From Kaistia algarum (lineage in GTDB: Bacteria; Pseudomonadota; Alphaproteobacteria; Rhizobiales; Kaistiaceae): a DNA stretch of 64,000 nt. Of this stretch, positions 1-64,000 are shown in pieces. Where the stretch lies: positions 2,232,001-2,296,000 of the forward strand of contig NZ_JAPKNJ010000001.1 of the NCBI RefSeq assembly GCF_026343945.1. The letters are read 5' to 3'. A program made the position numbers and the translations under genes. The notes under the pieces were generated by a model. It ran no database searches and was not told the origin of the DNA. It worked only from the letters and a program-made list of their open reading frames with translations. Position 1 is the stretch's first letter. Every line of letters begins with the position of its first letter.

Positions 1-1
1 G

Positions 2-787
2 ATCGGCACGGCGCTGCTGTCGGTCGTATCCGGCGACGATCCCGAACTCAACGCGGTCGACCAGCCGGTTCTCAATCCCGACATGGTGACGCTTCGACAG
101 ACGGTTCATGTCTTTCGTGGGAGGCTGCGCGACATCCTGCTTGCGCGGTACAATATTGAACTGCTCGGAATCTACGCCTACCCCGCCCAAGTGGTCTTCT
201 GTTCCAAAGCTTTCACGGGACTCGACGACCTCGCCGGCCGCAGGGTCCGTACCTCGTCGGTCAGCCAGTCGGAACTGATGACGGGGCTTGGTGCCATTCC
301 GGTGCTGCTGCGTTTCGCCGAGGTGGCTCCGGCGCTGCGGGACGGCGTCGTCGACTGTGCCATCACCGGGACGCTGAGCGGCTATGAAATCGGCCTGTAC
401 GACTATACATCCCACGTGCACGCCATGGCATTGAGCTGGGGACTCTCCGTCTTCGGCGCCAATGTTACCGCCTGGAAGGCGCTGCCGCCGGCCGACCGCC
501 TTGTGATCCGGAACGGCGTCACCGAGCTTGAGAACCGCATCTGGAAGCAGGCCGAGACGGATACGAACCGCGGGCTGGCGTGCAACGCGGGCACAGCCGA
601 CTGCGGCGTTGTTCCGGCGAGGCCGATGACGGTCGTCGCGACTTCGCAGTCCGATGCGCAGAGACGCAACCAAATCCTCAGAGATGTGGTGTTACCGCGT
701 TGGATCGAGCGGTGCGGTGAGATCTGCATGCAGGACTGGAACACCTATTTCGCGGTTCTCCACGGCATCAAGGTCGGCACAAAGTGA
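2..787 (+). CDS. TRAP transporter solute-binding protein, DctP family (5' end outside window)
   Basis: Periplasmic binding protein of the DctP family, which captures organic acids for TRAP transporters. The reading frame is open from base 2, so the start and signal peptide lie before the window; the first internal ATG is at 83. Family-like segments include YPAQVVFCSKAF, the G-L-D-D-L-A-G-R-R-V-R-T stretch that precedes the ligand arginine, and VDCAITG. No TRAP membrane subunit is visible downstream. A GGDEF-EAL gene follows after 26 bp on the same strand, so this protein might feed a sensor rather than a transporter. Ligand unknown. Confidence 0.75.
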   Translation: MGTALLSVVSGDDPELNAVDQPVLNPDMVTLRQTVHVFRGRLRDILLARYNIELLGIYAYPAQVVFCSKAFTGLDDLAGRRVRTSSVSQSELMTGLGAIPVLLRFAEVAPALRDGVVDCAITGTLSGYEIGLYDYTSHVHAMALSWGLSVFGANVTAWKALPPADRLVIRNGVTELENRIWKQAETDTNRGLACNAGTADCGVVPARPMTVVATSQSDAQRRNQILRDVVLPRWIERCGEICMQDWNTYFAVLHGIKVGTK

Positions 788-813
788 TCCTTTCGCCCTT
801 TGGTCCTTAATCC

Positions 814-3495
814 ATGCCCTGGCGCCTCCTGAAGTTGATCATCGTTGGTGCCACGATCGTCATGGTGGCGGCCAGTATCATCGGCCCCGGGATCATCGTG
901 GTGCAGAGTCGCCAGACTGCGATCAGCGCCGCGCAATCCTCGCTGGAGCGCTCCGCTCAGGCGGCCGAAAATGCACTGAACCGTCAGCTGCTTCAGGTCC
1001 ATGGGGCGCTGGCGAGCCTCGCCACTCTCTTTTCTGTGGCGAAGGTCTCGCCGCTAGAGACTGACCTATCGAGCCAATTGCTCTCGGGGCTCAACTTCCA
1101 GACGCTCGCCTATCGAAATCTCATGCTCGTCCGGGTTGACGGAACCGTCCTCGCATCGGCCCGCTCACGAGACATGCGCCACCCTCTTTCGATCGACCTC
1201 ACCGACCTCACCCGCTCGCCGACAGCGCTCGTGGGACCCGTACGCAATCCGCTGACGGGCGAATGGTCGCTTTACGTGGCGCGAACCGTCCCCGAATGGA
1301 ACGGCATTATCGCCGTTGCCGAGGTGCCGCTGCTCACGCTGATGGGGCTGATCGCGGAGACGCGGATGCCTCCGGGCTCGATCCTGCATCTCGAGAGCCC
1401 CAGCGGGGAACTGATCGCGGCGCTTCCGCATGACGAGATCAAGACGGGTCGCTTGCATGAGTCGGAGTTGGGCGGGCAAGTGGCGGATGGCCAAGCCTTC
1501 GTCGGTTCCGGTAAGGATGGTGCCGAGCGTCTCATCGTGGCCCGGACCTCGCTCTATTCCGACGTCCGTGTGGTGCTTGTCCAAGACCTGCAGGAGGTAC
1601 TGGCAGGCTGGCGCGCAGATCGCGATCGCATAGCGATCAGCTCCTTGATCCGCGTCGCTCTGATTGCGGCCTTCGGCGCGGCCCTGCTCTTCGCCGCCAG
1701 GCAGCGCGAACGGGCGGACAGTGAGCGGGCACGGTCCGCGGCGGTGCTGACAGGCGCCATAGACGCCATGTCCGATGGCTTCGTCATGTGGGATGAACAG
1801 GATCGCCTCGTTACCTGCAACCAGCGCTATCGTGAGCTTTACGCACTCAGCGCGCCTCTGATGGTCCCTGGAACTACCGCTGAGGACGTTCTCCGAAGGG
1901 GCGTTGAGCTTGGGCAGTATCCAGAGGCTGAAGGAGCCCACGAGGCATTCATCGAGCGGACGATCGCCTGGCATCGGCAGGCCAGTGGCGCCTATGAACG
2001 GCTTCTGCCAGACGGGCGCTGGCTGCTCGTTCACGACCGCCGGATGGCGGATGGCGGTGTCGTCGGAATTCGTACCGACATTACCCCGCTCAAGATGACG
2101 CTCGCCGAACTCGCTGAAGCCAATCGGCGGGCCAATGAGGCAACCGAGGAGGCCAGGCGTCAGAACGAGGCGCTTTCCGAGCGAGAGAGCCGGATCCGCT
2201 TCCTGGCTCACCACGATGAACTGACGAGACTGCCCAATCGGACCCTTTTCCATGAACAGATCAAGGATGCCCTCGGATTGGCCAGCGCGCGCGGCGCGCC
2301 CATGGCGCTGCTCTACCTTGATCTCGACCGCTTCAAGGACGTCAACGACACGCTCGGCCACCAGGTCGGCGATGCGCTTTTGCGAACCGTCGCCGAGCGG
2401 CTGAATGCCTGTGTCGGCCCTGGCGAAACTGTCGCGCGCCTCGGCGGCGACGAGTTTGCGATCATCAAGCTGGCCCCGGCCTCGTCAATGGACGCGGAGA
2501 CTCTCGGGGCTCGTATCATAGGGGCGCTCAGCGAGCCCTACCGGATCCTCGGTCACACCATCGGCACCAGTGTGAGTATCGGGATCGCCCTCGGTGACGG
2601 GTCGGTGGCGGATCCCAACATGCTGCTGCAGCAAGCCGACCTGGCCCTCTATGAGGCCAAGGCGAAAGGTCGGTCGACGACCTGCGTCTTCGTCGCGGAA
2701 ATGGAAGCCCGGCTCCGTGACAGGCTGCAGATGGAGGCCGATCTGCGCCTGGCTCTCGCCGAGGGCCAGTTCGCCTTAGTCTATCAGCCGATCTTCGATC
2801 TGAAGTCCGGCCGGCTATGTGGCTTCGAGGCCTTGCTGCGCTGGCAGCATCCGCAGCAGGGCTTCATCAAACCCGACATTTTCATCCCCGTCGCCGAGGA
2901 GACGCGGCTGATCGTCGAACTCGGAGCCTGGGTGTTGCGCCAAGCCTGCATAGACGTTGCCAGCCTGCCGGGCGCGTTGAAGGTCGCGATCAATCTGTCG
3001 CCGGTCCAGCTCGCCATCGGCGATATTGTGACGACGATTGTCGATGTCCTGCGCGAGACGAACCTCTCTCCCGAACGGGTAGAACTCGAGATCACCGAAA
3101 CGGCGCTGCTTACCGATGATCTGCGTAACCTGGAGGTCCTGCGGCGATTGAAGGCCCTTGGGGTGCGCATCGTGCTCGATGATTTCGGCACCGGGTTCTC
3201 CAGCCTTAGCCATTTGAGGGCCTTCCCCCTCGACAAGATCAAGATCGACCGTTCCTTCATCCAGGACATGGCCCACAGCGCCGACAGCGCGGCCATTGTC
3301 GAGTCTGTCGCCGGCCTTGCCCATCGGCTCGGCATGGCCACGACGGCCGAGGGCATCGAAACGTCGGAGCAATTGGCCGCCGTTGCTCGTATCGGCTGCA
3401 CGGAGGCGCAGGGGTTCCTTCTCGGCAAACCGCTTCCGATCGCCTCCGCCTTCGAGACGAGCGCGCCATGGCAGGGCATCGAAGGCGTGGCCTAG
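814..3495 (+). CDS. Membrane-anchored PAS-GGDEF-EAL c-di-GMP protein
   Basis: Predicted cyclic-di-GMP synthase/phosphodiesterase of 893 aa. A transmembrane helix at about residues 5-30 and a second at about 278-297 enclose a periplasmic sensor region of about 245 aa. A PAS-like domain follows (about 310-430), then GGDEF with an intact GGDEF motif near residue 544. The EAL domain has FEALLRW near 670 and keeps NLSP, EITET, DDFGTGFSSL, KIDRSF, AEGIET and EAQGF, so both activities look possible. The gene starts 26 bp after a DctP-type binding protein gene and is probably co-transcribed. Net activity and signal cannot be read from sequence. Confidence 0.92.
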   Translation: MPWRLLKLIIVGATIVMVAASIIGPGIIVVQSRQTAISAAQSSLERSAQAAENALNRQLLQVHGALASLATLFSVAKVSPLETDLSSQLLSGLNFQTLAYRNLMLVRVDGTVLASARSRDMRHPLSIDLTDLTRSPTALVGPVRNPLTGEWSLYVARTVPEWNGIIAVAEVPLLTLMGLIAETRMPPGSILHLESPSGELIAALPHDEIKTGRLHESELGGQVADGQAFVGSGKDGAERLIVARTSLYSDVRVVLVQDLQEVLAGWRADRDRIAISSLIRVALIAAFGAALLFAARQRERADSERARSAAVLTGAIDAMSDGFVMWDEQDRLVTCNQRYRELYALSAPLMVPGTTAEDVLRRGVELGQYPEAEGAHEAFIERTIAWHRQASGAYERLLPDGRWLLVHDRRMADGGVVGIRTDITPLKMTLAELAEANRRANEATEEARRQNEALSERESRIRFLAHHDELTRLPNRTLFHEQIKDALGLASARGAPMALLYLDLDRFKDVNDTLGHQVGDALLRTVAERLNACVGPGETVARLGGDEFAIIKLAPASSMDAETLGARIIGALSEPYRILGHTIGTSVSIGIALGDGSVADPNMLLQQADLALYEAKAKGRSTTCVFVAEMEARLRDRLQMEADLRLALAEGQFALVYQPIFDLKSGRLCGFEALLRWQHPQQGFIKPDIFIPVAEETRLIVELGAWVLRQACIDVASLPGALKVAINLSPVQLAIGDIVTTIVDVLRETNLSPERVELEITETALLTDDLRNLEVLRRLKALGVRIVLDDFGTGFSSLSHLRAFPLDKIKIDRSFIQDMAHSADSAAIVESVAGLAHRLGMATTAEGIETSEQLAAVARIGCTEAQGFLLGKPLPIASAFETSAPWQGIEGVA

Positions 3496-3733
3496 GGCCG
3501 ATCGATCGTCGTCCCATGCGGGCGGCGAATGACGGAAACCGATATCTGGTCGCCCGAAAACGCGTGCGCTCTGCCTCGGCATTGCTGCCGTGCCCAGCCT
3601 GCGGCTCGGATCGATGCCGGAATTGAGCCGGCATAGGGTGCGCTCCGAACGACACGACCCAGTTGGCCTGGTTCCGATCGAGAGGTGAACTCTGAAGCGC
3701 CATTCGTCACCAGAATCAACTAAATCATGTTAT

Positions 3734-3753
3734 AATGATGTACGTACAACACA
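3734..3753. promoter_or_regulatory. Putative GntR operator upstream of the sugar ABC operon
   Basis: The 20-bp near-palindrome is centred on GTAC|GTAC, with left half AATGATGTAC and right half GTACAACACA. It matches the palindrome at 9599-9618 at 15 of 20 positions, and that copy lies in front of the deoC-type gene. It directly precedes a TTGACA hexamer, so a bound protein could act on the promoter. Assignment to the GntR protein encoded at 8738-9469 is inferred from the shared motif and the gene layout. Confidence 0.55.
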
Positions 3754-3782
3754 TTGACAGCTCGTCAGTATATGACTAGCTT
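3754..3782 (+). promoter_or_regulatory. Putative sigma-70 promoter for the sugar ABC operon
   Basis: TTGACA (3754-3759) is followed after 17 bp by TAGCTT (3777-3782). The match at -35 is perfect and at -10 it is weak. It lies 60 bp before the binding-protein start, inside a 346-bp stretch (3496-3841) that holds no supported gene. Confidence 0.45.
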
Positions 3783-3841
3783 CGGCATGTTGGCTGCCTG
3801 GAGGATGGTGGCTCAGCTGATCAGAGTGGGAGGATAAGTCT

Positions 3842-4783
3842 ATGAAGAAGCGTGCCTTGGCTGGCGTGCTGTTGGCCGCCGCGACTCTGTTCGCGACCGC
3901 CGTCCACGCGGAGGACAAGAAGCCCTATTTCTGGATCTCGCATGGATCCCCGGCGGACCCTGTCTGGACGTATTATCTCGCGGGCGCCGAGCAATGGGCG
4001 AAGGACACGGGCAACACCGTGCAGACGTCCTTCCACAATGGCGACGTACCGTCTGAACAGGAAGCCGTGCGTGCGGCGATCGCGGCTGGCGCAGCCGGCA
4101 TCGTGGCGGCGAGCCCCCAGGCGGGTTCGCTTGTCGAGCTCACCACCGAGGCGACCGCCAGCAAGATCCCGATCATCGCCTTCAACTCGAACGATGAAAG
4201 CGCGCATTTCCTCGCCTTTGTCGGCGGCGACAATTTCAAGGCAGGCGCCGAGACGGCGCAGTACGCCCTAGACCACAAGCTCGTGAAGCCCGGTGACTTC
4301 ATCTGGATGCCGGTCGAGGTTCCCGGCGCGACCTATGGCGCCGACCAGGAGAAGGGCATCGCCAGCGTGCTGAAGCCGCTCGGCATCACCTGGGAGGTGA
4401 CCGAGGCGACGCTCGACCAGGCCGAGATCATCTCGCGCATGAGCGACTATCTCACCGCCAATCGCGGCAAGATCAACGCGATCTTCCCGCTGGGCGATCT
4501 CGTCTCGGGCAGCGTCAAGCGCGTCTTCGACCAGGTCGGCGTGAAGCCCGGCGATATCCCGGTCGTCGGCTGGGGCAACTCGCTCGACACCGCCAATGAG
4601 GTGGTGGACGGCTATGTGCAGGCGGCGCATTGGCACGACCCGCAGGCGGCCAGCTATCTCGCCCTCTCGCTCGCGGCAATGGCCCGCAGCGGGATCACCC
4701 CGAACTTCAATATCCTCACCGGCTCGATGTACGAAAAGGCCGACGCGCCCAAGTATATCGAGATGATGTCTCCCAAGAAGTGA
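3842..4783 (+). CDS. Sugar ABC transporter substrate-binding protein (ribose type)
   Basis: Periplasmic sugar-binding protein of the Peripla_BP_4/RbsB class, 313 aa. An Sec signal peptide (MKKRALAGVLLAAATLFATAVHA) ends before EDKKPYF. The body has the GSPADPVWTYY start and repeated Rossmann-like segments (AAGAAGIVAASPQ, IPIIAFNSN) typical of the class. It is the first gene of a binding protein, permease, ATPase, transketolase series. A stem-loop terminator sits between it and the permease gene, which would keep binding-protein mRNA in excess. The sugar is unknown; a pentose or ketose would suit the transketolase and 3-epimerase nearby. Confidence 0.9.
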   Translation: MKKRALAGVLLAAATLFATAVHAEDKKPYFWISHGSPADPVWTYYLAGAEQWAKDTGNTVQTSFHNGDVPSEQEAVRAAIAAGAAGIVAASPQAGSLVELTTEATASKIPIIAFNSNDESAHFLAFVGGDNFKAGAETAQYALDHKLVKPGDFIWMPVEVPGATYGADQEKGIASVLKPLGITWEVTEATLDQAEIISRMSDYLTANRGKINAIFPLGDLVSGSVKRVFDQVGVKPGDIPVVGWGNSLDTANEVVDGYVQAAHWHDPQAASYLALSLAAMARSGITPNFNILTGSMYEKADAPKYIEMMSPKK

Positions 4784-4793
4784 TGCTGCCTGG

Positions 4794-4830
4794 GGAGGCG
4801 TGCACCATCGGTGCATGCCTCCTCTTTTTT
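4794..4830 (+). terminator. Intra-operon stem-loop with U-tract (partial terminator)
   Basis: A 13-bp stem (GGAGGCGTGCACC paired with GGTGCATGCCTCC, one G-U pair) has a 3-nt loop and is followed by TCTTTTTT. It has the form of a Rho-independent terminator, yet it lies between the binding-protein gene and its permease gene. It probably attenuates downstream expression. Confidence 0.8.
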
Positions 4831-4853
4831 GAAATCTTCAATCCGAGGGCAGC

Positions 4854-5825
4854 ATGTTTCAACGCCTCATCCGGCGTCCGGAGATCGGACCGCTCATATT
4901 GCTGGTCGCCGAGTTCATCATATTCAGTATTATGAGTCCGGCTTTCCTGTCGCTGGGCAATCTCAGCAACATCATGGCGTTCACGGTCGAGCTCGGGCTG
5001 ATGGCCCTCGCTATGACGCTGCTGATGACGGCGGGCGAATTCGATCTCTCCATTGGATCGGTCTTCGGGTTTTCGGCCGTGCTGATGTGGACCTTGTTCA
5101 ACAGCGCCGGCGTATCGCTGGAAGCCGCCTTCGCGATCACGATGGCCGTCAGCCTCTTCATCGGCTGGTGCAACGGCTACATCACGACGCGGCTCGCGAT
5201 CCCGTCCTTCCTCGTGACGCTGGGCATGCTGCTGGTCGTGCGTGGAACGGCGCTCTACATCACCGACGGATTCCCCCAGCGCACCTGGAGCGGCGGCAAC
5301 AATTGGCTGACCGACGGGCTGGCGGGTTCGTTCTATATCGGCGGTTTCCGCTTCTATTCCTCCTTCGCCATCTTCGCCGTCGTGGCCGTCGTCTCCGGTT
5401 ATGTGCTGAGCTGGACCGCCTTCGGCAACTGGCTCCAGGCCGTCGGCGGCAACCCCAACGCCGCCCATGCGCGCGGCGTGAATGTCGCCCGGACGAAGAT
5501 CGCCCTCTTCATGCTTTCCGCGGCCCTGGCCTCCCTCGCCGGCATCACGAGTTCGATCCGCACCGCAGCGTCGAATCCGAACAGCGGCACCGGCTATGAG
5601 CTCGAGGTCATTGCCATGGTTGTGATCGGCGGCACGGTGCTGACCGGCGGCCGTGGCACGATCGTCGGCACGGTGATCGGCGTGTTTCTGCTGCGCGTCA
5701 TGCGCAACGGCATCGTCTTCGTCGGCGTGCCCGGCCTCGCCTACAACATCTTCATCGGCGCGATTATCCTCGGGATGATGATCCTGCGCGCCATCTTCGC
5801 ACGGCGGAACGGTGGGGGCGCCTGA
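4854..5825 (+). CDS. Sugar ABC transporter permease (RbsC-like)
   Basis: Inner-membrane permease of the BPD_transp_2 family, 323 aa, almost entirely hydrophobic with about eight to ten membrane helices. It carries the family segments MTAGEFDLSIGSVFG near residue 60 and GGTVLTGGRGTIVGTVIG near 260, which contact the ATPase and line the channel. The next gene, an ATPase, starts 2 bp after its stop, indicating coupled translation. It would act as a homodimer with that ATPase. Confidence 0.92.
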   Translation: MFQRLIRRPEIGPLILLVAEFIIFSIMSPAFLSLGNLSNIMAFTVELGLMALAMTLLMTAGEFDLSIGSVFGFSAVLMWTLFNSAGVSLEAAFAITMAVSLFIGWCNGYITTRLAIPSFLVTLGMLLVVRGTALYITDGFPQRTWSGGNNWLTDGLAGSFYIGGFRFYSSFAIFAVVAVVSGYVLSWTAFGNWLQAVGGNPNAAHARGVNVARTKIALFMLSAALASLAGITSSIRTAASNPNSGTGYELEVIAMVVIGGTVLTGGRGTIVGTVIGVFLLRVMRNGIVFVGVPGLAYNIFIGAIILGMMILRAIFARRNGGGA

Positions 5826-5827
5826 GC

Positions 5828-6601
5828 ATGACCGAACAACTCATCCGCATGCGCGGCGTCAACAAGTTCTACGGGGCCGTCCAGGCGCTGCACGACGTCA
5901 ATATCGATGTTGGCAACCGGGAGGTCGTCGGCTTGCTCGGCGACAATGGCGCCGGCAAGTCAACCCTGATCAAGGTGCTCTCCGGCGCGGTACCGATGTC
6001 GTCCGGCGAGATCCATGTGAAGGGGAAGAAGGTCGCCATCCGTTCGACCACTGACGCGATCGCCAGCGGGATCGAGACGATCTATCAGGATTCGGCGCTG
6101 GTGCCGCAGCTTTCCATCGCGCGCAATCTCTTCCTCGGCCGGGAGCCGATCAAGGGCTGGAAGTTCCTGAACCGCATGGACCAGGAGCTGATGGAGCAGG
6201 TCACCAGGAAGCTTCTGAAGCGGGTCGGGATCGAGAAGAACATTCCGCCCTCAACCGCGATCAGCGCACTGTCCGGCGGCGAGCGCCAGTCCGTCGCTAT
6301 CGCCCGCGCCATGTATTTCGAGTCGAACCTCATCATTCTCGATGAGCCGACGAACAATCTCGGCGTCGCCGAGACGCAGGGCGTACTCCGCTTCGTCCGG
6401 GAAATGCGCGATGCCGGCCATTCCTGCATCTTCATCGCCCACAACATCCATCACGTCTTCCAGGTCGTCGACCGGATTATCGTCATGCGCGGCGGCCGTG
6501 TCGTTGCCGACGACATCGATCCGAAGACGACGACGGTCCAGGAGGTCGAGATGATCATCACAGGGCAGGAGCTGCTCGCCGAACGGCCCGCCGCGCACTG
6601 A
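5828..6601 (+). CDS. Sugar ABC transporter ATP-binding protein, single domain
   Basis: ATPase of the ribose-type importer, 257 aa, one nucleotide-binding domain. Walker A is GDNGAGKST near residue 38, the signature is LSGGERQ near 148, and Walker B is LIILDEPT near 169. The usual DEPTAALG is DEPTNNLG here. Unlike RbsA it has no second domain, so the transporter would use two copies. The C-terminal AERPAAH tail is short. Transketolase follows after about 109 bp. Confidence 0.92.
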   Translation: MTEQLIRMRGVNKFYGAVQALHDVNIDVGNREVVGLLGDNGAGKSTLIKVLSGAVPMSSGEIHVKGKKVAIRSTTDAIASGIETIYQDSALVPQLSIARNLFLGREPIKGWKFLNRMDQELMEQVTRKLLKRVGIEKNIPPSTAISALSGGERQSVAIARAMYFESNLIILDEPTNNLGVAETQGVLRFVREMRDAGHSCIFIAHNIHHVFQVVDRIIVMRGGRVVADDIDPKTTTVQEVEMIITGQELLAERPAAH

Positions 6602-6652
6602 GGCGCCGCGGCCGGTCGGGCTGGACCCGTGATCGGGCAAGGGCGCGGCGCC
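6602..6652 (+). repeat. Inverted repeat between the ABC ATPase and transketolase genes
   Basis: GGCGCCGCG (6602-6610) and CGCGGCGCC (6644-6652) are perfect 9-bp inverted arms around a 33-nt loop. No T-tract follows. It begins directly at the end of the ATPase stop codon and may stabilise the upstream mRNA or reduce readthrough. Confidence 0.4.
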
Positions 6653-6710
6653 GACCCATGCTGTCCGGACAACACAATAAGTCAAAGCATTCCAATTGAG
6701 GTTCCGAGCC

Positions 6711-8720
6711 ATGAAGTCCCTCGCCAGGCGCGACATCGCCAATGCCATCCGGTTCCTGACGGTCGATGTCGTTCAGGAGGCCAATTCGGGGCATCCCGGA
6801 ACGGCCATGGGCATGGCGGATATTGCCGAAGTCCTCTGGAACGACTTCCTGAAGCATAACCCGGCCAATCCGCACTGGGCGAATCGAGACCGGTTCGTCC
6901 AGTCCAACGGCCACGGATCGATGCTGATCTATTCGCTGCTGCATCTCTCCGGCTATGGCCTGACGGTCGAGGATTTGAGGCGCCACCGGAAGCTGCATTC
7001 GAAGACGCCGGGACACCCCGAATATGGCATCACCGCCGGCGTCGAGACCACGACCGGTCCACTCGGGCAGGGCTTCGCCAATGCCGTCGGCATGGCGCTG
7101 GCCGAACGCAAACTCGCGGCCGAGTTCAATCGCGACGGCTTCCCGATCGTCGACCACACCACCTATGTCTTTGTCGGCGATGGCTGCCTCATGGAGGGCG
7201 TCGCGCAGGAGGCGGCGTCGCTGGCCGGCGCGCTTCGGCTGAGCAAGCTTATCGCCGTCTATGACGACAACAACATCTCGATCGACGGCGAGGTTGGCGG
7301 CTGGTTCGCCGACGATACGCCGGCGCGCTTCCGCTCGCTCGGTTGGAATGTGATCGCCGATGTCGACGGCCACGATCCGAAGGCTGTGTCGGAGGCGTTG
7401 GCGTTGGCGCGGCAGTCACAGGATCGCCCGACGATGATCTGCTGCAAGACGATCATCGGCTTCGGCGCGCCGAACAAGCAGGGCAAGGAGGAGGCGCATG
7501 GCGCGCCGCTCGGCGCCGACGAGGTTGCGCTGACGCGCCAGGCGCTGAACTGGGACCACCCGGCCTTCTTCGTTCCCGACGATATCTACGCTGCCTGGGA
7601 CGCCCGCGCCCGCGGCGCGGCGCAGGAGGCCGCCTGGAACGAATTGTTCGCGGCCTATCGCGCGGCGCATCCCGAACTCGCCGCCGCATTCGAGCGCCGG
7701 ATGGCGGGCGAAGTGTCCCCGGCCATCATGGCCTGGGTGGAAGAGGAGGCCCAGCGGATCGTCATCACCGACCCCGTCAAGCAGCCGATCCGGCGGGCTT
7801 CGAGCCGGGTCGCCGGAAAGCTCGCCGGACTGGCCGCCGAACTGATCGGCGGCTCCGCCGATGTGTCCGTTTCGACGTTGGCCTGGACTTCGGCCTCCCG
7901 CTCGATCACGGCGTCTGATTTCAGCGGCAATTTCCTGCACTACGGCGTGCGCGAATTCGGCATGTCCGCGATCATGAACGGCATGGCGGCGCATGGGGGC
8001 CTCGTCCCCTACGGCTCATCCTATCTCGTCTTCAGCGATTACAGCCGCAATGCCGTGCGCATGGCCGCTCTGATGGGTCTGCGCTCGATCTTCCTCTACA
8101 CGCATGATTCGATCGGCGTCGGCGAGGACGGGCCGACGCACCAGCCGGTCGAGCAGATCGTCGCGCTGCGCGCCATTCCGAATATCTCGGTCTGGCGCCC
8201 CGGCTCGGAGCTGGAGGCGCTGGTCGCCTGGCATTCGGCATTGGAGCGGAAGGGGCCGAGCGTCATCATCGCCGCGCGCCAGGATGGAGCCGTGTTCGCG
8301 CATGGGCCGTCCGATCTCGCCGGCATCCGGAGCGGCGGCTATGTGCTGCGCCAGCGGGGCACCGGCAAGCCCGATATCGTGCTCGCGGCGACAGGATCCG
8401 AGCTTGCCCTTGCTCTCGCCGCGGCCGACCGGCTCGAGGCCGATGGGCTCACGGTGCGCGTCGTGTCTATCCCCAACGGCAATCTGTTCGCCCGTGAGGA
8501 CGAGGGCTACCGCAACGAGGTCCTCGCCACCGGAACGCCCGCCGTCTTCGTCGAGGCAGGGTCGCCCCTCTACTGGCACCAGTTCCTCAAGGGGCCGGGC
8601 ACCGTCGTCGGCGTCGAGAGCTTCGGCGAATCGGCGCCGGGTCCGGAAGTCTACCGCCATCTCGGCGTGACGGCGGACCGCGTCATCGACGAGGCTCGCC
8701 GGCTCCTTGCGACCCGCTGA
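6711..8720 (+). CDS. tkt: Transketolase
   Basis: Thiamine-diphosphate enzyme moving two-carbon ketol units between sugar phosphates, 669 aa, close to TktA length. Visible motifs: SGHPGTAMGMADIAEVLW near the start, the ThDP-binding GDGCLMEG...DDNN stretch at about 157-187, and GEDGPTHQPVEQI near 472. The ATG at 6711 is preferred over an in-frame TTG at 6696 because TTGAGG lies about 9 nt before it. The gene follows a sugar ABC transporter, so this is probably a pathway-dedicated copy and not the only transketolase of the cell. Confidence 0.95.
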   Translation: MKSLARRDIANAIRFLTVDVVQEANSGHPGTAMGMADIAEVLWNDFLKHNPANPHWANRDRFVQSNGHGSMLIYSLLHLSGYGLTVEDLRRHRKLHSKTPGHPEYGITAGVETTTGPLGQGFANAVGMALAERKLAAEFNRDGFPIVDHTTYVFVGDGCLMEGVAQEAASLAGALRLSKLIAVYDDNNISIDGEVGGWFADDTPARFRSLGWNVIADVDGHDPKAVSEALALARQSQDRPTMICCKTIIGFGAPNKQGKEEAHGAPLGADEVALTRQALNWDHPAFFVPDDIYAAWDARARGAAQEAAWNELFAAYRAAHPELAAAFERRMAGEVSPAIMAWVEEEAQRIVITDPVKQPIRRASSRVAGKLAGLAAELIGGSADVSVSTLAWTSASRSITASDFSGNFLHYGVREFGMSAIMNGMAAHGGLVPYGSSYLVFSDYSRNAVRMAALMGLRSIFLYTHDSIGVGEDGPTHQPVEQIVALRAIPNISVWRPGSELEALVAWHSALERKGPSVIIAARQDGAVFAHGPSDLAGIRSGGYVLRQRGTGKPDIVLAATGSELALALAAADRLEADGLTVRVVSIPNGNLFAREDEGYRNEVLATGTPAVFVEAGSPLYWHQFLKGPGTVVGVESFGESAPGPEVYRHLGVTADRVIDEARRLLATR

Positions 8721-8737
8721 GGGGCTTCAACGCTCCG

Positions 8738-9469
8738 TCAATAGCGCCGCTGCAGGTCGATCGTCAGCCGGGTCCGATCGGGATGGTGCCAGGATTCGTA
8801 ATATTCGATGACCTTCCGGTTCTGGTCATAGGTCACCTCGCGATTGAAGAGAACGTAGCTGCCGAGTTCGACCTGCAGAAGCGATGCCGTCCTCTGATCG
8901 TTGAGTTTCGCGAGTTCGACCTGGCGCTTTCCGGTCGTCGCGACGATGTCGTAGCGCTCGGCCAGATGGCGGTACAACGAGACCTCGTCAAGATCCTGCG
9001 AGGCGAGGAGGTCCGGGGTGCGCGAAAACGGAAGATAATTCCGCACGACCAGGAACACGATGCCGTCTGCGAAGCGCAGCCGCTCCAGGAAGATGGCATC
9101 GCTCTCGCCGATCTGGTCGGCGATATAGGCAGGCGCCGTGATCAATTCCTGCTTCAGCACCCGAGTCGTCAGCTTGAAGCCGGCCTTGGCCATGCTCTCC
9201 TGCAGCGGATCCAGCAGCTGAGCCATCTCGATCGGAACCTTGCGCTCCAGCACGAAGGCCCCCCGGCCGCGCTCGGTCTCGATCAGGTTTTCCTGGGAGA
9301 GCGACTGCAAGGCTTGGCGCACCACGCTTCGCGACACGTCATATTGTTCGCAAAGCTCGTTCTCCGTCGGCAGTTTGCTGCCCACAGCGAGGGCGCCGGA
9401 CTGGATTTCCTGCTTCAGGACTTCCGCCAGCTGGAAATAGAGCGGTATCGGGGATGCGCGGTTAATCAT
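8738..9469 (-). CDS. GntR-family regulator, HutC subfamily (UTRA ligand domain)
   Basis: Transcription regulator of 243 aa. The winged helix-turn-helix occupies about residues 1-70, with the GntR pattern KLPTENELCEQYDVSRSVVRQAL. A UTRA-like effector domain follows from about 95 to 235. It is transcribed away from the aldolase gene at 9677, with a 200-bp control region between that holds the palindromes at 9506-9525 and 9599-9618. A matching palindrome lies before the sugar transporter at 3842, so it probably represses both flanking units and itself. Effectors of such proteins are often sugar phosphates; this one is unknown. Confidence 0.92.
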   Translation of the reverse strand: MINRASPIPLYFQLAEVLKQEIQSGALAVGSKLPTENELCEQYDVSRSVVRQALQSLSQENLIETERGRGAFVLERKVPIEMAQLLDPLQESMAKAGFKLTTRVLKQELITAPAYIADQIGESDAIFLERLRFADGIVFLVVRNYLPFSRTPDLLASQDLDEVSLYRHLAERYDIVATTGKRQVELAKLNDQRTASLLQVELGSYVLFNREVTYDQNRKVIEYYESWHHPDRTRLTIDLQRRY

Positions 9470-9505
9470 CGGCGAGTCTCCACCGGCTGGCGGCGTCCAA
9501 AAAAC

Positions 9506-9525
9506 TTGTCATGTAAGCATAACAA
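9506..9525. promoter_or_regulatory. Imperfect palindrome before the GntR gene (possible autoregulatory site)
   Basis: TTGTCATG and CATAACAA form outer arms around a 4-bp centre, and 14 of 20 positions are symmetric. The ATG/ACAA elements resemble the stronger palindrome at 9599-9618. It lies 37 bp before the GntR start. Weak evidence alone. Confidence 0.35.
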
Positions 9526-9582
9526 CAACACAACCGCCTTTGCCAACCTCGGAATTCGCAGGGCCAGCGCAGGTCCGTTTCG

Positions 9583-9618
9583 TTGACAGTCATGTTGGCA
9601 TGTTATACGTACAACATG
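9583..9618 (+). promoter_or_regulatory. deoC-type gene promoter with overlapping GntR operator
   Basis: TTGACA (9583-9588) forms a clear -35 box. The 20-bp palindrome CATGTTATAC|GTACAACATG at 9599-9618 (one mismatched pair) covers the expected -10 region (TATACG or TACGTA), the layout expected for a repressor site. The right arm GTACAACA is shared with 3734-3753. Confidence 0.6.
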
Positions 9619-9676
9619 ATAGGTTGGGAAGTGATGTAGCAGGGAGATCGGCGTGAGCGCTCAGGAGGCGTCCAGC

Positions 9677-10675
9677 ATGACGGATCGTGGCTTGCGGGTG
9701 ATTGCGGGAACGCGCGTGCAGGGACCCGAGCCGTCCAATCCCGGCATCGCCTTCACTGCGGATCCGGTCGAGAGCCTGAGGGTCAATCTGTCCGCTGCCG
9801 AGCGCCGGACCGCCGCTTTGGCCGGCCGGCGCACCGTCAAGAAGGACTGGCAGGCGGCCTGGCTCGTCCGCGCCCTTCAATGCATCGATCTGACGACGCT
9901 CAGCGGCGACGACACGGCCGGGCGCGTGCGCCGGCTCTGCGCCAAGGCGATGCATCCGCTGCGCGCCGATTTGCAGGCGGCACTCGGCCTGTCCGAACGG
10001 AGGATTACCACCGGCGCGATCTGCGTCTATCACCGCTTCGTATCGACGGCGGTCGATGCGCTCCAGGGCTCCGGCATTCCCGTCGCCGCCGTTTCCACCG
10101 GGTTCCCGGCGGGCCTCTCCCCCTTCGCGACGCGCCTTGAGGAAATCAGGGCCTCGGTAGCCGATGGCGCCGAGGAGATCGACATCGTCATTACGCGCGA
10201 GCATGTCCTCACCGGCAATTGGCGCGCGCTCTATGACGAGATCCGGGCCTGCAAGGATGCGTGCGGACCTGCGCATATGAAGACCATCCTAGGCACCGGC
10301 GATCTGCAGACGCTCCGCAATGTCGGCCGCGCCTCCTGGGTCGCCATGATGGCCGGCTCCGATTTCATCAAGACGTCGACGGGCAAGGAAAGCATCAATG
10401 CGACGCTTCCCGTGACGCTCACCATGATCCGGGCGATCCGCGACTATCGCGAGATGACCGGGCATGTCGTCGGCTACAAGCCGGCCGGCGGTATCTCGAC
10501 GGCCAAGGACGCGCTCGCCTATCTCGCCCTGATCAAGGAAGAGCTGGGCAATGACTGGCTGCAGCCTAACCTCTTCCGCTTCGGTGCCTCGTCGCTTCTG
10601 GCGGATATCGAGCGCCAGCTCGAACACCATGTCACCGGGCGCTACGCCTCCTTCAGCCACCATTCGATGGCCTGA
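9677..10675 (+). CDS. deoC: Deoxyribose-phosphate aldolase family protein (DeoC-like)
   Basis: Class I aldolase, 332 aa from the ATG at 9677. This start is chosen because AGGAGG (9663-9668) lies 8 nt upstream; a GTG at 9653 is an alternative. The Schiff-base lysine is in DFIKTSTGK (Lys232) and the second catalytic lysine in GYKPAGGI (Lys268). The canonical reaction gives acetaldehyde and glyceraldehyde 3-phosphate from 2-deoxyribose 5-phosphate. The protein is longer than E. coli DeoC (about 259 aa) owing to an N-terminal extension. Aldehyde dehydrogenase follows after 47 bp and could remove the aldehyde product. The true substrate may differ, because no kinase or phosphopentomutase is nearby. 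Confidence 0.88.
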   Translation: MTDRGLRVIAGTRVQGPEPSNPGIAFTADPVESLRVNLSAAERRTAALAGRRTVKKDWQAAWLVRALQCIDLTTLSGDDTAGRVRRLCAKAMHPLRADLQAALGLSERRITTGAICVYHRFVSTAVDALQGSGIPVAAVSTGFPAGLSPFATRLEEIRASVADGAEEIDIVITREHVLTGNWRALYDEIRACKDACGPAHMKTILGTGDLQTLRNVGRASWVAMMAGSDFIKTSTGKESINATLPVTLTMIRAIRDYREMTGHVVGYKPAGGISTAKDALAYLALIKEELGNDWLQPNLFRFGASSLLADIERQLEHHVTGRYASFSHHSMA

Positions 10676-10722
10676 GCGACCTTTCGGTTGCATCGGGTCA
10701 GGGAGCGATCCCGGAGAGTCCC

Positions 10723-13098
10723 ATGTCGATTGCTGAGATCCTCGAAACGATGGAATACGGTCCCGCCCCCGAGAGCGACAAGGAGGCGCGGGAGTGGATC
10801 CGTAGCCTTGGTGCCGAGACGAAGCTGTTCATCGGCGGAGCCTGGCGTAAGGCGAAATCCGGCGCCACGCTCGACACCGTCGCGCCCGCGACCGGCGAGG
10901 TGCTGGCAAAGATTGCTCTCGCCAATGCGGCGGATGTCGACGCAGCCGTGAAGTCTGCGGCGAAGGCGGGGCCGGCATGGAAGGCGCTCTCCGGTCATCA
11001 GCGCGCTCGGTATCTATACGCCCTAGCGCGGCTCATTCAGCGTCACAGCCGCCTTTTCGCCGTCGTCGAAACGCTCGATAACGGCAAGCCGATCCGGGAG
11101 AGCCGCGACATCGACATCCCGCTCGTCGCGCGCCATTTCTATCATCATGCCGGCTGGGCGCAGCTCATGGACAGCGAACTCGCCGATCGGGAGCCGATCG
11201 GCGTTTGCGGCCAGATCATTCCGTGGAACTTCCCGCTGCTGATGCTGGCATGGAAGGTCGCCCCGGCCATCGCGCTCGGCAACACCGTCGTGCTGAAGCC
11301 GGCGGAATACACCCCCCTCACAGCGCTGCTGTTTGCGCAGATGTGCCAGAAGGCGGGCCTGCCGGACGGAGTCGTCAACATCGTCACGGGTGACGGCACG
11401 ACGGGAGAGGCGATCGTCCGCCATCCCGAGATCGACAAGATCGCGTTCACGGGCTCGACGGAGGTCGGCCGTATCATTCGCGAGGCGACGGCCGGAACCG
11501 GCAAGAGCCTCACGCTCGAACTCGGCGGCAAATCGCCCTTTATCGTCTTTGAAGATGCCGATCTCGACGCGGCTGTCGAGGGTGTCGTCGATGCCATCTG
11601 GTTCAATCAGGGCCAGGTCTGCTGCGCGGGCTCCCGCCTGCTGGTGCAGGAAGGCATCCATGATCGCTTCGTCGCCAAGCTGCGGGCGCGCATGGAGACG
11701 CTTCGCGTCGGCAATCCGCTCGACAAGGCGATCGACATGGGCGCGATCGTCCATCCGGTGCAGCTCCAGCGCATCCGCGAACTGGTGGAGCTCGGTGTCC
11801 AGGAGGGTGCGAAGCTGCATCAGCCGGGCGCCCGCCTGCCGGAAGGCGGTTGCTTCTATCCGCCAACGCTGCTGACGGGGGTTCACCCGGCGTCGACCGT
11901 CGCGCGGGTCGAGATTTTCGGCCCCGTGGCGGTAGCGACGACGTTCCGCACGCCCGCAGAAGCGGTCGAACTCGCCAACAATACCGAATATGGCCTCGCC
12001 GCCTCGATCTGGTCCGAGACGCTGTCGCTCGCGCTCGACATCGCCCCAAAGCTCAAATGCGGTGTCGTCTGGGTCAACGGCACCAATATGTTCGATGCCG
12101 GGGTCGGTTTCGGCGGCTACAAGGAATCCGGTTTCGGGCGCGAAGGCGGTCGGGAGGGGCTGGCGGCCTATTCCAAGCTCAGACGCGGCGTCAAGGCCGT
12201 CCCGCTTCGCTCCGAGCCCCAGCCGGCGCCGACCGGCGACGTCCTCGGCACGGCCTTTGTCGATCGCACCGCCAAGCTCTATGTCGGCGGCAAGCAGGCG
12301 CGGCCCGATGGCGGCTATTCACGCCCTGTCCTGACGCCCACCGGCGCGGTGCTGGGCGAGGTCGGCGAGGGCAACCGCAAGGACATCCGCAATGCCGTCG
12401 AGGCGGCGCGCAAGGCAACCGGCTGGTCCGGCGCGAGCGAGCATAACCGCGCGCAGATCCTCTATTACATCGCCGAGAACCTGGAGGCGCGCGCTTCGGA
12501 ATTTGCCGACCGTCTGTCGGCCATGACCGGCAAGCGCAAGCAGGACAGCGCGCGGGAAGTGGCCGCTTCCGTGTCGCGGCTCTTCTCCTATGGCGCCTGG
12601 GCCGACAAGTTCGAGGGCGCGGTGCATCGACCCCCGATCCGCGGCGTGGCGCTGGCGATGAATGAACCGGTCGGCATTCTTGGCATTGCCTGTCCCGAAA
12701 GCCCGGGCCTGCTGGGCTTCGTCTCGACCTTCGCACCGGCGATCGCCACGGGAAATCGCGTCGTCGCCCTTCCCTCGCCGCGCTATGCGCTCGCCGCGAC
12801 CGATTTCTACCAGGTGTTCGAGACATCGGATCTGCCGGACGGTGTCGTCAACATCGTGACCGGCGACCGCGATGCCCTGATCGTCGATCTGTCGAAGCAC
12901 GAGGAAGTGGACGGCGTCTGGTATTTCGGGACGTCGGAGATCGCCAGCCGGGTCGAGAAGGCGTCGGCCGGAAACCTGAAGCAGGTCTGGACGGAGACGG
13001 TCGAACGGGACTGGTTCGGCCCGGCCTCCGGAGAAGGGCGCGAATTCCTCGGCCGGGCGACCCAGGTCAAGAACATCTGGATCCCCTATGGCGAGTAG
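10723..13098 (+). CDS. ALDH16-like aldehyde dehydrogenase with a second, non-catalytic ALDH domain
   Basis: The protein has 791 aa and two aldehyde-dehydrogenase domains. The N-terminal domain (about 1-490) has the NAD-binding QIIPWNFP, general base Glu266 in LELGGKSP and catalytic Cys300 in GQVCCAGSR. The C-terminal domain (about 500-791) keeps the fold pattern (EPVGILGI, LPDGVVNIVTGD) but has no GQxC motif; the equivalent place reads TETVERDWFG. This matches the ALDH16 family, whose bacterial members have an active first domain and an inactive second. It follows the DeoC-like aldolase, so acetaldehyde or a sugar aldehyde is a plausible substrate. Confidence 0.88.
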   Translation: MSIAEILETMEYGPAPESDKEAREWIRSLGAETKLFIGGAWRKAKSGATLDTVAPATGEVLAKIALANAADVDAAVKSAAKAGPAWKALSGHQRARYLYALARLIQRHSRLFAVVETLDNGKPIRESRDIDIPLVARHFYHHAGWAQLMDSELADREPIGVCGQIIPWNFPLLMLAWKVAPAIALGNTVVLKPAEYTPLTALLFAQMCQKAGLPDGVVNIVTGDGTTGEAIVRHPEIDKIAFTGSTEVGRIIREATAGTGKSLTLELGGKSPFIVFEDADLDAAVEGVVDAIWFNQGQVCCAGSRLLVQEGIHDRFVAKLRARMETLRVGNPLDKAIDMGAIVHPVQLQRIRELVELGVQEGAKLHQPGARLPEGGCFYPPTLLTGVHPASTVARVEIFGPVAVATTFRTPAEAVELANNTEYGLAASIWSETLSLALDIAPKLKCGVVWVNGTNMFDAGVGFGGYKESGFGREGGREGLAAYSKLRRGVKAVPLRSEPQPAPTGDVLGTAFVDRTAKLYVGGKQARPDGGYSRPVLTPTGAVLGEVGEGNRKDIRNAVEAARKATGWSGASEHNRAQILYYIAENLEARASEFADRLSAMTGKRKQDSAREVAASVSRLFSYGAWADKFEGAVHRPPIRGVALAMNEPVGILGIACPESPGLLGFVSTFAPAIATGNRVVALPSPRYALAATDFYQVFETSDLPDGVVNIVTGDRDALIVDLSKHEEVDGVWYFGTSEIASRVEKASAGNLKQVWTETVERDWFGPASGEGREFLGRATQVKNIWIPYGE

Positions 13099-13208
13099 CG
13101 TCGGCACGGTGGCTCGCTGAAAGGCTCTTTCGAAGGGAGCGATTCCCGGCCATCTTGCGTCGAACCAAGAATCGGCACGCAGGCGTGTCAAAGGGAGGAG
13201 AAACTGAA

Positions 13209-14102
13209 ATGAACAAACTCGGCGTTCACGCGCTCGTCTGGGAAGCGGGATGGAGCCACGAGGAGTGCACGCGGGCGATCGCGAGGACGGCCGAGGTCGG
13301 ATATGATTTCATCGAGGCACCGGCGCTCGATCCCGGCTCGATCGATGTCGATTTCACCCGCCGCCAGCTGGAACTGAACGGGATCGGCATCAACCTGTCG
13401 CTGGGGCTGGACGCCGATACGGATATTTCCAGCGGCGACAAGGAAAAGGCCGCGCGCGGCAAACAGAAGCTCGAGGATGCGGTGCGCGTCGCCCGGGATC
13501 TCGGCGCGCAATATGTTTGCGGCATCCTGCATTCGGCGTTCCAGAAGAATGTCTGGCCGACCACGAGCGCCGGTGTGGCGATGTCCGCGGAAGTGCTGGG
13601 ACAAGTCGCCGAGACGGCGGCCGCCAGCGGCATCACGCTCGGCCTGGAAGTGGTGAACCGGTACGAATCGAACCTGCTCAACACCGCCTCTCAGGGTGTC
13701 GAGCTGTGCAAGCGGATCGGCGCGCCGAACGTCAAGGTTCATCTCGATGTCTACCATATGAACATCGAGGAATCGGATATCGGCGCGGCGATCCGCGATA
13801 CGGGTTCGTATATCGGCTATTTCCACACCGGCGATTCGCATCGCGGCTATCTCGGCTCGGGCACCATCAACCTCGCCGAGGTTTTCCGGACGCTGGTCGC
13901 GATCGGCTATACTGGACCGATCGCGTTCGAGAGCTTCTCCTCGCGCGTCGTCGGCCAGCCGCTGGAAGGTATCCTCGGCATCTGGCGCAATCTCTGGGAG
14001 GACAGCCACGATCTGGCGTCCCACGCGCTGATGTATACACGCGCCCAGCTGAAGGCCGCGCAGGAGACGCTGAAGCAGCCCGAACGCAGCCGGCTTCCCT
14101 GA
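13209..14102 (+). CDS. Ketose 3-epimerase (D-tagatose/D-psicose 3-epimerase family)
   Basis: TIM-barrel sugar epimerase, 297 aa. The metal and catalytic residues of the D-psicose 3-epimerases are visible: Glu147 in LEVVNRYE, Asp180 in HLDVYHMNIEE, His206 in YFHTGDSHRG and Glu241 in AFESFSS. Each number is exactly five less than in the Agrobacterium enzyme (152, 185, 211, 246). The ATG at 13209 has a GGAGGAGA site just upstream; a longer frame from 13155 lacks one. It is the last gene of the aldolase-dehydrogenase unit. It would act on free ketoses or related substrates; specificity is not resolved. Confidence 0.88.
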   Translation: MNKLGVHALVWEAGWSHEECTRAIARTAEVGYDFIEAPALDPGSIDVDFTRRQLELNGIGINLSLGLDADTDISSGDKEKAARGKQKLEDAVRVARDLGAQYVCGILHSAFQKNVWPTTSAGVAMSAEVLGQVAETAAASGITLGLEVVNRYESNLLNTASQGVELCKRIGAPNVKVHLDVYHMNIEESDIGAAIRDTGSYIGYFHTGDSHRGYLGSGTINLAEVFRTLVAIGYTGPIAFESFSSRVVGQPLEGILGIWRNLWEDSHDLASHALMYTRAQLKAAQETLKQPERSRLP

Positions 14103-14192
14103 ACGTTGTTTCCGCCTGCAGGACGGCGTCGATCAGGCGCGGAGCGTCCGGCAGGCGGATCCCTTCCAACGAAGATCCGGAAGAAGAGCGGG

Positions 14193-14969
14193 TCAGAGAC
14201 GCGCCTTCGCGAACAAGCGATAGAAATTGTCGGATGTCGTGCGGGCGAGCTCGTCAGCCGTGACGCCGCGCAACTCTGCCAGAAGCTGAGCCGTCCGCAC
14301 GATATGGGCCGGTTCGTTGCGCTCGTCCTGGTAGGGAACAGGCGCCAGCGAGGGGGAATCCGTTTCCAGCAGCAGGCGGTCGGCAGGGGCCGATGCTGCG
14401 ATCTCCCGCATGGCATGGTTGTCCGGATAGGTCAGCAGGCCGCCGAATCCGAGATAGCCGCCGAGCTCCAGCGCCGTCTTGGCCAGTTCGGGGCCGCCGG
14501 AAAAGGCGTGCACGACGAAGCGGAAACGGCCCTTGGACATGCCGCTCCGCAACATGTCGATCATGGCCGCGTCCTGCCGCACGGAGTGGATCACCAGCGG
14601 TAACTGGGTCTCGCGGGCGGCATCGATATGGGCCTGGAATACAGCGACCTGCGCATCCCAGGAGGCGTTGCCGTAAAACGTGTCGAGACCGGCCTCGCCG
14701 ATGCCGATGACTTTCGGGTGGCGGGTATGGGCTGCGATCTCGGCGGCGGTGACGTCATGTTCTTCGTCGGCAAAATGAGGCAGCGTGCCGACCGTGCACC
14801 AGACATTGTCATAGGTCTCGGCGACGGCTCGCACCCGGCCGAAATCGCGCACGCGAATGCCGATGCAGACATAGGCGTCGACGCCGGCCGCCGCGGCCCG
14901 TGCCATCACCTCGTCGCGGTCGGTGGCGAATTCGTCGAAATCCAGATGCAGATGGCTGTCGATGAGCAT
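14193..14969 (-). CDS. TatD-family metal-dependent hydrolase
   Basis: TIM-barrel amidohydrolase-superfamily protein, 258 aa. All six expected metal positions are present: His6 and His8 (DSHLHLD), Glu in GEAGLD, His in VIHSVRQD, His in VVHAFSGG and Asp in LETDSP. Known TatD proteins are 3'-5' nucleases. This copy starts 9 bp after a BMP-type ABC permease gene and is the last gene of that importer operon, so a role in processing the imported solute is possible. The GTLPHF segment differs from the usual TatD GxHPH form. Confidence 0.85.
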   Translation of the reverse strand: MLIDSHLHLDFDEFATDRDEVMARAAAAGVDAYVCIGIRVRDFGRVRAVAETYDNVWCTVGTLPHFADEEHDVTAAEIAAHTRHPKVIGIGEAGLDTFYGNASWDAQVAVFQAHIDAARETQLPLVIHSVRQDAAMIDMLRSGMSKGRFRFVVHAFSGGPELAKTALELGGYLGFGGLLTYPDNHAMREIAASAPADRLLLETDSPSLAPVPYQDERNEPAHIVRTAQLLAELRGVTADELARTTSDNFYRLFAKARL

Positions 14970-14978
14970 CCCAAAGTC

Positions 14979-15929
14979 CTATTCGGCCTTGTGGCGTTGG
15001 AAGGGCTGTCCGAGCGCCGCGGGGTCGCGCACCTTTTCAGCAAAGCCGATCAGCACGATGACGGTGAGAAGATAGGGCAGCATGACCAGGAACTGATAGG
15101 GGACACCGATCCCGAGATTCTGGCCGCGCAGCTGGAACGCATCCGCTCCGCCGAACAAGAGCGCGGCCGCGAGAACGCCCCAGGGATTGCGGCGCCCGAG
15201 CAGCAAGATCGCCAATGCGATATAGCCGCGCCCGGCTGTCATGTTGTCCAGAAACAGGCCCGTCGCGCTCAGCGACAGGAAGGCACCCCCGAGGCCCGCC
15301 AGCAGGCCTGAGACCACCAGGCACAGGGTGCGGATCCCGTTGACCGAGATGCCCAGCGTCTCCGCCGCGGCCGGATGCTCGCCGACAGCGGTGATCGCCG
15401 TGCCGATCGCCATGCGCGAGACCACGATCCAGGCGGCGGGGATCAGCAGCAGCGCCACATAGACCAGAGCGCCCTGCTGGAACAGCAGTGGGCCGAGCAG
15501 TGGAATCTGGTGCAGCAACGGGATGTCGATGGCCGGGAAGGGCGTCACGCGCGGTGCGTTGGTTCCGGTGCCGAACAGGGCCCGAAAGGCATAGCTGGTG
15601 ACACCGACCATCAGCAGGTTGATGGCGATGCCGACGACGACCTGGTTGCTGCTGAGCCGCACCGTGTAGAAGGCCAGGATCAGGCCGATGACGGCGCCGG
15701 CCACCATGCCGCCGATAACGCCGAGCCACAGGTTGCCACTGGCGAAGGCCACGGCAAAGCCGACAAAGGCGCCGCTCAGCATGGTGCCTTCCAGGCCGAT
15801 GTTCAGCACGCCCGCTCGCTCGGCGAACATGCCGCCCAGTGCCGCGAGCATGATCGGAATGGCGAGGCGCGTGGTGGCCTGCAGGAAGCCGACCGTCACG
15901 GGATCCGAGAGATAGGCCAGGATATCCAT
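14979..15929 (-). CDS. ABC transporter permease, nucleoside/BMP type (NupQ-like)
   Basis: Inner-membrane permease of the BPD_transp_2 family, 316 aa, with about eight hydrophobic helices. The segment ERAGVLNIGLEGTMLSGAF near residue 40 is characteristic of permeases that work with BMP-family binding proteins. A second permease gene lies directly upstream (4 bp gap), as in nupP-nupQ pairs, so the two probably form a heterodimer served by the double-domain ATPase at 17009-18547. Confidence 0.9.
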   Translation of the reverse strand: MDILAYLSDPVTVGFLQATTRLAIPIMLAALGGMFAERAGVLNIGLEGTMLSGAFVGFAVAFASGNLWLGVIGGMVAGAVIGLILAFYTVRLSSNQVVVGIAINLLMVGVTSYAFRALFGTGTNAPRVTPFPAIDIPLLHQIPLLGPLLFQQGALVYVALLLIPAAWIVVSRMAIGTAITAVGEHPAAAETLGISVNGIRTLCLVVSGLLAGLGGAFLSLSATGLFLDNMTAGRGYIALAILLLGRRNPWGVLAAALLFGGADAFQLRGQNLGIGVPYQFLVMLPYLLTVIVLIGFAEKVRDPAALGQPFQRHKAE

Positions 15930-15932
15930 GGC

Positions 15933-17012
15933 TCAGACGGCCTTCCCGCGGGCGAACAACGTGTCGAAAGCGCCGCGTCCGATCACGAACAGGACCACCA
16001 GCGCCTGGACGATGGTGGTCAATGTGCTCGGTACGCCCGACGCGGCTTGCATAGTACTGCCGCCGACCTGCAGCCCGGCAAACAGGATCGCCGCCGCCAG
16101 CACGCCGAAGGGATTGGTGCGGCCGAGCAGGGCGACGATGATGCCCGTATAGCCAAAGCCCGGCGACAGGTTCTCGATCATGCGGCGCTGCACGCCGACA
16201 ACCTCCATATAGCCCGCGACCCCGGCCAGCGCGCCGCTGAGCAGGAAAGCCGAGACGGTGATGGCCGTGACGTTGATGCCGGCATTGAGCGCGGCGCGCG
16301 GATTGAGGCCGACCACGCGCAGCTTGAAGCCCCAGGTGGTGTGCCAGAGCGCGACATGCGTCAGGACGACGGCCAGCAGCGCCAGCAGGACGCCCATATG
16401 GAGACGCGTCCCCTCGATGAGGTTCGGGAACCGCGCGGCGGCTGCCAGCCGCTCGGTCTGCGGCAAATATCCGGCGGCCTCCTGGAGCGGCCCGCGTAAC
16501 AGATAGGCGACGAGAAAGATGGCGATGTAGTTGAGCATGATCGTGGTGATCAGCTCGTTGGCGCCGAACCGCAGCTTCAATATGCCGGCGAGCACGGACC
16601 ACAGGGCTCCGACAACCATGGCGGTCAGCATCATCGCCGGGATGAGGATGAGGGACGGCAGGCCAGGCAGCATGAGCCCGACAAAGGCCGACGCGGTGGC
16701 GCCGAGATAGAGCTGGCCCTCGGCACCGAGATTGAACGCGCCGCCCCGGAACGCAATGGCGATCGCCAGGCCGGTGAAGGTCAGCGGAATGGAACGCAGC
16801 AGCGTCTCGGCCAGGCTGTTCCACGACCCGAAGGCGCCGTCGAAAAGGGCGCCATAGGCAGTCAGCGGATTGGCGCCCCAGGCGAGGATCAGCACCGCGC
16901 CGACCGCCAGGGCTAGTCCCACCGCTACTAGGCTGGAGACGATTTCCGTTCGCCGTGCCGCATGGGCGGCGGTGACGGCGGATGGCAGAATGGTCGGCTC
17001 GCTGACACTCAT
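15933..17012 (-). CDS. ABC transporter permease, nucleoside/BMP type (NupP-like)
   Basis: Inner-membrane permease, 359 aa, partner of the 14979-15929 protein. FRGGAFNLGAEGQLYLGATASA is the diagnostic segment shared with NupP/YufP-type subunits. The N-terminal helix begins near residue 30 after a short cytoplasmic stretch. Its start overlaps the stop of the ATPase gene by 4 bp, showing translational coupling in the order binding protein, ATPase, permease, permease, TatD. Confidence 0.9.
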   Translation of the reverse strand: MSVSEPTILPSAVTAAHAARRTEIVSSLVAVGLALAVGAVLILAWGANPLTAYGALFDGAFGSWNSLAETLLRSIPLTFTGLAIAIAFRGGAFNLGAEGQLYLGATASAFVGLMLPGLPSLILIPAMMLTAMVVGALWSVLAGILKLRFGANELITTIMLNYIAIFLVAYLLRGPLQEAAGYLPQTERLAAAARFPNLIEGTRLHMGVLLALLAVVLTHVALWHTTWGFKLRVVGLNPRAALNAGINVTAITVSAFLLSGALAGVAGYMEVVGVQRRMIENLSPGFGYTGIIVALLGRTNPFGVLAAAILFAGLQVGGSTMQAASGVPSTLTTIVQALVVLFVIGRGAFDTLFARGKAV

Positions 17013-18547
17013 GCGGCATGCCCGGTCATCATCGCGCCCAGCCGATCGAGCGTGACGTCGCGGCGCAGCATCGAACCGACGATGCGGCCGGCAAACATCA
17101 CCACGATGCGGTCCGACAACGCCAGCACCTCGTCCAGCTCGGTGGATACCAGCACGATGGCAGCGCCACGGGCCCGCTGTGCCAGCAATTGCTGATGCAC
17201 GAAGGCTGTGGCGCCAATGTCGAGCCCTCGGGTCGGCTGCACGGCGATGACCACGCTTGGTTCCCGGCTGAGGGCGCGCCCGAGCACCACTTTCTGCTGG
17301 TTGCCGCCTGAAAGCGTCATCACCCGCTGGCGAGGCCCGATGCAGCGAACGTCGTTGTCAGCGATCAGGCGCTTCGCGAAGGTCTCGATGGCCGGCAGCG
17401 ACAACAGGCCCCGGCGCGACAGCGGCGGCCGGTCGATCGTTTCCAGCACGGCATTTTCGGCAATCGAAAGGTCCACCAGCGCCGTGCGCTGCCGATCCTC
17501 CGGGATATGCGACAGGCCCAGGGCGATCCGCTCCGCGGGTCCGCTTCGGCTGACGTCGATGGCTCCGGCGGCAGACGCCATGATGACAGTCCCGGAACTG
17601 GGCGTGATCAGGCCGGCGAGCAGCTCCGCCAGCTCGTGCTGCCCGTTGCCGTCGACCCCCGCAATGCTGACGATTTCGCCGCTTCGCGCCGCCAGCGACA
17701 CGTCGCTGAGGCGCGTCACCTGTCGCTCGTCGACATAGCCGATGCCGCGCGCCTCGATAGCGATCGGACCGGCAACAGCCGTTTCGTCGACCACAGGCAG
17801 GGTGAGATCTTCTCCGATCATCAATCTGGCCAGTTCGGCGGGGTTCGTTTGGGACGTTGGCATGCTGGCGACGAGGCGGCCATGGCGCAGCACGCTGACG
17901 CGGTGGCTGAGCGCCATGACTTCACCCAGCTTGTGGCTGATGAAGACAATGGCGGTTCCGGCCTCGGCCAGCCTGCGCAGGACGTGGAAGAACCCCTCGA
18001 CTTCTTGGGGCGCCAAGACAGCGGTCGGCTCGTCCAGCACGAGGATGCGGGCACCACGATAGAGGGCCTTGACGATCTCGACACGCTGCTGGCTGGCCAC
18101 CGAGAGGTCACCCACCCGGGCATGCGGATCGACACGCAGATTGTAGCGCTCCCCGATCTCGTCCAGTTCGCGCGCCACCTGCCCGAGCCTTGGAAAATAG
18201 CGCCCGGCGCGGTCGATGCCGATGCAGACATTCTGCGCCACCGTCAGCGTCGGGATCAGCATGAAGTGCTGATGCACCATGCCGACGCCCAGTGCGGCAG
18301 CGTCGAGGGCGGAGGTCAGACGTGCGGGCTGGCCATTGATGAGGATCGTGCCTTGCTGGGGCACCTGCAGGCCAGCCACCACGCGCATCAGCGTGGTCTT
18401 GCCGGCACCGTTTTCCCCGAGCAGGGCATGGATCTCCCCGCGACCGACGGAAAAGTCGATCGAGTCATTGGCAATGAAATTGCCGAAGCGAACCGTGACG
18501 CCGCTCAGGCTGAGCGGCGCCGGTTCGGTTTCAGGACTGAAGCCCAA
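17009..18547 (-). CDS. ABC transporter ATP-binding protein, two domains (NupO-like)
   Basis: ATPase with two nucleotide-binding domains, 512 aa. Domain 1 has Walker A GENGAGKTT near residue 43, signature LSVASQQRVEI near 148 and Walker B ILVLDEPTAVL. Domain 2 has the degenerate Walker A GVDGNGQHEL typical of sugar and nucleoside importers, and the signature LSGGNQQKVVLGR near 415. It energises the permease pair downstream. It starts 3 bp after the binding-protein stop. Confidence 0.93.
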   Translation of the reverse strand: MGFSPETEPAPLSLSGVTVRFGNFIANDSIDFSVGRGEIHALLGENGAGKTTLMRVVAGLQVPQQGTILINGQPARLTSALDAAALGVGMVHQHFMLIPTLTVAQNVCIGIDRAGRYFPRLGQVARELDEIGERYNLRVDPHARVGDLSVASQQRVEIVKALYRGARILVLDEPTAVLAPQEVEGFFHVLRRLAEAGTAIVFISHKLGEVMALSHRVSVLRHGRLVASMPTSQTNPAELARLMIGEDLTLPVVDETAVAGPIAIEARGIGYVDERQVTRLSDVSLAARSGEIVSIAGVDGNGQHELAELLAGLITPSSGTVIMASAAGAIDVSRSGPAERIALGLSHIPEDRQRTALVDLSIAENAVLETIDRPPLSRRGLLSLPAIETFAKRLIADNDVRCIGPRQRVMTLSGGNQQKVVLGRALSREPSVVIAVQPTRGLDIGATAFVHQQLLAQRARGAAIVLVSTELDEVLALSDRIVVMFAGRIVGSMLRRDVTLDRLGAMMTGHAA

Positions 18548-18550
18548 GGC

Positions 18551-19558
18551 CTATTCGACCATCGACGTGTCGTGCGGCACGACGAAGGCACCCGACTTGA
18601 TGGCGTCGAACTTGGCCTTGACGGCGGTCAGCACGGCCGGATCAACCTTGCTGTCCAGACCATGGAAGTCGGCCAGCTTGATCGAGCCTTCCTTGACGCC
18701 GTAGCTCCAGGCCTTGCTCTCCCAGCGATTGTCGCTCACCGACTTGGTGACATCCGTCACCAGCGGTCCGAGATCCCACAGCACGCTGGTCAGCACCACG
18801 TTGGGGCCGAGATGGTTCTGGTCGGAAACGGCTCCGATCACCAGCACGTTCTTTTCCACGGCCGCGTCGATCACGCCGACCGACTGCGCGCTGAGCACGT
18901 CGGCGCCCTGCTCGACCTGGGCGATGGCGGCTTCCTTGGCCTTCGGAGGGTCGAACCACGAACCAAGCCAGGAGATCATCACCTTCGCCTTGGGGTTCAC
19001 TTCCTGAGCGCCCGCGGCCCAGGCGTGATAGTTGGCCAGCATGTTGGGGGCAGGATTGCCGCCGACCCAGCCGATGGTGCCGGTTTTGCTGGCGCCGGCG
19101 GAAAGCATGCCGGTGAGATAGGCACCCTGATAGTCCGGATTGTCGTAGGTGCCGACATTGGGGGCGAGGTTCTTCGCCGTGCCGGCCATGAACTTGACGT
19201 CCGGGAAATCTTCCGCCACGGCCAGCGCCGCATCGCCATACGAGAACGAATGAGCGAAGATCAGGCCGTATCCGCGCGAGGCGTAGTCGCGCAGCACGCG
19301 CTCCGCATCGGCATCGGCGACGTTCTCGCTATAGGCAACCTCGACACCCAGATTGGCGGCCGCGGCCTGCAGTCCGGCATAGCCGCCAGCGTTCCAGTCA
19401 TTGTCGCTGATTGGGCCCGGCAGGATCATCGCCACCTTGAGGGCCTCGGCTCCGAAGGCCAGGCCACCCATCAGCGGGCCGGTGAGGGCTCCCAGTGCCA
19501 GCGCCGCCATCAAACGCAGCCGGCCACGATAGGAAATCATCATCTTCTTTTCGGTCAT
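18551..19558 (-). CDS. BMP-family ABC transporter substrate-binding protein
   Basis: Periplasmic binding protein of the Bmp/Med family, 335 aa. The signal region has positive charges followed by LMAALALGALTGPLMGGLAFG, with likely cleavage before AEALKVAM; no lipobox cysteine is seen. Family segments include KVAMILPGPISDNDWNAGGYAGL and GYGLIFAHSFSYGDA. Members bind purine nucleosides and sometimes other ureido or heterocyclic compounds. The divergent operon encodes a carbamoylase and an Ade-like amidohydrolase, so a cyclic or ureido nitrogen compound is a reasonable guess. Confidence 0.9.
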   Translation of the reverse strand: MTEKKMMISYRGRLRLMAALALGALTGPLMGGLAFGAEALKVAMILPGPISDNDWNAGGYAGLQAAAANLGVEVAYSENVADADAERVLRDYASRGYGLIFAHSFSYGDAALAVAEDFPDVKFMAGTAKNLAPNVGTYDNPDYQGAYLTGMLSAGASKTGTIGWVGGNPAPNMLANYHAWAAGAQEVNPKAKVMISWLGSWFDPPKAKEAAIAQVEQGADVLSAQSVGVIDAAVEKNVLVIGAVSDQNHLGPNVVLTSVLWDLGPLVTDVTKSVSDNRWESKAWSYGVKEGSIKLADFHGLDSKVDPAVLTAVKAKFDAIKSGAFVVPHDTSMVE

Positions 19559-19702
19559 CTGGGCCTACCCTTTCGTTCCCCATGCCGCGGCGATCGCCGC
19601 AATCCTACGCTATCTCGACCCTCCGACCCGCCGGGTGCGACACCTCCATGATCGCACTGGCGGTAAAGAATATGGACAAGCGCAAAGCCGGCGTCCATCG
19701 CA

Positions 19703-19720
19703 ATTTTCTATACGGAAAAT
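19703..19720. promoter_or_regulatory. Palindromic site 1 in the BMP/carbamoylase divergent control region
   Basis: ATTTTCTAT|ACGGAAAAT is an imperfect 18-bp palindrome with 14 symmetric positions. It shares the TTTTC...GAAAA arms with the perfect palindrome 78 bp away at 19782-19797. A TTGACA hexamer follows at 19724-19729. Candidate operator for the XRE-cupin regulator encoded in the same operon. Confidence 0.5.
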
Positions 19721-19781
19721 CGATTGACAGGGTTGCGGTCTTGCCGTCACGATCTGCCTGAAATCAACCTATCCGAGCCGG

Positions 19782-19797
19782 TTTTCCAATTGGAAAA
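19782..19797. promoter_or_regulatory. Perfect 16-bp palindrome before the carbamoylase gene
   Basis: TTTTCCAATTGGAAAA is fully symmetric and ends 29 bp before the ATG at 19827. Together with the related site at 19703-19720 it is well placed to control both divergent units. The binding protein is inferred to be the XRE-cupin product of 20775-21431. Confidence 0.6.
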
Positions 19798-19826
19798 TTG
19801 GCGCGTGCGTATCGTTTGGGATCACC

Positions 19827-20771
19827 ATGCAACGGTCCATCGTCACCGCCGCGGCCCAGATGGGACCCATTGCCCGCTCGGACACGCGCCATCAGGTTGT
19901 GGACCGGCTGATCGCCCTGTTGCACGAAGCGCATAAGCGCGGTGCCGAACTCGTCGTGTTCCCCGAGCTGACGCTCACGACCTTCTTTCCGCGCTGGTAT
20001 CTGACCGATCCATCCGAGATCGACGTCTTTTTCGAATCCAGTATGCCGGGACCCGATACGCAGAGATTGTTCGACGAGGCCCGTCGGCTTGGCGTCGGTT
20101 TCTACCTCGGCTATGCGGAACTCAGTGAAGAGGATGGTGGGCGGCACCGCTTCAACACCTCGGTCCTAGTGGATCGGGCCGGCCGTCTCGTCGGCAAATA
20201 TCGCAAGATCCATCTGCCCGGCTACGATGCGCCGCAACCCGGCCGCGACAGCCAGCACCTCGAGAAGTACTATTTCGAGCCGGGCAATCTCGGCTTCCCC
20301 GTCTGGCGTACCATGGGCGCCGTCATGGGCATGTGCATCTGCAACGACCGCCGCTGGCCCGAGACCTATCGGGTCTTGGCGCTGCAGGGCGTCGAAATGG
20401 TGCTAGTCGGCTACAACACGCCCGATGACCACACCGGGAATTTCGATTTCGACAGCCTGACCGGCTTCCACAGTCAATTGTCGGTGCAGGCCGGTGCCTA
20501 TCAGAACTCGATCTGGGTGGTGGCAACCGCCAAGGCCGGGCTGGAAGAGGGCTCGAACCTCATCGGGCAGTCGATGATCGTGGCGCCCTCGGGCCAGGTC
20601 GTGGCCATGGCGACTTCGACCGGCGACGAGGTGGTGACCGCGCGCTGCGATCTCGATATGGCAACGCTGTACCGCCAGACCATCTTCAACCTGGCCCGCC
20701 ACCGCCAACCGCAGCATTACGGCCTCATCGTCGAGCGCAAGGGCCCCGTGCCGCCGCCGGAGGATGACTGA
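19827..20771 (+). CDS. N-carbamoyl-D-amino-acid hydrolase (D-carbamoylase), nitrilase superfamily
   Basis: Carbon-nitrogen hydrolase of 314 aa that closely follows known D-carbamoylases over its length. The catalytic triad falls at the family numbering: Glu47 (VFPELTLTTFFPRW), Lys127 (GKYRKIHLPG) and Cys172 (MCICNDRRWPET). The C-terminal HRQPQHYGLI is also typical. These enzymes release CO2 and ammonia from N-carbamoyl-D-amino acids, the products of hydantoin opening. No classical hydantoinase is in the window; an Ade-like amidohydrolase two genes downstream might supply the ring-opening step. First gene of a three-gene operon. Confidence 0.9.
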   Translation: MQRSIVTAAAQMGPIARSDTRHQVVDRLIALLHEAHKRGAELVVFPELTLTTFFPRWYLTDPSEIDVFFESSMPGPDTQRLFDEARRLGVGFYLGYAELSEEDGGRHRFNTSVLVDRAGRLVGKYRKIHLPGYDAPQPGRDSQHLEKYYFEPGNLGFPVWRTMGAVMGMCICNDRRWPETYRVLALQGVEMVLVGYNTPDDHTGNFDFDSLTGFHSQLSVQAGAYQNSIWVVATAKAGLEEGSNLIGQSMIVAPSGQVVAMATSTGDEVVTARCDLDMATLYRQTIFNLARHRQPQHYGLIVERKGPVPPPEDD

Positions 20772-20774
20772 CCG

Positions 20775-21431
20775 ATGCGCCCTCGATCTGCCGGCCGTCG
20801 CGCCGCCCTGGCGCCGTCTGGTCGGGGCGAAGACGTACACCCCCTCGCGGTGGCCAGACTGCTATCCGACCTGCGCAAGGCCAATGGCTGGACGCTGGCC
20901 GAGGTTTCCCGGCGCACCGGCGTCGCGATTTCGACGTTGTCCAAAATCGAGAACGGCCAGACCCAGCCGGCCTATAGCGTGATGACCCGGCTGGCGGCAG
21001 GGCTCGACATCGATTTTGTCGATCTGCTCGGCGGCAATCCCCACCCGCGCTTTTCCGGCGCAGCGCGAGCGATCACGAGGGCTGGCCAGGGCGCGCATTT
21101 CCGAACCGATATGGGGCTCTACGAGGCCCTGGGATCCGATCTGGCGGCCAAGTCGCTGCAACCGATGCTGATCGACATTCCGCCGCGCCCGGCCGGCAGC
21201 CCCAGCGTGCGCAGCGCTCATCGGGGCGAGGAATTCGTCTATGTGCTGGACGGGTCGGTGGCGTTCGAAATGAGCCCCTACGCTCCCGTGGTGCTCGGCA
21301 CCGGCGACTCGGTCTATTTCGACGGCGCCATGGACCATGGCTTCCGTGCGGTGGGTCCGCGATCGGGCCGTATCCTTTCCGTCTGTTTCGCAGGTCCCGG
21401 CGTGGGGACGCTTTCATCAGGTTCCGAATGA
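20775..21431 (+). CDS. XRE-family regulator with C-terminal cupin domain
   Basis: Regulator of 218 aa. The helix-turn-helix spans about residues 25-85, with GWTLAEVSRRTGVAISTLSKIENGQTQPAY typical of XRE proteins. The cupin lies at about 130-210, with HRGEEFVYVLDG and GDSVYFDG. This architecture is common in regulators of amine and nitrogen-compound catabolism (PuuR-like). It starts 3 bp after the carbamoylase stop, and its own stop overlaps the next start by 4 bp. Two palindromes before the operon are its likely targets. Confidence 0.9.
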   Translation: MRPRSAGRRAALAPSGRGEDVHPLAVARLLSDLRKANGWTLAEVSRRTGVAISTLSKIENGQTQPAYSVMTRLAAGLDIDFVDLLGGNPHPRFSGAARAITRAGQGAHFRTDMGLYEALGSDLAAKSLQPMLIDIPPRPAGSPSVRSAHRGEEFVYVLDGSVAFEMSPYAPVVLGTGDSVYFDGAMDHGFRAVGPRSGRILSVCFAGPGVGTLSSGSE

Positions 21432-23269
21432 TCGACGCAAAGTCCGAAGTCCTAATTCGCAAGGCCCTGACGCTGGTGGCCATGGGCAAGTCGCCGGCCG
21501 ATGTCTGCCTGCGCGTCGGGCGCTTGCTCGATGTCGCGACCCGGACCTGGCTGGACGACCAGGAGATCGTCATGAAGGGCGATCGCATCGCCTATGTCGG
21601 CCCGGCCGGGTCCTATCCGGGAAGCTGCCGCCATCACGAGCATCGCCCCGATCTCATGGCCATTCCTGGCCTCGGCGAAGTGCACAAGCATATTGAGAGC
21701 TCCCATCTGACGCCCGAATGGGAAGCGGCCCTGGTGCTGCCGCGCGGCAATAGCTGGACCTGCGAGGCGAGCCACGAATTCTCCAACGTCCGTGGGTCGC
21801 GCACGCTCGAGTTCTGGATGACCGCGCGCAGGCACGGTTCGCCGCTCAAGATATTTCCGTTGCCCGGTTCCGCCGTGCCGCCCACCGCCTACGAACATGG
21901 CGGCGGCTGGCTCGGCTATGACGAGCAGTCCGCGTTTCTCAAGGACAGCCTGATGGTGGCGGGCCTTGATGAAGTGATGGATTGGCCGGCGGTGTGGGAT
22001 GCCGGCAACGGCTCGCATGACCGGCTCTGGGGCATGATCGAGGCGACATTCGAACAGCGCGGCGTGGTCGAGGGCCATGCCGCAGGTATCCGCGACTTGC
22101 CGACGATCAACGCCTTCGCCGCCGCGGGGCTGGCGTCCGACCACGAAGCGTGGACGGTCGACGAGTTCTGGGACAAGCTGCGACACGGCCTGTTCATGGA
22201 ACTGCGCGTCCACTCCATGCCCGACATCCTGAAGGGCCTGCTGGAGCGCGGCCTGCAGGACTGGTCGCAGATCGCCTTCGCCACGGATGATCGCAGCGCC
22301 AGCGAAACCCTGGAAAAGGGCGCGACCGACTATAATGTCCGCGTGGCGATCCAATCCGGCCTCGCGCCGGAAATCGCCATCCAATGCGTGACCATCAATC
22401 CGGCGCGCCATATGCGCCTGACCCCCTGGGTAGGCGCCATTGCGCCCGGCCGCTTTGCCGATATCGTGCTGCTGTCCGATTTGCAGAGTTTCGAGATCGC
22501 CGAGGTCTGGGCCGACGGTCGCCAGGTGTCGAGAGGCAAGGAATATATCGAGCCCGTGCCGCAGATCGCCTGGCCGTCCTGGGCCACCGATACGGTGCAG
22601 GTGGGCGGTGAACTTGCGGCCAGCGATTTCGGGATTCCCGCCGCGCCCGGCCGCGCCACCATGCAGGCCGCGGTGCTTCGGCCGTTCCACTGGGCCGACG
22701 ATTTCCTGACCTATGAACTGCCGGTTCGCGACGGTCTCGTGCAGCGCGACGAAAGCCGCAACATCACCAAGTTCGCCATCGTCGATCGCTTCGCTGGCAC
22801 GCGGTCGGTGTCCAAAATGTTCTGGCTCGGCACCGGCCCGCGCACGCCCAACGTCGCCGTCGCCAGTTCGCTCGGACACGACAAGCACAATATCTGGTGC
22901 GTAGGATCGTCCGACGAGGCCATGGCCGTGGCCGTCAACGAGCTATCTAGGATCCAGGGCGGCTGGGTGCTGGTTGCCGACAATCGGGTGGTCGCAACCG
23001 TCCGCTACGAGGTCGCGGGCCTGATGTCCTGCCGCTCGGCCGCGGCCCTCGATGCCGACATGCAGGCCCTGTACGAGCAGGCCAAGGCGATCGACTGGAT
23101 GTATGAGCCGACCTTCACGCCGCGCTGGTGGCCCGGGTTCCCGGAGCGGCTGTCCTTCGCCACGCTGACCTGTTCGCCCTGGCGCTGGGTCCTGGTCGCC
23201 CCCAGCCCCTTCGCGCCGCTCGGTCTGGTCAATGTCCAGACCGGCCAGATCCACGATACGGTGTGGTGA
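21428..23269 (+). CDS. Adenine-deaminase-like amidohydrolase
   Basis: Metal-dependent amidohydrolase of 613 aa with the domain order of adenine deaminase (Ade). Metal-ligand segments are recognisable but altered: VHKHIESSHLTP for the usual HVHIESS, ASHEFSNVRG for DPHEIANV, GHAAGI, ASDHEA and FATDDRSAS. The histidines, HE pair and aspartate are kept. The C-terminal region corresponds to the Ade C-terminal domain. Translational coupling to an XRE-cupin regulator and a D-carbamoylase gene makes a cyclic amide or ureide substrate at least as likely as adenine. Class assignment is firm, specificity is not. Confidence 0.8.
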   Translation: MIDAKSEVLIRKALTLVAMGKSPADVCLRVGRLLDVATRTWLDDQEIVMKGDRIAYVGPAGSYPGSCRHHEHRPDLMAIPGLGEVHKHIESSHLTPEWEAALVLPRGNSWTCEASHEFSNVRGSRTLEFWMTARRHGSPLKIFPLPGSAVPPTAYEHGGGWLGYDEQSAFLKDSLMVAGLDEVMDWPAVWDAGNGSHDRLWGMIEATFEQRGVVEGHAAGIRDLPTINAFAAAGLASDHEAWTVDEFWDKLRHGLFMELRVHSMPDILKGLLERGLQDWSQIAFATDDRSASETLEKGATDYNVRVAIQSGLAPEIAIQCVTINPARHMRLTPWVGAIAPGRFADIVLLSDLQSFEIAEVWADGRQVSRGKEYIEPVPQIAWPSWATDTVQVGGELAASDFGIPAAPGRATMQAAVLRPFHWADDFLTYELPVRDGLVQRDESRNITKFAIVDRFAGTRSVSKMFWLGTGPRTPNVAVASSLGHDKHNIWCVGSSDEAMAVAVNELSRIQGGWVLVADNRVVATVRYEVAGLMSCRSAAALDADMQALYEQAKAIDWMYEPTFTPRWWPGFPERLSFATLTCSPWRWVLVAPSPFAPLGLVNVQTGQIHDTVW

Positions 23270-23288
23270 CGTCGCGCCGGACGCGCCG

Positions 23289-23318
23289 GGGCAGGAGAGG
23301 CGGGCGCCTCTCCTGCCC
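23289..23318. terminator. Hairpin between convergent genes
   Basis: GGGCAGGAGAGGC and GCCTCTCCTGCCC form a perfect 13-bp stem with a 4-nt loop. It lies between the Ade-like gene and the convergent DUF1254 gene. There is no U-tract, but position and stability fit a bidirectional stop or mRNA-end structure. Confidence 0.6.
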
Positions 23319-23327
23319 ATCGGCTGA

Positions 23328-24749
23328 TCAGTCGACCTTGACGATCTGTGGTGGCAGCCAGGTGCCGTTGAGGATCGACGGGTCCTTCTCCTTCGGCCAG
23401 TACATCCGGATCATCGGCAGGAACGCACCCTTGGGGGCCGGGAGCCAGTTCGCTTCCTTGTCCTTGCCGGGCGATTCGTTCTGGAAGTAGAGCGTCACCG
23501 AGCCATCGGCATTGGGGACGAGGTGGTCGCGCGGGCTGACCGTGAACTTGTTGAGCGCATTCGGCACGAACCACCAGCCCTGGTCGATCTCATACATGGT
23601 GATCGACCAGAAGCCATTGACCGGAGGCTCCTGCCCCTTCGCGAAGGTCAATGTGTACTTGTTGGCGCCATTGAGCGGATGTCCGTCCTTGTCCGCCATC
23701 GTATAGGGATAGACGGCGTCCTGCGGCAGATTGGCGGGCCAGCCGAACGCCGCGACCACGGCGCGCTTCACATAATCCGTGCCGTAGGCGCCGACCTGTG
23801 CGAAGACCCAGCCGTTCTTCTCGACGCCCATGGTCGACTCGTTCTTGCCGAGGAAGTCGAGCGCCTGCTGCGGCAGGTCCTTCAGCGCGGCTGCCGTATC
23901 GGCACCGAGCGTGGAAAGGCTGAACGGCTTGCAGGGCTCAAGGCCGATCTTCGCCATTTCCGCCAGGATTGGGGCGTCCTCGGCGGCGGGTGGCGCGTCA
24001 TGGCACATCAGCGTGGCGAGCCGATTGAAGTAACCCTCGGTTCCCATGCCGAGGATAACCTGCTGCGGCTTGTCGGTCATAGAATAACCGGGGTTCGGAT
24101 CGACCGCAGGAGCCTGGTAGACATAGTCCGACTTGCCAAAGGCCGACAGCGGACGGAGGTCGTACTGCGCCTGCAGCGCATTCACCTCGGCGTAGTCCTT
24201 GTCGGTGCCGTTGGCATAGGTGCGACCGAGGATCAGGACATAGCGGGTCGGCACGTCGATCCTGGTCATCCCGGCGGGAACCTTGCCCTTCCAGCCCGGG
24301 CCGGCCATCAGGAAGTTACCCGCCTTTTCGCCCGTCGTCCGCGAGCCGGGGGAGGCGATCACCGGCATCCAGAGATCATAGGTCGGGAAGAGGAAGTAGC
24401 GGTCGCCCATGTCGGGATGCGAGAAGACCCAGGGCTCCTTGTCGAGGTCCATCCAGGCCAGCGAATAGAGCGTGTCGGCGTTCGGCGCGGAAACGCCGCG
24501 ATAGTCGGCTGGCGGGTAGCGCTTGACGTTGCCGAACTGGCCCATGGGCGAATGCAGGCCGTCGGCTTTGTCGACATTGGTCATCTGGACGCGCGTTACT
24601 TCCGTCGTGACCAGCGAATAGCCATAGACATAGGCGTCCATCGCGATCTTCTTCGCTTCGTCGGTGGTCAGCGCATGCGCCGGAGCCATCCAGCCGCCGA
24701 CAACGATGCTCGAAAGCAAGGCCGCCGCCGCAACACTGGTACGTTTCAT
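23328..24749 (-). CDS. Secreted DUF1254/DUF1214 domain protein
   Basis: Exported protein of 473 aa from the ATG at 24749; a longer frame reaches 24815 but that start lies before the signal peptide. The signal is MKRTSVAAAALLSSIVVGGWMAPAHA. The N-terminal part has the DUF1254 pattern (DAYVYGYSLVTTEVTR, NADTLYSLAWMDL). The C-terminal part has DUF1214 features (GFWSITMYEIDQGWWF, LYFQNESPG, WLPAPKGAF). The biochemical role of this family is unknown. It is divergent from an AraC-type gene, which probably controls it. Confidence 0.88.
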   Translation of the reverse strand: MKRTSVAAAALLSSIVVGGWMAPAHALTTDEAKKIAMDAYVYGYSLVTTEVTRVQMTNVDKADGLHSPMGQFGNVKRYPPADYRGVSAPNADTLYSLAWMDLDKEPWVFSHPDMGDRYFLFPTYDLWMPVIASPGSRTTGEKAGNFLMAGPGWKGKVPAGMTRIDVPTRYVLILGRTYANGTDKDYAEVNALQAQYDLRPLSAFGKSDYVYQAPAVDPNPGYSMTDKPQQVILGMGTEGYFNRLATLMCHDAPPAAEDAPILAEMAKIGLEPCKPFSLSTLGADTAAALKDLPQQALDFLGKNESTMGVEKNGWVFAQVGAYGTDYVKRAVVAAFGWPANLPQDAVYPYTMADKDGHPLNGANKYTLTFAKGQEPPVNGFWSITMYEIDQGWWFVPNALNKFTVSPRDHLVPNADGSVTLYFQNESPGKDKEANWLPAPKGAFLPMIRMYWPKEKDPSILNGTWLPPQIVKVD

Positions 24750-24922
24750 CGAAGTTGCCCTCTTGTCTGTCAAAATCACATCGACGCCGACAGCCGACTG
24801 TTCGGGGCCTGTCATCCCCGCGAAAGATCGCTAGAGTCAGTTGTTCGACTGTTCGGGCCGGAGAACTCTCCCAACCCGACTTCTTTTGGCGTGCGCGGGA
24901 AACTAGGTCGAGAGGCCAGGCC

Positions 24923-26011
24923 ATGACGAACCATTTTGCGCCAACCGTCGCACGCCTGACCGCCGCGTCTCGTTTCGACGCGATGCCGCTCATCTGCGTA
25001 ACGGCGTTGGCCGGAGTTCCTGATTTCGTCCGCCATGCCTACGGCGAGTCCTTGCTCCGTCGCGCTACACGTGCGGCCATGCTCGATATCGAGGCGATCG
25101 AGAACCGGGATTGCTTCATCCCGCACGCGACCATGACGCTCTTCACAGGCGCGGTCGCACGGTTCGCGGGGGAGGAGTATTTCGGGCTGCTTCTCGCCCC
25201 CTATCTGACGATCGCAAGTTATGGCTGCTGGGGCGATTACCTGCTGGCCGCGCCGACCTTGGGCGCCGCGATCGAACGGGCGATCGCCACCATCGGCTTT
25301 CACAGCCGCGGCGACGTGGTCGGGCTGCGCATCGAAGGCAAGCTCGCCCGCATCACCTATTCGAGCGCGGCGCGCGGCCGCGACGGCTATGCCCAGGTCG
25401 CCTGCGGCGCTGCCGGCGTCGTGTTGAGCCTCTGCCGCGCGTTTCTGCCGCCTGCCTGGCGGCCTGTGCGGCTTGAGCTTGACCTGCCGCGACCGCCGAA
25501 GACAGCGAGCTTCGAGGAAACATTCGGCTGCCCGGTTCTGTTCGATGCCCCGACTGTCACGCTCTGCCTCGACCGACGATGGCTCGAGGCGACGCCGCTG
25601 GCGTACCGAACGGCGGCGTTGATCACCGTCGAGGACGTCGCCCGTGCGCGCACGGACTGCACCAAGCTCTCCGGCCTGCGCGACCTGCTCGCCGAGCAGA
25701 TCTGGTCGCAGGTTCTTTCCGGCAAGGTCTCGATCGAAAGCGCCGCGCGCTCGCTCGACATCAGTGTCCGCACGCTCCAGCGCGAACTGAACCGTGAGGG
25801 CACTGATTTCCGCACGCTGACCGGCATCGTCCGCGGGCGCCGGGCGACCGAACTGCTGCGTCACACCGAGGCGTCCGTTACGGAGATTTCCGCCTCGTTC
25901 GGCTATTCGGCGCCGGCCCATTTCGCGCGGTCATTCCGCAAGGCGACTGGTCTCAGCCCCAGCGACTATCGCCGCAACACCCGGCGGGCCAAGAATGCGG
26001 GTGCTTCATAG
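24923..26011 (+). CDS. AraC-family transcriptional regulator
   Basis: Regulator of 362 aa from the ATG at 24923, chosen because the frame upstream of it has no conserved features and AGAGG precedes this ATG. The N-terminal half resembles the PF12625-type ligand domain. The C-terminal double helix-turn-helix shows SIESAARSLDISVRTLQRELNREGTDF and FGYSAPAHFARSFRKATGLSPSDYRR. It is divergent from the DUF1254 gene with 173 bp between, which suggests direct control of that gene. Inducer unknown. Confidence 0.9.
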   Translation: MTNHFAPTVARLTAASRFDAMPLICVTALAGVPDFVRHAYGESLLRRATRAAMLDIEAIENRDCFIPHATMTLFTGAVARFAGEEYFGLLLAPYLTIASYGCWGDYLLAAPTLGAAIERAIATIGFHSRGDVVGLRIEGKLARITYSSAARGRDGYAQVACGAAGVVLSLCRAFLPPAWRPVRLELDLPRPPKTASFEETFGCPVLFDAPTVTLCLDRRWLEATPLAYRTAALITVEDVARARTDCTKLSGLRDLLAEQIWSQVLSGKVSIESAARSLDISVRTLQRELNREGTDFRTLTGIVRGRRATELLRHTEASVTEISASFGYSAPAHFARSFRKATGLSPSDYRRNTRRAKNAGAS

Positions 26012-26239
26012 TTTCACGCGGCGATAGCCCGATTCGCTGCCGCTTGGCCGCGATCTCCGGGCGGCCATTCGAAATTCGGCTATCCCGGTTGGTCGCCCTT
26101 CCAGACATTGGCCCGGATCCAGCTGCCATGGCGGGCCTCAGCATCCCGTCCGATCGAACCCGTGACAGCGCGGCGCCGCGGGTTGCATGAACGCTCAACC
26201 TCGCTAGCCGAATTCCGGATCCGCTTGACCCCAAAACGC

Positions 26240-26267
26240 AAAAAGCCGCGGAGATCCGCGGCTTTTT
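26240..26267. terminator. Strong bidirectional Rho-independent terminator
   Basis: AAAAAGCCGCGGA and TCCGCGGCTTTTT form a 13-bp stem with a 2-nt spacer; in practice a shorter stem with a small loop. A-tract and T-tract arms make it work in both directions. It lies between the AraC gene and the convergent tRNA-Gly gene, in a 282-bp gap otherwise without features. Confidence 0.9.
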
Positions 26268-26293
26268 CGCATTCCGGTGGGTTCCGGAAAAAT

Positions 26294-26368
26294 TGGAGCG
26301 GGCGAAGGGATTCGAACCCTCGACCCTAACCTTGGCAAGGTTATGCTCTACCCCTGAGCTACACCCGC
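26294..26368 (-). tRNA. tRNA-Gly (anticodon GCC)
   Basis: The complement reads GCGGGTGTAGCTCAGGGG..., with anticodon loop CTTGCCAAG (GCC), T-arm GGTTCGAATCC and encoded 3' CCA. The acceptor stem pairs GCGGGTG with CGCCCGC (one G-U). Length is 75 nt including CCA. The strong terminator at 26240-26267 lies just downstream in its direction. Confidence 0.98.
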
Positions 26369-26795
26369 ATCCGTGCCCGACGTCGTCGGACGGCGCACCT
26401 TATGGCGCAGGCGTGGATGGAATGCAACAGGGTTTTGCGCCGGCCCGGCTGCCTGTGGATGACGGCCCGTGCCGACCTGCTTTCGTGGCCACCCGCTTGT
26501 TGGGTTGGCTGGTTCGCGGGACCCTGCATCCAACGCAGATGGGGCGTGTCGATGTCTGCCGGCCTGCAATCGTGGCGTACGGCTCCGAGACGAACTGGCT
26601 CTGCAAATTGCCTTGCAGGCGGGGAACGCCGCTGCCAGTCGTCGTCCCGCCCTGCACGGACCCATACATTGATCCCGTCTGGCGCCGACTTCACGGCCTT
26701 CAACTCTTCATCTTCTGGATTGTACCCTGGCCTTGTTCTCTTGGCTCCGGCGGCTTGCGGCGCTATCCAGTTCGTCTGCTGTGCGGAACCCCTCC
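26369..26795. other. 427-bp stretch without a supported gene
   Basis: Several overlapping open frames cross this region, but none has a recognisable domain, a good ribosome site or a consistent codon pattern. It presumably holds the leftward tRNA promoter and the rightward promoter of the ProX-type gene. I see no repeat, hairpin or attachment-site duplication beside the tRNA. Confidence 0.5.
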
Positions 26796-27314
26796 ATGCC
26801 TGCCTCGTCGTCCGATCTGTTCGCTTTCCTGGCTTCGCTATCGATTCCCACGGAGACCGTGGATCATCCGCCGCTCTTCACCGTCGAGGAGAGCCGGCGG
26901 CTGCGCGGCAAGCTGCGCGGGCTGCATGCCAAGAACCTGTTTCTGAAGGACAAGAAGGACCGGCATTTTCTAGTCGTCGCCGAGGAGGCGGCCGAGATCG
27001 ATCTGAAGCGGCTTCATGAACGGATCGGCGCGCGGGGGCGGCTTTCTTTCGGCGCGCCGGCGCGGCTCCTTGCCGTTCTGGGCGTCACCCCCGGCTCGGT
27101 CACGCCCTTTGCGCTGCTGAACGACCGGCCGCCCAGCATCGAGCTCGTCCTCGACGATCGCTTCGCCGCAGCGGAGGCCGCGAATTTCCATCCGCTCGTC
27201 AATACCGCGACGACGACAATCTCCGGCGCCGATCTGCTACGCTTCCTCGCCGCCACGGGCCACGCGCCACGCCTTGTCGACTTTTCCGCCGTTTCGATCC
27301 AGACGGATTTGTAA
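26796..27314 (+). CDS. Prolyl-tRNA deacylase, ProX/YbaK type
   Basis: Trans-acting editing enzyme that removes mischarged amino acids from tRNA-Pro, 172 aa. Family features are TVDHPPLFTVEES near residue 20, KNLFLKDKKDRHFLVV with the conserved lysine near 50, and TPGSVTPFALLND near 105. The ATG at 26796 is taken as start; an upstream frame from 26733 adds a non-conserved leader. Length matches the stand-alone family. It precedes the thioredoxin/CnoX gene in a housekeeping block. Confidence 0.9.
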   Translation: MPASSSDLFAFLASLSIPTETVDHPPLFTVEESRRLRGKLRGLHAKNLFLKDKKDRHFLVVAEEAAEIDLKRLHERIGARGRLSFGAPARLLAVLGVTPGSVTPFALLNDRPPSIELVLDDRFAAAEAANFHPLVNTATTTISGADLLRFLAATGHAPRLVDFSAVSIQTDL

Positions 27315-27403
27315 ATCGGACGGCGAAGCGCCATCTTGGGCTCGAAAAGGCCCTGCCAGAGGCGGGGCGGATCAACTTCAGGCGGATGATCAAGGCAAGA
27401 CCC

Positions 27404-28333
27404 ATGAACCAGCCCAGCTACAGCTTCGGCACTTCGTTCCAGCCCGCCCCCGCCGGCGGCGGTGACGATCTCATTCGCGAGACGACCACGCAGACCTTCG
27501 CCAAGGACGTCATCGAGGAATCGCGGCGCCAGCCGGTGCTGGTCGATTTCTGGGCGCCCTGGTGCGGGCCATGCAAGCAGCTGACCCCGGTGATAGAAAA
27601 GCAGGTCAAGGCGGCAAAGGGTGCGGTGCGGCTGGTCAAGATGAACATCGACGACCATCCCCAGGTTGCCGGCCAGCTTGGCATCCAGTCGATTCCGGCG
27701 GTCATCGCCTTCGTCGATGGTCGTCCGGTCGACGGTTTCATGGGCGCGCTGCCCGAGGGACAGGTCAAGGCCTTCATCGACAAGCTGGCCGGACCCGCCG
27801 GCGGCGGCGAGATTGAGGCGGCGCTTGTCGAGGCGGAAGAGCTTCTGACGGCGGGCGCGGCGGCCGAGGCGGCGCAGCTCTATGCTGCGGTGCTTGCGGC
27901 CGAGCCGGAGAACCTGAAGGCGCTGGTGGGGCTCGCCCGCTGCCATATCGCCGTGGGCGAAGCGGACAAGGCCGAGGCGCTTCTGGCCGGCGTGCCGGAA
28001 GCGGCGGCTGCCGATCCGCTGGTCACAGGCCTCAAGGCACAGCTGGCGCTGCTCGCGCAGACCGCCGAACTGGGCGAGGAGCAAGAACTGGCGGCGCGGA
28101 TCGAGCGCGATCCCAAGGATTTTGCCGCCCGTTTCGATCTGGCTTTGCTGCTGAACGCTAAGGGCGATCGTGAGGGCGCGACCGACCGCCTCCTTGAAAT
28201 CGTCAGGGCGGACCGCAATTGGGAAGATGACAAGGCCCGCAAACAGCTGGTCCAGCTGTTCGAGGCCTGGGGAATGACCGATGAGGCAACCCTTTCGGGA
28301 CGTCGCCGTCTGTCTTCCGTTCTGTTTTCTTGA
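27404..28333 (+). CDS. cnoX: Thioredoxin-TPR chaperedoxin (CnoX/YbbN)
   Basis: Protein of 309 aa with an N-terminal thioredoxin domain (about 25-130) carrying active-site WAPWCGPCKQL, and C-terminal TPR-like repeats (about 135-300). CnoX proteins protect proteins during oxidative stress and hand them to chaperones; this one keeps both CxxC cysteines, unlike E. coli YbbN. The ATG at 27404 is preferred to 27386, whose only purine-rich site abuts the codon. The LonSB and Trm112 genes follow closely. Confidence 0.92.
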   Translation: MNQPSYSFGTSFQPAPAGGGDDLIRETTTQTFAKDVIEESRRQPVLVDFWAPWCGPCKQLTPVIEKQVKAAKGAVRLVKMNIDDHPQVAGQLGIQSIPAVIAFVDGRPVDGFMGALPEGQVKAFIDKLAGPAGGGEIEAALVEAEELLTAGAAAEAAQLYAAVLAAEPENLKALVGLARCHIAVGEADKAEALLAGVPEAAAADPLVTGLKAQLALLAQTAELGEEQELAARIERDPKDFAARFDLALLLNAKGDREGATDRLLEIVRADRNWEDDKARKQLVQLFEAWGMTDEATLSGRRRLSSVLFS

Positions 28334-28345
28334 GGCGCAAATCGC

Positions 28346-29005
28346 ATGCAGGCTGGTAAGGCCACTTATCGATCTCCGGCGGATCTGCCGGAGATCATTC
28401 CGGTATTCCCGCTCTCGGCAGCGTTGTTGCTGCCGCGTTCGCAGATGCCGCTCAACATCTTCGAGCCGCGCTATCTCGCGATGGTCGACGAGGCGATGGC
28501 GGGCAATCGCATTCTCGGCATGATCCAGCCTGTCGCCGAGAGCGACGAGGGCGCGCTGTTCCCCATCGGGTGCATGGGGCGCATCACGTCGTATGGCGAG
28601 ACCGATGACGGGCGTTACATGATCTGCCTGACCGGCATTTCGCGCTTCCGAATCGTCGAGGAGGTCGAGGCGGTCTCGGGCTTCCGCCGTTGCCGCGTGA
28701 CGGCCGAGCCGTTCCGCGAGGATTTCGAGGAGAATGCCGGAGCCGAGGGTGTCGACCGCGACCGGCTGCTCGACGTGTTCCGGGCCTATCTCGAGGCGCA
28801 TCGGCTGGAGGCCGACTGGGACAATATCGGCCGTACCTCGAACGAGACGCTCGTCAACGCGCTGTCGATGATGAGCCCCTATGGTCCGGCGGAGAAGCAG
28901 GCCTTGCTCGAGGCGGCAGACCTTCGCTCGCGCGCCGAGACGCTGATCGCGCTCACGGAAATCTCGCTCGCGCGTCGCGGCGATGCATCGCAGCTGTTGC
29001 AATAG
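28346..29005 (+). CDS. LON peptidase substrate-binding domain protein
   Basis: Protein of 219 aa consisting of the Lon N-terminal (LonSB) domain only, with no ATPase or protease part. Visible features are [33 protein letters not shown] near the start, then [26 protein letters not shown] and a helical C-terminus. It starts 12 bp after the CnoX stop, and the next gene (Trm112) starts 1 bp after its stop. Precise role unknown. Confidence 0.9.
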
Positions 29006-29006
29006 G

Positions 29007-29207
29007 ATGGCCGCGCCCGAGCGTCCGGCGAGCCGGATCGACCCCAAGCTTCTCGAAATGCTGGTCTGCCCTCTGACCAAGACGTCGCTCGACTATGATT
29101 TCGAGCGGCAGGAACTGGTCAGCCGCGCAGCGCGGCTCGCCTATCCAATCCGCGACGGCATCCCGATCATGCTGCCCGACGAGGCCCGGCCGATCGAAGA
29201 TATCTGA
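29007..29207 (+). CDS. Trm112-family small zinc-ribbon-like protein
   Basis: Small protein of 66 aa. [18 protein letters not shown] and [17 protein letters not shown] are the Trm112/YcaR pattern; only one of the usual zinc cysteines is kept, as in many bacterial members. The ATG at 29007 lies 1 bp after the upstream stop. Its stop shares the palindrome TGATCA with the stop of the convergent hydroxylase gene, so the two coding regions abut. Confidence 0.9.
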
Positions 29208-30452
29208 TCAGACCGCTTCGCCGCGCAGCAGCTTTGGCCCGCTGGCGGCATTGGAGGCGGTGTCGATGAAGCGCCGCTTCAAGCGCGGCAGGCGATCGAC
29301 GAGGCCGAGCCCGATATCGCGGGCGATCCGCAGCGCCGGGTTGTCGTTCGAGAACAGCCGGTTCAGCCCGTCGGTCACCATTCCCATTTGCACCGTGTCG
29401 AAGCGCCGCCAGCGCTCATAGCGCTCCAGAGTCTCGATCATGCCCGGATCGAGGCCGAGGCGGGCGGCGTCGATCACGGTCTCGGCGAGCGCCGCCGCAT
29501 CCTTGAAGCCGAGATTGAGGCCCTGGCCCGCGATCGGATGGATCGCATGGGCCGAATCGCCGCAAAGCGCGAAGCGCGGGGCGATGAAGCGGCGCGCGAC
29601 GCGAAGCCCGAGCGGGAAGGCGCGCGGTTTGCCCTTGAGGCTGAGTGCGCCGAGATGATGGCCGAAGCGTCGTTCCAATTCGAACTGGAGCGTGAACTCG
29701 TCAGCGCGGAGCAGGCGTTCGGCTGCCTCGGTCGTCTCCGTCCAGACCAGCGAAGAGTGGTTGCCCGGCAGGGGCAGGACGGCGAAGGGTCCTGCCGGCA
29801 GGAAATGCTCCTCGGCGCGGCCCCCATGCGGACGCTCATGCTGGACCGTCGCCACGATGCCCGACTGGCCGTAATCCCAGCCGACCGTACGGACGCCGGC
29901 GAGATCGCGAAGCCGCGATTTTGCCCCGTCCGCCGCGACGAGCAGGCGGGCCTTGATCGCCTCGCCGCTGGCGAGCGTCACCACCATCGCCGAGGGCGTC
30001 GCCACGAAATCGGCGACGGAGCCTTCGATCCGGACGACGCCGCAGCGATCCGCCGCCTCCAGGAGATGGCCGACCAGCGCGGCATTCGGCACCATATGGG
30101 CGAGCGGGCCGTCCGGCGCGCCGTCGGCGGCGAAAGTGAGAAAGACGGGGCGGACGGAATCGCGGGTGCGGCTGTCCGTCACTACCATTTCGGTGATCGG
30201 CTCGGCTTCGTCCGCGAGGCGCTCCCAGATGCCGAGCGCTTCCAGCATGTGACGCGCGGACGCGGCGATCGCCGAGGCGCGGCTGTCGCGGGTTCCGGCG
30301 CCCAGCGGTGCCGGATCGACCACGGCGACGGCCATCGAAGGTTCGCCCTTACGCAGCGCCAGCGCCAGCGAGAGGCCGACATAGCCGCCGCCGGCGATGA
30401 CGACGTCGAAGCGCCGCGGTGCGCCCGACGGTTCGTGGGTCTCCTTGGTCAT
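29208..30452 (-). CDS. FAD-dependent UbiH/UbiF/VisC-type hydroxylase
   Basis: Flavoprotein monooxygenase of 414 aa, probably acting in ubiquinone ring hydroxylation. The FAD-binding GxGxxG is FDVVIAGGGYVGLSLALAL near the start. The second FAD motif is FALCGDSAHAIHPIAGQGLNLGFKDAAAL near 290. The ATG at 30452 is chosen; the upstream extension has no homology. It is convergent with the Trm112 gene and divergent from tesB. Confidence 0.9.
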   Translation of the reverse strand: MTKETHEPSGAPRRFDVVIAGGGYVGLSLALALRKGEPSMAVAVVDPAPLGAGTRDSRASAIAASARHMLEALGIWERLADEAEPITEMVVTDSRTRDSVRPVFLTFAADGAPDGPLAHMVPNAALVGHLLEAADRCGVVRIEGSVADFVATPSAMVVTLASGEAIKARLLVAADGAKSRLRDLAGVRTVGWDYGQSGIVATVQHERPHGGRAEEHFLPAGPFAVLPLPGNHSSLVWTETTEAAERLLRADEFTLQFELERRFGHHLGALSLKGKPRAFPLGLRVARRFIAPRFALCGDSAHAIHPIAGQGLNLGFKDAAALAETVIDAARLGLDPGMIETLERYERWRRFDTVQMGMVTDGLNRLFSNDNPALRIARDIGLGLVDRLPRLKRRFIDTASNAASGPKLLRGEAV

Positions 30453-30584
30453 GACGGCATTCCTTGCATCGAGTCGGCTGCCGCGGTCCCGATGGCAGGC
30501 GCGAACTGGCCCATTGACTTGACCGGTGCGCCGCCGCATCTGGAGGCGCGGCCGGCCGCCGCTTCCTTTCCGCCGGGCTCCACC

Positions 30585-31451
30585 GTGACCGACGATCTCC
30601 TTTCCATACTGGATCTCGATCCCGTCGACGACAACCGGTTCCGCGGTCGCAGCTTCGATCCGGGCTGGCAGCGCATTTTCGGCGGCCAGGTGCTGGGCCA
30701 GGCTCTGATGGCCGCGTCGCGTACCGTAACGGATCGAGCCTGCCATTCGCTGCATGGCTATTTCCTGCGTCTCGGCGACCCGGAGGCCGATATCATCTAT
30801 GCGGTCGAACGGATCCGCGACGGAGGATCCTTCTCAACACGGCGCGTGCTGGCCGAGCAGCATGGCCAGGTGATCTTCTCGATGGCCGCGTCCTTTCATG
30901 CCGAGGAGGAAGGGCTCGAGCACCAGACGTCGATGCCGATGGTGCCGGCACCGGATGCTCTGCCATCCGAGGCGGAGTTCCTCGACGTGCTGCTGCGCGA
31001 GGCGCCGAGGACGGCGCATAAGTTCTGGCGACGGCCCCGACCGATCGAGATCCGTCCGGTGGATATCGGCGCCTATATGCGACGGGATGGCTCTGCGTCG
31101 GCGCAGGCGGTCTGGATGCGGCCGCGTGTCGAGCTTGGAAGCGATGTCGGGCTTGTGCGGTCCGTCCTCGCCTATGCCTCCGACCTGACCTTGCTCGACA
31201 CGACGCTGATCGCGCAGGGGCGCTGGGTGTTCGATCCGACGCTGCAGGTGGCCAGCCTCGATCACGCCATGTGGTTTCACCGGCCGTTCCGCTTCGACGA
31301 CTGGGTGCTCTATGTCAGCGACAGTCCGTCTGCCCATGGCTCGCGCGGTTTCAATCGCGGCAGCCTCTACGAGCGCGGCGGAGCGCTGATCGCTTCCGTC
31401 GCGCAGGAAGGCCTCGTGAGGAGCGTCCAGGCGTCCCCTGCTCGCGATTGA
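30585..31451 (+). CDS. tesB: Acyl-CoA thioesterase II (TesB)
   Basis: Double-hotdog thioesterase hydrolysing acyl-CoA, 288 aa from GTG 30585. That start aligns with the usual TesB N-terminus (LLSILDLDPVDDNRFRGRS) and matches its normal length. An ATG at 30492 would add 31 non-conserved residues. Family segments are IFGGQVLGQAL, LHGYFLRLGDPE and, near the C-terminus, SLDHAMWFHRPFRFDDWVLY with the catalytic Asp. Divergent from the UbiH-type gene. Confidence 0.88.
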   Translation: MTDDLLSILDLDPVDDNRFRGRSFDPGWQRIFGGQVLGQALMAASRTVTDRACHSLHGYFLRLGDPEADIIYAVERIRDGGSFSTRRVLAEQHGQVIFSMAASFHAEEEGLEHQTSMPMVPAPDALPSEAEFLDVLLREAPRTAHKFWRRPRPIEIRPVDIGAYMRRDGSASAQAVWMRPRVELGSDVGLVRSVLAYASDLTLLDTTLIAQGRWVFDPTLQVASLDHAMWFHRPFRFDDWVLYVSDSPSAHGSRGFNRGSLYERGGALIASVAQEGLVRSVQASPARD

Positions 31452-31509
31452 GGCGATGCCTAGATATTAGGCGTGTTCGGGGTGTTTTTTTGATCATTTT
31501 CTGGTCATC

Positions 31510-31524
31510 TGCATATTGTATGCA
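31510..31524. promoter_or_regulatory. Inverted repeat upstream of glnK
   Basis: TGCATA-TTG-TATGCA is a perfect 6-bp inverted repeat with a 3-bp spacer, 90 bp before the sigma-54-like element. The TGCA-N7-TGCA form resembles, but is 2 bp shorter than, the usual NtrC enhancer pattern. A possible activator site. Confidence 0.35.
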
Positions 31525-31613
31525 CGAGCATCATGGCCAGATCGCTCGTCTGCTGTGGCGATGCAGCCAATAATTGCGCGAAAACACGCCGTGCTGAAAT
31601 GTCAGGCCCCATC

Positions 31614-31629
31614 TGGCACGGACTTTGTT
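31614..31629 (+). promoter_or_regulatory. Putative sigma-54 (RpoN) promoter of glnK-amtB
   Basis: TGGCACG-GACT-TTGTT matches the -24/-12 consensus TGGCAC-N5-TTGCW except for C to T in the -12 GC. Spacing is exact. It lies about 100 bp before glnK, where nitrogen-regulated RpoN promoters are expected. Confidence 0.7.
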
Positions 31630-31631
31630 AG

Positions 31632-32066
<435 letters not shown>

Positions 32067-32219
32067 CGGAGGCAGCGGTTCGTTTCCGCATCGATAGAGA
32101 TGGTAAGTTGCACAATGTTTGATCGTATCGCCGACTACGCGGCCAACATACGCGAGAAGGGGCTCGGCCTTCCGGGCGCTGGCAGCCGACCGGACGGTCG
32201 GACCGAGAGGAGAGGTTCC

Positions 32220-33572
32220 ATGAAGTTCAGAAATGCCCCTTATGCACTGCTCGGCGCGGCAGGTTCGCTGCTGACGCTGACGGCCATGGCCTATGGCCAG
32301 GACGCAACACCCGCGGCCGACGCTGCAGCCGCCGCAGCTCCGGCCGTCGCGGCCGCGCCGGTGTTGAACTCCGGCGACACCGCCTGGATGCTGATCTCCT
32401 CGGTCCTCGTGCTGATGATGATCGTCCCGGGCCTTGCCCTGTTCTATGGCGGTCTCGTCCGCACCAAGAACATGCTGTCCGTGCTGATGCAGTGCCTGCT
32501 GATCGCTTCGATCGTCATGGTCATCTGGGTCTTCTACGGCTACAGCCTCGCCTTCACCGATGGCGGCGGCTTCATCGGCGGCCTGTCCAAGGCCTTCCTG
32601 GCGGGCATCACGCCCGACACGCTTTCCGGCACTATTCCGGAATATGTCTTCGTCGTCTTCCAGATGACCTTCGCGGCGATCACCCCGGCGCTCATCGTTG
32701 GCGCCTTCGCCGAGCGCATGAAGTTCTCGGCGGTGGTGCTGTTCATGATCCTCTGGGTCACGTTCATCTACCTCCCGGTCGCCCATAGCGTCTGGCAGTC
32801 GACCGGCTGGCTGTTCCAGCTCGGCGCCCTCGACTTCGCCGGTGGTACCGTCGTCCACATCAATGCCGGTATTGCGGGCCTCGTCGGCTGTATCCTGGTC
32901 GGTAAGCGCATGGGCCTCGGCAAGGATCTGATGCCGCCCCATTCGCTGACCAATTCGATGATCGGCGCCTCCCTGCTGTGGGTCGGCTGGTTCGGCTTCA
33001 ACGCCGGTTCGGCTCTCTCCGCCGGCTCGGTCGCGGGTCTGGCCACCATCAACACTTTCGTCGCGACCGCCGGTGCGGCGATCGGCTGGGTGTTCATCGA
33101 ATGGGTCGTCCGCGGCAAGCCGTCCATGCTGGGCGCGATCTCGGGCGTTGTTGCCGGCCTCGTGGCCGTCACGCCGGCTGCCGGCTTCGCCGGTCCGGTC
33201 GGCGCCATCTGCCTCGGCTTCGTCGCCTCGATCGTCTGCTTCTTCTTCGTCACCACGGTGAAGAACGCGTTCGGCTATGACGACAGCCTCGACGTCTTCG
33301 GCGTCCACGGCATTGGCGGCATCGTCGGCGCCATCGCCACCGGCATTCTGGTCAGCCCGTCGCTCGGCGGTACCGGCATCAAGGACTATGCGATGGGCCA
33401 TCAGGTCTGGGTGCAGATCCAGGCCGTCTTGTTCACGATCGTCTGGTCCGGCATTGGTTCGGCGATCCTCTACAAGATCGTCGATGTCATCGTCGGCCTC
33501 CGCGTGCGCCCCGAAGTCGAGAGCGAAGGCCTCGATATCCAGGAGCATGGCGAGCGCGCCTACCACAGCTGA
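32220..33572 (+). CDS. amtB: Ammonium transporter AmtB
   Basis: Ammonium channel of 450 aa with a signal peptide, an Ala/Pro-rich linker (ATPAADAAAAAAPAVAAAP), then about eleven membrane helices. The channel histidines are in GGTVVHINAGIAGL and DVFGVHGIGG; LALFYGGLVRTKN and the phenylalanine-gate region are conserved. The ATG at 32220 has a GAGAGGAGAGG site; a longer frame from 32100 is not needed. Follows glnK by about 150 bp and ends at a clear terminator. Confidence 0.96.
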   Translation: MKFRNAPYALLGAAGSLLTLTAMAYGQDATPAADAAAAAAPAVAAAPVLNSGDTAWMLISSVLVLMMIVPGLALFYGGLVRTKNMLSVLMQCLLIASIVMVIWVFYGYSLAFTDGGGFIGGLSKAFLAGITPDTLSGTIPEYVFVVFQMTFAAITPALIVGAFAERMKFSAVVLFMILWVTFIYLPVAHSVWQSTGWLFQLGALDFAGGTVVHINAGIAGLVGCILVGKRMGLGKDLMPPHSLTNSMIGASLLWVGWFGFNAGSALSAGSVAGLATINTFVATAGAAIGWVFIEWVVRGKPSMLGAISGVVAGLVAVTPAAGFAGPVGAICLGFVASIVCFFFVTTVKNAFGYDDSLDVFGVHGIGGIVGAIATGILVSPSLGGTGIKDYAMGHQVWVQIQAVLFTIVWSGIGSAILYKIVDVIVGLRVRPEVESEGLDIQEHGERAYHS

Positions 33573-33622
33573 TCGCGAAACGGGGCGCCTCGCGTGCCCC
33601 GTCCTCCCAAGCGCGAAAACTG

Positions 33623-33648
33623 GCCCCGGCTTCCCGCCGGGGCTTTTT
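33623..33648 (+). terminator. Rho-independent terminator after amtB
   Basis: GCCCCGGC-TTCCC-GCCGGGGC forms a perfect 8-bp stem with a 5-nt loop, followed by TTTTT. It lies 50 bp after the amtB stop. Confidence 0.92.
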
Positions 33649-33772
33649 CATTTTGGGAGGCTATTCGCCGGGCCCGGAGCTGCCAACCGCCCTTGCCGGA
33701 CATCGATGGTTAAAGGGGGCTTAACCAAGGGCGGCTAGAGTCGGCGCCTGGAGTTCACCGACGAGGATCGGC

Positions 33773-34960
33773 ATGGCCGGCACCACGAGCGCCGTAAGGC
33801 TCGTTTCGCCCTTCGCCCGCTTGAACGACCGCTTGGCGGGCATCCCGCCCGGGCGGCCGCCGATCCTGCTCGGCCTCGGCGAGCCGCAGCATGCGATCCC
33901 CGATTTCGTCGGGCCGACCATCGCGGCGCATCTCAGCGAATTCGGCCAGTACCCAGCCATTCGCGGTACCGATGCGTTTCGCCGCACCATCGCCGACTGG
34001 CTCGGTCATCGCTATAGCCTCGTTCACGCTATCGACCCGGAACGGATGGTGCTGCCGCTCAACGGCTCGCGTGAGGGGCTGTTCTTCGCGGCGCTTGGCG
34101 CGCGCGAACGCACCCGCCGGATCGAACGCCCGATCGTGCTGCTGCCGAACCCGTTCTACCAAGCCTATGCGGCCGGCGCGGAAGCCGCGGGCGCGGAGAT
34201 CGTCCTGGTGGAGCCGGATGGCGAGCGGACATTGCCCGATCTGGCCACGCTCGGCGAAGACATATTGGCGCGCACCGTCGCGATCTATGTCGCTTCGCCC
34301 TCCAACCCGCAGGGCAGCGTCGCGACGCTCGGCGAATGGAAGCGACTGATCGGGACGGCGCGGCAGTACGACATCATGATCTTGGCTGACGAATGCTATT
34401 CGGAGATCTACCGGACGGCGCCGCCGCCCGGCGTGCTCGAGGCGGCCGATTCGCTGGGCGATGGCTATGGCAACGTCCTCACGTTCCACTCGCTCTCCAA
34501 GCGTTCCAATCTGCCGGGGCTGCGCTGCGGCTTCGCGGCGGGGGATCCGGGCTTCATCGCCGGCTGGACGCGGCTGCGCAACATGGCGGCGCCACAGGTG
34601 CCCGGCCCGCTGCAGGCGGTGGCGGTTGCGGCCTATTCCGACGAGAGCCATGTCGCGGCGAACCGCGCGCTCTACAACGAGAAATTCGCGCTGGCCGAGG
34701 CAATCCTCGGCGATAGGCTCGGCGGGGGCGTGCCGCAGGGCGGGTTCTTTCTCTGGCTGCCCGTTCCGGATGGCGAAGCGGCTGCCGTCCGGCTCTGGCA
34801 GGAGGGCGGGGTGCGGACGATACCGGGCGGATATCTGTGCCTGCCGGATTCCGAGGGCCACAATCCCGGCGTCGGATACCTGCGCATCGCCATGGTTCAG
34901 GACCTCGACGTCACCCGCGAGGCACTGACACGCATGGCAGATATTTTCGACCGATCGTGA
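33773..34960 (+). CDS. Class I/II aminotransferase (DapC-like, succinyldiaminopimelate type)
   Basis: PLP-dependent fold-type I aminotransferase, 395 aa. The Schiff-base lysine is in [16 protein letters not shown] (near 245). The substrate/PLP motifs [19 protein letters not shown] and ADECYSEIY are present. The overall sequence resembles the DapC group that makes LL-diaminopimelate precursors for lysine and peptidoglycan. ATG 33773 has GACGAGGAT upstream. It is followed 10 bp later by ftsK. Confidence 0.85.
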
Positions 34961-34970
34961 AGGACAGGAT

Positions 34971-37529
34971 GTGACGATGCGCTCGATCCGTTCCGAAGCC
35001 CTGGCCCTCGACTCCGACGATGACGGGCTGCGCCGTTTCGTGCAGCGGCATCTCGGCCTTGCAATCGGTATCGCCCTCATCGGCGGGACGGCGGCGGTCG
35101 CGGTGGCGCTCGCCACCTGGGCGGTCGACGATCCGTCGCTCTCCTATGCGACGTCCAAGCCGGCGGCCAATGCGCTCGGCTTTCCAGGGTCGATCCTCGC
35201 CGATCTGCTGATGCAGTTCTTTGGCATCGGCGCGGTCCTCCTGCTGCTTCCGGCCGTGATCTGGGGCTGGCGGGCGCTGTTCGGCGGCATCCGCCGCTTT
35301 CGCGGCGTGATGGCGGCGAGCTGGCTGGGGGCGGCCGTTCTGGGCGCCGGAGCATTGGCCTTCCTGCCAGTGACCGCACATTGGCCATTGCCGACCGGCC
35401 TCGGCGGCGTCCTCGGCGATCTGGTCGCTCGGCTGCCGGCGTCGATCTTCATCGGCGCCGACAGCACGACGGCGAGGCTGGCGACGCAGGGGATCTATGC
35501 CGCGCTGACCGCTCTCCTCCTCGTTCATGCCTTCGGGCTGCTGCCGGCCCGCAAAACTGTGGCCGAGCCGAAGCGTGCGGCCCTGCGGAACGCGGCCAAA
35601 CCGGCGCCGAAGCGCGTCGTTCCGGCGGATGACGAGACCGAGGACGATGAGGAGGACGAGGGCGGCGGGTTCCTAGCGGTGCCGCTCGGACAGCTTGCCC
35701 ATTGGGGCTATTCGCTGCGCGCCGGCACGCGCCGTCTCTTTCGGCGTCGGCCGGCCGAAACGCGCTCGCTGACGGTCGCATCCGGCAGGGCGGAACGGAT
35801 GGAGCCGCAATTCGGCGTCGGCGCCGTCAGCCCGCGCCCTGCACTCGAAGACGAGGACGATTTCGACGCGGACGACGATGGCCTCGATGCCGTGCCCGCG
35901 CGGGGACCCGCGACCACCACGCCGCGCGTCACCCCGCCGGCGTCCCGCCCGAAGCCCGGCAAGCGCCTGGCCCAGGAAGCGCAACCCTCCTTGCTGCGAG
36001 CCGAGAAATTCGAGCTTCCGGCCTTGCAGTTTCTCACCGAGCCCAAGGCGATCGATCCGCGCTCGCGCATCAATCTCGATGCGCTCGAGCAGAATGCGCG
36101 TGTGCTCGAAGGCGTTCTCGATGATTTCGGCATCCGGGGCGAAATCGTCAATGTCCGGCCCGGCCCGGTCGTGACGCTCTACGAGCTGGAGCCGGCACCT
36201 GGCATCAAATCGTCGCGCGTCATCGGCCTCTCCGACGACATCGCCCGCTCGATGAGCGCTATCGCGGCGCGCGTCGCCGTCATACCCGGCAAGAATGCGA
36301 TCGGCATCGAACTGCCCAACGCCAAGCGCGAGATGGTGTATCTGCGCGAAATGCTGGCAGCGGAGGATTTCGAAAAGTCGAAGGCGCGTCTGCCGATCAG
36401 CCTCGGCAAGACGATCGGCGGTGAGCCGGTCATCGTCGATCTCGCCCGCATGCCGCATCTGCTCGTCGCCGGCACCACCGGCTCGGGCAAGTCCGTTGCG
36501 ATCAACACCATGATCCTGTCGTTGCTCTATCGGCTGACGCCGACCGATTGCCGGCTGATCATGATCGACCCGAAGATGCTGGAGCTTTCCACCTATGACG
36601 GTATCCCGCATCTTCTGACCCCCGTCGTCACCGACCCGAAGAAGGCCGTCGTCGCGCTCAAATGGACCGTGCGCGAGATGGAAGACCGCTACCGGAAGAT
36701 GTCGAAGGTCGGTGTCCGGAACATCGATGGCTACAATGCGCGCGTCGGCCAGGCCAAGGCCAAGGGCGAGGTGCTGACGCGCACGATCCAGACCGGCTTC
36801 GACAAGGAGACGGGCGAGGCGATCTATGAGCAGGAGGACCTGCCGCTGGAGCCGATCCCCTATATCGTCGTCATCATCGACGAGATGGCCGATCTTATGA
36901 TGGTCGCCGGTAAGGACATCGAGGGCGCGATCCAGCGCCTCGCCCAGATGGCCCGCGCCGCCGGCATCCACGTCATCATGGCGACGCAGCGCCCCTCGGT
37001 CGACGTCATCACCGGCACGATCAAGGCCAACTTCCCGACGCGCATCTCCTTCCAGGTGACGTCGAAGATCGACAGCCGCACCATTCTTGGCGAGCAGGGT
37101 GCGGAGCAGCTGCTCGGCCAGGGCGACATGCTCTACATGGCGGGCGGCGGCCGTATCCAGCGCGTGCACGGACCTTTCGTCAGCGACGAGGAAGTCGAGA
37201 AGGTCGTGCGCCATCTGAAGACGCAGGGCCATCCCGACTATCTCGAATCGATTACGGAGGATGACGGCGAAGGCGGCGAGAGCGGCGCCGGTAGCGATGC
37301 CTCCCTCCTCGGCGGCGAGGAATCGAACGATCTCTACGACAAGGCCGTCGCCGTGGTGCTGCGCGACCGCAAGGCCTCGACCAGCTATATCCAGCGCCGG
37401 CTTGCCATCGGTTATAATCGCGCGGCCTCGCTGATCGAGCGCATGGAGAAGGAAGGCCTGGTCGGGCCGGCCAACCATGCGGGAAAAAGAGAGATTCTCG
37501 TCGGCGGGGAGGAGGAGGGGCGGTTCTAG
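34971..37529 (+). CDS. ftsK: DNA translocase FtsK
   Basis: Septal DNA pump of 852 aa (GTG 34971; ATG 34977 is an equally good start with AGGACAGG upstream). Four membrane helices lie in residues 25-185, then an acidic, proline-rich linker of about 170 aa. The motor begins near 340, with Walker [14 protein letters not shown] near 508 and [19 protein letters not shown] as Walker B near 635. The C-terminal gamma winged helix ([22 protein letters not shown]) reads polar sequences on the chromosome. A short acidic insert ([11 protein letters not shown]) precedes gamma. Confidence 0.96.
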
Positions 37530-37742
37530 CGTCGCCCACCCCTTTCGCAGCGGGCGGAAGGCCCTATCTTCGTCAGGCGGCGTTTGCCGTTCGCGATCCG
37601 GAAGCCGCTCCGCCCGCAAGGTCGGTCCGGCCACCCGCCGTGAATTCGCCATCAAACCCACCTAGTCGAAGGCGCCTGCCGATTACGGCTGCCTTCGGCC
37701 TCTCGGCCGCTTCCGGCGGCCCTTGCGACACGAAGGGATGCC

Positions 37743-38393
37743 ATGAAGGCGCTCAACAACGTCTCCGGCTCAACGCGCCGTTCCGTCCTCGCCTCCGGTC
37801 TGGCGCTGGCAGCCCTCGGCTGGGCCCTGCCGGCAAGCGCGGCGTTTTCTGCGGATCAGGCCGCCACGCTCAAAAAGATCGACAATTATTTCAATTCGAT
37901 CCGCACGATGCAGGGTCGCTTCATCCAGTTCGGACCGAATGGCGAACAGTCGGAAGGCGTCTTCTTCATCAGCCGTCCGGGCAAGATCCGCTTCCACTAT
38001 AATCCGCCCGTGAAGATGGATGTCATCTGCGACGGTAGCCAAGTGGCGATCCGCGATAGCAAGATGATGACGCAGGATCTCTATCCGCTGTCGAAGACGC
38101 CGCTGCGCTATCTGCTCGCCGACCGCATCGATCTGACCTCCGCGTCGATCGTGCAGAAGGTTACGGAGGAGCCGGACCTGATCTCGCTCGTCCTTGCCCA
38201 GGATGCGAGCTTTGGCGACGGCTCGCTCAAGCTGATCTTCGACAAGCAGAGCTTCGAGCTGCGCCAATGGGTGGTCACCGACGCGCAGGGCCTCGATACG
38301 TCGGTTGCGATCTATGATGTCGAGGTCGGCAAGCCGGCCGATCCGAAGAATTTCAAGATCGACTACTATCTGCCCAGCACCAAGCTGCGCTGA
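37743..38393 (+). CDS. lolA: Outer-membrane lipoprotein carrier LolA
   Basis: Periplasmic carrier of lipoproteins, 216 aa. The signal sequence holds TRRSVLASGLALAALGWALPASA; its arginine pair makes Tat export conceivable, although LolA normally uses Sec. Mature features are the LolA half-barrel segments MQGRFIQFGPNGEQSEGVFFISRPGKIRFHY and TPLRYLLADRIDL. It sits between ftsK and xthA, a common arrangement in alphaproteobacteria. The 213 bp before it hold no clear gene. Confidence 0.92.
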   Translation: MKALNNVSGSTRRSVLASGLALAALGWALPASAAFSADQAATLKKIDNYFNSIRTMQGRFIQFGPNGEQSEGVFFISRPGKIRFHYNPPVKMDVICDGSQVAIRDSKMMTQDLYPLSKTPLRYLLADRIDLTSASIVQKVTEEPDLISLVLAQDASFGDGSLKLIFDKQSFELRQWVVTDAQGLDTSVAIYDVEVGKPADPKNFKIDYYLPSTKLR

Positions 38394-38567
38394 TCGCGGC
38401 GTTGTGATCCGCCGCCTTTTGAGTCGGGACTTGAAAACGGGCCACGGCGTGCCGATCTTCGAACCATAGCGGGACGACCCAAGGCTTGGTAGTGCCCCCC
38501 GTCTCACCGAGCCCCAGTTCCGCGAGGCGCCATGTCCCCGACAGGCGCTAAAGCGCTCCGAGCGCGA

Positions 38568-38600
38568 CGCCCAGCCTCCCCCGGGGCTGGGCGTTTCTTT
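38568..38600 (+). terminator. Rho-independent terminator after lolA
   Basis: CGCCCAGCC and GGCTGGGCG form a 9-bp stem around an 8-nt C-rich loop, followed by TTTCTTT. It lies about 175 bp after the lolA stop and 90 bp before xthA. Confidence 0.85.
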
Positions 38601-38689
38601 GTCTGCTTCTTCGTGGCCCGAATTGCGCAATTGCGATTGGACTTGGAAGGCGAATTGCGTATGCCCTTGGCTTCCTTCGGGGGTTCAGC

Positions 38690-39493
38690 ATGACGATCAC
38701 GATCGCGACCTGGAACATCAATTCGGTGCGGCTGCGCATCGATCTGGTTACATCGTTTCTCGAGGCGCATCGCCCCGATGTCCTCTGCCTGCAGGAAATC
38801 AAATGCGTCGAGGGCAGTTTCCCCTCCGGCGCCTTCACGAGGCTCGGCTATGTCCATCAGGCCGTACACGGTCAGAAGGGCTATCACGGTGTCGCGACGC
38901 TCTCGCGCCTGCCTTTCGCCGAGACGGCCCGTCAGGGCTTCTACGGAAAGGACGACGCCCGTCACGTCTCGGTCGTTCTGCCGGATCGCGATCTGCCGAT
39001 CACGCTGCATAATTTCTACGTTCCGGCCGGCGGCGACGAACCCGATCCGGCGGTCAACGAGAAATTCGCGCATAAGCTCGGCTTCCTGGACGAGATGAGG
39101 ACCTGGCTGACGGGCGCGCAGACCAACCGGCCGGCGATCCTCGTCGGTGATCTCAACATCGCGCCGCTGGAGCACGATGTGTGGTCGCACAAGCAGTTGC
39201 TCGACGTCGTCAGCCACACGCCGGTCGAAACGGAACTGTTGGAGGCGGTGCGCGTGGCTGGCGGCTGGGTCGATGCGATGCGCCATTTCATTCCGCCGGA
39301 AGAGAAGCTCTTCACTTGGTGGAGCTATCGGGCGCAGGACTGGGAAGCCTCCAATCGAGGCCGCCGGCTCGACCATGTATGGGTGACGCCGCCGCTCAAG
39401 GGGCGCCTCCTTGGCGTCGAGGTGCTGCGCGAGGCGCGCGGCTGGGCCCGGCCTTCCGACCATGTCCCGGTCATCGTGCGCATCGCTGCCTGA
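38690..39493 (+). CDS. xthA: Exodeoxyribonuclease III
   Basis: AP endonuclease/3'-5' exonuclease for base-excision repair, 267 aa. The full set of family motifs is present: ATWNINSVR, LQEIKC (metal Glu), YHGVATLSR, VGDLNIAP (catalytic Asp and Asn), WWSYRAQDW...GRRLDHVWVT and the final PSDHVPV with catalytic Asp-His. Length is typical. Confidence 0.96.
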   Translation: MTITIATWNINSVRLRIDLVTSFLEAHRPDVLCLQEIKCVEGSFPSGAFTRLGYVHQAVHGQKGYHGVATLSRLPFAETARQGFYGKDDARHVSVVLPDRDLPITLHNFYVPAGGDEPDPAVNEKFAHKLGFLDEMRTWLTGAQTNRPAILVGDLNIAPLEHDVWSHKQLLDVVSHTPVETELLEAVRVAGGWVDAMRHFIPPEEKLFTWWSYRAQDWEASNRGRRLDHVWVTPPLKGRLLGVEVLREARGWARPSDHVPVIVRIAA

Positions 39494-39565
39494 GCTCTCA
39501 TCTATCCGATCGTTCTGCGTCGCAGCCTCGCATGATAGAATGGTTGTCTCCGATCGGAGGCGGCC

Positions 39566-40201
39566 ATGTTCCGGTGGCTTGGCGTCGCGGCGGCCCTTGG
39601 GCTTCTCTTCCCGGCAACGGCCCGTACCGCTGCTGCCCGGGACTTGGTCCCGCGCGTCTATCAGGAGGAATTTCATCTCCGCGCCGATCGTGACTTCCAG
39701 CTTCCGGGCTGGCGCGATATGGACAGCGGGACGGCCGCCCTGCTCGTCGAAGCCGGTTGTCGCGCTCTTCGGACCGATTGCTCTCCGGACGCCGCCGGAC
39801 AAGATTCGAGCGACCGGTTCCTGAAGCGGCTCATCCATTCAGATGATTATCGCGGCACGGCCTGGCTCACCCGGGTTCGTGGCGGCAGCTACTATGCCAG
39901 GTTCGTGGCCCCAAGCGGCTACTCCGCGTGCCGGGCTGGCGTCTATTGGAAAGGCGGCCTCGTCCACGGCGGGGTGCGGCTTGCAGGTTCTATCGAGCGA
40001 TCCGGTCTCGACGGCGTGGCGGTCTATGCCAATCTGGATCCGTCGGCGGATGGCGTGGCCGAGTTTCGCCTTCTCATTCTTTATGTGGCGAAAGCAGAGC
40101 TGGCGTCGCATGGCTGCTGGCCCGACCAGACCCTGCTCTTCCTCTGTCGCGACGGCATATGCCAGCCGAGCCGGGCCTATCCCGAAACGGATCTGCGTTA
40201 A
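39566..40201 (+). CDS. Secreted cysteine-containing protein, unknown function
   Basis: I do not recognise this 211-aa protein. It has a clear signal peptide (MFRWLGVAAALGLLFPATARTAAA) and a strong GGAGG site 5 nt before the ATG. The mature part has six cysteines (near AGCRALRTDCSP, YSACRAG, HGCWPD and LFLCRDGICQP), suggesting disulfides in the periplasm. Hydrophobic/charged alternation suggests a beta-rich fold. It stands alone between xthA and a small secreted protein gene on the same strand. Confidence 0.75.
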   Translation: MFRWLGVAAALGLLFPATARTAAARDLVPRVYQEEFHLRADRDFQLPGWRDMDSGTAALLVEAGCRALRTDCSPDAAGQDSSDRFLKRLIHSDDYRGTAWLTRVRGGSYYARFVAPSGYSACRAGVYWKGGLVHGGVRLAGSIERSGLDGVAVYANLDPSADGVAEFRLLILYVAKAELASHGCWPDQTLLFLCRDGICQPSRAYPETDLR

Positions 40202-40289
40202 CCGACTCCGGCTCGAATAGATTGCCGTCCTCGCGTGTTCTTGCTGCGGCCGACATCGTCGGCACACGTCAACAGAGAGGATTTCAGCC

Positions 40290-40673
40290 ATGAGAACCGC
40301 AGCCACGAGAACTGTTCTGGCTCTGGCCATGCTTGCCGGAGCCTTCGGGCCGGCGATTGCCGCCGGACCGGCCAAGATGATGGAGACGTCCGTCGGCAAG
40401 GTCTATGTCGATGCCAAGGGGATGACGCTCTACACCTTCGACAAGGACCAGAAGGGCGTGTCCAATTGCTACGACCAGTGCGCCGTGAATTGGCCGCCCT
40501 TTGTGGCCGGAGCCAAGGCGAAGGCGAGCGGCGAGTGGACGCTGGTCGACCGGAAGGACGGAACGAAGATGTGGGCCTATGACGGCATGCCGCTCTACAC
40601 CTTCATCAAGGACAAGAAGCCGGGCGACGTCGTCGGTGATGGCGTCGGCGGCGTCTGGCACGTCGCGAAATAG
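40290..40673 (+). CDS. Secreted COG4315-type small protein (Lipoprotein_15 repeat)
   Basis: Exported protein of 127 aa with signal MRTAATRTVLALAMLAGAFGPAIAA. Two copies of the motif YTFDKD and YTFIKD, the first with NCYDQCAVNWPPF, identify the PF03640/COG4315 family. No lipobox cysteine is seen, so it is probably soluble in the periplasm. The biochemical role of the family is not established. A hairpin follows the gene. Confidence 0.85.
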   Translation: MRTAATRTVLALAMLAGAFGPAIAAGPAKMMETSVGKVYVDAKGMTLYTFDKDQKGVSNCYDQCAVNWPPFVAGAKAKASGEWTLVDRKDGTKMWAYDGMPLYTFIKDKKPGDVVGDGVGGVWHVAK

Positions 40674-40682
40674 CCAGCTAAG

Positions 40683-40720
40683 GGCGGTGCCTGCCTGGCG
40701 GCACCGCCACTTTCAATTTT
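40683..40720 (+). terminator. Hairpin terminator after the COG4315 gene
   Basis: GGCGGTGCC and GGCACCGCC form a 9-bp stem with an 8-nt loop (TGCCTGGC), followed by ACTTTCAATTTT. The U-tract is interrupted, so efficiency may be moderate. Confidence 0.65.
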
Positions 40721-40785
40721 CGATAAAGGCAAGCATATTCGTGGGCTTCAGGCCCACATCGGGTGGGCCCGGTTCGGGGGATTGA

Positions 40786-40980
40786 ATGTACATATTGGTT
40801 ATGCTGTCGATCGTTTACGGGGCGACGGAGGAGACGAAGAGTCTCGCCGTTTCCTCTTCGATCTCGGCCGTGGGCGGGTTTGAGTCGCTGGCGGCGTGTC
40901 AGGCAGCGGGGCAGCGTCTTCTCTCGTCACCACGCCCTTCCAATCTGGAGATCCGCTTTAGCTGCGAGGTCGCCGAATGA
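40786..40980 (+). CDS. Small hypothetical protein
   Basis: An unrecognised 64-aa frame beginning MYILVMLSIVYGATEE, with GGGGATTGA just before the ATG. The sequence looks like a short basic/neutral domain with one central cysteine (AACQAAG) and a C-terminal strand LEIRFSCEVAE. It resembles small single-domain hypothetical proteins common in Rhizobiales. Support is only the ribosome site and codon pattern. Confidence 0.5.
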   Translation: MYILVMLSIVYGATEETKSLAVSSSISAVGGFESLAACQAAGQRLLSSPRPSNLEIRFSCEVAE

Positions 40981-41164
40981 GCTTCGACGCGCCGCGTTTC
41001 GAGCTGCAGGGCTAATCTCCCTTCGTCAATCCTAGCGGGTACCGGTCGATCCACTGCTTTTCCGGGGGAATAGGCGTTCCTTTGGCTCCTGTTGCCCGCG
41101 AGGCACAGGACCCATGGTCGACTCAGCCTAGAATCCGCCGGGCACGGGGAGTGGAGGTGCCGAT

Positions 41165-41425
41165 ATGCTCGATTTTGCAACGTATTATATCGAGTATGAC
41201 GGCGGCGGGCAGCGTTCGCTTCTCCATCGCGACGGATTGCCGGTGGCGAGCTTCGCGTCCCATGATGACGCGCTGCGGAGCGCGACGAATCTCGCCAGCT
41301 CCGCCGCCGAACTCGGCATGTATTCGCGCGTCATCGAACTCGGTGACGACCTCCATGGATCGATCGTCTTCGAACGCGAGCCGATCTCCGATTCGGACCT
41401 GCCCTGGCACGCCCTCGACGACTGA
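41165..41425 (+). CDS. Small acidic hypothetical protein
   Basis: An 86-aa frame starting MLDFATYYIEYDGG, with GGAGGTG 4-10 nt before the ATG, a strong ribosome site. The protein is acidic and ends in DLPWHALDD. Segments such as SLLHRDGLPVASFASHDDAL suggest a small alpha/beta domain. No family recognised. It is separate from the leftward desaturase gene that ends at 41545. Confidence 0.6.
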   Translation: MLDFATYYIEYDGGGQRSLLHRDGLPVASFASHDDALRSATNLASSAAELGMYSRVIELGDDLHGSIVFEREPISDSDLPWHALDD

Positions 41426-41544
41426 GGCCGAGCGGTCGCGCCGCATCCAAGGCTCTCAGCGGATCGCGGCAGGATTCAAGTCGCTGCTGAACGGTATTTC
41501 TTGACGCAGATGTTCGGGAGCGGTACGCGCCTTCTCCGTGCCTG

Positions 41545-42573
41545 TCAGGGGGTCTGGCGATCCGCCCGTTGCGGCGTTGAAGCGGAGCCGCCGTGCGCGG
41601 TCGCGGCGGCCAGCTTGGCGTAGCGCTCCTGGACGTGAGGGGAGGGCTTGATGACCTTGGTGGCGAGGCCCACGGCCGAGAGAAACCGGATCGTTAGCCA
41701 GGTTACATCCAGTTCCCACCAGCGGTGGCCGTAGCGGGCCGAGCGTGGGTCGGCGTGATGATTATTGTGCCAGCCCTCGCCATTGCTGAGGAAGCCGACG
41801 ATCAGATTATTCCGGCTGGATTCGTCGGTCTCATAATTGCGGTACCCCCAAAGATGGGTCACCGAATTGATCGACCACGTAATGTGCCAAACCAGCACCG
41901 TGCGGACGAAGGCTCCCCAAACCAGCAGGCTGAGGCCGAATTGCAAAGCCTCCAGCAGGCTGCCGCCCAGCAGCAATTCGGCTACGAACCCGCCGGCAAA
42001 GAAGAGCGCCCACGAAATCAGGATCACCCGAACCCAGCGGAAGTTCGCTTCGAGCCTCGCATAGAACGGGTCCTGCAGGACGTCTTTGGCATAGCGGGAG
42101 ATCAACGCCCGACGTGTCAGCTCGCGATTGGTGAAGAGCATCCACCCGATATGCGCCCACAGGAAGTTGACCAGCGGGGTGTGCGGATCCGGCTGTTCGT
42201 CCGCATGCTCGTGATGCTTGCGGTGGATGGAGATCCAGCGGGCCGGCGTATCCTGAACGCAGCACACGCCGAGGATGGCGAAGCTGTGCTCCAGCCATTT
42301 CGGGCAGACGACGCCGCGATGGGTCAGCATGCGATGGAAGCAAAGGCTGATCCCGAGCGTGCCGAATACATAGAGCCCCAGAATCGCCACCACCACGCCG
42401 GTCCAGCTGAAGAGCCACGGCACGAACGCCAGAAGCGCCAGCAGGTGGATCGCCCCAATTCCGATCGCATCGATGCGGGCGAGCCGAAGAGGCTGCGCGG
42501 CTTTCGGAATATCCAGATGACCATGGGGATCCGCCCGTGCGACATCGGCATCAACAGGAACAGGCACCGGCAC
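41545..42573 (-). CDS. Acyl-CoA/fatty-acid desaturase
   Basis: Membrane di-iron desaturase, about 342 aa if GTG 42573 is used. The frame is open to GTG 42669 (374 aa), and the true start is uncertain because neither has a well-placed ribosome site. The three histidine boxes of the delta-9 family are intact: HRMLTH, HRKHHEHAD and NGEGWHNNHH, among four hydrophobic helices. It would introduce a double bond in acyl chains. Unusually, a cobalamin riboswitch precedes it on the same strand, its B12 box ending 28 nt before GTG 42669. Confidence 0.88.
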   Translation of the reverse strand: MPVPVPVDADVARADPHGHLDIPKAAQPLRLARIDAIGIGAIHLLALLAFVPWLFSWTGVVVAILGLYVFGTLGISLCFHRMLTHRGVVCPKWLEHSFAILGVCCVQDTPARWISIHRKHHEHADEQPDPHTPLVNFLWAHIGWMLFTNRELTRRALISRYAKDVLQDPFYARLEANFRWVRVILISWALFFAGGFVAELLLGGSLLEALQFGLSLLVWGAFVRTVLVWHITWSINSVTHLWGYRNYETDESSRNNLIVGFLSNGEGWHNNHHADPRSARYGHRWWELDVTWLTIRFLSAVGLATKVIKPSPHVQERYAKLAAATAHGGSASTPQRADRQTP

Positions 42574-42684
42574 AAACCCAATCGTTTGGGGCCAAGGCCG
42601 GGAGGACGCGCAAGAGGCACGCGGACGCCACGGGGGCCGTCTGCAGCAAGCGACGATCCACCGGAACACTCCGCCCAGGGACGT

Positions 42685-42875
42685 TTACGGCGTCGCGGCA
42701 GATCTCCTGGCTCGCGGGTCGTCGCTTCCGCCCGGCCTTCCAGGATCATTTCGATCCCGGTGACGCGCGATGGGCTTCGGCGAACCGCTCACCGTTGCGG
42801 AGACAGCTCCGGGTTTGGCAGATGCCGCACCGGCTTCCCTCAAACGCTCGAATCTTGGGCTTCAAGAGACCGTGA
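42685..42875 (-). promoter_or_regulatory. Cobalamin (B12) riboswitch
   Basis: On the minus strand the conserved core is readable. GGGAAGCCGGTG (42828-42839) is followed by CCGGAGCTGTCTCCGCAAC (within 42788-42812) and GGTGAG. Then come GAAGCCC, TCACCGGGATC and finally the B12 box AGCCAGGAGATCTGCC (42697-42712), a nearly exact match to the Rfam RF00174 pattern. Outer limits are approximate. It lies upstream of the desaturase gene and just downstream of a truncated GMC gene. No U-rich terminator follows, so control of translation or by Rho is more likely. Confidence 0.92.
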
Positions 42876-42890
42876 CGGTCAGACTAGGCG

Positions 42891-43034
42891 TTAATTCGGA
42901 TACGAAGTCAACGCGTGCCGGTCGGGCCCGGCCTCGACGAGAGCAACGCGTACCTTCGGATTCTCCGAAAGCCGGTTCGCGAGCACGCAGCCAGCGGCGC
43001 CGCCGCCGACGATCATGTAGTCGAAGCCGGACAC
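42891..43034 (-). pseudogene. 5' remnant of a GMC oxidoreductase gene
   Basis: A 47-codon frame from GTG 43034 encodes only the FAD-binding start of a GMC (choline-dehydrogenase-like) oxidoreductase: [19 protein letters not shown] followed by [15 protein letters not shown], then TSYPN and a stop. GMC enzymes are normally about 530 aa; the rest is missing, and the cobalamin riboswitch begins 16 bp later. It overlaps the upstream region of the SDR stop by design of a former operon. A complete GMC gene with an SDR neighbour exists at 55041-56681. Confidence 0.8.
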
Positions 43035-43036
43035 GA

Positions 43037-43765
43037 TCAGAGGTCCTGGTTCTGCGGCAGGATGACGAGGTCGCGGATCGTGACATTGGCGGGCCGCGTC
43101 AGCATGAACACGACCGCATCGGCGACATCCTCGGAGCGCAATCCCTCGCGGCTCTCGACCTTTGCGTCGATCGCAGCCGGGTCCTTGTAGCCCCAGAGTT
43201 CGTTCAGCACGATGCCCGGCGCGACGGCGCCGACGCGGATGCCCTGCGGGGCTACCTGGCGGCGGAGACCATGGACGAAGGATTGGATCGCATGCTTGGA
43301 GGCCGAATAGATCGGCTCCCACTGGATCGCCTGATGGCCCGAGATCGAGCTGGTGATCAGGATATGGCCGTCCTTGCGCTCGATCATTTCGGGCAGGACG
43401 GCGCGGACCAGGCGGAAGACACTGTTGACGTTGACCGCGAGGAGTTCGTCCCAGGCGTCGGGATCGCCCTCGGCGACGTCGCCGGGAATATAGAGCCCGG
43501 CATTCGGCAGCAATATATCGATACGGCCGAAGCGGGCGCGCGCCTCGGCGACGACCCGGTCGACCTCGGCTGGCTTGGTGAGATCGGCGGCGATCGGCAG
43601 CGCCTCGGTCGGCAGGTTCGACGCCACGGCCTGGAGGCGTTCGGCCGAGCGTCCGACCAGGACTAGCTTCGCCCCTTCTTCGGCGACCGCGCGTGCCATG
43701 GCCCGCCCGATGCCCGAGCTGCCGCCCGTGACGAGGACGATCTTGTTCTTGAGTTCCGTCCGCAT
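43037..43765 (-). CDS. SDR-family oxidoreductase (candidate polyol/ketose dehydrogenase)
   Basis: Classical short-chain dehydrogenase of 242 aa. The NAD(P)-binding motif [12 protein letters not shown] is near residue 14, with NAG at LLPNAGLY and the catalytic SSISG...YSASK (Ser, Tyr, Lys). Arg in VGRSAERL suggests NADPH. It lies 126 bp downstream of the GatZ-like gene and could oxidise a hexitol to a ketose. It also has a palindrome of its own upstream (43816-43831) and is followed by a truncated GMC gene, so membership of the tagatose operon is not certain. Confidence 0.85.
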
Positions 43766-43815
43766 GCCTTCCTCCCGATGGCCGGCGCCTTGCGGCGCTC
43801 ATGAGCGGATGCTAG

Positions 43816-43831
43816 GCGGCATATATTCCGC
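43816..43831. promoter_or_regulatory. Palindrome upstream of the SDR gene
   Basis: GCGGCATATATTCCGC is symmetric at 14 of 16 positions and lies in an AT-rich stretch 50 bp before the SDR start. Flanking GAGCGGA (43804-43810) and TCCGCTC (43827-43833) also form inverted arms. A possible operator; the regulator is unknown. Confidence 0.4.
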
Positions 43832-43891
43832 TCGTCAATTCATATCTTTTCTCGCGCAAATATTCTTCCGGATATCAAGGCCGCCGATCGA

Positions 43892-45154
43892 TCAGCCCGC
43901 GCCGCCGTCGCGCGCCGCCGCGCGATATTTGGCGACGACCGCGCCCACCATCTGTCGGACGAGTTGGCGGGGGAGCCCGGCGGGATCGATGGCCGGGCCG
44001 ACAAGGCCACCGGTCGCCTGTGCGACGAGGCCGGGTTCAGGCCGGCCCTCGGCGATATTGCGGTGGAGGCGGCCAAGCGCGGCCTGGATGCGCGGATTGG
44101 GCCAATAATAGCGTACGCGGTCGCTGAGCCCGAACAGCATCATCGCTGCCTCACGCTCATCGGCGGCGACGTAGCCGCGCCAATCCTTCGGCGCAGCGCG
44201 CATTTCGGTGCGGATCACGTCAAGGATGCCGGAGGGTTCGGCTGGCCCCAGCGACGCCTCGATGCCGGCCAGTGCGACCACGGCTTGCCGATAGGCGAAG
44301 GTCAGTTCCGGGCCGACCTTCAGGATCGCGAAATGGCCGTCGACGAGCGCCGCCAGCGCCGCCTCGGTCTGGTAGTCGCTCGAGTGGGCCTCGAAGACGA
44401 GGCCCGGCAGGCTCGCCACCGTGGCCGAGAGATCGGCGGCCTTCTCCGGCACGAAGGCGTAGACCTTGTCGTTGCCAAAATCGACGCCGGGCTGGACGAC
44501 GATGCCGACGACTCGGTCGAAGGCGGCGTCGAGGCCGCGCGCCGCGAAGGCGGTGCGGTGGAGATCGATCGTGCGTTGGACCGAGGTCGTGGTCGTGACG
44601 GCGAGGGCGTCCAGCGTCTCGGTCTCGCCACCCGGGATCGGCACCTCGGTACCCACGACATAGGCGAGCTGCCGGCTCGCGGCGGCGCGCTCCGCCACGA
44701 TGGCGAGGTCGGCGGCGCGTTCCGCCATGGTCGCTTCGGCAAGTTGGCCGTCATCGGCGCAGGCCATCGAGGCATCGAGATGGATCTTGGTGAAGCCAGC
44801 CTCGACGAAGGCCGCGACCATCGCCTTCGCCTTTTCCATGGCGATGGCTGCCGGCTCGTTTTTCCAGGGGTTGGGGCCGAGATGGTCGCCACCCAGGATG
44901 AGACGATCTGCGTCGACGCCCTCGTCGGCGGCGAGGCCCTCGGCGAAGCGGCGGAAATCGGCGGGCGTCATGCCGGTATAGCCGCCGAACTGGTTGACCT
45001 GGTTACAGGTCGCCTCGATCAGGATCGGCGCGTCATCGTCGCGATAGGCGGCGAAGATGGCACGCAGCGTTTCGGGGTGGGCCGTGCAGTAGGACGGGAT
45101 CCCGGTCCGTTCGCCGGCGCGGTTCGCGGCGACGATATCGAGCAGCGTTCTCAT
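43892..45154 (-). CDS. GatZ/KbaZ family protein (PF08013), probable D-tagatose-6-phosphate 4-epimerase
   Basis: Protein of 420 aa with the GatZ/KbaZ pattern: EATCNQVNQFGGYTGMTPADF near 45, LGGDHLGPNPWK near 88, and KVGPELTFAYRQA near 280. Members were first called the non-catalytic subunit of tagatose-bisphosphate aldolase, but no GatY/KbaY partner is present here. In Agrobacterium a PF08013 protein paired with a PF00294 kinase epimerises tagatose 6-phosphate to fructose 6-phosphate, and the same pair occurs here with a 4-bp overlap. The 4-epimerase role is inferred from that pairing. Confidence 0.85.
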   Translation of the reverse strand: MRTLLDIVAANRAGERTGIPSYCTAHPETLRAIFAAYRDDDAPILIEATCNQVNQFGGYTGMTPADFRRFAEGLAADEGVDADRLILGGDHLGPNPWKNEPAAIAMEKAKAMVAAFVEAGFTKIHLDASMACADDGQLAEATMAERAADLAIVAERAAASRQLAYVVGTEVPIPGGETETLDALAVTTTTSVQRTIDLHRTAFAARGLDAAFDRVVGIVVQPGVDFGNDKVYAFVPEKAADLSATVASLPGLVFEAHSSDYQTEAALAALVDGHFAILKVGPELTFAYRQAVVALAGIEASLGPAEPSGILDVIRTEMRAAPKDWRGYVAADEREAAMMLFGLSDRVRYYWPNPRIQAALGRLHRNIAEGRPEPGLVAQATGGLVGPAIDPAGLPRQLVRQMVGAVVAKYRAAARDGGAG

Positions 45155-46113
45155 GCCGCGCCCTCCAGCCGGCGTTCGATCGCCGCGAGGTTCGAATTGC
45201 CCTCCATCGGGCCGAGCCTGCCAACGGCGAGCGCACCGGCTGCGTTCGCCCGCGCCAGTGCCGCGGCAAAGGGGAGGCCGAGCGTGCGCAGCGCGACATA
45301 GGTGGCACAGAAGCAATCGCCGGCCCCGGTGGGATCGACGACTGTGGTTCGATGCGCCGGAAGGCTCACGCGCTCCCCTCTGCGGTCGAGACCGAGACAG
45401 CCGAACTCGCCCCGTTTCAGGACGACGCTTTCCGCGCCGGCGGCGATCAGGCGGCCCGCATAATCGGCGAACTCGGCACCGGGAAAGAGTACGGCCGCAT
45501 CCTCCTCGCTCGGCAGGAAATAGGTCGAGAGCGCCGTCAGCGCCTCGACGGCGGCGAAATAGCCCGGATCGCCAAGCAGTTCCTTGCGTACATTGGGGTC
45601 GAAGGAAATCGCGATTCCGGCCTCGGCAAGCCCGCGCGCCACCTCCAGCGCCGTGGCCCGCATGGCTCCGTCGCCGAGCGTCGATCCCGATATATGAAAG
45701 ACGCCCGTCCCGTAGACGCAGAAGGCCGCGGTGATTTCGTCGGCGTCCGGCAGATGCGCCGCGGCCGAGTGGGCGATGTTAAACACAAAGTCGCGGGTGC
45801 CGTCGCTATTGTAGGAGACGAAGGCCGAACCGGTCGGAACGCCGTCGACGACACGGATCAATTCGTTCGAGACGCCGACGCCCGTGAGCCGGTCGGTGAG
45901 CACGCCGCCAAAGGCATCGGAACCGACCGCTCCGGCGAAGATCGCGCGTGCGCCGACACGTGCCGCCTGATCGATGAAGATGCCCGGCGCGCCGCTCGGA
46001 AACGGCCCGACATAGGGAGCGGCGAGGCGATTATGGCCGTCCTTTTCCGTGCAGACGAACTCGACAAGCAATTCGCCTAGCGAGGCGACGGCAGGCCCGA
46101 TTGCCGCCGTCAT
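45151..46113 (-). CDS. PfkB-family sugar kinase, probable D-tagatose kinase
   Basis: Ribokinase-fold kinase, 320 aa. N-terminal GELLVEF and the PFPSGAPGIFIDQAARVG region bind sugar. The C-terminal DPTGAGDCFCATYV near 260 holds the catalytic aspartate and anion hole. The downstream gene, overlapping by 4 bp, encodes a GatZ-like protein; this PF00294-PF08013 pair is the known tagatose kinase plus tagatose-6-phosphate 4-epimerase combination. It is divergent from the LacI-type gene, with a LacI-like operator 41 bp before its start. Confidence 0.88.
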   Translation of the reverse strand: MTAAIGPAVASLGELLVEFVCTEKDGHNRLAAPYVGPFPSGAPGIFIDQAARVGARAIFAGAVGSDAFGGVLTDRLTGVGVSNELIRVVDGVPTGSAFVSYNSDGTRDFVFNIAHSAAAHLPDADEITAAFCVYGTGVFHISGSTLGDGAMRATALEVARGLAEAGIAISFDPNVRKELLGDPGYFAAVEALTALSTYFLPSEEDAAVLFPGAEFADYAGRLIAAGAESVVLKRGEFGCLGLDRRGERVSLPAHRTTVVDPTGAGDCFCATYVALRTLGLPFAAALARANAAGALAVGRLGPMEGNSNLAAIERRLEGAA

Positions 46114-46153
46114 AATGCGGCCACGGGGCGAGAGGCACCACGGGCATCCATTA

Positions 46154-46169
46154 CTTTATGCACGTAAAG
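46154..46169. promoter_or_regulatory. Putative LacI-family operator between pfkB-type and lacI-type genes
   Basis: CTTTATGCACGTAAAG is an imperfect palindrome (12 of 16 positions symmetric) between the divergent kinase and regulator genes. A similar element (TTTTACGTGGCGAAAG, 12 of 16 identical to its complement) lies at 50659-50674 before the transporter genes. Confidence 0.5.
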
Positions 46170-46284
46170 CATTTTATTTGCGCACGTCTATTTGTTTGAC
46201 AAGATGGGTGCAAGCTGGCAGCCCTTTCGTAGACCGATTTGCCGGGCGGCGCAGCCCGGATCTACCTGCGAAAGACTGAGACGC

Positions 46285-47328
46285 ATGACGAAGACGAACA
46301 TCCGGACGATGGAAGAGTTCGCGGCCGCCGTCGGCCTGTCGCGGCCGACCGTATCGAAATACTTCCAAAATCCGAACTCGGTCCGCGTCAAGGTTCGCGA
46401 ACGGATCGAGGTCGGGCTGACGGAGACCGGATTTCGGCCGAACCTCTTCGCCGTCAATCTGAACCGGCGCCGCACCAAGATCATCGGCCTGATCTTTCCG
46501 AATTCGCTGGACCCCTTCTATACGGGCCTGCGCCGGCGCATCGAGGCGGAAGCGACGCAGGCGGGCTACATGCCGTTCGTCTTTTCCTCTGACGGCAAGG
46601 CCGAACTGGAGGCTGAGGCGATCGAGACGCTGACCTCGCTGAACGTCGCCGGCATCATCATGGCGCCTGTCGGCGGCAATGCGAAGCACCGCGCCAAGGT
46701 CAAGGCGCTCGCCCGGAGCAACCCGATCGTCTTCATCGATGCGCCCTTCGATGATGAGCAGCCCTTCGTTGGCACCAACAATGCACAAAGCATGTCGCTC
46801 ATTACCGATTACCTGACGCGGCTTGGCGACCGGCCCTGCTATTTCGACATGCCCTGGGTGAATAGCAACGCCCATGACCGGCGTAACGCCTATATCGCGA
46901 CAATGGAGCGGCGCGGGCTGGAGCCGATCGTTCTGGAACTCGAGCGCTCCGACAGTTGGGATTTTGAGCGCTATGCCTTTGAGCAGGCGAACCGGATCCT
47001 GCGCAATGGCGGCTTCCCGACGGGAATCGTGGTCTGCGGCAATGATCGTGTCGCCTTCGGTGTTCTGGCGGCCGTTAACCAGGCTGGCCTCAAAATTGGG
47101 CTCGGACCTGATTGCGATCTCCGGATCGCCGGTCACGACAACCAGCCGCTCAGCGAATATACGTGGCCGCCGTTGACCACGGTGTCGCAGAACACGGCGG
47201 AGATGGGACGGCTCGCCATCAATCTCTTGCTTTCCAAACTGGATCCGGGCCGCGTCTTCGACGATCCGCGCCTGTCGGGAGACCAGGTCCTCGTCAACGC
47301 CGAACTCGTGCTGCGCGCCTCGGCTTGA
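46285..47328 (+). CDS. LacI-family transcriptional regulator
   Basis: Regulator of 347 aa from the ATG at 46285; a longer frame from 46192 adds 31 residues without features. The N-terminal helix-turn-helix is TMEEFAAAVGLSRPTVSKYFQN with hinge VRERIEVGLTETGFRPNLFA. The C-terminal periplasmic-binding-like domain binds an effector (IIGLIFPNSLDPFYTGL, VVCGNDRVAFGVL, AGHDNQPLSEYTWPPLTTV). Divergent from the kinase/GatZ unit and convergent with the transporter operon; probably represses both. Confidence 0.92.
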   Translation: MTKTNIRTMEEFAAAVGLSRPTVSKYFQNPNSVRVKVRERIEVGLTETGFRPNLFAVNLNRRRTKIIGLIFPNSLDPFYTGLRRRIEAEATQAGYMPFVFSSDGKAELEAEAIETLTSLNVAGIIMAPVGGNAKHRAKVKALARSNPIVFIDAPFDDEQPFVGTNNAQSMSLITDYLTRLGDRPCYFDMPWVNSNAHDRRNAYIATMERRGLEPIVLELERSDSWDFERYAFEQANRILRNGGFPTGIVVCGNDRVAFGVLAAVNQAGLKIGLGPDCDLRIAGHDNQPLSEYTWPPLTTVSQNTAEMGRLAINLLLSKLDPGRVFDDPRLSGDQVLVNAELVLRASA

Positions 47329-47331
47329 GGC

Positions 47332-47353
47332 CCGCGCGGCTTGCGCCGCGCGG
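47332..47353. terminator. Hairpin between convergent lacI-type and ABC ATPase genes
   Basis: CCGCGCGGC-TTGC-GCCGCGCGG is a perfect 9-bp stem with a 4-nt loop filling most of the 31-bp gap between two convergent stops. No U-tract. Confidence 0.55.
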
Positions 47354-47359
47354 TAGGGT

Positions 47360-48115
47360 TCAGCCGCCGACCATGAGCTTGACGACCTCATCATGCGTCG
47401 TCTCGGAGATCTTGCGCTCGCCGGCCATGACGCCGCGCCGCAGCACGACGATGCGGTCGGAGACGGCAAAGATATCCTGCAGATTGTGCGAGATGAAAAT
47501 CACGCCGCGACCCTGCGCCTTCAACTGATGGATGAGCGAGATGACCTTGCGCTGTTCGGGAACGCCGAGCGCCGCCGTCGGCTCGTCCATGATCAGGATC
47601 TGCGCGTTCCAGTAGACAGCCCGGCCGATCGCCACCGCCTGACGCTGGCCGCCGGAGAAATTGCTCACCGGCGCATCCATGCGGCTGACATGGAAGTCGA
47701 GCAGCGCCATGGTCTTGCGGGCAGCGTCCGCCATCTTCTTGCGGTCGATCACGGGCAGGAACCCAAAGCGCTTGGTCATCGGCTCGCGGCCGAGGAAGAT
47801 GTTGGCTCCGATCGTCAGATTGTCGGCGAGCGCAAGGTCCTGGTAGATCGTCTCGATCCCTTGGTCGCGCGCCTCCTGCGGCGTGGCGAAGCTCACCGGC
47901 TGGCCCTTGAGGCGGATTTCGCCGGAGCTCGGACGGTAGACGCCCGAGATTGCCTTAATGAGCGTCGTCTTACCGGCGCCATTGTCGCCGGCAAGGGCCA
48001 CCACCTCGCCGGGATGAACCGTCATCGACAGGTCACTCAGGGCGCGGACGGCGCCGAAATGCTTGGAGAGATTGATGACCTCGAGCAGAGGCCCGGCATG
48101 AGGAACGTTATTCAT
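47360..48115 (-). CDS. Sugar ABC transporter ATP-binding protein, single domain
   Basis: ATPase of 251 aa from the ATG at 48115. Walker A is GDNGAGKTT, the signature is FSGGQRQAVAIGR near 145, and Walker B is ILIMDEPTAALG near 165. One nucleotide-binding domain, like the protein at 5828-6601. Its start overlaps the end of the permease gene by 8 bp. It serves the transporter of the tagatose-type island. Confidence 0.92.
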   Translation of the reverse strand: MNNVPHAGPLLEVINLSKHFGAVRALSDLSMTVHPGEVVALAGDNGAGKTTLIKAISGVYRPSSGEIRLKGQPVSFATPQEARDQGIETIYQDLALADNLTIGANIFLGREPMTKRFGFLPVIDRKKMADAARKTMALLDFHVSRMDAPVSNFSGGQRQAVAIGRAVYWNAQILIMDEPTAALGVPEQRKVISLIHQLKAQGRGVIFISHNLQDIFAVSDRIVVLRRGVMAGERKISETTHDEVVKLMVGG

Positions 48116-49226
48116 CCTGGCGACCCCCGCTGAACCGGCGCTGCGCCTGGTCGATGAGAACAGATATGATGATGACGACGCCGACGCTGATGAACTGCCA
48201 GAACGGCTCGACATTGACGAAGACGAGGCCGTACTGGATCACGGCGATGACGAGTGCACCGGCGACGGTGCCAAGGATGGTGCCCGAGCCGCCGAACAGG
48301 CTGGCACCGCCGATCACGACCGCGGCCACGCTGTCGAGCAGCAGCGGCTCGCCGGCCTGTGCGGCTCCGGCGCTGAAGCGGGCAGCGTAGAGTACGCCGC
48401 CGACGCCGGCGCAGACGGCCGAGAGAATATAGAGGCGCAGCAGATGCGACTTGATGTCGATGCCGGCACGCCGCGCCGCCTGGACATTGGCGCCGATCGC
48501 ATAATTGTGCTGGCCGAATTTCGTCTGGCTCAGCAGGTAATGCATGATCAGCACGAAGATCGCGGCGACGATGACGATGTAGGGAATCGTGAAGAAGCGG
48601 CCATTGCCGATCGTCGCGAAGAAGGAATTGTTGACGGGAACCGTCGTCCCACCGGCCAGCAGGAAAGCGACGCCGCGCGCGACGCCGAACATGCCGAGCG
48701 TGCCGATAAAGGGCGGAACGCGCAGCCGCGAGATCAGGAGGCCGTTGATGACGCCCGGTATCGCCGCGATAGCCACGGCCACGAGAAATCCGAACAGCAC
48801 CGCCATGGGCAGGCCCATGACCGGATTGGCGAAGTTGATGGCATGGGACGCCACCACGGCCGCAAGACCCATGATGAAGCCGAGCGACAGATCGATGCCG
48901 CCGGAAATGATGACGAAGGTCTGCCCGGTCGCCAACAGCAATGGCGCCACGGCGAAGATCGCGATCGACTGCAGATTGAAGGGGTTGAGTACGAAGGTAC
49001 CGCCGAAATCGAGGCGGGCCCACATTTCGAAGATGATGATCAGCGCGGCCAGGAAGAGCCAGGCCCGGAGGTCGGCCACGCGCTGGAGTATGGTCTTGGC
49101 GCGGTCGGCGTGATCGGCCTGGGGCGCGACGTGGCCGGGCCCGGCACCATGGCCATGCTCCGCGGCATGCCCCTTCGGGCTGGCATGTCCGGCCGCGGCC
49201 GGCACATTCGGTTCGGAAATTGTCAT
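48108..49226 (-). CDS. Sugar ABC transporter permease with histidine-rich N-terminus
   Basis: Permease of 372 aa (RbsC-like). A 45-residue cytoplasmic extension precedes the first helix and carries six histidines (His14, 20, 24, 26, 32, 39) among Gly, Ala and Pro; the two other RbsC-like permeases in the window lack it. The membrane core has SGGIDLSLGFIMGL near 125 and GGASLFGGSGTILGTVAG near 300. It acts with the ATPase downstream and the binding protein encoded upstream. Confidence 0.92.
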   Translation of the reverse strand: MTISEPNVPAAAGHASPKGHAAEHGHGAGPGHVAPQADHADRAKTILQRVADLRAWLFLAALIIIFEMWARLDFGGTFVLNPFNLQSIAIFAVAPLLLATGQTFVIISGGIDLSLGFIMGLAAVVASHAINFANPVMGLPMAVLFGFLVAVAIAAIPGVINGLLISRLRVPPFIGTLGMFGVARGVAFLLAGGTTVPVNNSFFATIGNGRFFTIPYIVIVAAIFVLIMHYLLSQTKFGQHNYAIGANVQAARRAGIDIKSHLLRLYILSAVCAGVGGVLYAARFSAGAAQAGEPLLLDSVAAVVIGGASLFGGSGTILGTVAGALVIAVIQYGLVFVNVEPFWQFISVGVVIIISVLIDQAQRRFSGGRQDE

Positions 49227-49302
49227 GAGTTCACCCGGTCAGCGCGGGACGGCGCACTTTATTCGGCCTGAGGCGGCAGGGACGGCGACAGGTCGCAAAG
49301 GA

Positions 49303-49327
49303 CCTCCCCCGGAACGTCCGGGGGAGG
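49303..49327 (-). terminator. Hairpin between binding-protein and permease genes
   Basis: CCTCCCCCGG-AACGT-CCGGGGGAGG forms a perfect 10-bp stem with a 5-nt loop, 18 nt after the binding-protein stop. It is placed like the attenuator at 4794-4830 but without a long U-tract; probably protects the upstream mRNA. Confidence 0.65.
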
Positions 49328-49344
49328 ATATAGTCACTCCGAGA

Positions 49345-50343
49345 TCAGTTGGAGTAGATGTACTTGGCGACGTTCGGATCGGCGACGTTCTTCTTGTCGA
49401 TCACGGTGAAGCCGGTGCCGATCGAGACCGGGATGGACTGTCCGGTCAGGTGGGCATAGGCGGAAACAACGCCGTAATAGCCGATCTCGGCGGGATGCTG
49501 CGCAATCGCCACGTCGACGAGACCGCTGTTGATGTTGTCGACGATCGACGTCGGCGCATCAAAGGCAACGACCCGGATGGTGCCGGCCTGGCCGGCCTGC
49601 TGGACGCCGGTACCGGCGCCGAGAGCCGAGAACAGATTGGCGCCGAACACGCCCTTCAGGTCCGCATTGCGGGCGAATACCGCCTGCAGCTGGGAAGCCG
49701 CCTTGTTGGCGTCGTTCTCGTTGAACTGCGTCTCCAGCACGGTGACCTTCGGGAAGCTCTCCTTCATCTCCGCCTTGAAGCCTTCTTCGCGCTGGTCGGT
49801 GGTCGAGATGCCCGGCTTGACGTTCGAGACGTAAACCTTGCCCTCGCCGCCGATCGCGGTGGCCAGCGCGCGGGCTGCCATGCGGCCGCCGAGCACGTTG
49901 TCCGAGGCGATGTAGGAGTACGGGAAGTCGGCATCGCCGGCGCCGGTCTGGTACTTGCCGGTGCCGATGAAGGTGTCGACGGTGATCACCGGGATGCCGG
50001 CATCATTCGCCTTGCGCAGCGGCTCGACAAGCTGGGTCGTATCCGTCGGCGCGATCAGGATCGCGTCGGGCTTGCGGGCGATGACCGCGTCGAGGACGGG
50101 GACCTGCAGAACCGGATTGAAATCCGGGGCGCCCTGGAAGACCAGCTCGACGCCGAGGGCATCGGCGGCTGCCTGCGCGCCCTTGCGCATCGTGATGTAG
50201 AACGCATCCGTGGTCAGGCCAGGGATCAGGGCGATGGTGTACTTCTTGGCCTGGGCGTGGGCGACACCGCCCATTGCCGGCAGACCGATCGACGCGGCCA
50301 AGGCGGCTGCGACCGCCATCTTGATAACCGAACGACGCTCCAT
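49345..50343 (-). CDS. Sugar ABC transporter substrate-binding protein
   Basis: Periplasmic binding protein of the Peripla_BP_4 class, 332 aa from the ATG at 50343. The signal begins MERRSVIKMAVAAALAASIGLPAMGGVAHA; its RR pair sits at the start, so Sec export remains likely. Mature features are YTIALIPGLTTDAFYITM, KPDAILIAPTDTTQLVEPL, IPVITVDTFIG and ASDNVLGGRMAARAL. First gene of the transporter unit between a SorC-type and a LacI-type regulator; the ligand is presumably the hexose or hexitol degraded by the island. Confidence 0.92.
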   Translation of the reverse strand: MERRSVIKMAVAAALAASIGLPAMGGVAHAQAKKYTIALIPGLTTDAFYITMRKGAQAAADALGVELVFQGAPDFNPVLQVPVLDAVIARKPDAILIAPTDTTQLVEPLRKANDAGIPVITVDTFIGTGKYQTGAGDADFPYSYIASDNVLGGRMAARALATAIGGEGKVYVSNVKPGISTTDQREEGFKAEMKESFPKVTVLETQFNENDANKAASQLQAVFARNADLKGVFGANLFSALGAGTGVQQAGQAGTIRVVAFDAPTSIVDNINSGLVDVAIAQHPAEIGYYGVVSAYAHLTGQSIPVSIGTGFTVIDKKNVADPNVAKYIYSN

Positions 50344-50732
50344 GGTTTCCTCCCTCATGAGCTGTTCAAAGTTTCTAACCGGCCCGATCAACGTGGCCAG
50401 TTCCCATATCACCGCGACAGACGGGCCGTCTCGTCAAGCGAAATTTGTTGCTGAAGCGATTTTCACACCTCAGAACGCCTCCTGCGCTCTGGCGACGGCC
50501 GGAATGACGCCGGCCCCGAAAACAACGATTGCGCGCCCTCCTCCGAGGACCGATCGCGGGGCGAGCGCCCTGTTTGCCGGTTCCCGGCCGGCGCTCGGGG
50601 CAAACTAGAGGGCAGCCGGCCCCGCCTGTCAATTGCGTTTGTGCGCGACAAGCCCTATTTTTACGTGGCGAAAGATACGGTCCTGAGATCACGCCGCAAT
50701 GCAGCATTTCTGCTGCTTTGCGCGCGGCACAC
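50344..50732. other. 389-bp control region upstream of the transporter operon
   Basis: No supported gene. It lies between the SorC-type gene end and the binding-protein start, both leftward. It contains the LacI-like element at 50659-50674 and presumably the transporter promoter. No other repeat or hairpin stands out. Confidence 0.5.
50659..50674. promoter_or_regulatory. LacI-like operator candidate before the transporter operon
   Basis: TTTTACGTGGCGAAAG matches the complement of the 46154-46169 element (CTTTACGTGCATAAAG) at 12 of 16 positions, with the TTTACGTG core exact. It is 316 bp before the binding-protein start, so support is modest. Confidence 0.35.
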
Positions 50733-51683
50733 TCAACGCGCCAACCGGGCGAGAATCGCCGCTGCGGTCGTGCTGTCGGTAACCAGGGCGCTCAGGAGTG
50801 CGGCCCGCGCCGCGCCAATGATCGCCTCGGCCTTGGCCTCGCCGACAGCCACGCCGATGACGAGCGGTACCCGCCGGAGTTGGTCGACCGAGACGGCGAT
50901 CATCCGGCCCTCCCCCTCCCAGGACAGGATGTTGCCGTCCGCATCGAAATAGTGGCGAATCACATCGCCGGCCGCGCCGACCAGCCGGCGTTCGCTCGGC
51001 GTTGCCGCGCTCTCCTCGGTCACGGTCGGCAGATGCGGCAGCCCGACACCCACGACCGCGACGTCGATCCGGTCCCACAGCGCGACCGTTTCGCGAATCG
51101 TCGGATCAACGAGAAACGCTGCCCGCGTCTCCGCCGAGGGCAGGTAGGGCGCATGGATGAAGCGAGGCTCGCCGCCCAGATGCTTGGCCGCGAGGCGTAC
51201 GAATTCGTTGACCTGGAAATGCGCCGCCTGCTGCTGCATGCCGCCGGTCGCCGGAACGACCAGGACGCCCGGAATCGAGGGAAGGCCGACCTGGATGACC
51301 TCGCGAATGGCGCGGCCCCAGCCAACCGCCAGCACCCCGCCCGCCGCAAGGCCGGACTGGCGCAGCAAGCCGCCCAGCGGGTCCGCCAGCGCCGCGGCGG
51401 CGCTCGCCGGAGGCACGTCGACGACGGCCGCGCGCTGCAGGCGGAGCGCCTTGGCCAGCCGCTCCGCCAGATCCTCCGGCTCCTCGAAATCGCGCACCTC
51501 GATCCGCACGATCCCCTCCGCCCGGGCTTGCCGCAACATGCGCGAGATCGTGGCCGTCGAGACGCCGATCCGCTTGGCGATGTCGACCTGGCTCATGTCG
51601 CTCTCGTAGTGCAGCTTGGCGACCGTGTGCAGCATCGTCCGCGCTGAACGGGTCTCCGGAGGCGTGGACTGGGACAGTTGCAA
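50733..51683 (-). CDS. SorC-family sugar-responsive transcriptional regulator
   Basis: Regulator of 316 aa. The N-terminal helix-turn-helix is MSQVDIAKRIGVSTATISRMLRQA near 30-53. The C-terminal sugar-phosphate-binding domain of the SorC/DeoR type runs from about 65 to 315, with GWGRAIREVI near 120 and VGVGLP near 215. It is divergent from the LacD-like aldolase and kinase-fusion genes, so a phosphorylated intermediate of that route is a likely effector. Direct repeats TGAGGCAAT in the intergenic region are candidate sites. Confidence 0.9.
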   Translation of the reverse strand: MQLSQSTPPETRSARTMLHTVAKLHYESDMSQVDIAKRIGVSTATISRMLRQARAEGIVRIEVRDFEEPEDLAERLAKALRLQRAAVVDVPPASAAAALADPLGGLLRQSGLAAGGVLAVGWGRAIREVIQVGLPSIPGVLVVPATGGMQQQAAHFQVNEFVRLAAKHLGGEPRFIHAPYLPSAETRAAFLVDPTIRETVALWDRIDVAVVGVGLPHLPTVTEESAATPSERRLVGAAGDVIRHYFDADGNILSWEGEGRMIAVSVDQLRRVPLVIGVAVGEAKAEAIIGAARAALLSALVTDSTTAAAILARLAR

Positions 51684-51742
51684 TTCCTTTCAGCAATGTG
51701 TTACAGACCAGCACCGAGAGACGCTATACCCGATCCCTGCGA

Positions 51743-51778
51743 TGAGGCAATTGTCCTTAGCCGCCACGGTGAGGCAAT
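51743..51778. promoter_or_regulatory. Direct repeats TGAGGCAAT between the SorC and aldolase genes
   Basis: TGAGGCAAT occurs at 51743-51751 and again at 51770-51778, 27 bp apart (start to start), within the 132-bp divergent region. Spacing near 2.5 helical turns is compatible with oligomeric SorC binding, but the assignment is speculative. Confidence 0.4.
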
Positions 51779-51815
51779 AGCCGCATAATGCATTTTCGCG
51801 CCCGAGGAGACCCCC

Positions 51816-52727
51816 ATGGCTCGCATGACAACCGCCGAACTTCGCGGCTACCAACAGATCTGCGGCGCCGACGGCGCCATGATGGTGATTGCCTGCGACC
51901 AGCGCGGCGGCATGCGCACGCTGCTGGCGAGCGATCCGGCCGAGCAGGCGAAGATCAGCAATGAAGTGCTGGGCGACACCAAGGCGGATATTGCCCGCTA
52001 TCTCGCGATCGAGGCCTCCTGCGTGCTGGTCGATCCGATCTGCGCCGTGCCGGCGATCGTGAACAACGGCACACTGCATCGCAATACGGCGCTCCTGATC
52101 GGCCTCGACGCTTCGGGCTGGGACGTTTCGCCGGAAGGCTATCGCCTCTCCAAGCTGGTCGATGGCATCACCGCCCGCAAGGTGCGCGAGCTCGGCGGAA
52201 CGGGCGGCAAGATCATGGTCTATCTGCGCTCCGACACGCCTGCCGCCAACACGCACAACATCGAGATCCTGAAACAGGTCATCGCCGATTTCGCGGCCGA
52301 GGACCTGCTGATCGTCGTGGAATTCCTGACCTATGCGCTCGAAGGCGAGACGCCGGAGGCCTATGCGGCCAAGATCCCCGAATTGATCCAGGGTGGCTCG
52401 CAGATCTGCCTCGATCTCGGCTCCAAGGTTCTCAAGCTGCCCTATCCCGGCTCGCCCGAATCCTGCGCCGCCGTCACCCGCCTCGCCGGAGACGTGCCGT
52501 GGGCGGTGCTGTCGGCCGGCGTCGGCCATGACACCTTCCTGAAGCAGGTCGAGATCGCCATGGCCAACGGCGCCTCGGGCGTGATCGCCGGCCGCTCGCT
52601 CTGGAAGGACTGCATTTCGCTCGACCGCAGAGTGACACGCGAACGCCTGACCATGATCGCCGTGCCGCGCCTGCGCGAAATCCAGGCCGTTATTGCGCGC
52701 CACCGCTCCGTCGCTGCAGCCGCCTGA
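51816..52727 (+). CDS. LacD/YihT-like class I aldolase
   Basis: TIM-barrel aldolase of 303 aa in the family of tagatose-1,6-bisphosphate aldolase (LacD) and sulfofructose-phosphate aldolase (YihT). Matching features are IACDQRGGMR near 25-34, VYLRSDTP near 138, the likely Schiff-base Lys207 in KVLKLPYPG, PWAVLSAGV near 228 and GASGVIAGRSLW near 252. It probably cleaves a ketose bisphosphate or phosphate to dihydroxyacetone phosphate and an aldehyde. The kinase-fusion gene starts 2 bp after its stop. LacD versus YihT-like specificity cannot be settled by eye. Confidence 0.82.
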   Translation: MARMTTAELRGYQQICGADGAMMVIACDQRGGMRTLLASDPAEQAKISNEVLGDTKADIARYLAIEASCVLVDPICAVPAIVNNGTLHRNTALLIGLDASGWDVSPEGYRLSKLVDGITARKVRELGGTGGKIMVYLRSDTPAANTHNIEILKQVIADFAAEDLLIVVEFLTYALEGETPEAYAAKIPELIQGGSQICLDLGSKVLKLPYPGSPESCAAVTRLAGDVPWAVLSAGVGHDTFLKQVEIAMANGASGVIAGRSLWKDCISLDRRVTRERLTMIAVPRLREIQAVIARHRSVAAAA

Positions 52728-52729
52728 TC

Positions 52730-54220
52730 ATGGCGGGCGGGAGGACGGCTGTCGGCGTCGATATCGGCGGCACCCATATCCGTGCCGCCCGCGTTTCGGA
52801 AAGCGGGGAGATTCTCGCTCGCACCCGGATCCGAAGCGATCATGATCCCGAGCGCGCCATGGCTGCCATCGCGGCTGCCATCGAAGCGGTCGATGCGCCG
52901 GATGCCGAAGCGATCGGCATCGGCGTCCCCGGCCGTGTCGATGCGGCCACAGGCGAGGTGCTCTCGGGCGGCTATGTCGACCTCTCGGGCCTTCCCGTGC
53001 GCAGCCGGATCGAAGCAGCTTTCGGCCGGTCGGTCACGATCGACAATGACTGCGCGATGGCTCTCGTCGCCGAAGCGGCGATCGGTGCGGCGCGCGGTTT
53101 GAAGAATGCCGTGATGCTGACCATTGGTACCGGCATCGGTGGCGCCGTCATGGACGGGGGCCACCTGGTTCATGGCCGCCGCACGGCCGGCCAACTGGGC
53201 CATATCGTCGTCGAGACGGAGGGACTTCGCTGCGTCTGCGGCAAGCGCGGCTGCGTCGAGACGACCAGTTCGGGCACGGCGCTCGGCCGGCTCATCGCCG
53301 AGGCCGGCTTGCCCGGAGGCACCACGGCGGCCGATCTGCGCGCCGCTGCCGCAAATGGCGATGCCGCCGCCACGAATATTCTGCAACGCTGGGCGGTCCC
53401 GCTCCGCGCGGCGATCGACAGTCTGGTCGCCGCACTCGATCCGGAGGTCGTCCTTCTCGGCGGCGGGCTCGGCTCGGAAGCCGCATCCGCTGTCGCGGCG
53501 CTGCCGAACCAGACTTCCTGGTACGAATCGCACATTGCCGCCGCCGCGCTTGGCGATGACGCCGGCGTAATCGGCGGCGCTCTGGCCGCGCTCGAAAGGA
53601 CGAGCGCTGCCACGGCCAAGCCGCCCGCATCGCCTGCTATAACGGCCTTGCGACCGACCGCGGCCGTCGGCCGTCGTGCCATTCTCGTCAATGGCGTCCC
53701 GGCCAGCGGCAAGAGCGGCGTCGCCCGGGCGCTGGCGGCCCATACGGGCTGGCCGATCCTCGGGCTCGACACCGTCAAGAATCCTTTCCTCGAACTGATC
53801 GAGAATGTCGACCGGCCCTTCAACCGCGTGCTGGGGCGGGCGAGCTACAAGGCAATTTTCTCTATCATCGGCGAGGCACCGGCAGGTTCGACCTTCATCG
53901 TCGATGCCTGGTTCGGCTTCCAGCCTCCCGAACTGCTGGAAGAGCACCTCGCCATGGCCAAGGTGGCGTCGACCGCCGAGATCTGGTGCCATGCGCCGCC
54001 GGATATCGTTGCCGCGCGCTATGCGGCCCGCGCGACCACGCGTCTGCCCGGCCATCCGGGCCCCGAATATGCCGAGGAACTGAGGGCCCTCGCCGCCCGC
54101 GCCAAGCCGATCGGCCGTGGCCCGCTGCTGGACGTCGAGACGACCGCGCCGGTGGATGTCGACCGGCTGGTCCGGTGGCTGATGTCAGACGCCCTGTCGC
54201 TGCCGGACCCGGCCCGCTGA
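52730..54220 (+). CDS. Fusion protein: ROK sugar kinase plus C-terminal P-loop kinase
   Basis: Protein of 496 aa with two kinase-type parts. Residues 1 to about 300 form a complete ROK kinase: GVDIGGTHIRAARV at 9, the catalytic DNDCAMALVAEA near 104, and the zinc motif CVCGKRGCVE near 167. A linker (about 295-318) leads to a P-loop domain with Walker A GVPASGKSGVARAL near 322 and GLDTVKNPF, resembling small AAA_33/gluconokinase-like kinases, to the end. No frameshift or internal start signal is seen. Coupled to the LacD-like aldolase gene, it might phosphorylate a sugar at two positions. Fusion is certain in the frame; function is inferred. Confidence 0.85.
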   Translation: MAGGRTAVGVDIGGTHIRAARVSESGEILARTRIRSDHDPERAMAAIAAAIEAVDAPDAEAIGIGVPGRVDAATGEVLSGGYVDLSGLPVRSRIEAAFGRSVTIDNDCAMALVAEAAIGAARGLKNAVMLTIGTGIGGAVMDGGHLVHGRRTAGQLGHIVVETEGLRCVCGKRGCVETTSSGTALGRLIAEAGLPGGTTAADLRAAAANGDAAATNILQRWAVPLRAAIDSLVAALDPEVVLLGGGLGSEAASAVAALPNQTSWYESHIAAAALGDDAGVIGGALAALERTSAATAKPPASPAITALRPTAAVGRRAILVNGVPASGKSGVARALAAHTGWPILGLDTVKNPFLELIENVDRPFNRVLGRASYKAIFSIIGEAPAGSTFIVDAWFGFQPPELLEEHLAMAKVASTAEIWCHAPPDIVAARYAARATTRLPGHPGPEYAEELRALAARAKPIGRGPLLDVETTAPVDVDRLVRWLMSDALSLPDPAR

Positions 54221-54264
54221 ACGATCCGCGTCGATGGTTGGTGTCCCGGAGCGAAACGAACGTT

Positions 54265-55029
54265 TCACCGGGTCGTATAGCCGCCGTCGACGACCAGCAC
54301 TTCACCGGTCACGTATCGGGACGCCTCCGAGCACAGATAGACGGCGGCCGCGCCGATGTCCCTCGGCGTGCCGACCATCGGCAGCGGCGTCATCGCCTTC
54401 CAGATGGGCGACCATTCTGGATTGGCAAAGCCGCTGGCCGTCATATCGGTGTCGATATAGCCCGGAGCGATGGCGTTGGCTCGAATGCCTTCGCTGGCGT
54501 AGTCACTGGCAAGGCTTTTCGTCAGCATATGCACCGCCGCCTTCGAGGCGTTGTAGGCCGCCTGGGGCTGCGGAATGTTGGAGACGAAGCCAGAGATCGA
54601 GCCAATATTGAGGATGACGCCGCTCTTCTGCAGGCGCATCGGTCCGAGGGCGGCCTGGCAGGTTTTGAAGACGGCATCGACGTTGACGTCCATAAGACGC
54701 CGATAATCGGCTTCGGCAAAACTGTGGGTGTCGCCGTGATAGGCTATACCGGCATTGTTGACGAGAATGTCCAACCTGCCATGCAGGGCCGTGGCATCGG
54801 CGACAAGCTGGGCCGGCGCGACCGGATCTTCCATGTCGGCGGCGATATACGACACCTTGTGTCCGGCCGCTTGGAGCGATGCCATCACGTCCGGCTTGGG
54901 CATCCTTGAGGAGAGGATGACGTGCGCGCCTACTTCGGCAAGAGCCTGCGCTACGCCAAGCCCGATGCCACGGGTAGCGCCGGTAACCAGCGCCACCTTG
55001 CCCGCGAGGGAAAACAGATCGAGGATCAT
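54265..55029 (-). CDS. SDR-family oxidoreductase
   Basis: Short-chain dehydrogenase of 254 aa. The coenzyme motif TGATRGIGLGVAQAL is near residue 16, the structural NNAGIAY near 90, and the active-site Ser (NIGSISGF), Tyr and Lys (YNASK) near 140-160. C-terminal YVTGEVLVVDGGYTTR is typical of gluconate 5-dehydrogenase/polyol dehydrogenase-like members. It starts 11 bp after the GMC gene stop, so the two oxidoreductases form one unit. Substrate unknown. Confidence 0.9.
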   Translation of the reverse strand: MILDLFSLAGKVALVTGATRGIGLGVAQALAEVGAHVILSSRMPKPDVMASLQAAGHKVSYIAADMEDPVAPAQLVADATALHGRLDILVNNAGIAYHGDTHSFAEADYRRLMDVNVDAVFKTCQAALGPMRLQKSGVILNIGSISGFVSNIPQPQAAYNASKAAVHMLTKSLASDYASEGIRANAIAPGYIDTDMTASGFANPEWSPIWKAMTPLPMVGTPRDIGAAAVYLCSEASRYVTGEVLVVDGGYTTR

Positions 55030-55040
55030 GGTCTTATCTC

Positions 55041-56681
55041 TCAGTTTGTCGCCATGGATTGTTCGACCCCGAGTATGAAATCGACGCAGCGATCTCCCAG
55101 CATCATGGCCGGCGCGGTCGTGTTGCCGGCATTGATGTTGGGCACGGCAGAGAGATCCGAGACACGCAGATTGTCGATGCCACGCACCCTGAGCCGGGCG
55201 TCCAGGACCGCCATCGGGTCTCCATCAGCCCCCATGCGTGCCGTGCTGGCCGGGTGGTAATTGGTCTTGACGAAACGGCGACAATGTTCCGCCATGGCCT
55301 CGTCACTCAGATCCGGACCTGCCGGCGCAATCACCTTTTCGACGCGTTTGCCCAGCGGTCCCGACAGCAGAACATCGCGGAAGAAGCGCTGCCCCGCGAC
55401 CATGGTTGCCATATCGTCCGCGTGCTGGAGCAGGTGGGGAGAGACCAGCGGTGGGGCGGCCGGATCGGCGGAACGAAGCTGGACATATCCGCGTGACTTC
55501 GGCTTGGCGACGACCGTGGTGATGGTGACGCCGTAGGTATCGTCAAACACCTTCAGGAGGTCGCGATCGAGATAGACGATCGGAACGCAGAAGGCCTGAA
55601 TGGACGGCGGGGCGTCGCGATCGATGGGGTTGATGAAGGCGCCGGCCTCGAATCCCGTCGACAGGATTCGGCCGCTGCCGAACAGCTTGAAGTGCAAGCC
55701 ATTCATCAGCATCCGCCAGCCGACGCCCTGTCGATAATAGCCATAAGGGCCGTTGGCGACCGAGATGACCGGAACCTCCGGATGATCGATCAGATTTTGC
55801 CCGACGCCCGGCAGGTCTACCAAGGTCTGGATCCCGTGCGCCTCCAGATGCGCCGCCGGTCCGATGCCCGACAACATTAGCAATTTGGGCGTAACGAGAG
55901 CGCCCGCGCTGAGGACAATATCGCCCTTCGAGAATACCGTGTGCTCCTGTCGCTTCTCGTCGGTGTAGGTCACGCTGACGGCCCGGCCGTTTTCAACGTT
56001 GATGCGCGACACCGCGGCGCGCAAACGGACCGTCAGACGCTTATCGTTCTTGAGCGGTTCGATATAGGCGTAGGCGGCGCTCGACCGCTTTCCCGCCCGA
56101 TTCATGAATTGATAGAAGCCGACTCCGCGCTGCGCCGTCCCATTGAAATCCGGATTGAACGGTTCGCCCATTTCCTGGACGCTCTGCACGAACCACCGCG
56201 ACACGTCGTCGACATATCCGGGATCGGAGACCAGCAAAGGCCCGTCGCTGCCGTGGAACTCGTTGCTCAGCCGGTTGTTGCCTTCGATGCGGCGAAAATG
56301 CTTGAGGACGGTCGACCACCCCCAGGACGCACCCTCATTGTTGCCGCGAAGGATCTCTTCCCATTCATCATAGTCAGAGGGGCGGCCGCGCATATAGACC
56401 TGCGCGTTCACCGACGTGCCGCCGCCGAGAACGTTGCCCTGGGGGATATCATGGACCCGGTCATGCAGGTGCGGCTGCGGCACCGTGTGATGGTAGGTCA
56501 TATATTTGGAGCCATTGATCATCTTGAAGATGCCGGGCGGCATGTCGAGCAATGGATGGTGGTGCGAATATCCCGCCTCGAGCAGCAGGACCCGTCGATT
56601 GCCGTCCGTCACAAGCCGGGAGGCCGCAACGCATCCGGACGCCCCGCCCCCGATGACGATATGATCGAATGTCTCTGACAA
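55041..56681 (-). CDS. GMC-family FAD oxidoreductase (choline-dehydrogenase-like)
   Basis: Flavoprotein of 546 aa, the normal family length. The FAD motif is FDHIVIGGGASGCVAASRL at the N-terminus. GGGTSVNAQVYMRGRPSDYDEWE near 85 and SAGALVTPKLLMLSGIGP near 260 are the two GMC signatures. The catalytic histidine is in NYHPASTARMG near 475, and the C-terminal NINAGNTTAPAMMLGDRCVDFIL is intact. Oxidises an alcohol or polyol group; substrate unknown. Upstream an imperfect hairpin (56700-56726) is visible. Confidence 0.92.
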   Translation of the reverse strand: MSETFDHIVIGGGASGCVAASRLVTDGNRRVLLLEAGYSHHHPLLDMPPGIFKMINGSKYMTYHHTVPQPHLHDRVHDIPQGNVLGGGTSVNAQVYMRGRPSDYDEWEEILRGNNEGASWGWSTVLKHFRRIEGNNRLSNEFHGSDGPLLVSDPGYVDDVSRWFVQSVQEMGEPFNPDFNGTAQRGVGFYQFMNRAGKRSSAAYAYIEPLKNDKRLTVRLRAAVSRINVENGRAVSVTYTDEKRQEHTVFSKGDIVLSAGALVTPKLLMLSGIGPAAHLEAHGIQTLVDLPGVGQNLIDHPEVPVISVANGPYGYYRQGVGWRMLMNGLHFKLFGSGRILSTGFEAGAFINPIDRDAPPSIQAFCVPIVYLDRDLLKVFDDTYGVTITTVVAKPKSRGYVQLRSADPAAPPLVSPHLLQHADDMATMVAGQRFFRDVLLSGPLGKRVEKVIAPAGPDLSDEAMAEHCRRFVKTNYHPASTARMGADGDPMAVLDARLRVRGIDNLRVSDLSAVPNINAGNTTAPAMMLGDRCVDFILGVEQSMATN

Positions 56682-56981
56682 CGCACGCTCCCTTGGAATA
56701 AGCCTTCTATTTCATTGGAAGGGCTTCCGGAATCGCGTTGGCCCTTCGAAGCGCTCCCATACGGTCGTCACCTCGCCGCCGCCCGTTGGATCGCTGCTCC
56801 GATACTTGGTCGGACGGCGGGACGCGCCTGTCAATACGCCGGGCGCGCCTACATGGGGCACGATTCATGGCATTTTGTTCATCGGAGCGTGCATTGAAGT
56901 CCGCATCGCCGGTCGTCCGCGGGCATCTCCCCATGCCGAGCCCCGCGGGCGTCGGCAAAGCATGCCGTTCCCCCCACGCTA
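56682..56981. other. 300-bp gap between the GMC gene and the ABC permease gene
   Basis: No supported gene. Next to the GMC start an imperfect inverted repeat pairs AAGCCTTC (56700-56707) with GAAGGGCTT (56718-56726), with one bulged base. It could be a leader hairpin or operator. The rest shows nothing distinctive. Confidence 0.4.
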
Positions 56982-57983
56982 TCAGCTGAAGTAGCGCACT
57001 CGGATCGCGTCGATGGCGACCGCGATGAAGATCATGAAGCCGCCGATGATCCCGACATAGAAGGAAGGCACGGAGACGATGGCGAGGCCGACCTGGATCA
57101 CGGTGAGCAGCAATACGCCGCCCAAAACGCCGATGACGTTGCCCCTGCCGCCGAACACGCTGACGCCGCCGATGATCGGCGCGGCGATGGCATAGAGCAG
57201 GTAGCTCGAGCCCTGGTTCGAGGTGATCGCCATCTGCCAGGAGGCCAGCAGAAACCCGCCCACGCCGGCCAGGAACCCGGCCAGCGTATAGGTCATGATC
57301 TTGACGCTGTCGACGCGGATGCCGGCGGAGTTCGAGGCGACCGGGTTGCCGCCGACGGCATAGATCCGGCGGCCGAACACGGTCCGGCCGAGCAGGATGC
57401 CGACGCCGGCGAGGGCGACGATCAAGATGAAGGGCATGATCGGCCAGCCGCCGATCGTGGCTTGACCGATCCAGATATAGCCGTCCGAAAGATTGGTGAT
57501 CGTGCGGCCCTGCGTCAGGGCCAGCAGCGCGCCCTGCAGGATGATCATCATCGAGAGGGTCTGGATCAACGACACCATCTTCAGCTTGGTGATGCAGAGA
57601 CCGTTGAAGAAGCCGATCAGCGTCGCCACCGCCACGCCGAGCATGACGCCCGGAAACCAGGGCAGGCCCCAGTCGGAATAAGCCAAGGCGCCAATCGCCG
57701 ATGAGAAGCCGAGATTGGCGGGTAGCGACAGGTCGATCTCCGCGACCAACAGCGGCAGCGCGACGGCGAGCCCGAGAATCCCGAGCACGGTCGCCTGCAC
57801 CATGATGTTCTGCAGGTTGAAGACCGTAAAGAAGAACTGGTTGAACAGCCCGAAGATCGCGACAAGCGCGATCAGCCAGATCCAGACGACATTGTGCAGT
57901 ATCCAGCCAAGCGCGGACATCCCGCCACCTCGCGCGGTGGAGGAGGCATTGCTCTTGGCGGCGACGGTCATCGTGCGGCTCAT
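56982..57983 (-). CDS. Sugar ABC transporter permease (RbsC-like)
   Basis: Permease of 333 aa with a short polar N-terminus and about eight to ten membrane helices. LLVAEIDLSLPANLGFSS near 80 and GGVSVFGGRGNVIGVLGGVLL near 270 are the family elements. Last gene of the third ribose-type transporter, in the order binding protein, double-domain ATPase, permease. It starts 34 bp after the ATPase stop. Confidence 0.92.
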   Translation of the reverse strand: MSRTMTVAAKSNASSTARGGGMSALGWILHNVVWIWLIALVAIFGLFNQFFFTVFNLQNIMVQATVLGILGLAVALPLLVAEIDLSLPANLGFSSAIGALAYSDWGLPWFPGVMLGVAVATLIGFFNGLCITKLKMVSLIQTLSMMIILQGALLALTQGRTITNLSDGYIWIGQATIGGWPIMPFILIVALAGVGILLGRTVFGRRIYAVGGNPVASNSAGIRVDSVKIMTYTLAGFLAGVGGFLLASWQMAITSNQGSSYLLYAIAAPIIGGVSVFGGRGNVIGVLGGVLLLTVIQVGLAIVSVPSFYVGIIGGFMIFIAVAIDAIRVRYFS

Positions 57984-58017
57984 CTCTGCTCGCTATCCTC
58001 CCTGCTTCCGCGCCCCA

Positions 58018-59544
<1,527 letters not shown>

Positions 59545-59563
59545 CTCCTATCCGACAACGATC

Positions 59564-59584
59564 GGCCGCGGACACGCCGCGGCC
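59564..59584 (-). terminator. Hairpin between binding-protein and ATPase genes
   Basis: GGCCGCGG-ACACG-CCGCGGCC is a perfect 8-bp stem with a 5-nt loop, placed like the hairpins after the binding-protein genes at 4794-4830 and 49303-49327. No U-tract; likely an mRNA-stabilising or weakly attenuating element. Confidence 0.55.
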
Positions 59585-59636
59585 AAGCTTCAGGCGGCGC
59601 CGCACCTCATGGGTACGACGCCGCTTTCCTGTCCTG

Positions 59637-60719
59637 CTAGGTATAGGGGATCTTCCAGACGTTTTCCGCAATCGCGCCCCAATGGCGGGGATCGGCGGCG
59701 TTGCTGGCGTCGATGATGAAGGGCGGGATGATCAGCGTCGCGCCCGTCTTGCCTTGGACGATATCGCCCTTTTCCCAGAAATACTTGCTGTTGGTATAGG
59801 GGCCGATCGGCACGGCCTCGCCCTTCATCGCGTATTTGCCGAGCATCTCCACGGCGATCTCGCCATAGGCAATCGGGTCCTGCGAGACGCAGCTATCCAT
59901 ATAGCCTTCCTGGATCCACTTCAGCGCGACCGGCTCGCCATCGATATTGACGAAGATGACATGGCCTTCCTCGCCGACCTTCTTCCAGCGATCCTTCTGC
60001 TGCAGGGCCGTAACGATGCCGCGCGAGGGCGAGTCGGACGGAGCATGCACGGCGTCGAGATCCGGGAACTCCGAAAGCGTCGAGAGCGTCACGGCCAGCA
60101 TCTGGTCGAGCGCGCCTTCGGTCGGCCGCGCGAGATATTTGATTTCCGGATATTTGGCGAACTCGGCGTCCATGCCTTCCTTGCGCAGGCGCCAGGCGAC
60201 GCTCTGCAGCGCGCCGAAGCAGTTCAGCACGGTACCCTTCGGGCTGCCATGCTTCGCGATCAGCCGCTTGATGATCTCCTGCGCGGCCATCACGCCGCCC
60301 AGCTGGTTGTCGAAGCTCACGGTGATCGCCACATCGCCGCCATCGGCCGGCGTATCGATGATGCCGACGGGGATCTTCTTCTGGTTGTAGCGGCGGATGG
60401 CGCTGACGATGGCCTGGCTATCGATCGGATCGCTGATGATCGCGGAGGGATTGCTGAGCATCAGGCTCTGCCACTGCTCAAGCTGGCGCGTATTGTCGAA
60501 ATTGGCGTTCGTCGCCTGGAATTCCCAGGTGTTCGCCAGCACCGCCCGCTTCACGGCTTCTTCCTGGATGACGAAGAAGTAGTAGTCGAGGCTCTTGTTG
60601 CTATAGGGGACGAAGACACGATCCGCCGCGAAGGCGGAGCCCCCCAGCATCGTACCCACGCCGATCGCCGCTCCCGCCTTCATCAGGCTGCGGCGGCTCA
60701 GATTGTTTATGTCCGTCAC
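59637..60719 (-). CDS. Sugar ABC transporter substrate-binding protein with Tat-type signal
   Basis: Periplasmic binding protein of 360 aa. The GTG at 60719 is the start because GGGAGGATCAA precedes it; a longer frame to 60929 has no ribosome site. The N-terminus has NLSRRSLMKAG followed by a hydrophobic stretch ending SAFA, a twin-arginine (Tat) pattern uncommon for this class. Mature features are SLDYYFFVIQEEAVKRA, AIISDPIDSQAIVSAIRRYN, IPVGIIDTPADGG and FDNQLGGVMAAQ. The RpiR-type operator candidate at 60769-60783 precedes it. Confidence 0.9.
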   Translation of the reverse strand: MTDINNLSRRSLMKAGAAIGVGTMLGGSAFAADRVFVPYSNKSLDYYFFVIQEEAVKRAVLANTWEFQATNANFDNTRQLEQWQSLMLSNPSAIISDPIDSQAIVSAIRRYNQKKIPVGIIDTPADGGDVAITVSFDNQLGGVMAAQEIIKRLIAKHGSPKGTVLNCFGALQSVAWRLRKEGMDAEFAKYPEIKYLARPTEGALDQMLAVTLSTLSEFPDLDAVHAPSDSPSRGIVTALQQKDRWKKVGEEGHVIFVNIDGEPVALKWIQEGYMDSCVSQDPIAYGEIAVEMLGKYAMKGEAVPIGPYTNSKYFWEKGDIVQGKTGATLIIPPFIIDASNAADPRHWGAIAENVWKIPYT

Positions 60720-60768
60720 TTGATCCTCCCATTCCCATTCGGCCTCCTGTCCCTGCCGAATAGAGTTA

Positions 60769-60783
60769 TCTAGTTTCACTACA
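60769..60783. promoter_or_regulatory. Putative RpiR-family operator before the binding-protein gene
   Basis: TCTAGT-TTC-ACTACA is a 15-bp near-palindrome (one mismatched pair). On the minus strand it reads TGTAGTGAAACTAGA, close to the known HexR/RpiR-type form TGTAGT-N3-ACTACA. It lies 50 bp before the binding-protein start, in the promoter zone. A partial copy (GTTTCACTACATT) recurs at 60969-60981. Confidence 0.55.
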
Positions 60784-60874
60784 TTGGCGTGGGTGTCAAT
60801 GGCATCCCGTCGAGAAGGCAACAAAGTCTCGGCATTGGTCATCAGGGCTTGTAAGATGCCTAAGTCGTTCGAAT

Positions 60875-60893
60875 TACGTGGATTTTCCACGTA
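60875..60893. promoter_or_regulatory. Inverted repeat between rpiA and the transporter operon
   Basis: TACGTGGA-TTT-TCCACGTA is a perfect 8-bp inverted repeat with a 3-bp spacer, midway between the rpiA stop (60961) and the binding-protein start (60719). No U-tract on either strand, so an operator is more likely than a terminator. Binding protein unknown. Confidence 0.5.
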
Positions 60894-60960
60894 GTAGGGC
60901 CGGCGGTGCGCCTGTTGCGCGAGCACCACCGACCGTTCATTCGCAACAGGTAGATTGCGG

Positions 60961-61683
60961 CTATGTGTGTTTCACTACATTACGCAACGCGACATAGGAC
61001 GTGCCGTCGAGGCAGCCGACGACCATCCCCTGGGACTCCCGTGTGAACAGTCCGTTCTCGACCACGCCTGGTATACGGTTCAGCTCCAGCTCCAGCCGTT
61101 CGGGATCAGGAATGGTGCCGCAACGGCAGTCGAGGATGAAATTGCCGCTGTCGGTCACGACCGGCTGGTCGTCGCGCATCCGACGCGCGATCGTCGCCTC
61201 TGGGATGCCGTGTTCGGCGAGCAGCCGGCTGACCATCCGCTCGGTCTGCTTCCAGGCGAATTGCACCACCTCGACCGGCAGGGGAAACGCGCCGAGCTGA
61301 TCGACGATCTTCGTCTCGTCGCAGATCGTGATCATGCGGCGCGACGCATGCGCGATGATCTTCTCCCAGAGCAGGCACGCGCCGCCGCCCTTGATCATTC
61401 GGAAGCTGCGGTCGATCTCGTCCGGGCCGTCGATCGTCAGGTCAAGTTCGCCGATATCGTTCGGGTCGGCGATGCGGATGCCGACATCACGGGCAACGTC
61501 ATTCGTCGCCCGCGACGTCGTGGTGCAGGTGACGCGAAGGCCGGCGGCGACATGCTTGCCGAGTTCGCGGACAAAGAAATGCGACGTCGTGCCGGAGCCG
61601 AGGCCGAGCTTCATGCCGTCGCGCACGAATTCCTCGATTACGCGTCGCCCGGCGACCTTCTTGGCTTCATCTTGCGCAGTCAT
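60961..61683 (-). CDS. rpiA: Ribose-5-phosphate isomerase A
   Basis: Isomerase of 240 aa interconverting ribose 5-phosphate and ribulose 5-phosphate. The phosphate-binding GLGSGTTSHFFVREL is near residue 32. DLTIDGPDEIDRSF near 85 holds the catalytic aspartates, and GGGACLLWEKIIA follows. Length is normal. It sits between an RpiR-type regulator gene (48 bp upstream) and a sugar transporter operon, suggesting a pentose pathway copy. Confidence 0.94.
   Translation of the reverse strand: MTAQDEAKKVAGRRVIEEFVRDGMKLGLGSGTTSHFFVRELGKHVAAGLRVTCTTTSRATNDVARDVGIRIADPNDIGELDLTIDGPDEIDRSFRMIKGGGACLLWEKIIAHASRRMITICDETKIVDQLGAFPLPVEVVQFAWKQTERMVSRLLAEHGIPEATIARRMRDDQPVVTDSGNFILDCRCGTIPDPERLELELNRIPGVVENGLFTRESQGMVVGCLDGTSYVALRNVVKHT
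60969..60981. repeat. Direct copy of the 60773-60785 sequence inside the end of rpiA
   Basis: GTTTCACTACATT is identical to bases 60773-60785. It overlaps the last codons of rpiA. Its left arm does not complete the palindrome, so it may be a half-site for the RpiR regulator or a chance repeat. Confidence 0.3.
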
Positions 61684-61730
61684 CTTTGTCCTTGGGGTCC
61701 AATGATCGGGACGGTGGAGTCGTGGAAGGC

Positions 61731-62573
61731 TCAGATCTTGTCCGTCTGCCAGGAATCGAGCGCCGGAAGCTGGTCCGGGAATTCGCTGCCGCTGGTGACG
61801 GCGATCGAGGTCACCAGCATGTTGATCACGAGGTGGTGGTTGAGCCGCGAGGCGAGCGGCGTCAGCAGTTCGGTGCGGTCGTAAGGCGTCACGGCGATCA
61901 GCACGTCCGAAACGCTGGCGAGCGGGCTATCGGCGGCCGTGACCGAAACCACTCTTGCCCCGCCGGCGCGGCAAGCGATCGCCATTTCGACCATCTGCTT
62001 GGTATGGCCCGATTGCGAGAAGATCAGCGCGACCTCGTTCGGCCGCGATGTCTCCGCATGCATCCATTGCTTCTTGCGCCCGACGAGCGCGGCGCAACGC
62101 AGGCCCAGCCGCTGGAATTTGTGTTCGGCGTCGATGGCGGTCACTTCGGAAATGCCGGTGGCGTAAATGCCGATCCAACTCGCCGCCTGCAGCAGGCGGG
62201 CACCTTCCTCGAGTTGCCGCGGGATCAAATCCTCCAGCGCGCGCTGGATCGCGGCCAGGGAGTTGCGTGCCGTCTTGCGGACGATGTTCTCGATCGAATC
62301 GTCGGGAACGATCTGCTCATAGGCGAATGGCGCGGAGGGGACGAGGCTCTGCGCCAGATGCAGCTTGAAGTCCTGGTAGCCCTCATAGCCGAAGCGCCGG
62401 CAGAACCGCATGACCGTCGGGTCGCTGACCTCGCATTCCTGCGATAGCCGCGCCATGCTCATATGGATGACCTTGCCGGGATGAGACTTGACGAAGCTGC
62501 ACAGCCGCTGCTCGGCCGGACCCATCCGGTCGTTCTCTTGAAGGATGCGCTGCAGCAGGCTGTTCGTCGACAT
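61731..62573 (-). CDS. MurR/RpiR-family transcriptional regulator
   Basis: Regulator of 280 aa from the ATG at 62573; a longer frame to 62954 reads into the phosphatase gene and is spurious. The N-terminal helix-turn-helix of the RpiR type is HMSMARLSQECEVSDPTVMRFCRRFGYEGYQDFKLHL. A SIS domain follows from about 115 (SWIGIYATGISEVTAID, LIFSQSGHTKQMVEMA) and would bind a phosphosugar. The phosphatase and FGGY kinase genes are immediately upstream on the same strand. Probable controller of the whole transporter/pentose unit. Confidence 0.93.
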   Translation of the reverse strand: MSTNSLLQRILQENDRMGPAEQRLCSFVKSHPGKVIHMSMARLSQECEVSDPTVMRFCRRFGYEGYQDFKLHLAQSLVPSAPFAYEQIVPDDSIENIVRKTARNSLAAIQRALEDLIPRQLEEGARLLQAASWIGIYATGISEVTAIDAEHKFQRLGLRCAALVGRKKQWMHAETSRPNEVALIFSQSGHTKQMVEMAIACRAGGARVVSVTAADSPLASVSDVLIAVTPYDRTELLTPLASRLNHHLVINMLVTSIAVTSGSEFPDQLPALDSWQTDKI

Positions 62574-62574
62574 G

Positions 62575-63276
62575 TCAGGGGTCCGCCGGTCGATAGGCCA
62601 GGAGATCGAGTAGCCGGGTGATACGCTGGCCGCGCGACGTCTCGACGAGCGGACCCCCGCCCCAGGGCACGACGAAGAACGGCGCGTCGGCGGCTTCCGC
62701 GGTCGCCGCGTCGACAGCCGTATCACCCACATAGGCGAAGGCGCCGCCCGGCAGCCCCATGAGCCGCGCCACCGCCAGCAGATGCCCTGGATCCGGCTTG
62801 CAGGCAGGGACCGCGTCGGCACCGAGCACGGCCTCGAACAGCGGTCCGATACCGAGGAGGTCAAGAATGCGCAGGGTAAGGGCGTGCGGCTTGTTCGTGC
62901 AAATGCCGAGCCGGAATCCCGCCTGCCTGAGCCGGTCGAGATCGGTACGGACATCGCTATAGAAGCGTGTCAGGCTGACCGGCGCCTCGTCATAATTGCG
63001 CAGATAGCCGGCGAGCGCGTCGTCGATCGTTGCCGTGTCGCTCGGCAGCCTCAATTCGACGAACATGTCGAGAAGCAGGCGGCGAGGGCCATTGCCGATG
63101 AAGCGTTCAATAAATGCCGCCTCCTGTACCGGCCAGCCTTGAGCGCGCAGATAGCCATTCACCGCGGCGGCGATATCGGGCGCGCTGTCGATCAGGGTAC
63201 CGTCGAGATCGAAGATCAGCGCTTGATAGGCCGGCGTTGGGGTCGCCATGAACTCGGTCTCCCTGGTCGCGCTCAT
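62575..63276 (-). CDS. HAD-family phosphatase (phosphoglycolate-phosphatase-like)
   Basis: Haloacid dehalogenase hydrolase, 233 aa. Motif I is IFDLDGTLIDSAPDI near residue 20. Motif II is GICTNKPHA near 125, motif III the lysine in ACKPDPGHLL near 158, and motif IV YVGDTAVDAATAEAA near 178. The ATG at 63276 overlaps the kinase stop (ATGA) and is preferred; ATG 63249 with AGGGAG upstream is an alternative. In this operon it may remove phosphate from a sugar-phosphate side product. Confidence 0.9.
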   Translation of the reverse strand: MSATRETEFMATPTPAYQALIFDLDGTLIDSAPDIAAAVNGYLRAQGWPVQEAAFIERFIGNGPRRLLLDMFVELRLPSDTATIDDALAGYLRNYDEAPVSLTRFYSDVRTDLDRLRQAGFRLGICTNKPHALTLRILDLLGIGPLFEAVLGADAVPACKPDPGHLLAVARLMGLPGGAFAYVGDTAVDAATAEAADAPFFVVPWGGGPLVETSRGQRITRLLDLLAYRPADP

Positions 63277-64000
63277 GGGTCGAGCGCCGCTTCGGAGATC
63301 GTCGCGAAACTCTGCGACAGCGCCGGATAGAGCGAGTGGAAGATCTCGAATGCGCCGCGCAGGACTTGCCCGGCGGCCTTGTCCGGCGTCTGCCGCGTCA
63401 ACGGGCGGCAGAGCGCGGCGGCCGTATGCGTGTCGGGCCAGATGCCAGTGCCGACGCCAGCGACCAGCGCCGCGCCAAAAGCTCCGCCCTCAGCCGCGCC
63501 CTCCGTCGTGACAACCTCGCAGTCGAACAGATCGGCTTGCATTTGCCGCCAGAGTTCGGAGCGCGCGCCACCGCCTGAGGCCTTGATCACCGTGTGGCCG
63601 GTCCCGGTCCGCTTCATCAGGGCGTAAATGTCATAGAGCGCATAGGTCACGCCCTCCATGACGCTGCGCGCCAGGTCGCCAGCGTCATGGCGGGCCGTCA
63701 GGCCGATGAACGCGCCACGCGCCAGAGGGTCCGGATGCGGGCAGCGCTCGCCATAGAGATAGGGCAGGAAGAACAGCCCGCGCGATCCCGCCGGGCTTTG
63801 CGAGGCACGTTCAACGATCTCGTCGAAGGAAAGCTCATCCGCCGCCGGCCCGAAAGCGCCCATCACGCCGCGGAACCAGGCCATCGCGCCGCCGGCATTG
63901 AGCGAGACGCCCATGCAATGCCAGGCTTCCGGCGCGACATTGCAGAAGATCTGGAGGCGGCCGTCCGGATTGTCTTCCGGGGCCGTGAGCGCACCAGCGA
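63273..64000 (-). CDS. FGGY-family carbohydrate kinase, xylulokinase-like (N-terminus outside window)
   Basis: C-terminal part of a sugar kinase, about 242 residues visible, open to the window edge. GLFFLPYLYGERCPHPDPLARGAFIGLTARHD and VIKASGGGARSELWRQMQADLF are the FGGY C-terminal elements, the latter binding ATP. CMGVSLNAGGAMAWFRG resembles xylulokinases. With the downstream HAD, RpiR, RpiA and transporter genes it suggests uptake and phosphorylation of a pentulose or pentitol-derived ketose. Confidence 0.88.
   Translation of the reverse strand, partial: AGALTAPEDNPDGRLQIFCNVAPEAWHCMGVSLNAGGAMAWFRGVMGAFGPAADELSFDEIVERASQSPAGSRGLFFLPYLYGERCPHPDPLARGAFIGLTARHDAGDLARSVMEGVTYALYDIYALMKRTGTGHTVIKASGGGARSELWRQMQADLFDCEVVTTEGAAEGGAFGAALVAGVGTGIWPDTHTAAALCRPLTRQTPDKAAGQVLRGAFEIFHSLYPALSQSFATISEAALDP

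Follow-up and report, generated by a model that had tools for sequence, protein, structure and literature searches.

A ROK–P-loop fusion protein as a probable bifunctional ketose kinase in a sugar import-and-degradation unit of Rhizobiales

The gene at 52730..54220 (+) of the window, a stretch of 64,000 nucleotides from Kaistia algarum, probably encodes a bifunctional ketose kinase within a sugar import-and-degradation unit, in which its ROK half acts first, its P-loop half second and a LacD-type aldolase cleaves the product. Both activities and their order are inferred, as are the sugar, the products and the ligand of the regulator. In this pathway a rare ketose of the D-tagatose or D-manno-heptulose type would enter the cell unmodified, and the ROK half would phosphorylate its terminal hydroxyl (C7 in mannoheptulose, C6 in tagatose). 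The P-loop half would then phosphorylate C1, the job of a phosphofructokinase done on an unrelated fold, and the LacD-type aldolase would cleave the bisphosphate to DHAP and erythrose 4-phosphate (or glyceraldehyde 3-phosphate), while a SorC-type regulator probably senses a phosphorylated intermediate. The fusion, its intact catalytic motifs, the association of the three domains, the link to Avi_5339 and the placement of a phosphofructokinase in one related genome (G505) were computed directly.

Parts of this route are familiar. The tagatose 6-phosphate pathway (LacC and LacD) phosphorylates a ketose 6-phosphate at C1 before LacD-type cleavage; LacC, however, is a PfkB-family kinase rather than a P-loop kinase, and the first phosphate of that pathway comes from other steps, with no ROK fusion. 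A closer precedent is the hypothetical mannoheptulose locus of Rhodobacteriaceae bin08, for which a ROK kinase was proposed to form the 7-phosphate and a second kinase the 1,7-bisphosphate, followed by aldol cleavage (Leyn et al., 2017; PMC5507952). That locus combines an Avi_5339-related ABC importer with a LacD-family aldolase (COG3684), a ROK kinase (COG1940) and a second small kinase (COG0529), and the window contains the same combination of importer, ROK kinase, second kinase and LacD-family aldolase. The passages that set out the 2017 proposal have two kinases; they mention no fusion and present no enzymology and no displacement or co-occurrence evidence. A first-pass annotation of the window had likewise put forward two phosphorylations followed by aldol cleavage, leaving their order and the sugar open. 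The route it described is the best-supported reading, with activities that are inferred, and it is less new than was supposed, having been in print as a hypothesis since 2017 and relying on a fusion that is widespread. The order is now narrowed to ROK first and the sugar to a ketose of the D-tagatose/D-manno-heptulose type, short of proof. What is added here is the exact co-occurrence of the enzymes, the mixture of split and fused states, the fixed ROK glutamine and the phosphofructokinase replacement in one genome.

A literature search limited to open-licence papers found no paper that names the ROK–P-loop fusion and no experiment on it. The analysis gives a likely role to a protein that is called 'ROK family protein' or 'glucokinase' in many rhizobia, with the sugar-contact glutamate replaced in every copy examined. 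We see about an even chance that the P-loop half represents a ketose-phosphate 1-kinase class that is both new and non-homologous, a phosphofructokinase analogue fused, in one or two events, to a ROK ketose kinase, with one polypeptide converting a free ketose, perhaps of seven carbons, into the 1,omega-bisphosphate. If this is true, phosphofructokinase-type chemistry arose on another kinase fold, and a single protein would make it possible to test the 2017 proposal on how bacteria use seven-carbon plant sugars.

The fused gene and its active sites

The frame at 52730-54220 (+) runs without an internal stop and encodes 496 amino acids, which the Pfam profiles and an AlphaFold2 model divide into two kinases. 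The ROK half (residues 1-297; 52730..53620, +) matches PF00480 over residues 8-287 (E 6.3e-53, 180.6 bits against a cut-off of 22.9) and carries DxGGT, the catalytic D107, QxGH in place of ExGH and the zinc motif CVCGKRGCVE. The P-loop half (residues 312-496; 53663..54217, +) features the Walker A motif GVPASGKS, D347, K350, R362, R366, the lid arginines R430, R434 and R438, and H442. Over residues 318-443 it matches AAA_33 (PF13671; E 3.9e-7, 30.9 bits against a cut-off of 27), a profile score above the cut-off that is accompanied by the Walker A lysine K328; Pfam gave no match to PF00365 (phosphofructokinase) in this half, which is not a member of that family. The model shows two confident domains (mean pLDDT 92.5) joined by a disordered linker (298-310). 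The single uninterrupted frame described by the first-pass annotation is thus borne out by the open reading frame and both profiles, and the motifs it quoted (GVDIGGTH, CVCGKRGCVE and GVPASGKSG) can all be found in the translation.

Both domains are present, by precomputed Pfam assignment, in 113 of the 120 homologues listed (out of 1874 passing). The remaining seven have PF00480 only, and one of them is the window's own shorter reading, P0003. The motifs of both kinases are invariant across an alignment of the window protein with 119 listed homologues, and together these observations exclude a chance joining of two domains.

Conservation of individual residues was counted over 121 loci (85 fused and 36 split, giving 108 distinct rows). 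In the ROK half, D11, G13, G14, T15 and D107 are each kept in 120 of the 121, and the zinc cysteines C168, C170 and C175, together with H158 and E177, in all of them. Set against a published list of ROK motifs (PMC5458393), the half has DxGxT with the catalytic aspartate as well as the zinc motif CxCGxxGCx(E/D), but fails at ExGH, which reads QxGH in 121/121 loci. The description of this half as a complete ROK kinase therefore stands as regards the profile, DxGGT, D107 and the zinc motif, and falls as regards the ExGH glutamate. The neighbouring N106 is kept in 115/121 and is lost in 5 of the 36 split rows and 1 of the 85 fused ones. The same Glu-to-Gln exchange in P. shigelloides NagK (E154Q) is described as giving a GlcNAc Km of >50 mM and a reduced rate; E154 and N104 of that enzyme are said to coordinate the 3'-OH, with D105 as the base acting on the 6'-OH (PMC10031466). 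The ExGH motif is not absolute for ROK kinases, because E. coli NanK also departs from it, with His153 at the glutamate position (PMC5458393). By profile and fold, the N-terminal half is filed as ROK, with an apparently altered specificity. The QxGH position may be a specificity site, and the fusion proteins are probably not ordinary glucokinases.

Conservation is equally strict in the P-loop half. G322, P324, G327, K328, D347, K350, R362, R366, G369 and W394 are kept in 121/121 loci, as are C420, R430, R434, R438 and H442, and a few of the 121 rows vary at positions 329, 365, 392, 395, 397, 417 and 441. A C-terminal domain without catalytic residues would have spoken against a second kinase; in the alignments all of these residues are intact, and the interpretation survives this check. 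No characterised relative of the P-loop half was found among the PDB matches listed for the fusion protein, a list of 50 that was filled by ROK proteins and in which 2rhm is the sole row for this half, so that other P-loop kinases may exist. The entry 2rhm is the putative kinase Caur_3907 of Chloroflexus aurantiacus, a separate protein of 193 residues, unlike the fused half of the window's protein.

The surrounding unit and its probable sugar

The kinase gene follows a gene for a LacD-family class I aldolase of 303 amino acids (51816..52727, +; PF01791, 5.7e-16), whose frame stops at TGA and is followed by TC and the kinase ATG, confirming the 2-bp spacing after a LacD/YihT-like aldolase gene that had been noted earlier. 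The DeoC/LacD family PF01791 is the only level at which the aldolase can be classified, as it scores 58 bits against a cut-off of 432.2 for the LacD equivalog TIGR01232 and 152.5 bits against 184 for NF009498. It aligns over nearly its full length with structures of the sulfofructosephosphate (SFP) aldolase YihT (7ag1, 1to3, 7ag7/7ne2), which are among its nearest solved relatives. Among 91 aldolases, at least 98% retain K207, S233, G235, A258, G259 and R260. These residues, with the motifs S233-x-G235 and A258-G259-R260, align with YihT, whose corresponding residues make the Schiff base and bind the C1 phosphate. The substrate of YihT bears a sulfonate where the second phosphate would be, and the operon partners of YihT are absent from the window locus.

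Divergent from the aldolase gene lies a gene for a SorC/DeoR-type regulator (50733..51683, -; PF04198, 4e-46), and beyond it stand the genes of an ABC importer: a sugar-binding protein (49345..50412, -; PF13407, 4.7e-57), a permease (48108..49226, -; PF02653, 2.3e-36) and an ATPase (47360..48214, -; PF00005, 1.8e-34). The unit thus comprises the importer at 47360-50412 (-), the regulator at 50733-51683 (-) and the aldolase and double kinase at 51816-54220 (+). A scan of species genomes gave 209 confirmed relatives, of which the best 80 were kept for locus comparison. The aldolase (≥60% identity) stands beside the fusion in 80/80 of these best loci, an affirmative answer to the question of whether such fusions co-occur with LacD-family aldolases. 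The SorC-type regulator (≥45% identity) is found in 79/80 (missing in L094) and each importer gene (≥60% identity) in 78/80 (missing on the short contigs L048 and L070). Across the 80 best loci the unit has neither a conserved isomerase nor a conserved dehydrogenase, as would suit a ketose as the imported sugar.

The identity of the importer narrows this further. The window's binding protein is ~80% identical to 5dkv, a protein of Agrobacterium vitis titled Avis_5339 (target EFI-511225), and the locus of A. vitis NCPPB 3554, which has a fused gene (L033), encodes a protein that by eye is almost identical to 5dkv. The window's binding protein was modelled with moderate confidence (pLDDT 70.3), and the link to 5dkv is based on sequence. 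The ligand in 5dkv is presumably alpha-D-tagatopyranose. D-tagatose has the same configuration at C3-C5 as D-manno-heptulose, so a LacD-type aldolase could serve both sugars. An exocyclic terminal hydroxyl is available to a ROK kinase only in the pyranose form of mannoheptulose, a point slightly in favour of mannoheptulose. Binding of mannoheptulose by Avi_5339 has also been reported, as an unpublished finding by Almo and Gerlt that Leyn et al. cite (2017; PMC5507952). The imported sugar would thus be a ketose of the D-tagatose/D-manno-heptulose type, a choice that is narrowed and not proved. The same aldolase–ROK–P-loop set also occurs with binding proteins 39-40% identical to the window's (L190 of G623 and L192, the second unit of G678), and G678 carries two units, which hints that more than one sugar may be handled by these enzymes.

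The genes that flank the unit are far less constant. A convergent run at 54265-60929 (-) encodes, from 5' to 3', a binding protein, an ABC ATPase, a permease, a GMC oxidoreductase and an SDR, and resembles a second operon, for importing and oxidising a sugar or polyol. It was considered as part of the pathway and rejected, since it is not conserved in the 80 loci: the window's SDR (≥50% identity) is found in 1/80, the GMC oxidoreductase in 0/80 and the second importer (≥50%) in 0/80. Some SDR lies ≤800 bp from the unit in 10/80 loci, and a dehydrogenase may be an occasional extra. On the other side, a LacI-type regulator gene (46192-47328, +) adjoins the importer ATPase gene; a copy (≥60% identity) is found in 5/80 loci, and some genomes may thus pair the unit with two regulators. 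The commonest flanking cluster beyond the six genes reaches 18/80 loci in a crude clustering of open reading frames that includes spurious ones. A gene for a HAD-family hydrolase adjoins the unit in 11/80 loci (for instance L093 5253-5906, -; PF00702, 5.6e-16), and our guess is that it is a sugar phosphatase acting as a safety valve.

Distribution of fused and split forms

The pairing of the two kinases, which the first-pass annotation had implied to be rare, is not: at least 113 homologues have both domains and 209 relatives are confirmed. The best 80 come mostly from Mesorhizobium and Rhizobiaceae, with Aureimonas and some Rhodobacterales among them, and the fusion is spread widely through both Rhizobiales and Rhodobacterales. 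The source names of the homologues listed are mostly 'ROK family protein' or 'glucokinase', with a few cases of 'transcriptional regulator' and 'hypothetical protein'. The objection that this might be a common annotated architecture with another known role is accordingly half right, as the architecture is common, but its names are generic and no characterised role was found in the literature. A full single frame is seen in 77/80 of the best loci; the Kaistia granuli locus (L110) is truly split, and two draft assemblies (L070 and L106) have a broken frame. Matches in PLSDB lie on 24 plasmids, 21 of them from Rhizobium.

Fused and split forms occur side by side within the genus of the window, where 7/14 genomes have close matches to both halves; the window's copy is fused and the other six are split into adjacent genes. 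A profile of the P-loop half (E≤1e-25) found 33 matches in 32 of 397 genomes of the order. Aldolase, ROK kinase and P-loop kinase stand side by side in 30/30 of the loci read from this search (the window's included, G520 left out), with 5 fused and 25 split, and the same arrangement is present in G487 and in the second copy of G678. An aldolase search of 397 genomes of the order gave any match in 74, and matches of ≥62% identity in exactly the same 32 genomes as the P-loop kinase (33 matches; the next best is 33% identical). The two 397-genome samples agree in the genomes listed for them. The 32 genomes fall in 16 genera, and G678 has two copies of both proteins. Across the class, the P-loop search (E≤1e-20) found 2/385 genomes, namely the window's own and one distant match without ROK or aldolase in its 3.5-kb locus, and the aldolase search of 372 genomes found none of >34% identity except the window's own. 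These data show that the P-loop kinase, the ROK kinase and the aldolase are tightly associated.

A tree of the joined ROK and P-loop segments (108 distinct rows, 80 fused and 28 split; quick method with SH-aLRT support only) needs two changes between the fused and split states, both forced by starred branches. Either two fusions took place, or one fusion was followed by a later separation; gain and loss are indistinguishable on this tree. The window's copy groups with that of Prosthecomicrobium pneumaticum and then with fused copies from other families, apart from the split copies of its own genus. This placement suggests lateral transfer of the window's copy, a suggestion that is not firm in a tree with several long rows.

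Exchanged enzyme sets and alternative readings

Binding proteins of the window's clade (E≤1e-90) are found in 28/383 genomes of the order, and four of these (G018, G478, G505 and G630) have the clade without a P-loop match (E≤1e-25). In G505 (L184), the importer genes are directly followed by genes for a phosphofructokinase, a ROK kinase and a LacD-type aldolase (3331-6213), in a run of overlapping or nearly touching genes that is probably one operon. The phosphofructokinase matches PF00365 (3.6e-70), and its nearest solved relative is the 6-phosphofructokinase 1zxx (6.3e-55). The importer is closely related to that of its genus-mate G584 (L188), with 88% identity for the binding protein, 71% for the permease and 76% for the ATPase, and G584 has the usual aldolase–ROK–P-loop set. 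A closely related importer thus goes with two enzyme sets whose members match one to one: ROK with ROK, LacD type with LacD type and phosphofructokinase with P-loop kinase. The phosphofructokinase (PfkA, PF00365) is unrelated to the P-loop half in fold and sequence, and the reaction that we propose for both is the C1 phosphorylation of a ketose phosphate, as suggested by its position at the place of the P-loop kinase. This replacement is the best evidence in this study for the P-loop half as a C1 kinase, and suggests it from a single genome in which the whole set is exchanged. The sugar of G505 could differ, because its ROK kinase and LacD-type aldolase are different proteins (each 31% identical to the window's). 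A plasmid search at 1e-40 for the phosphofructokinase of this G505 variant gave no match.

A third enzyme solution near the window's binding-protein clade is seen in G478 and G630 (L226 and L227), where a 65% identical binding protein is encoded near DhaK/DhaL and a DhnA-type aldolase. This set fits the C1 phosphorylation of a ketose and the phosphorylation of dihydroxyacetone equally. A ROK protein with an N-terminal extension is encoded beside the importer in both loci, with the DhnA-type aldolase and DhaK/DhaL on the other strand.

These exchanges bear directly on other readings of the double kinase. For LacD-family relatives such as YihT, a ketose 1-phosphate is a substrate even though it carries no second phosphate. 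With YihT among the nearest solved relatives of the window's aldolase, and with DhaK/DhaL, of the dihydroxyacetone kinase family, near a related importer in G478 and G630, the aldolase might cleave a monophosphorylated ketose, leaving the P-loop half to act on the product that carries no phosphate (dihydroxyacetone, glyceraldehyde or erythrose). We consider this unlikely, if worth keeping in mind, as the corresponding kinase of G505 is a phosphofructokinase, from a family that acts on ketose phosphates. ROK kinases, moreover, act on a terminal hydroxyl, as NagK does (PMC10031466), and cleavage without a C1 phosphate would then require an aldolase that does not use DHAP, yet the phosphate-type motif is kept.

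A reversal of the two steps, in which the P-loop half makes a ketose 1-phosphate and the ROK half then phosphorylates its terminal hydroxyl, would agree with the glutamine at the sugar-contact position in 121/121 loci, which points to a substrate other than an ordinary free hexose. It is nonetheless improbable: free sugars are the substrates of the ROK kinases of solved structure that appear by name among the nearest relatives, and the G505 phosphofructokinase, standing for the P-loop half, belongs to a family needing a ketose phosphate. Least probable is a P-loop half without a catalytic part in the pathway, serving regulation or using an unrelated nucleotide or small molecule as its substrate. 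Its modest Pfam score (E 3.9e-7) and the lack of a characterised relative among the PDB matches listed would agree with such a role, whereas the Walker A lysine, D347, K350, R362, R366, R430, R434, R438 and H442 are kept in 121/121 loci, and in each of the 25 split loci read the P-loop kinase is a gene of its own, next to those for ROK and the aldolase.

The association of the enzyme set with this importer has exceptions, among them the 39-40% identical binding proteins of L190 and L192. In G018 (L225 8292-10855), the neighbours of a 66% identical binding protein are an FGGY carbohydrate kinase and an RpiR-type regulator, and the 15 kb read there contain no aldolase gene. The best binding protein of G458, G525, G553, G599, G017 and G022 is encoded on a different contig or at a distance of ~780 kb. 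Eight genomes with the P-loop kinase have no binding-protein row in the 383-genome search; two of them, G772 and G783, do have the importer clade and may lie outside this smaller sample. The tie of the enzyme set to its importer is therefore looser than the tie among the enzymes themselves.
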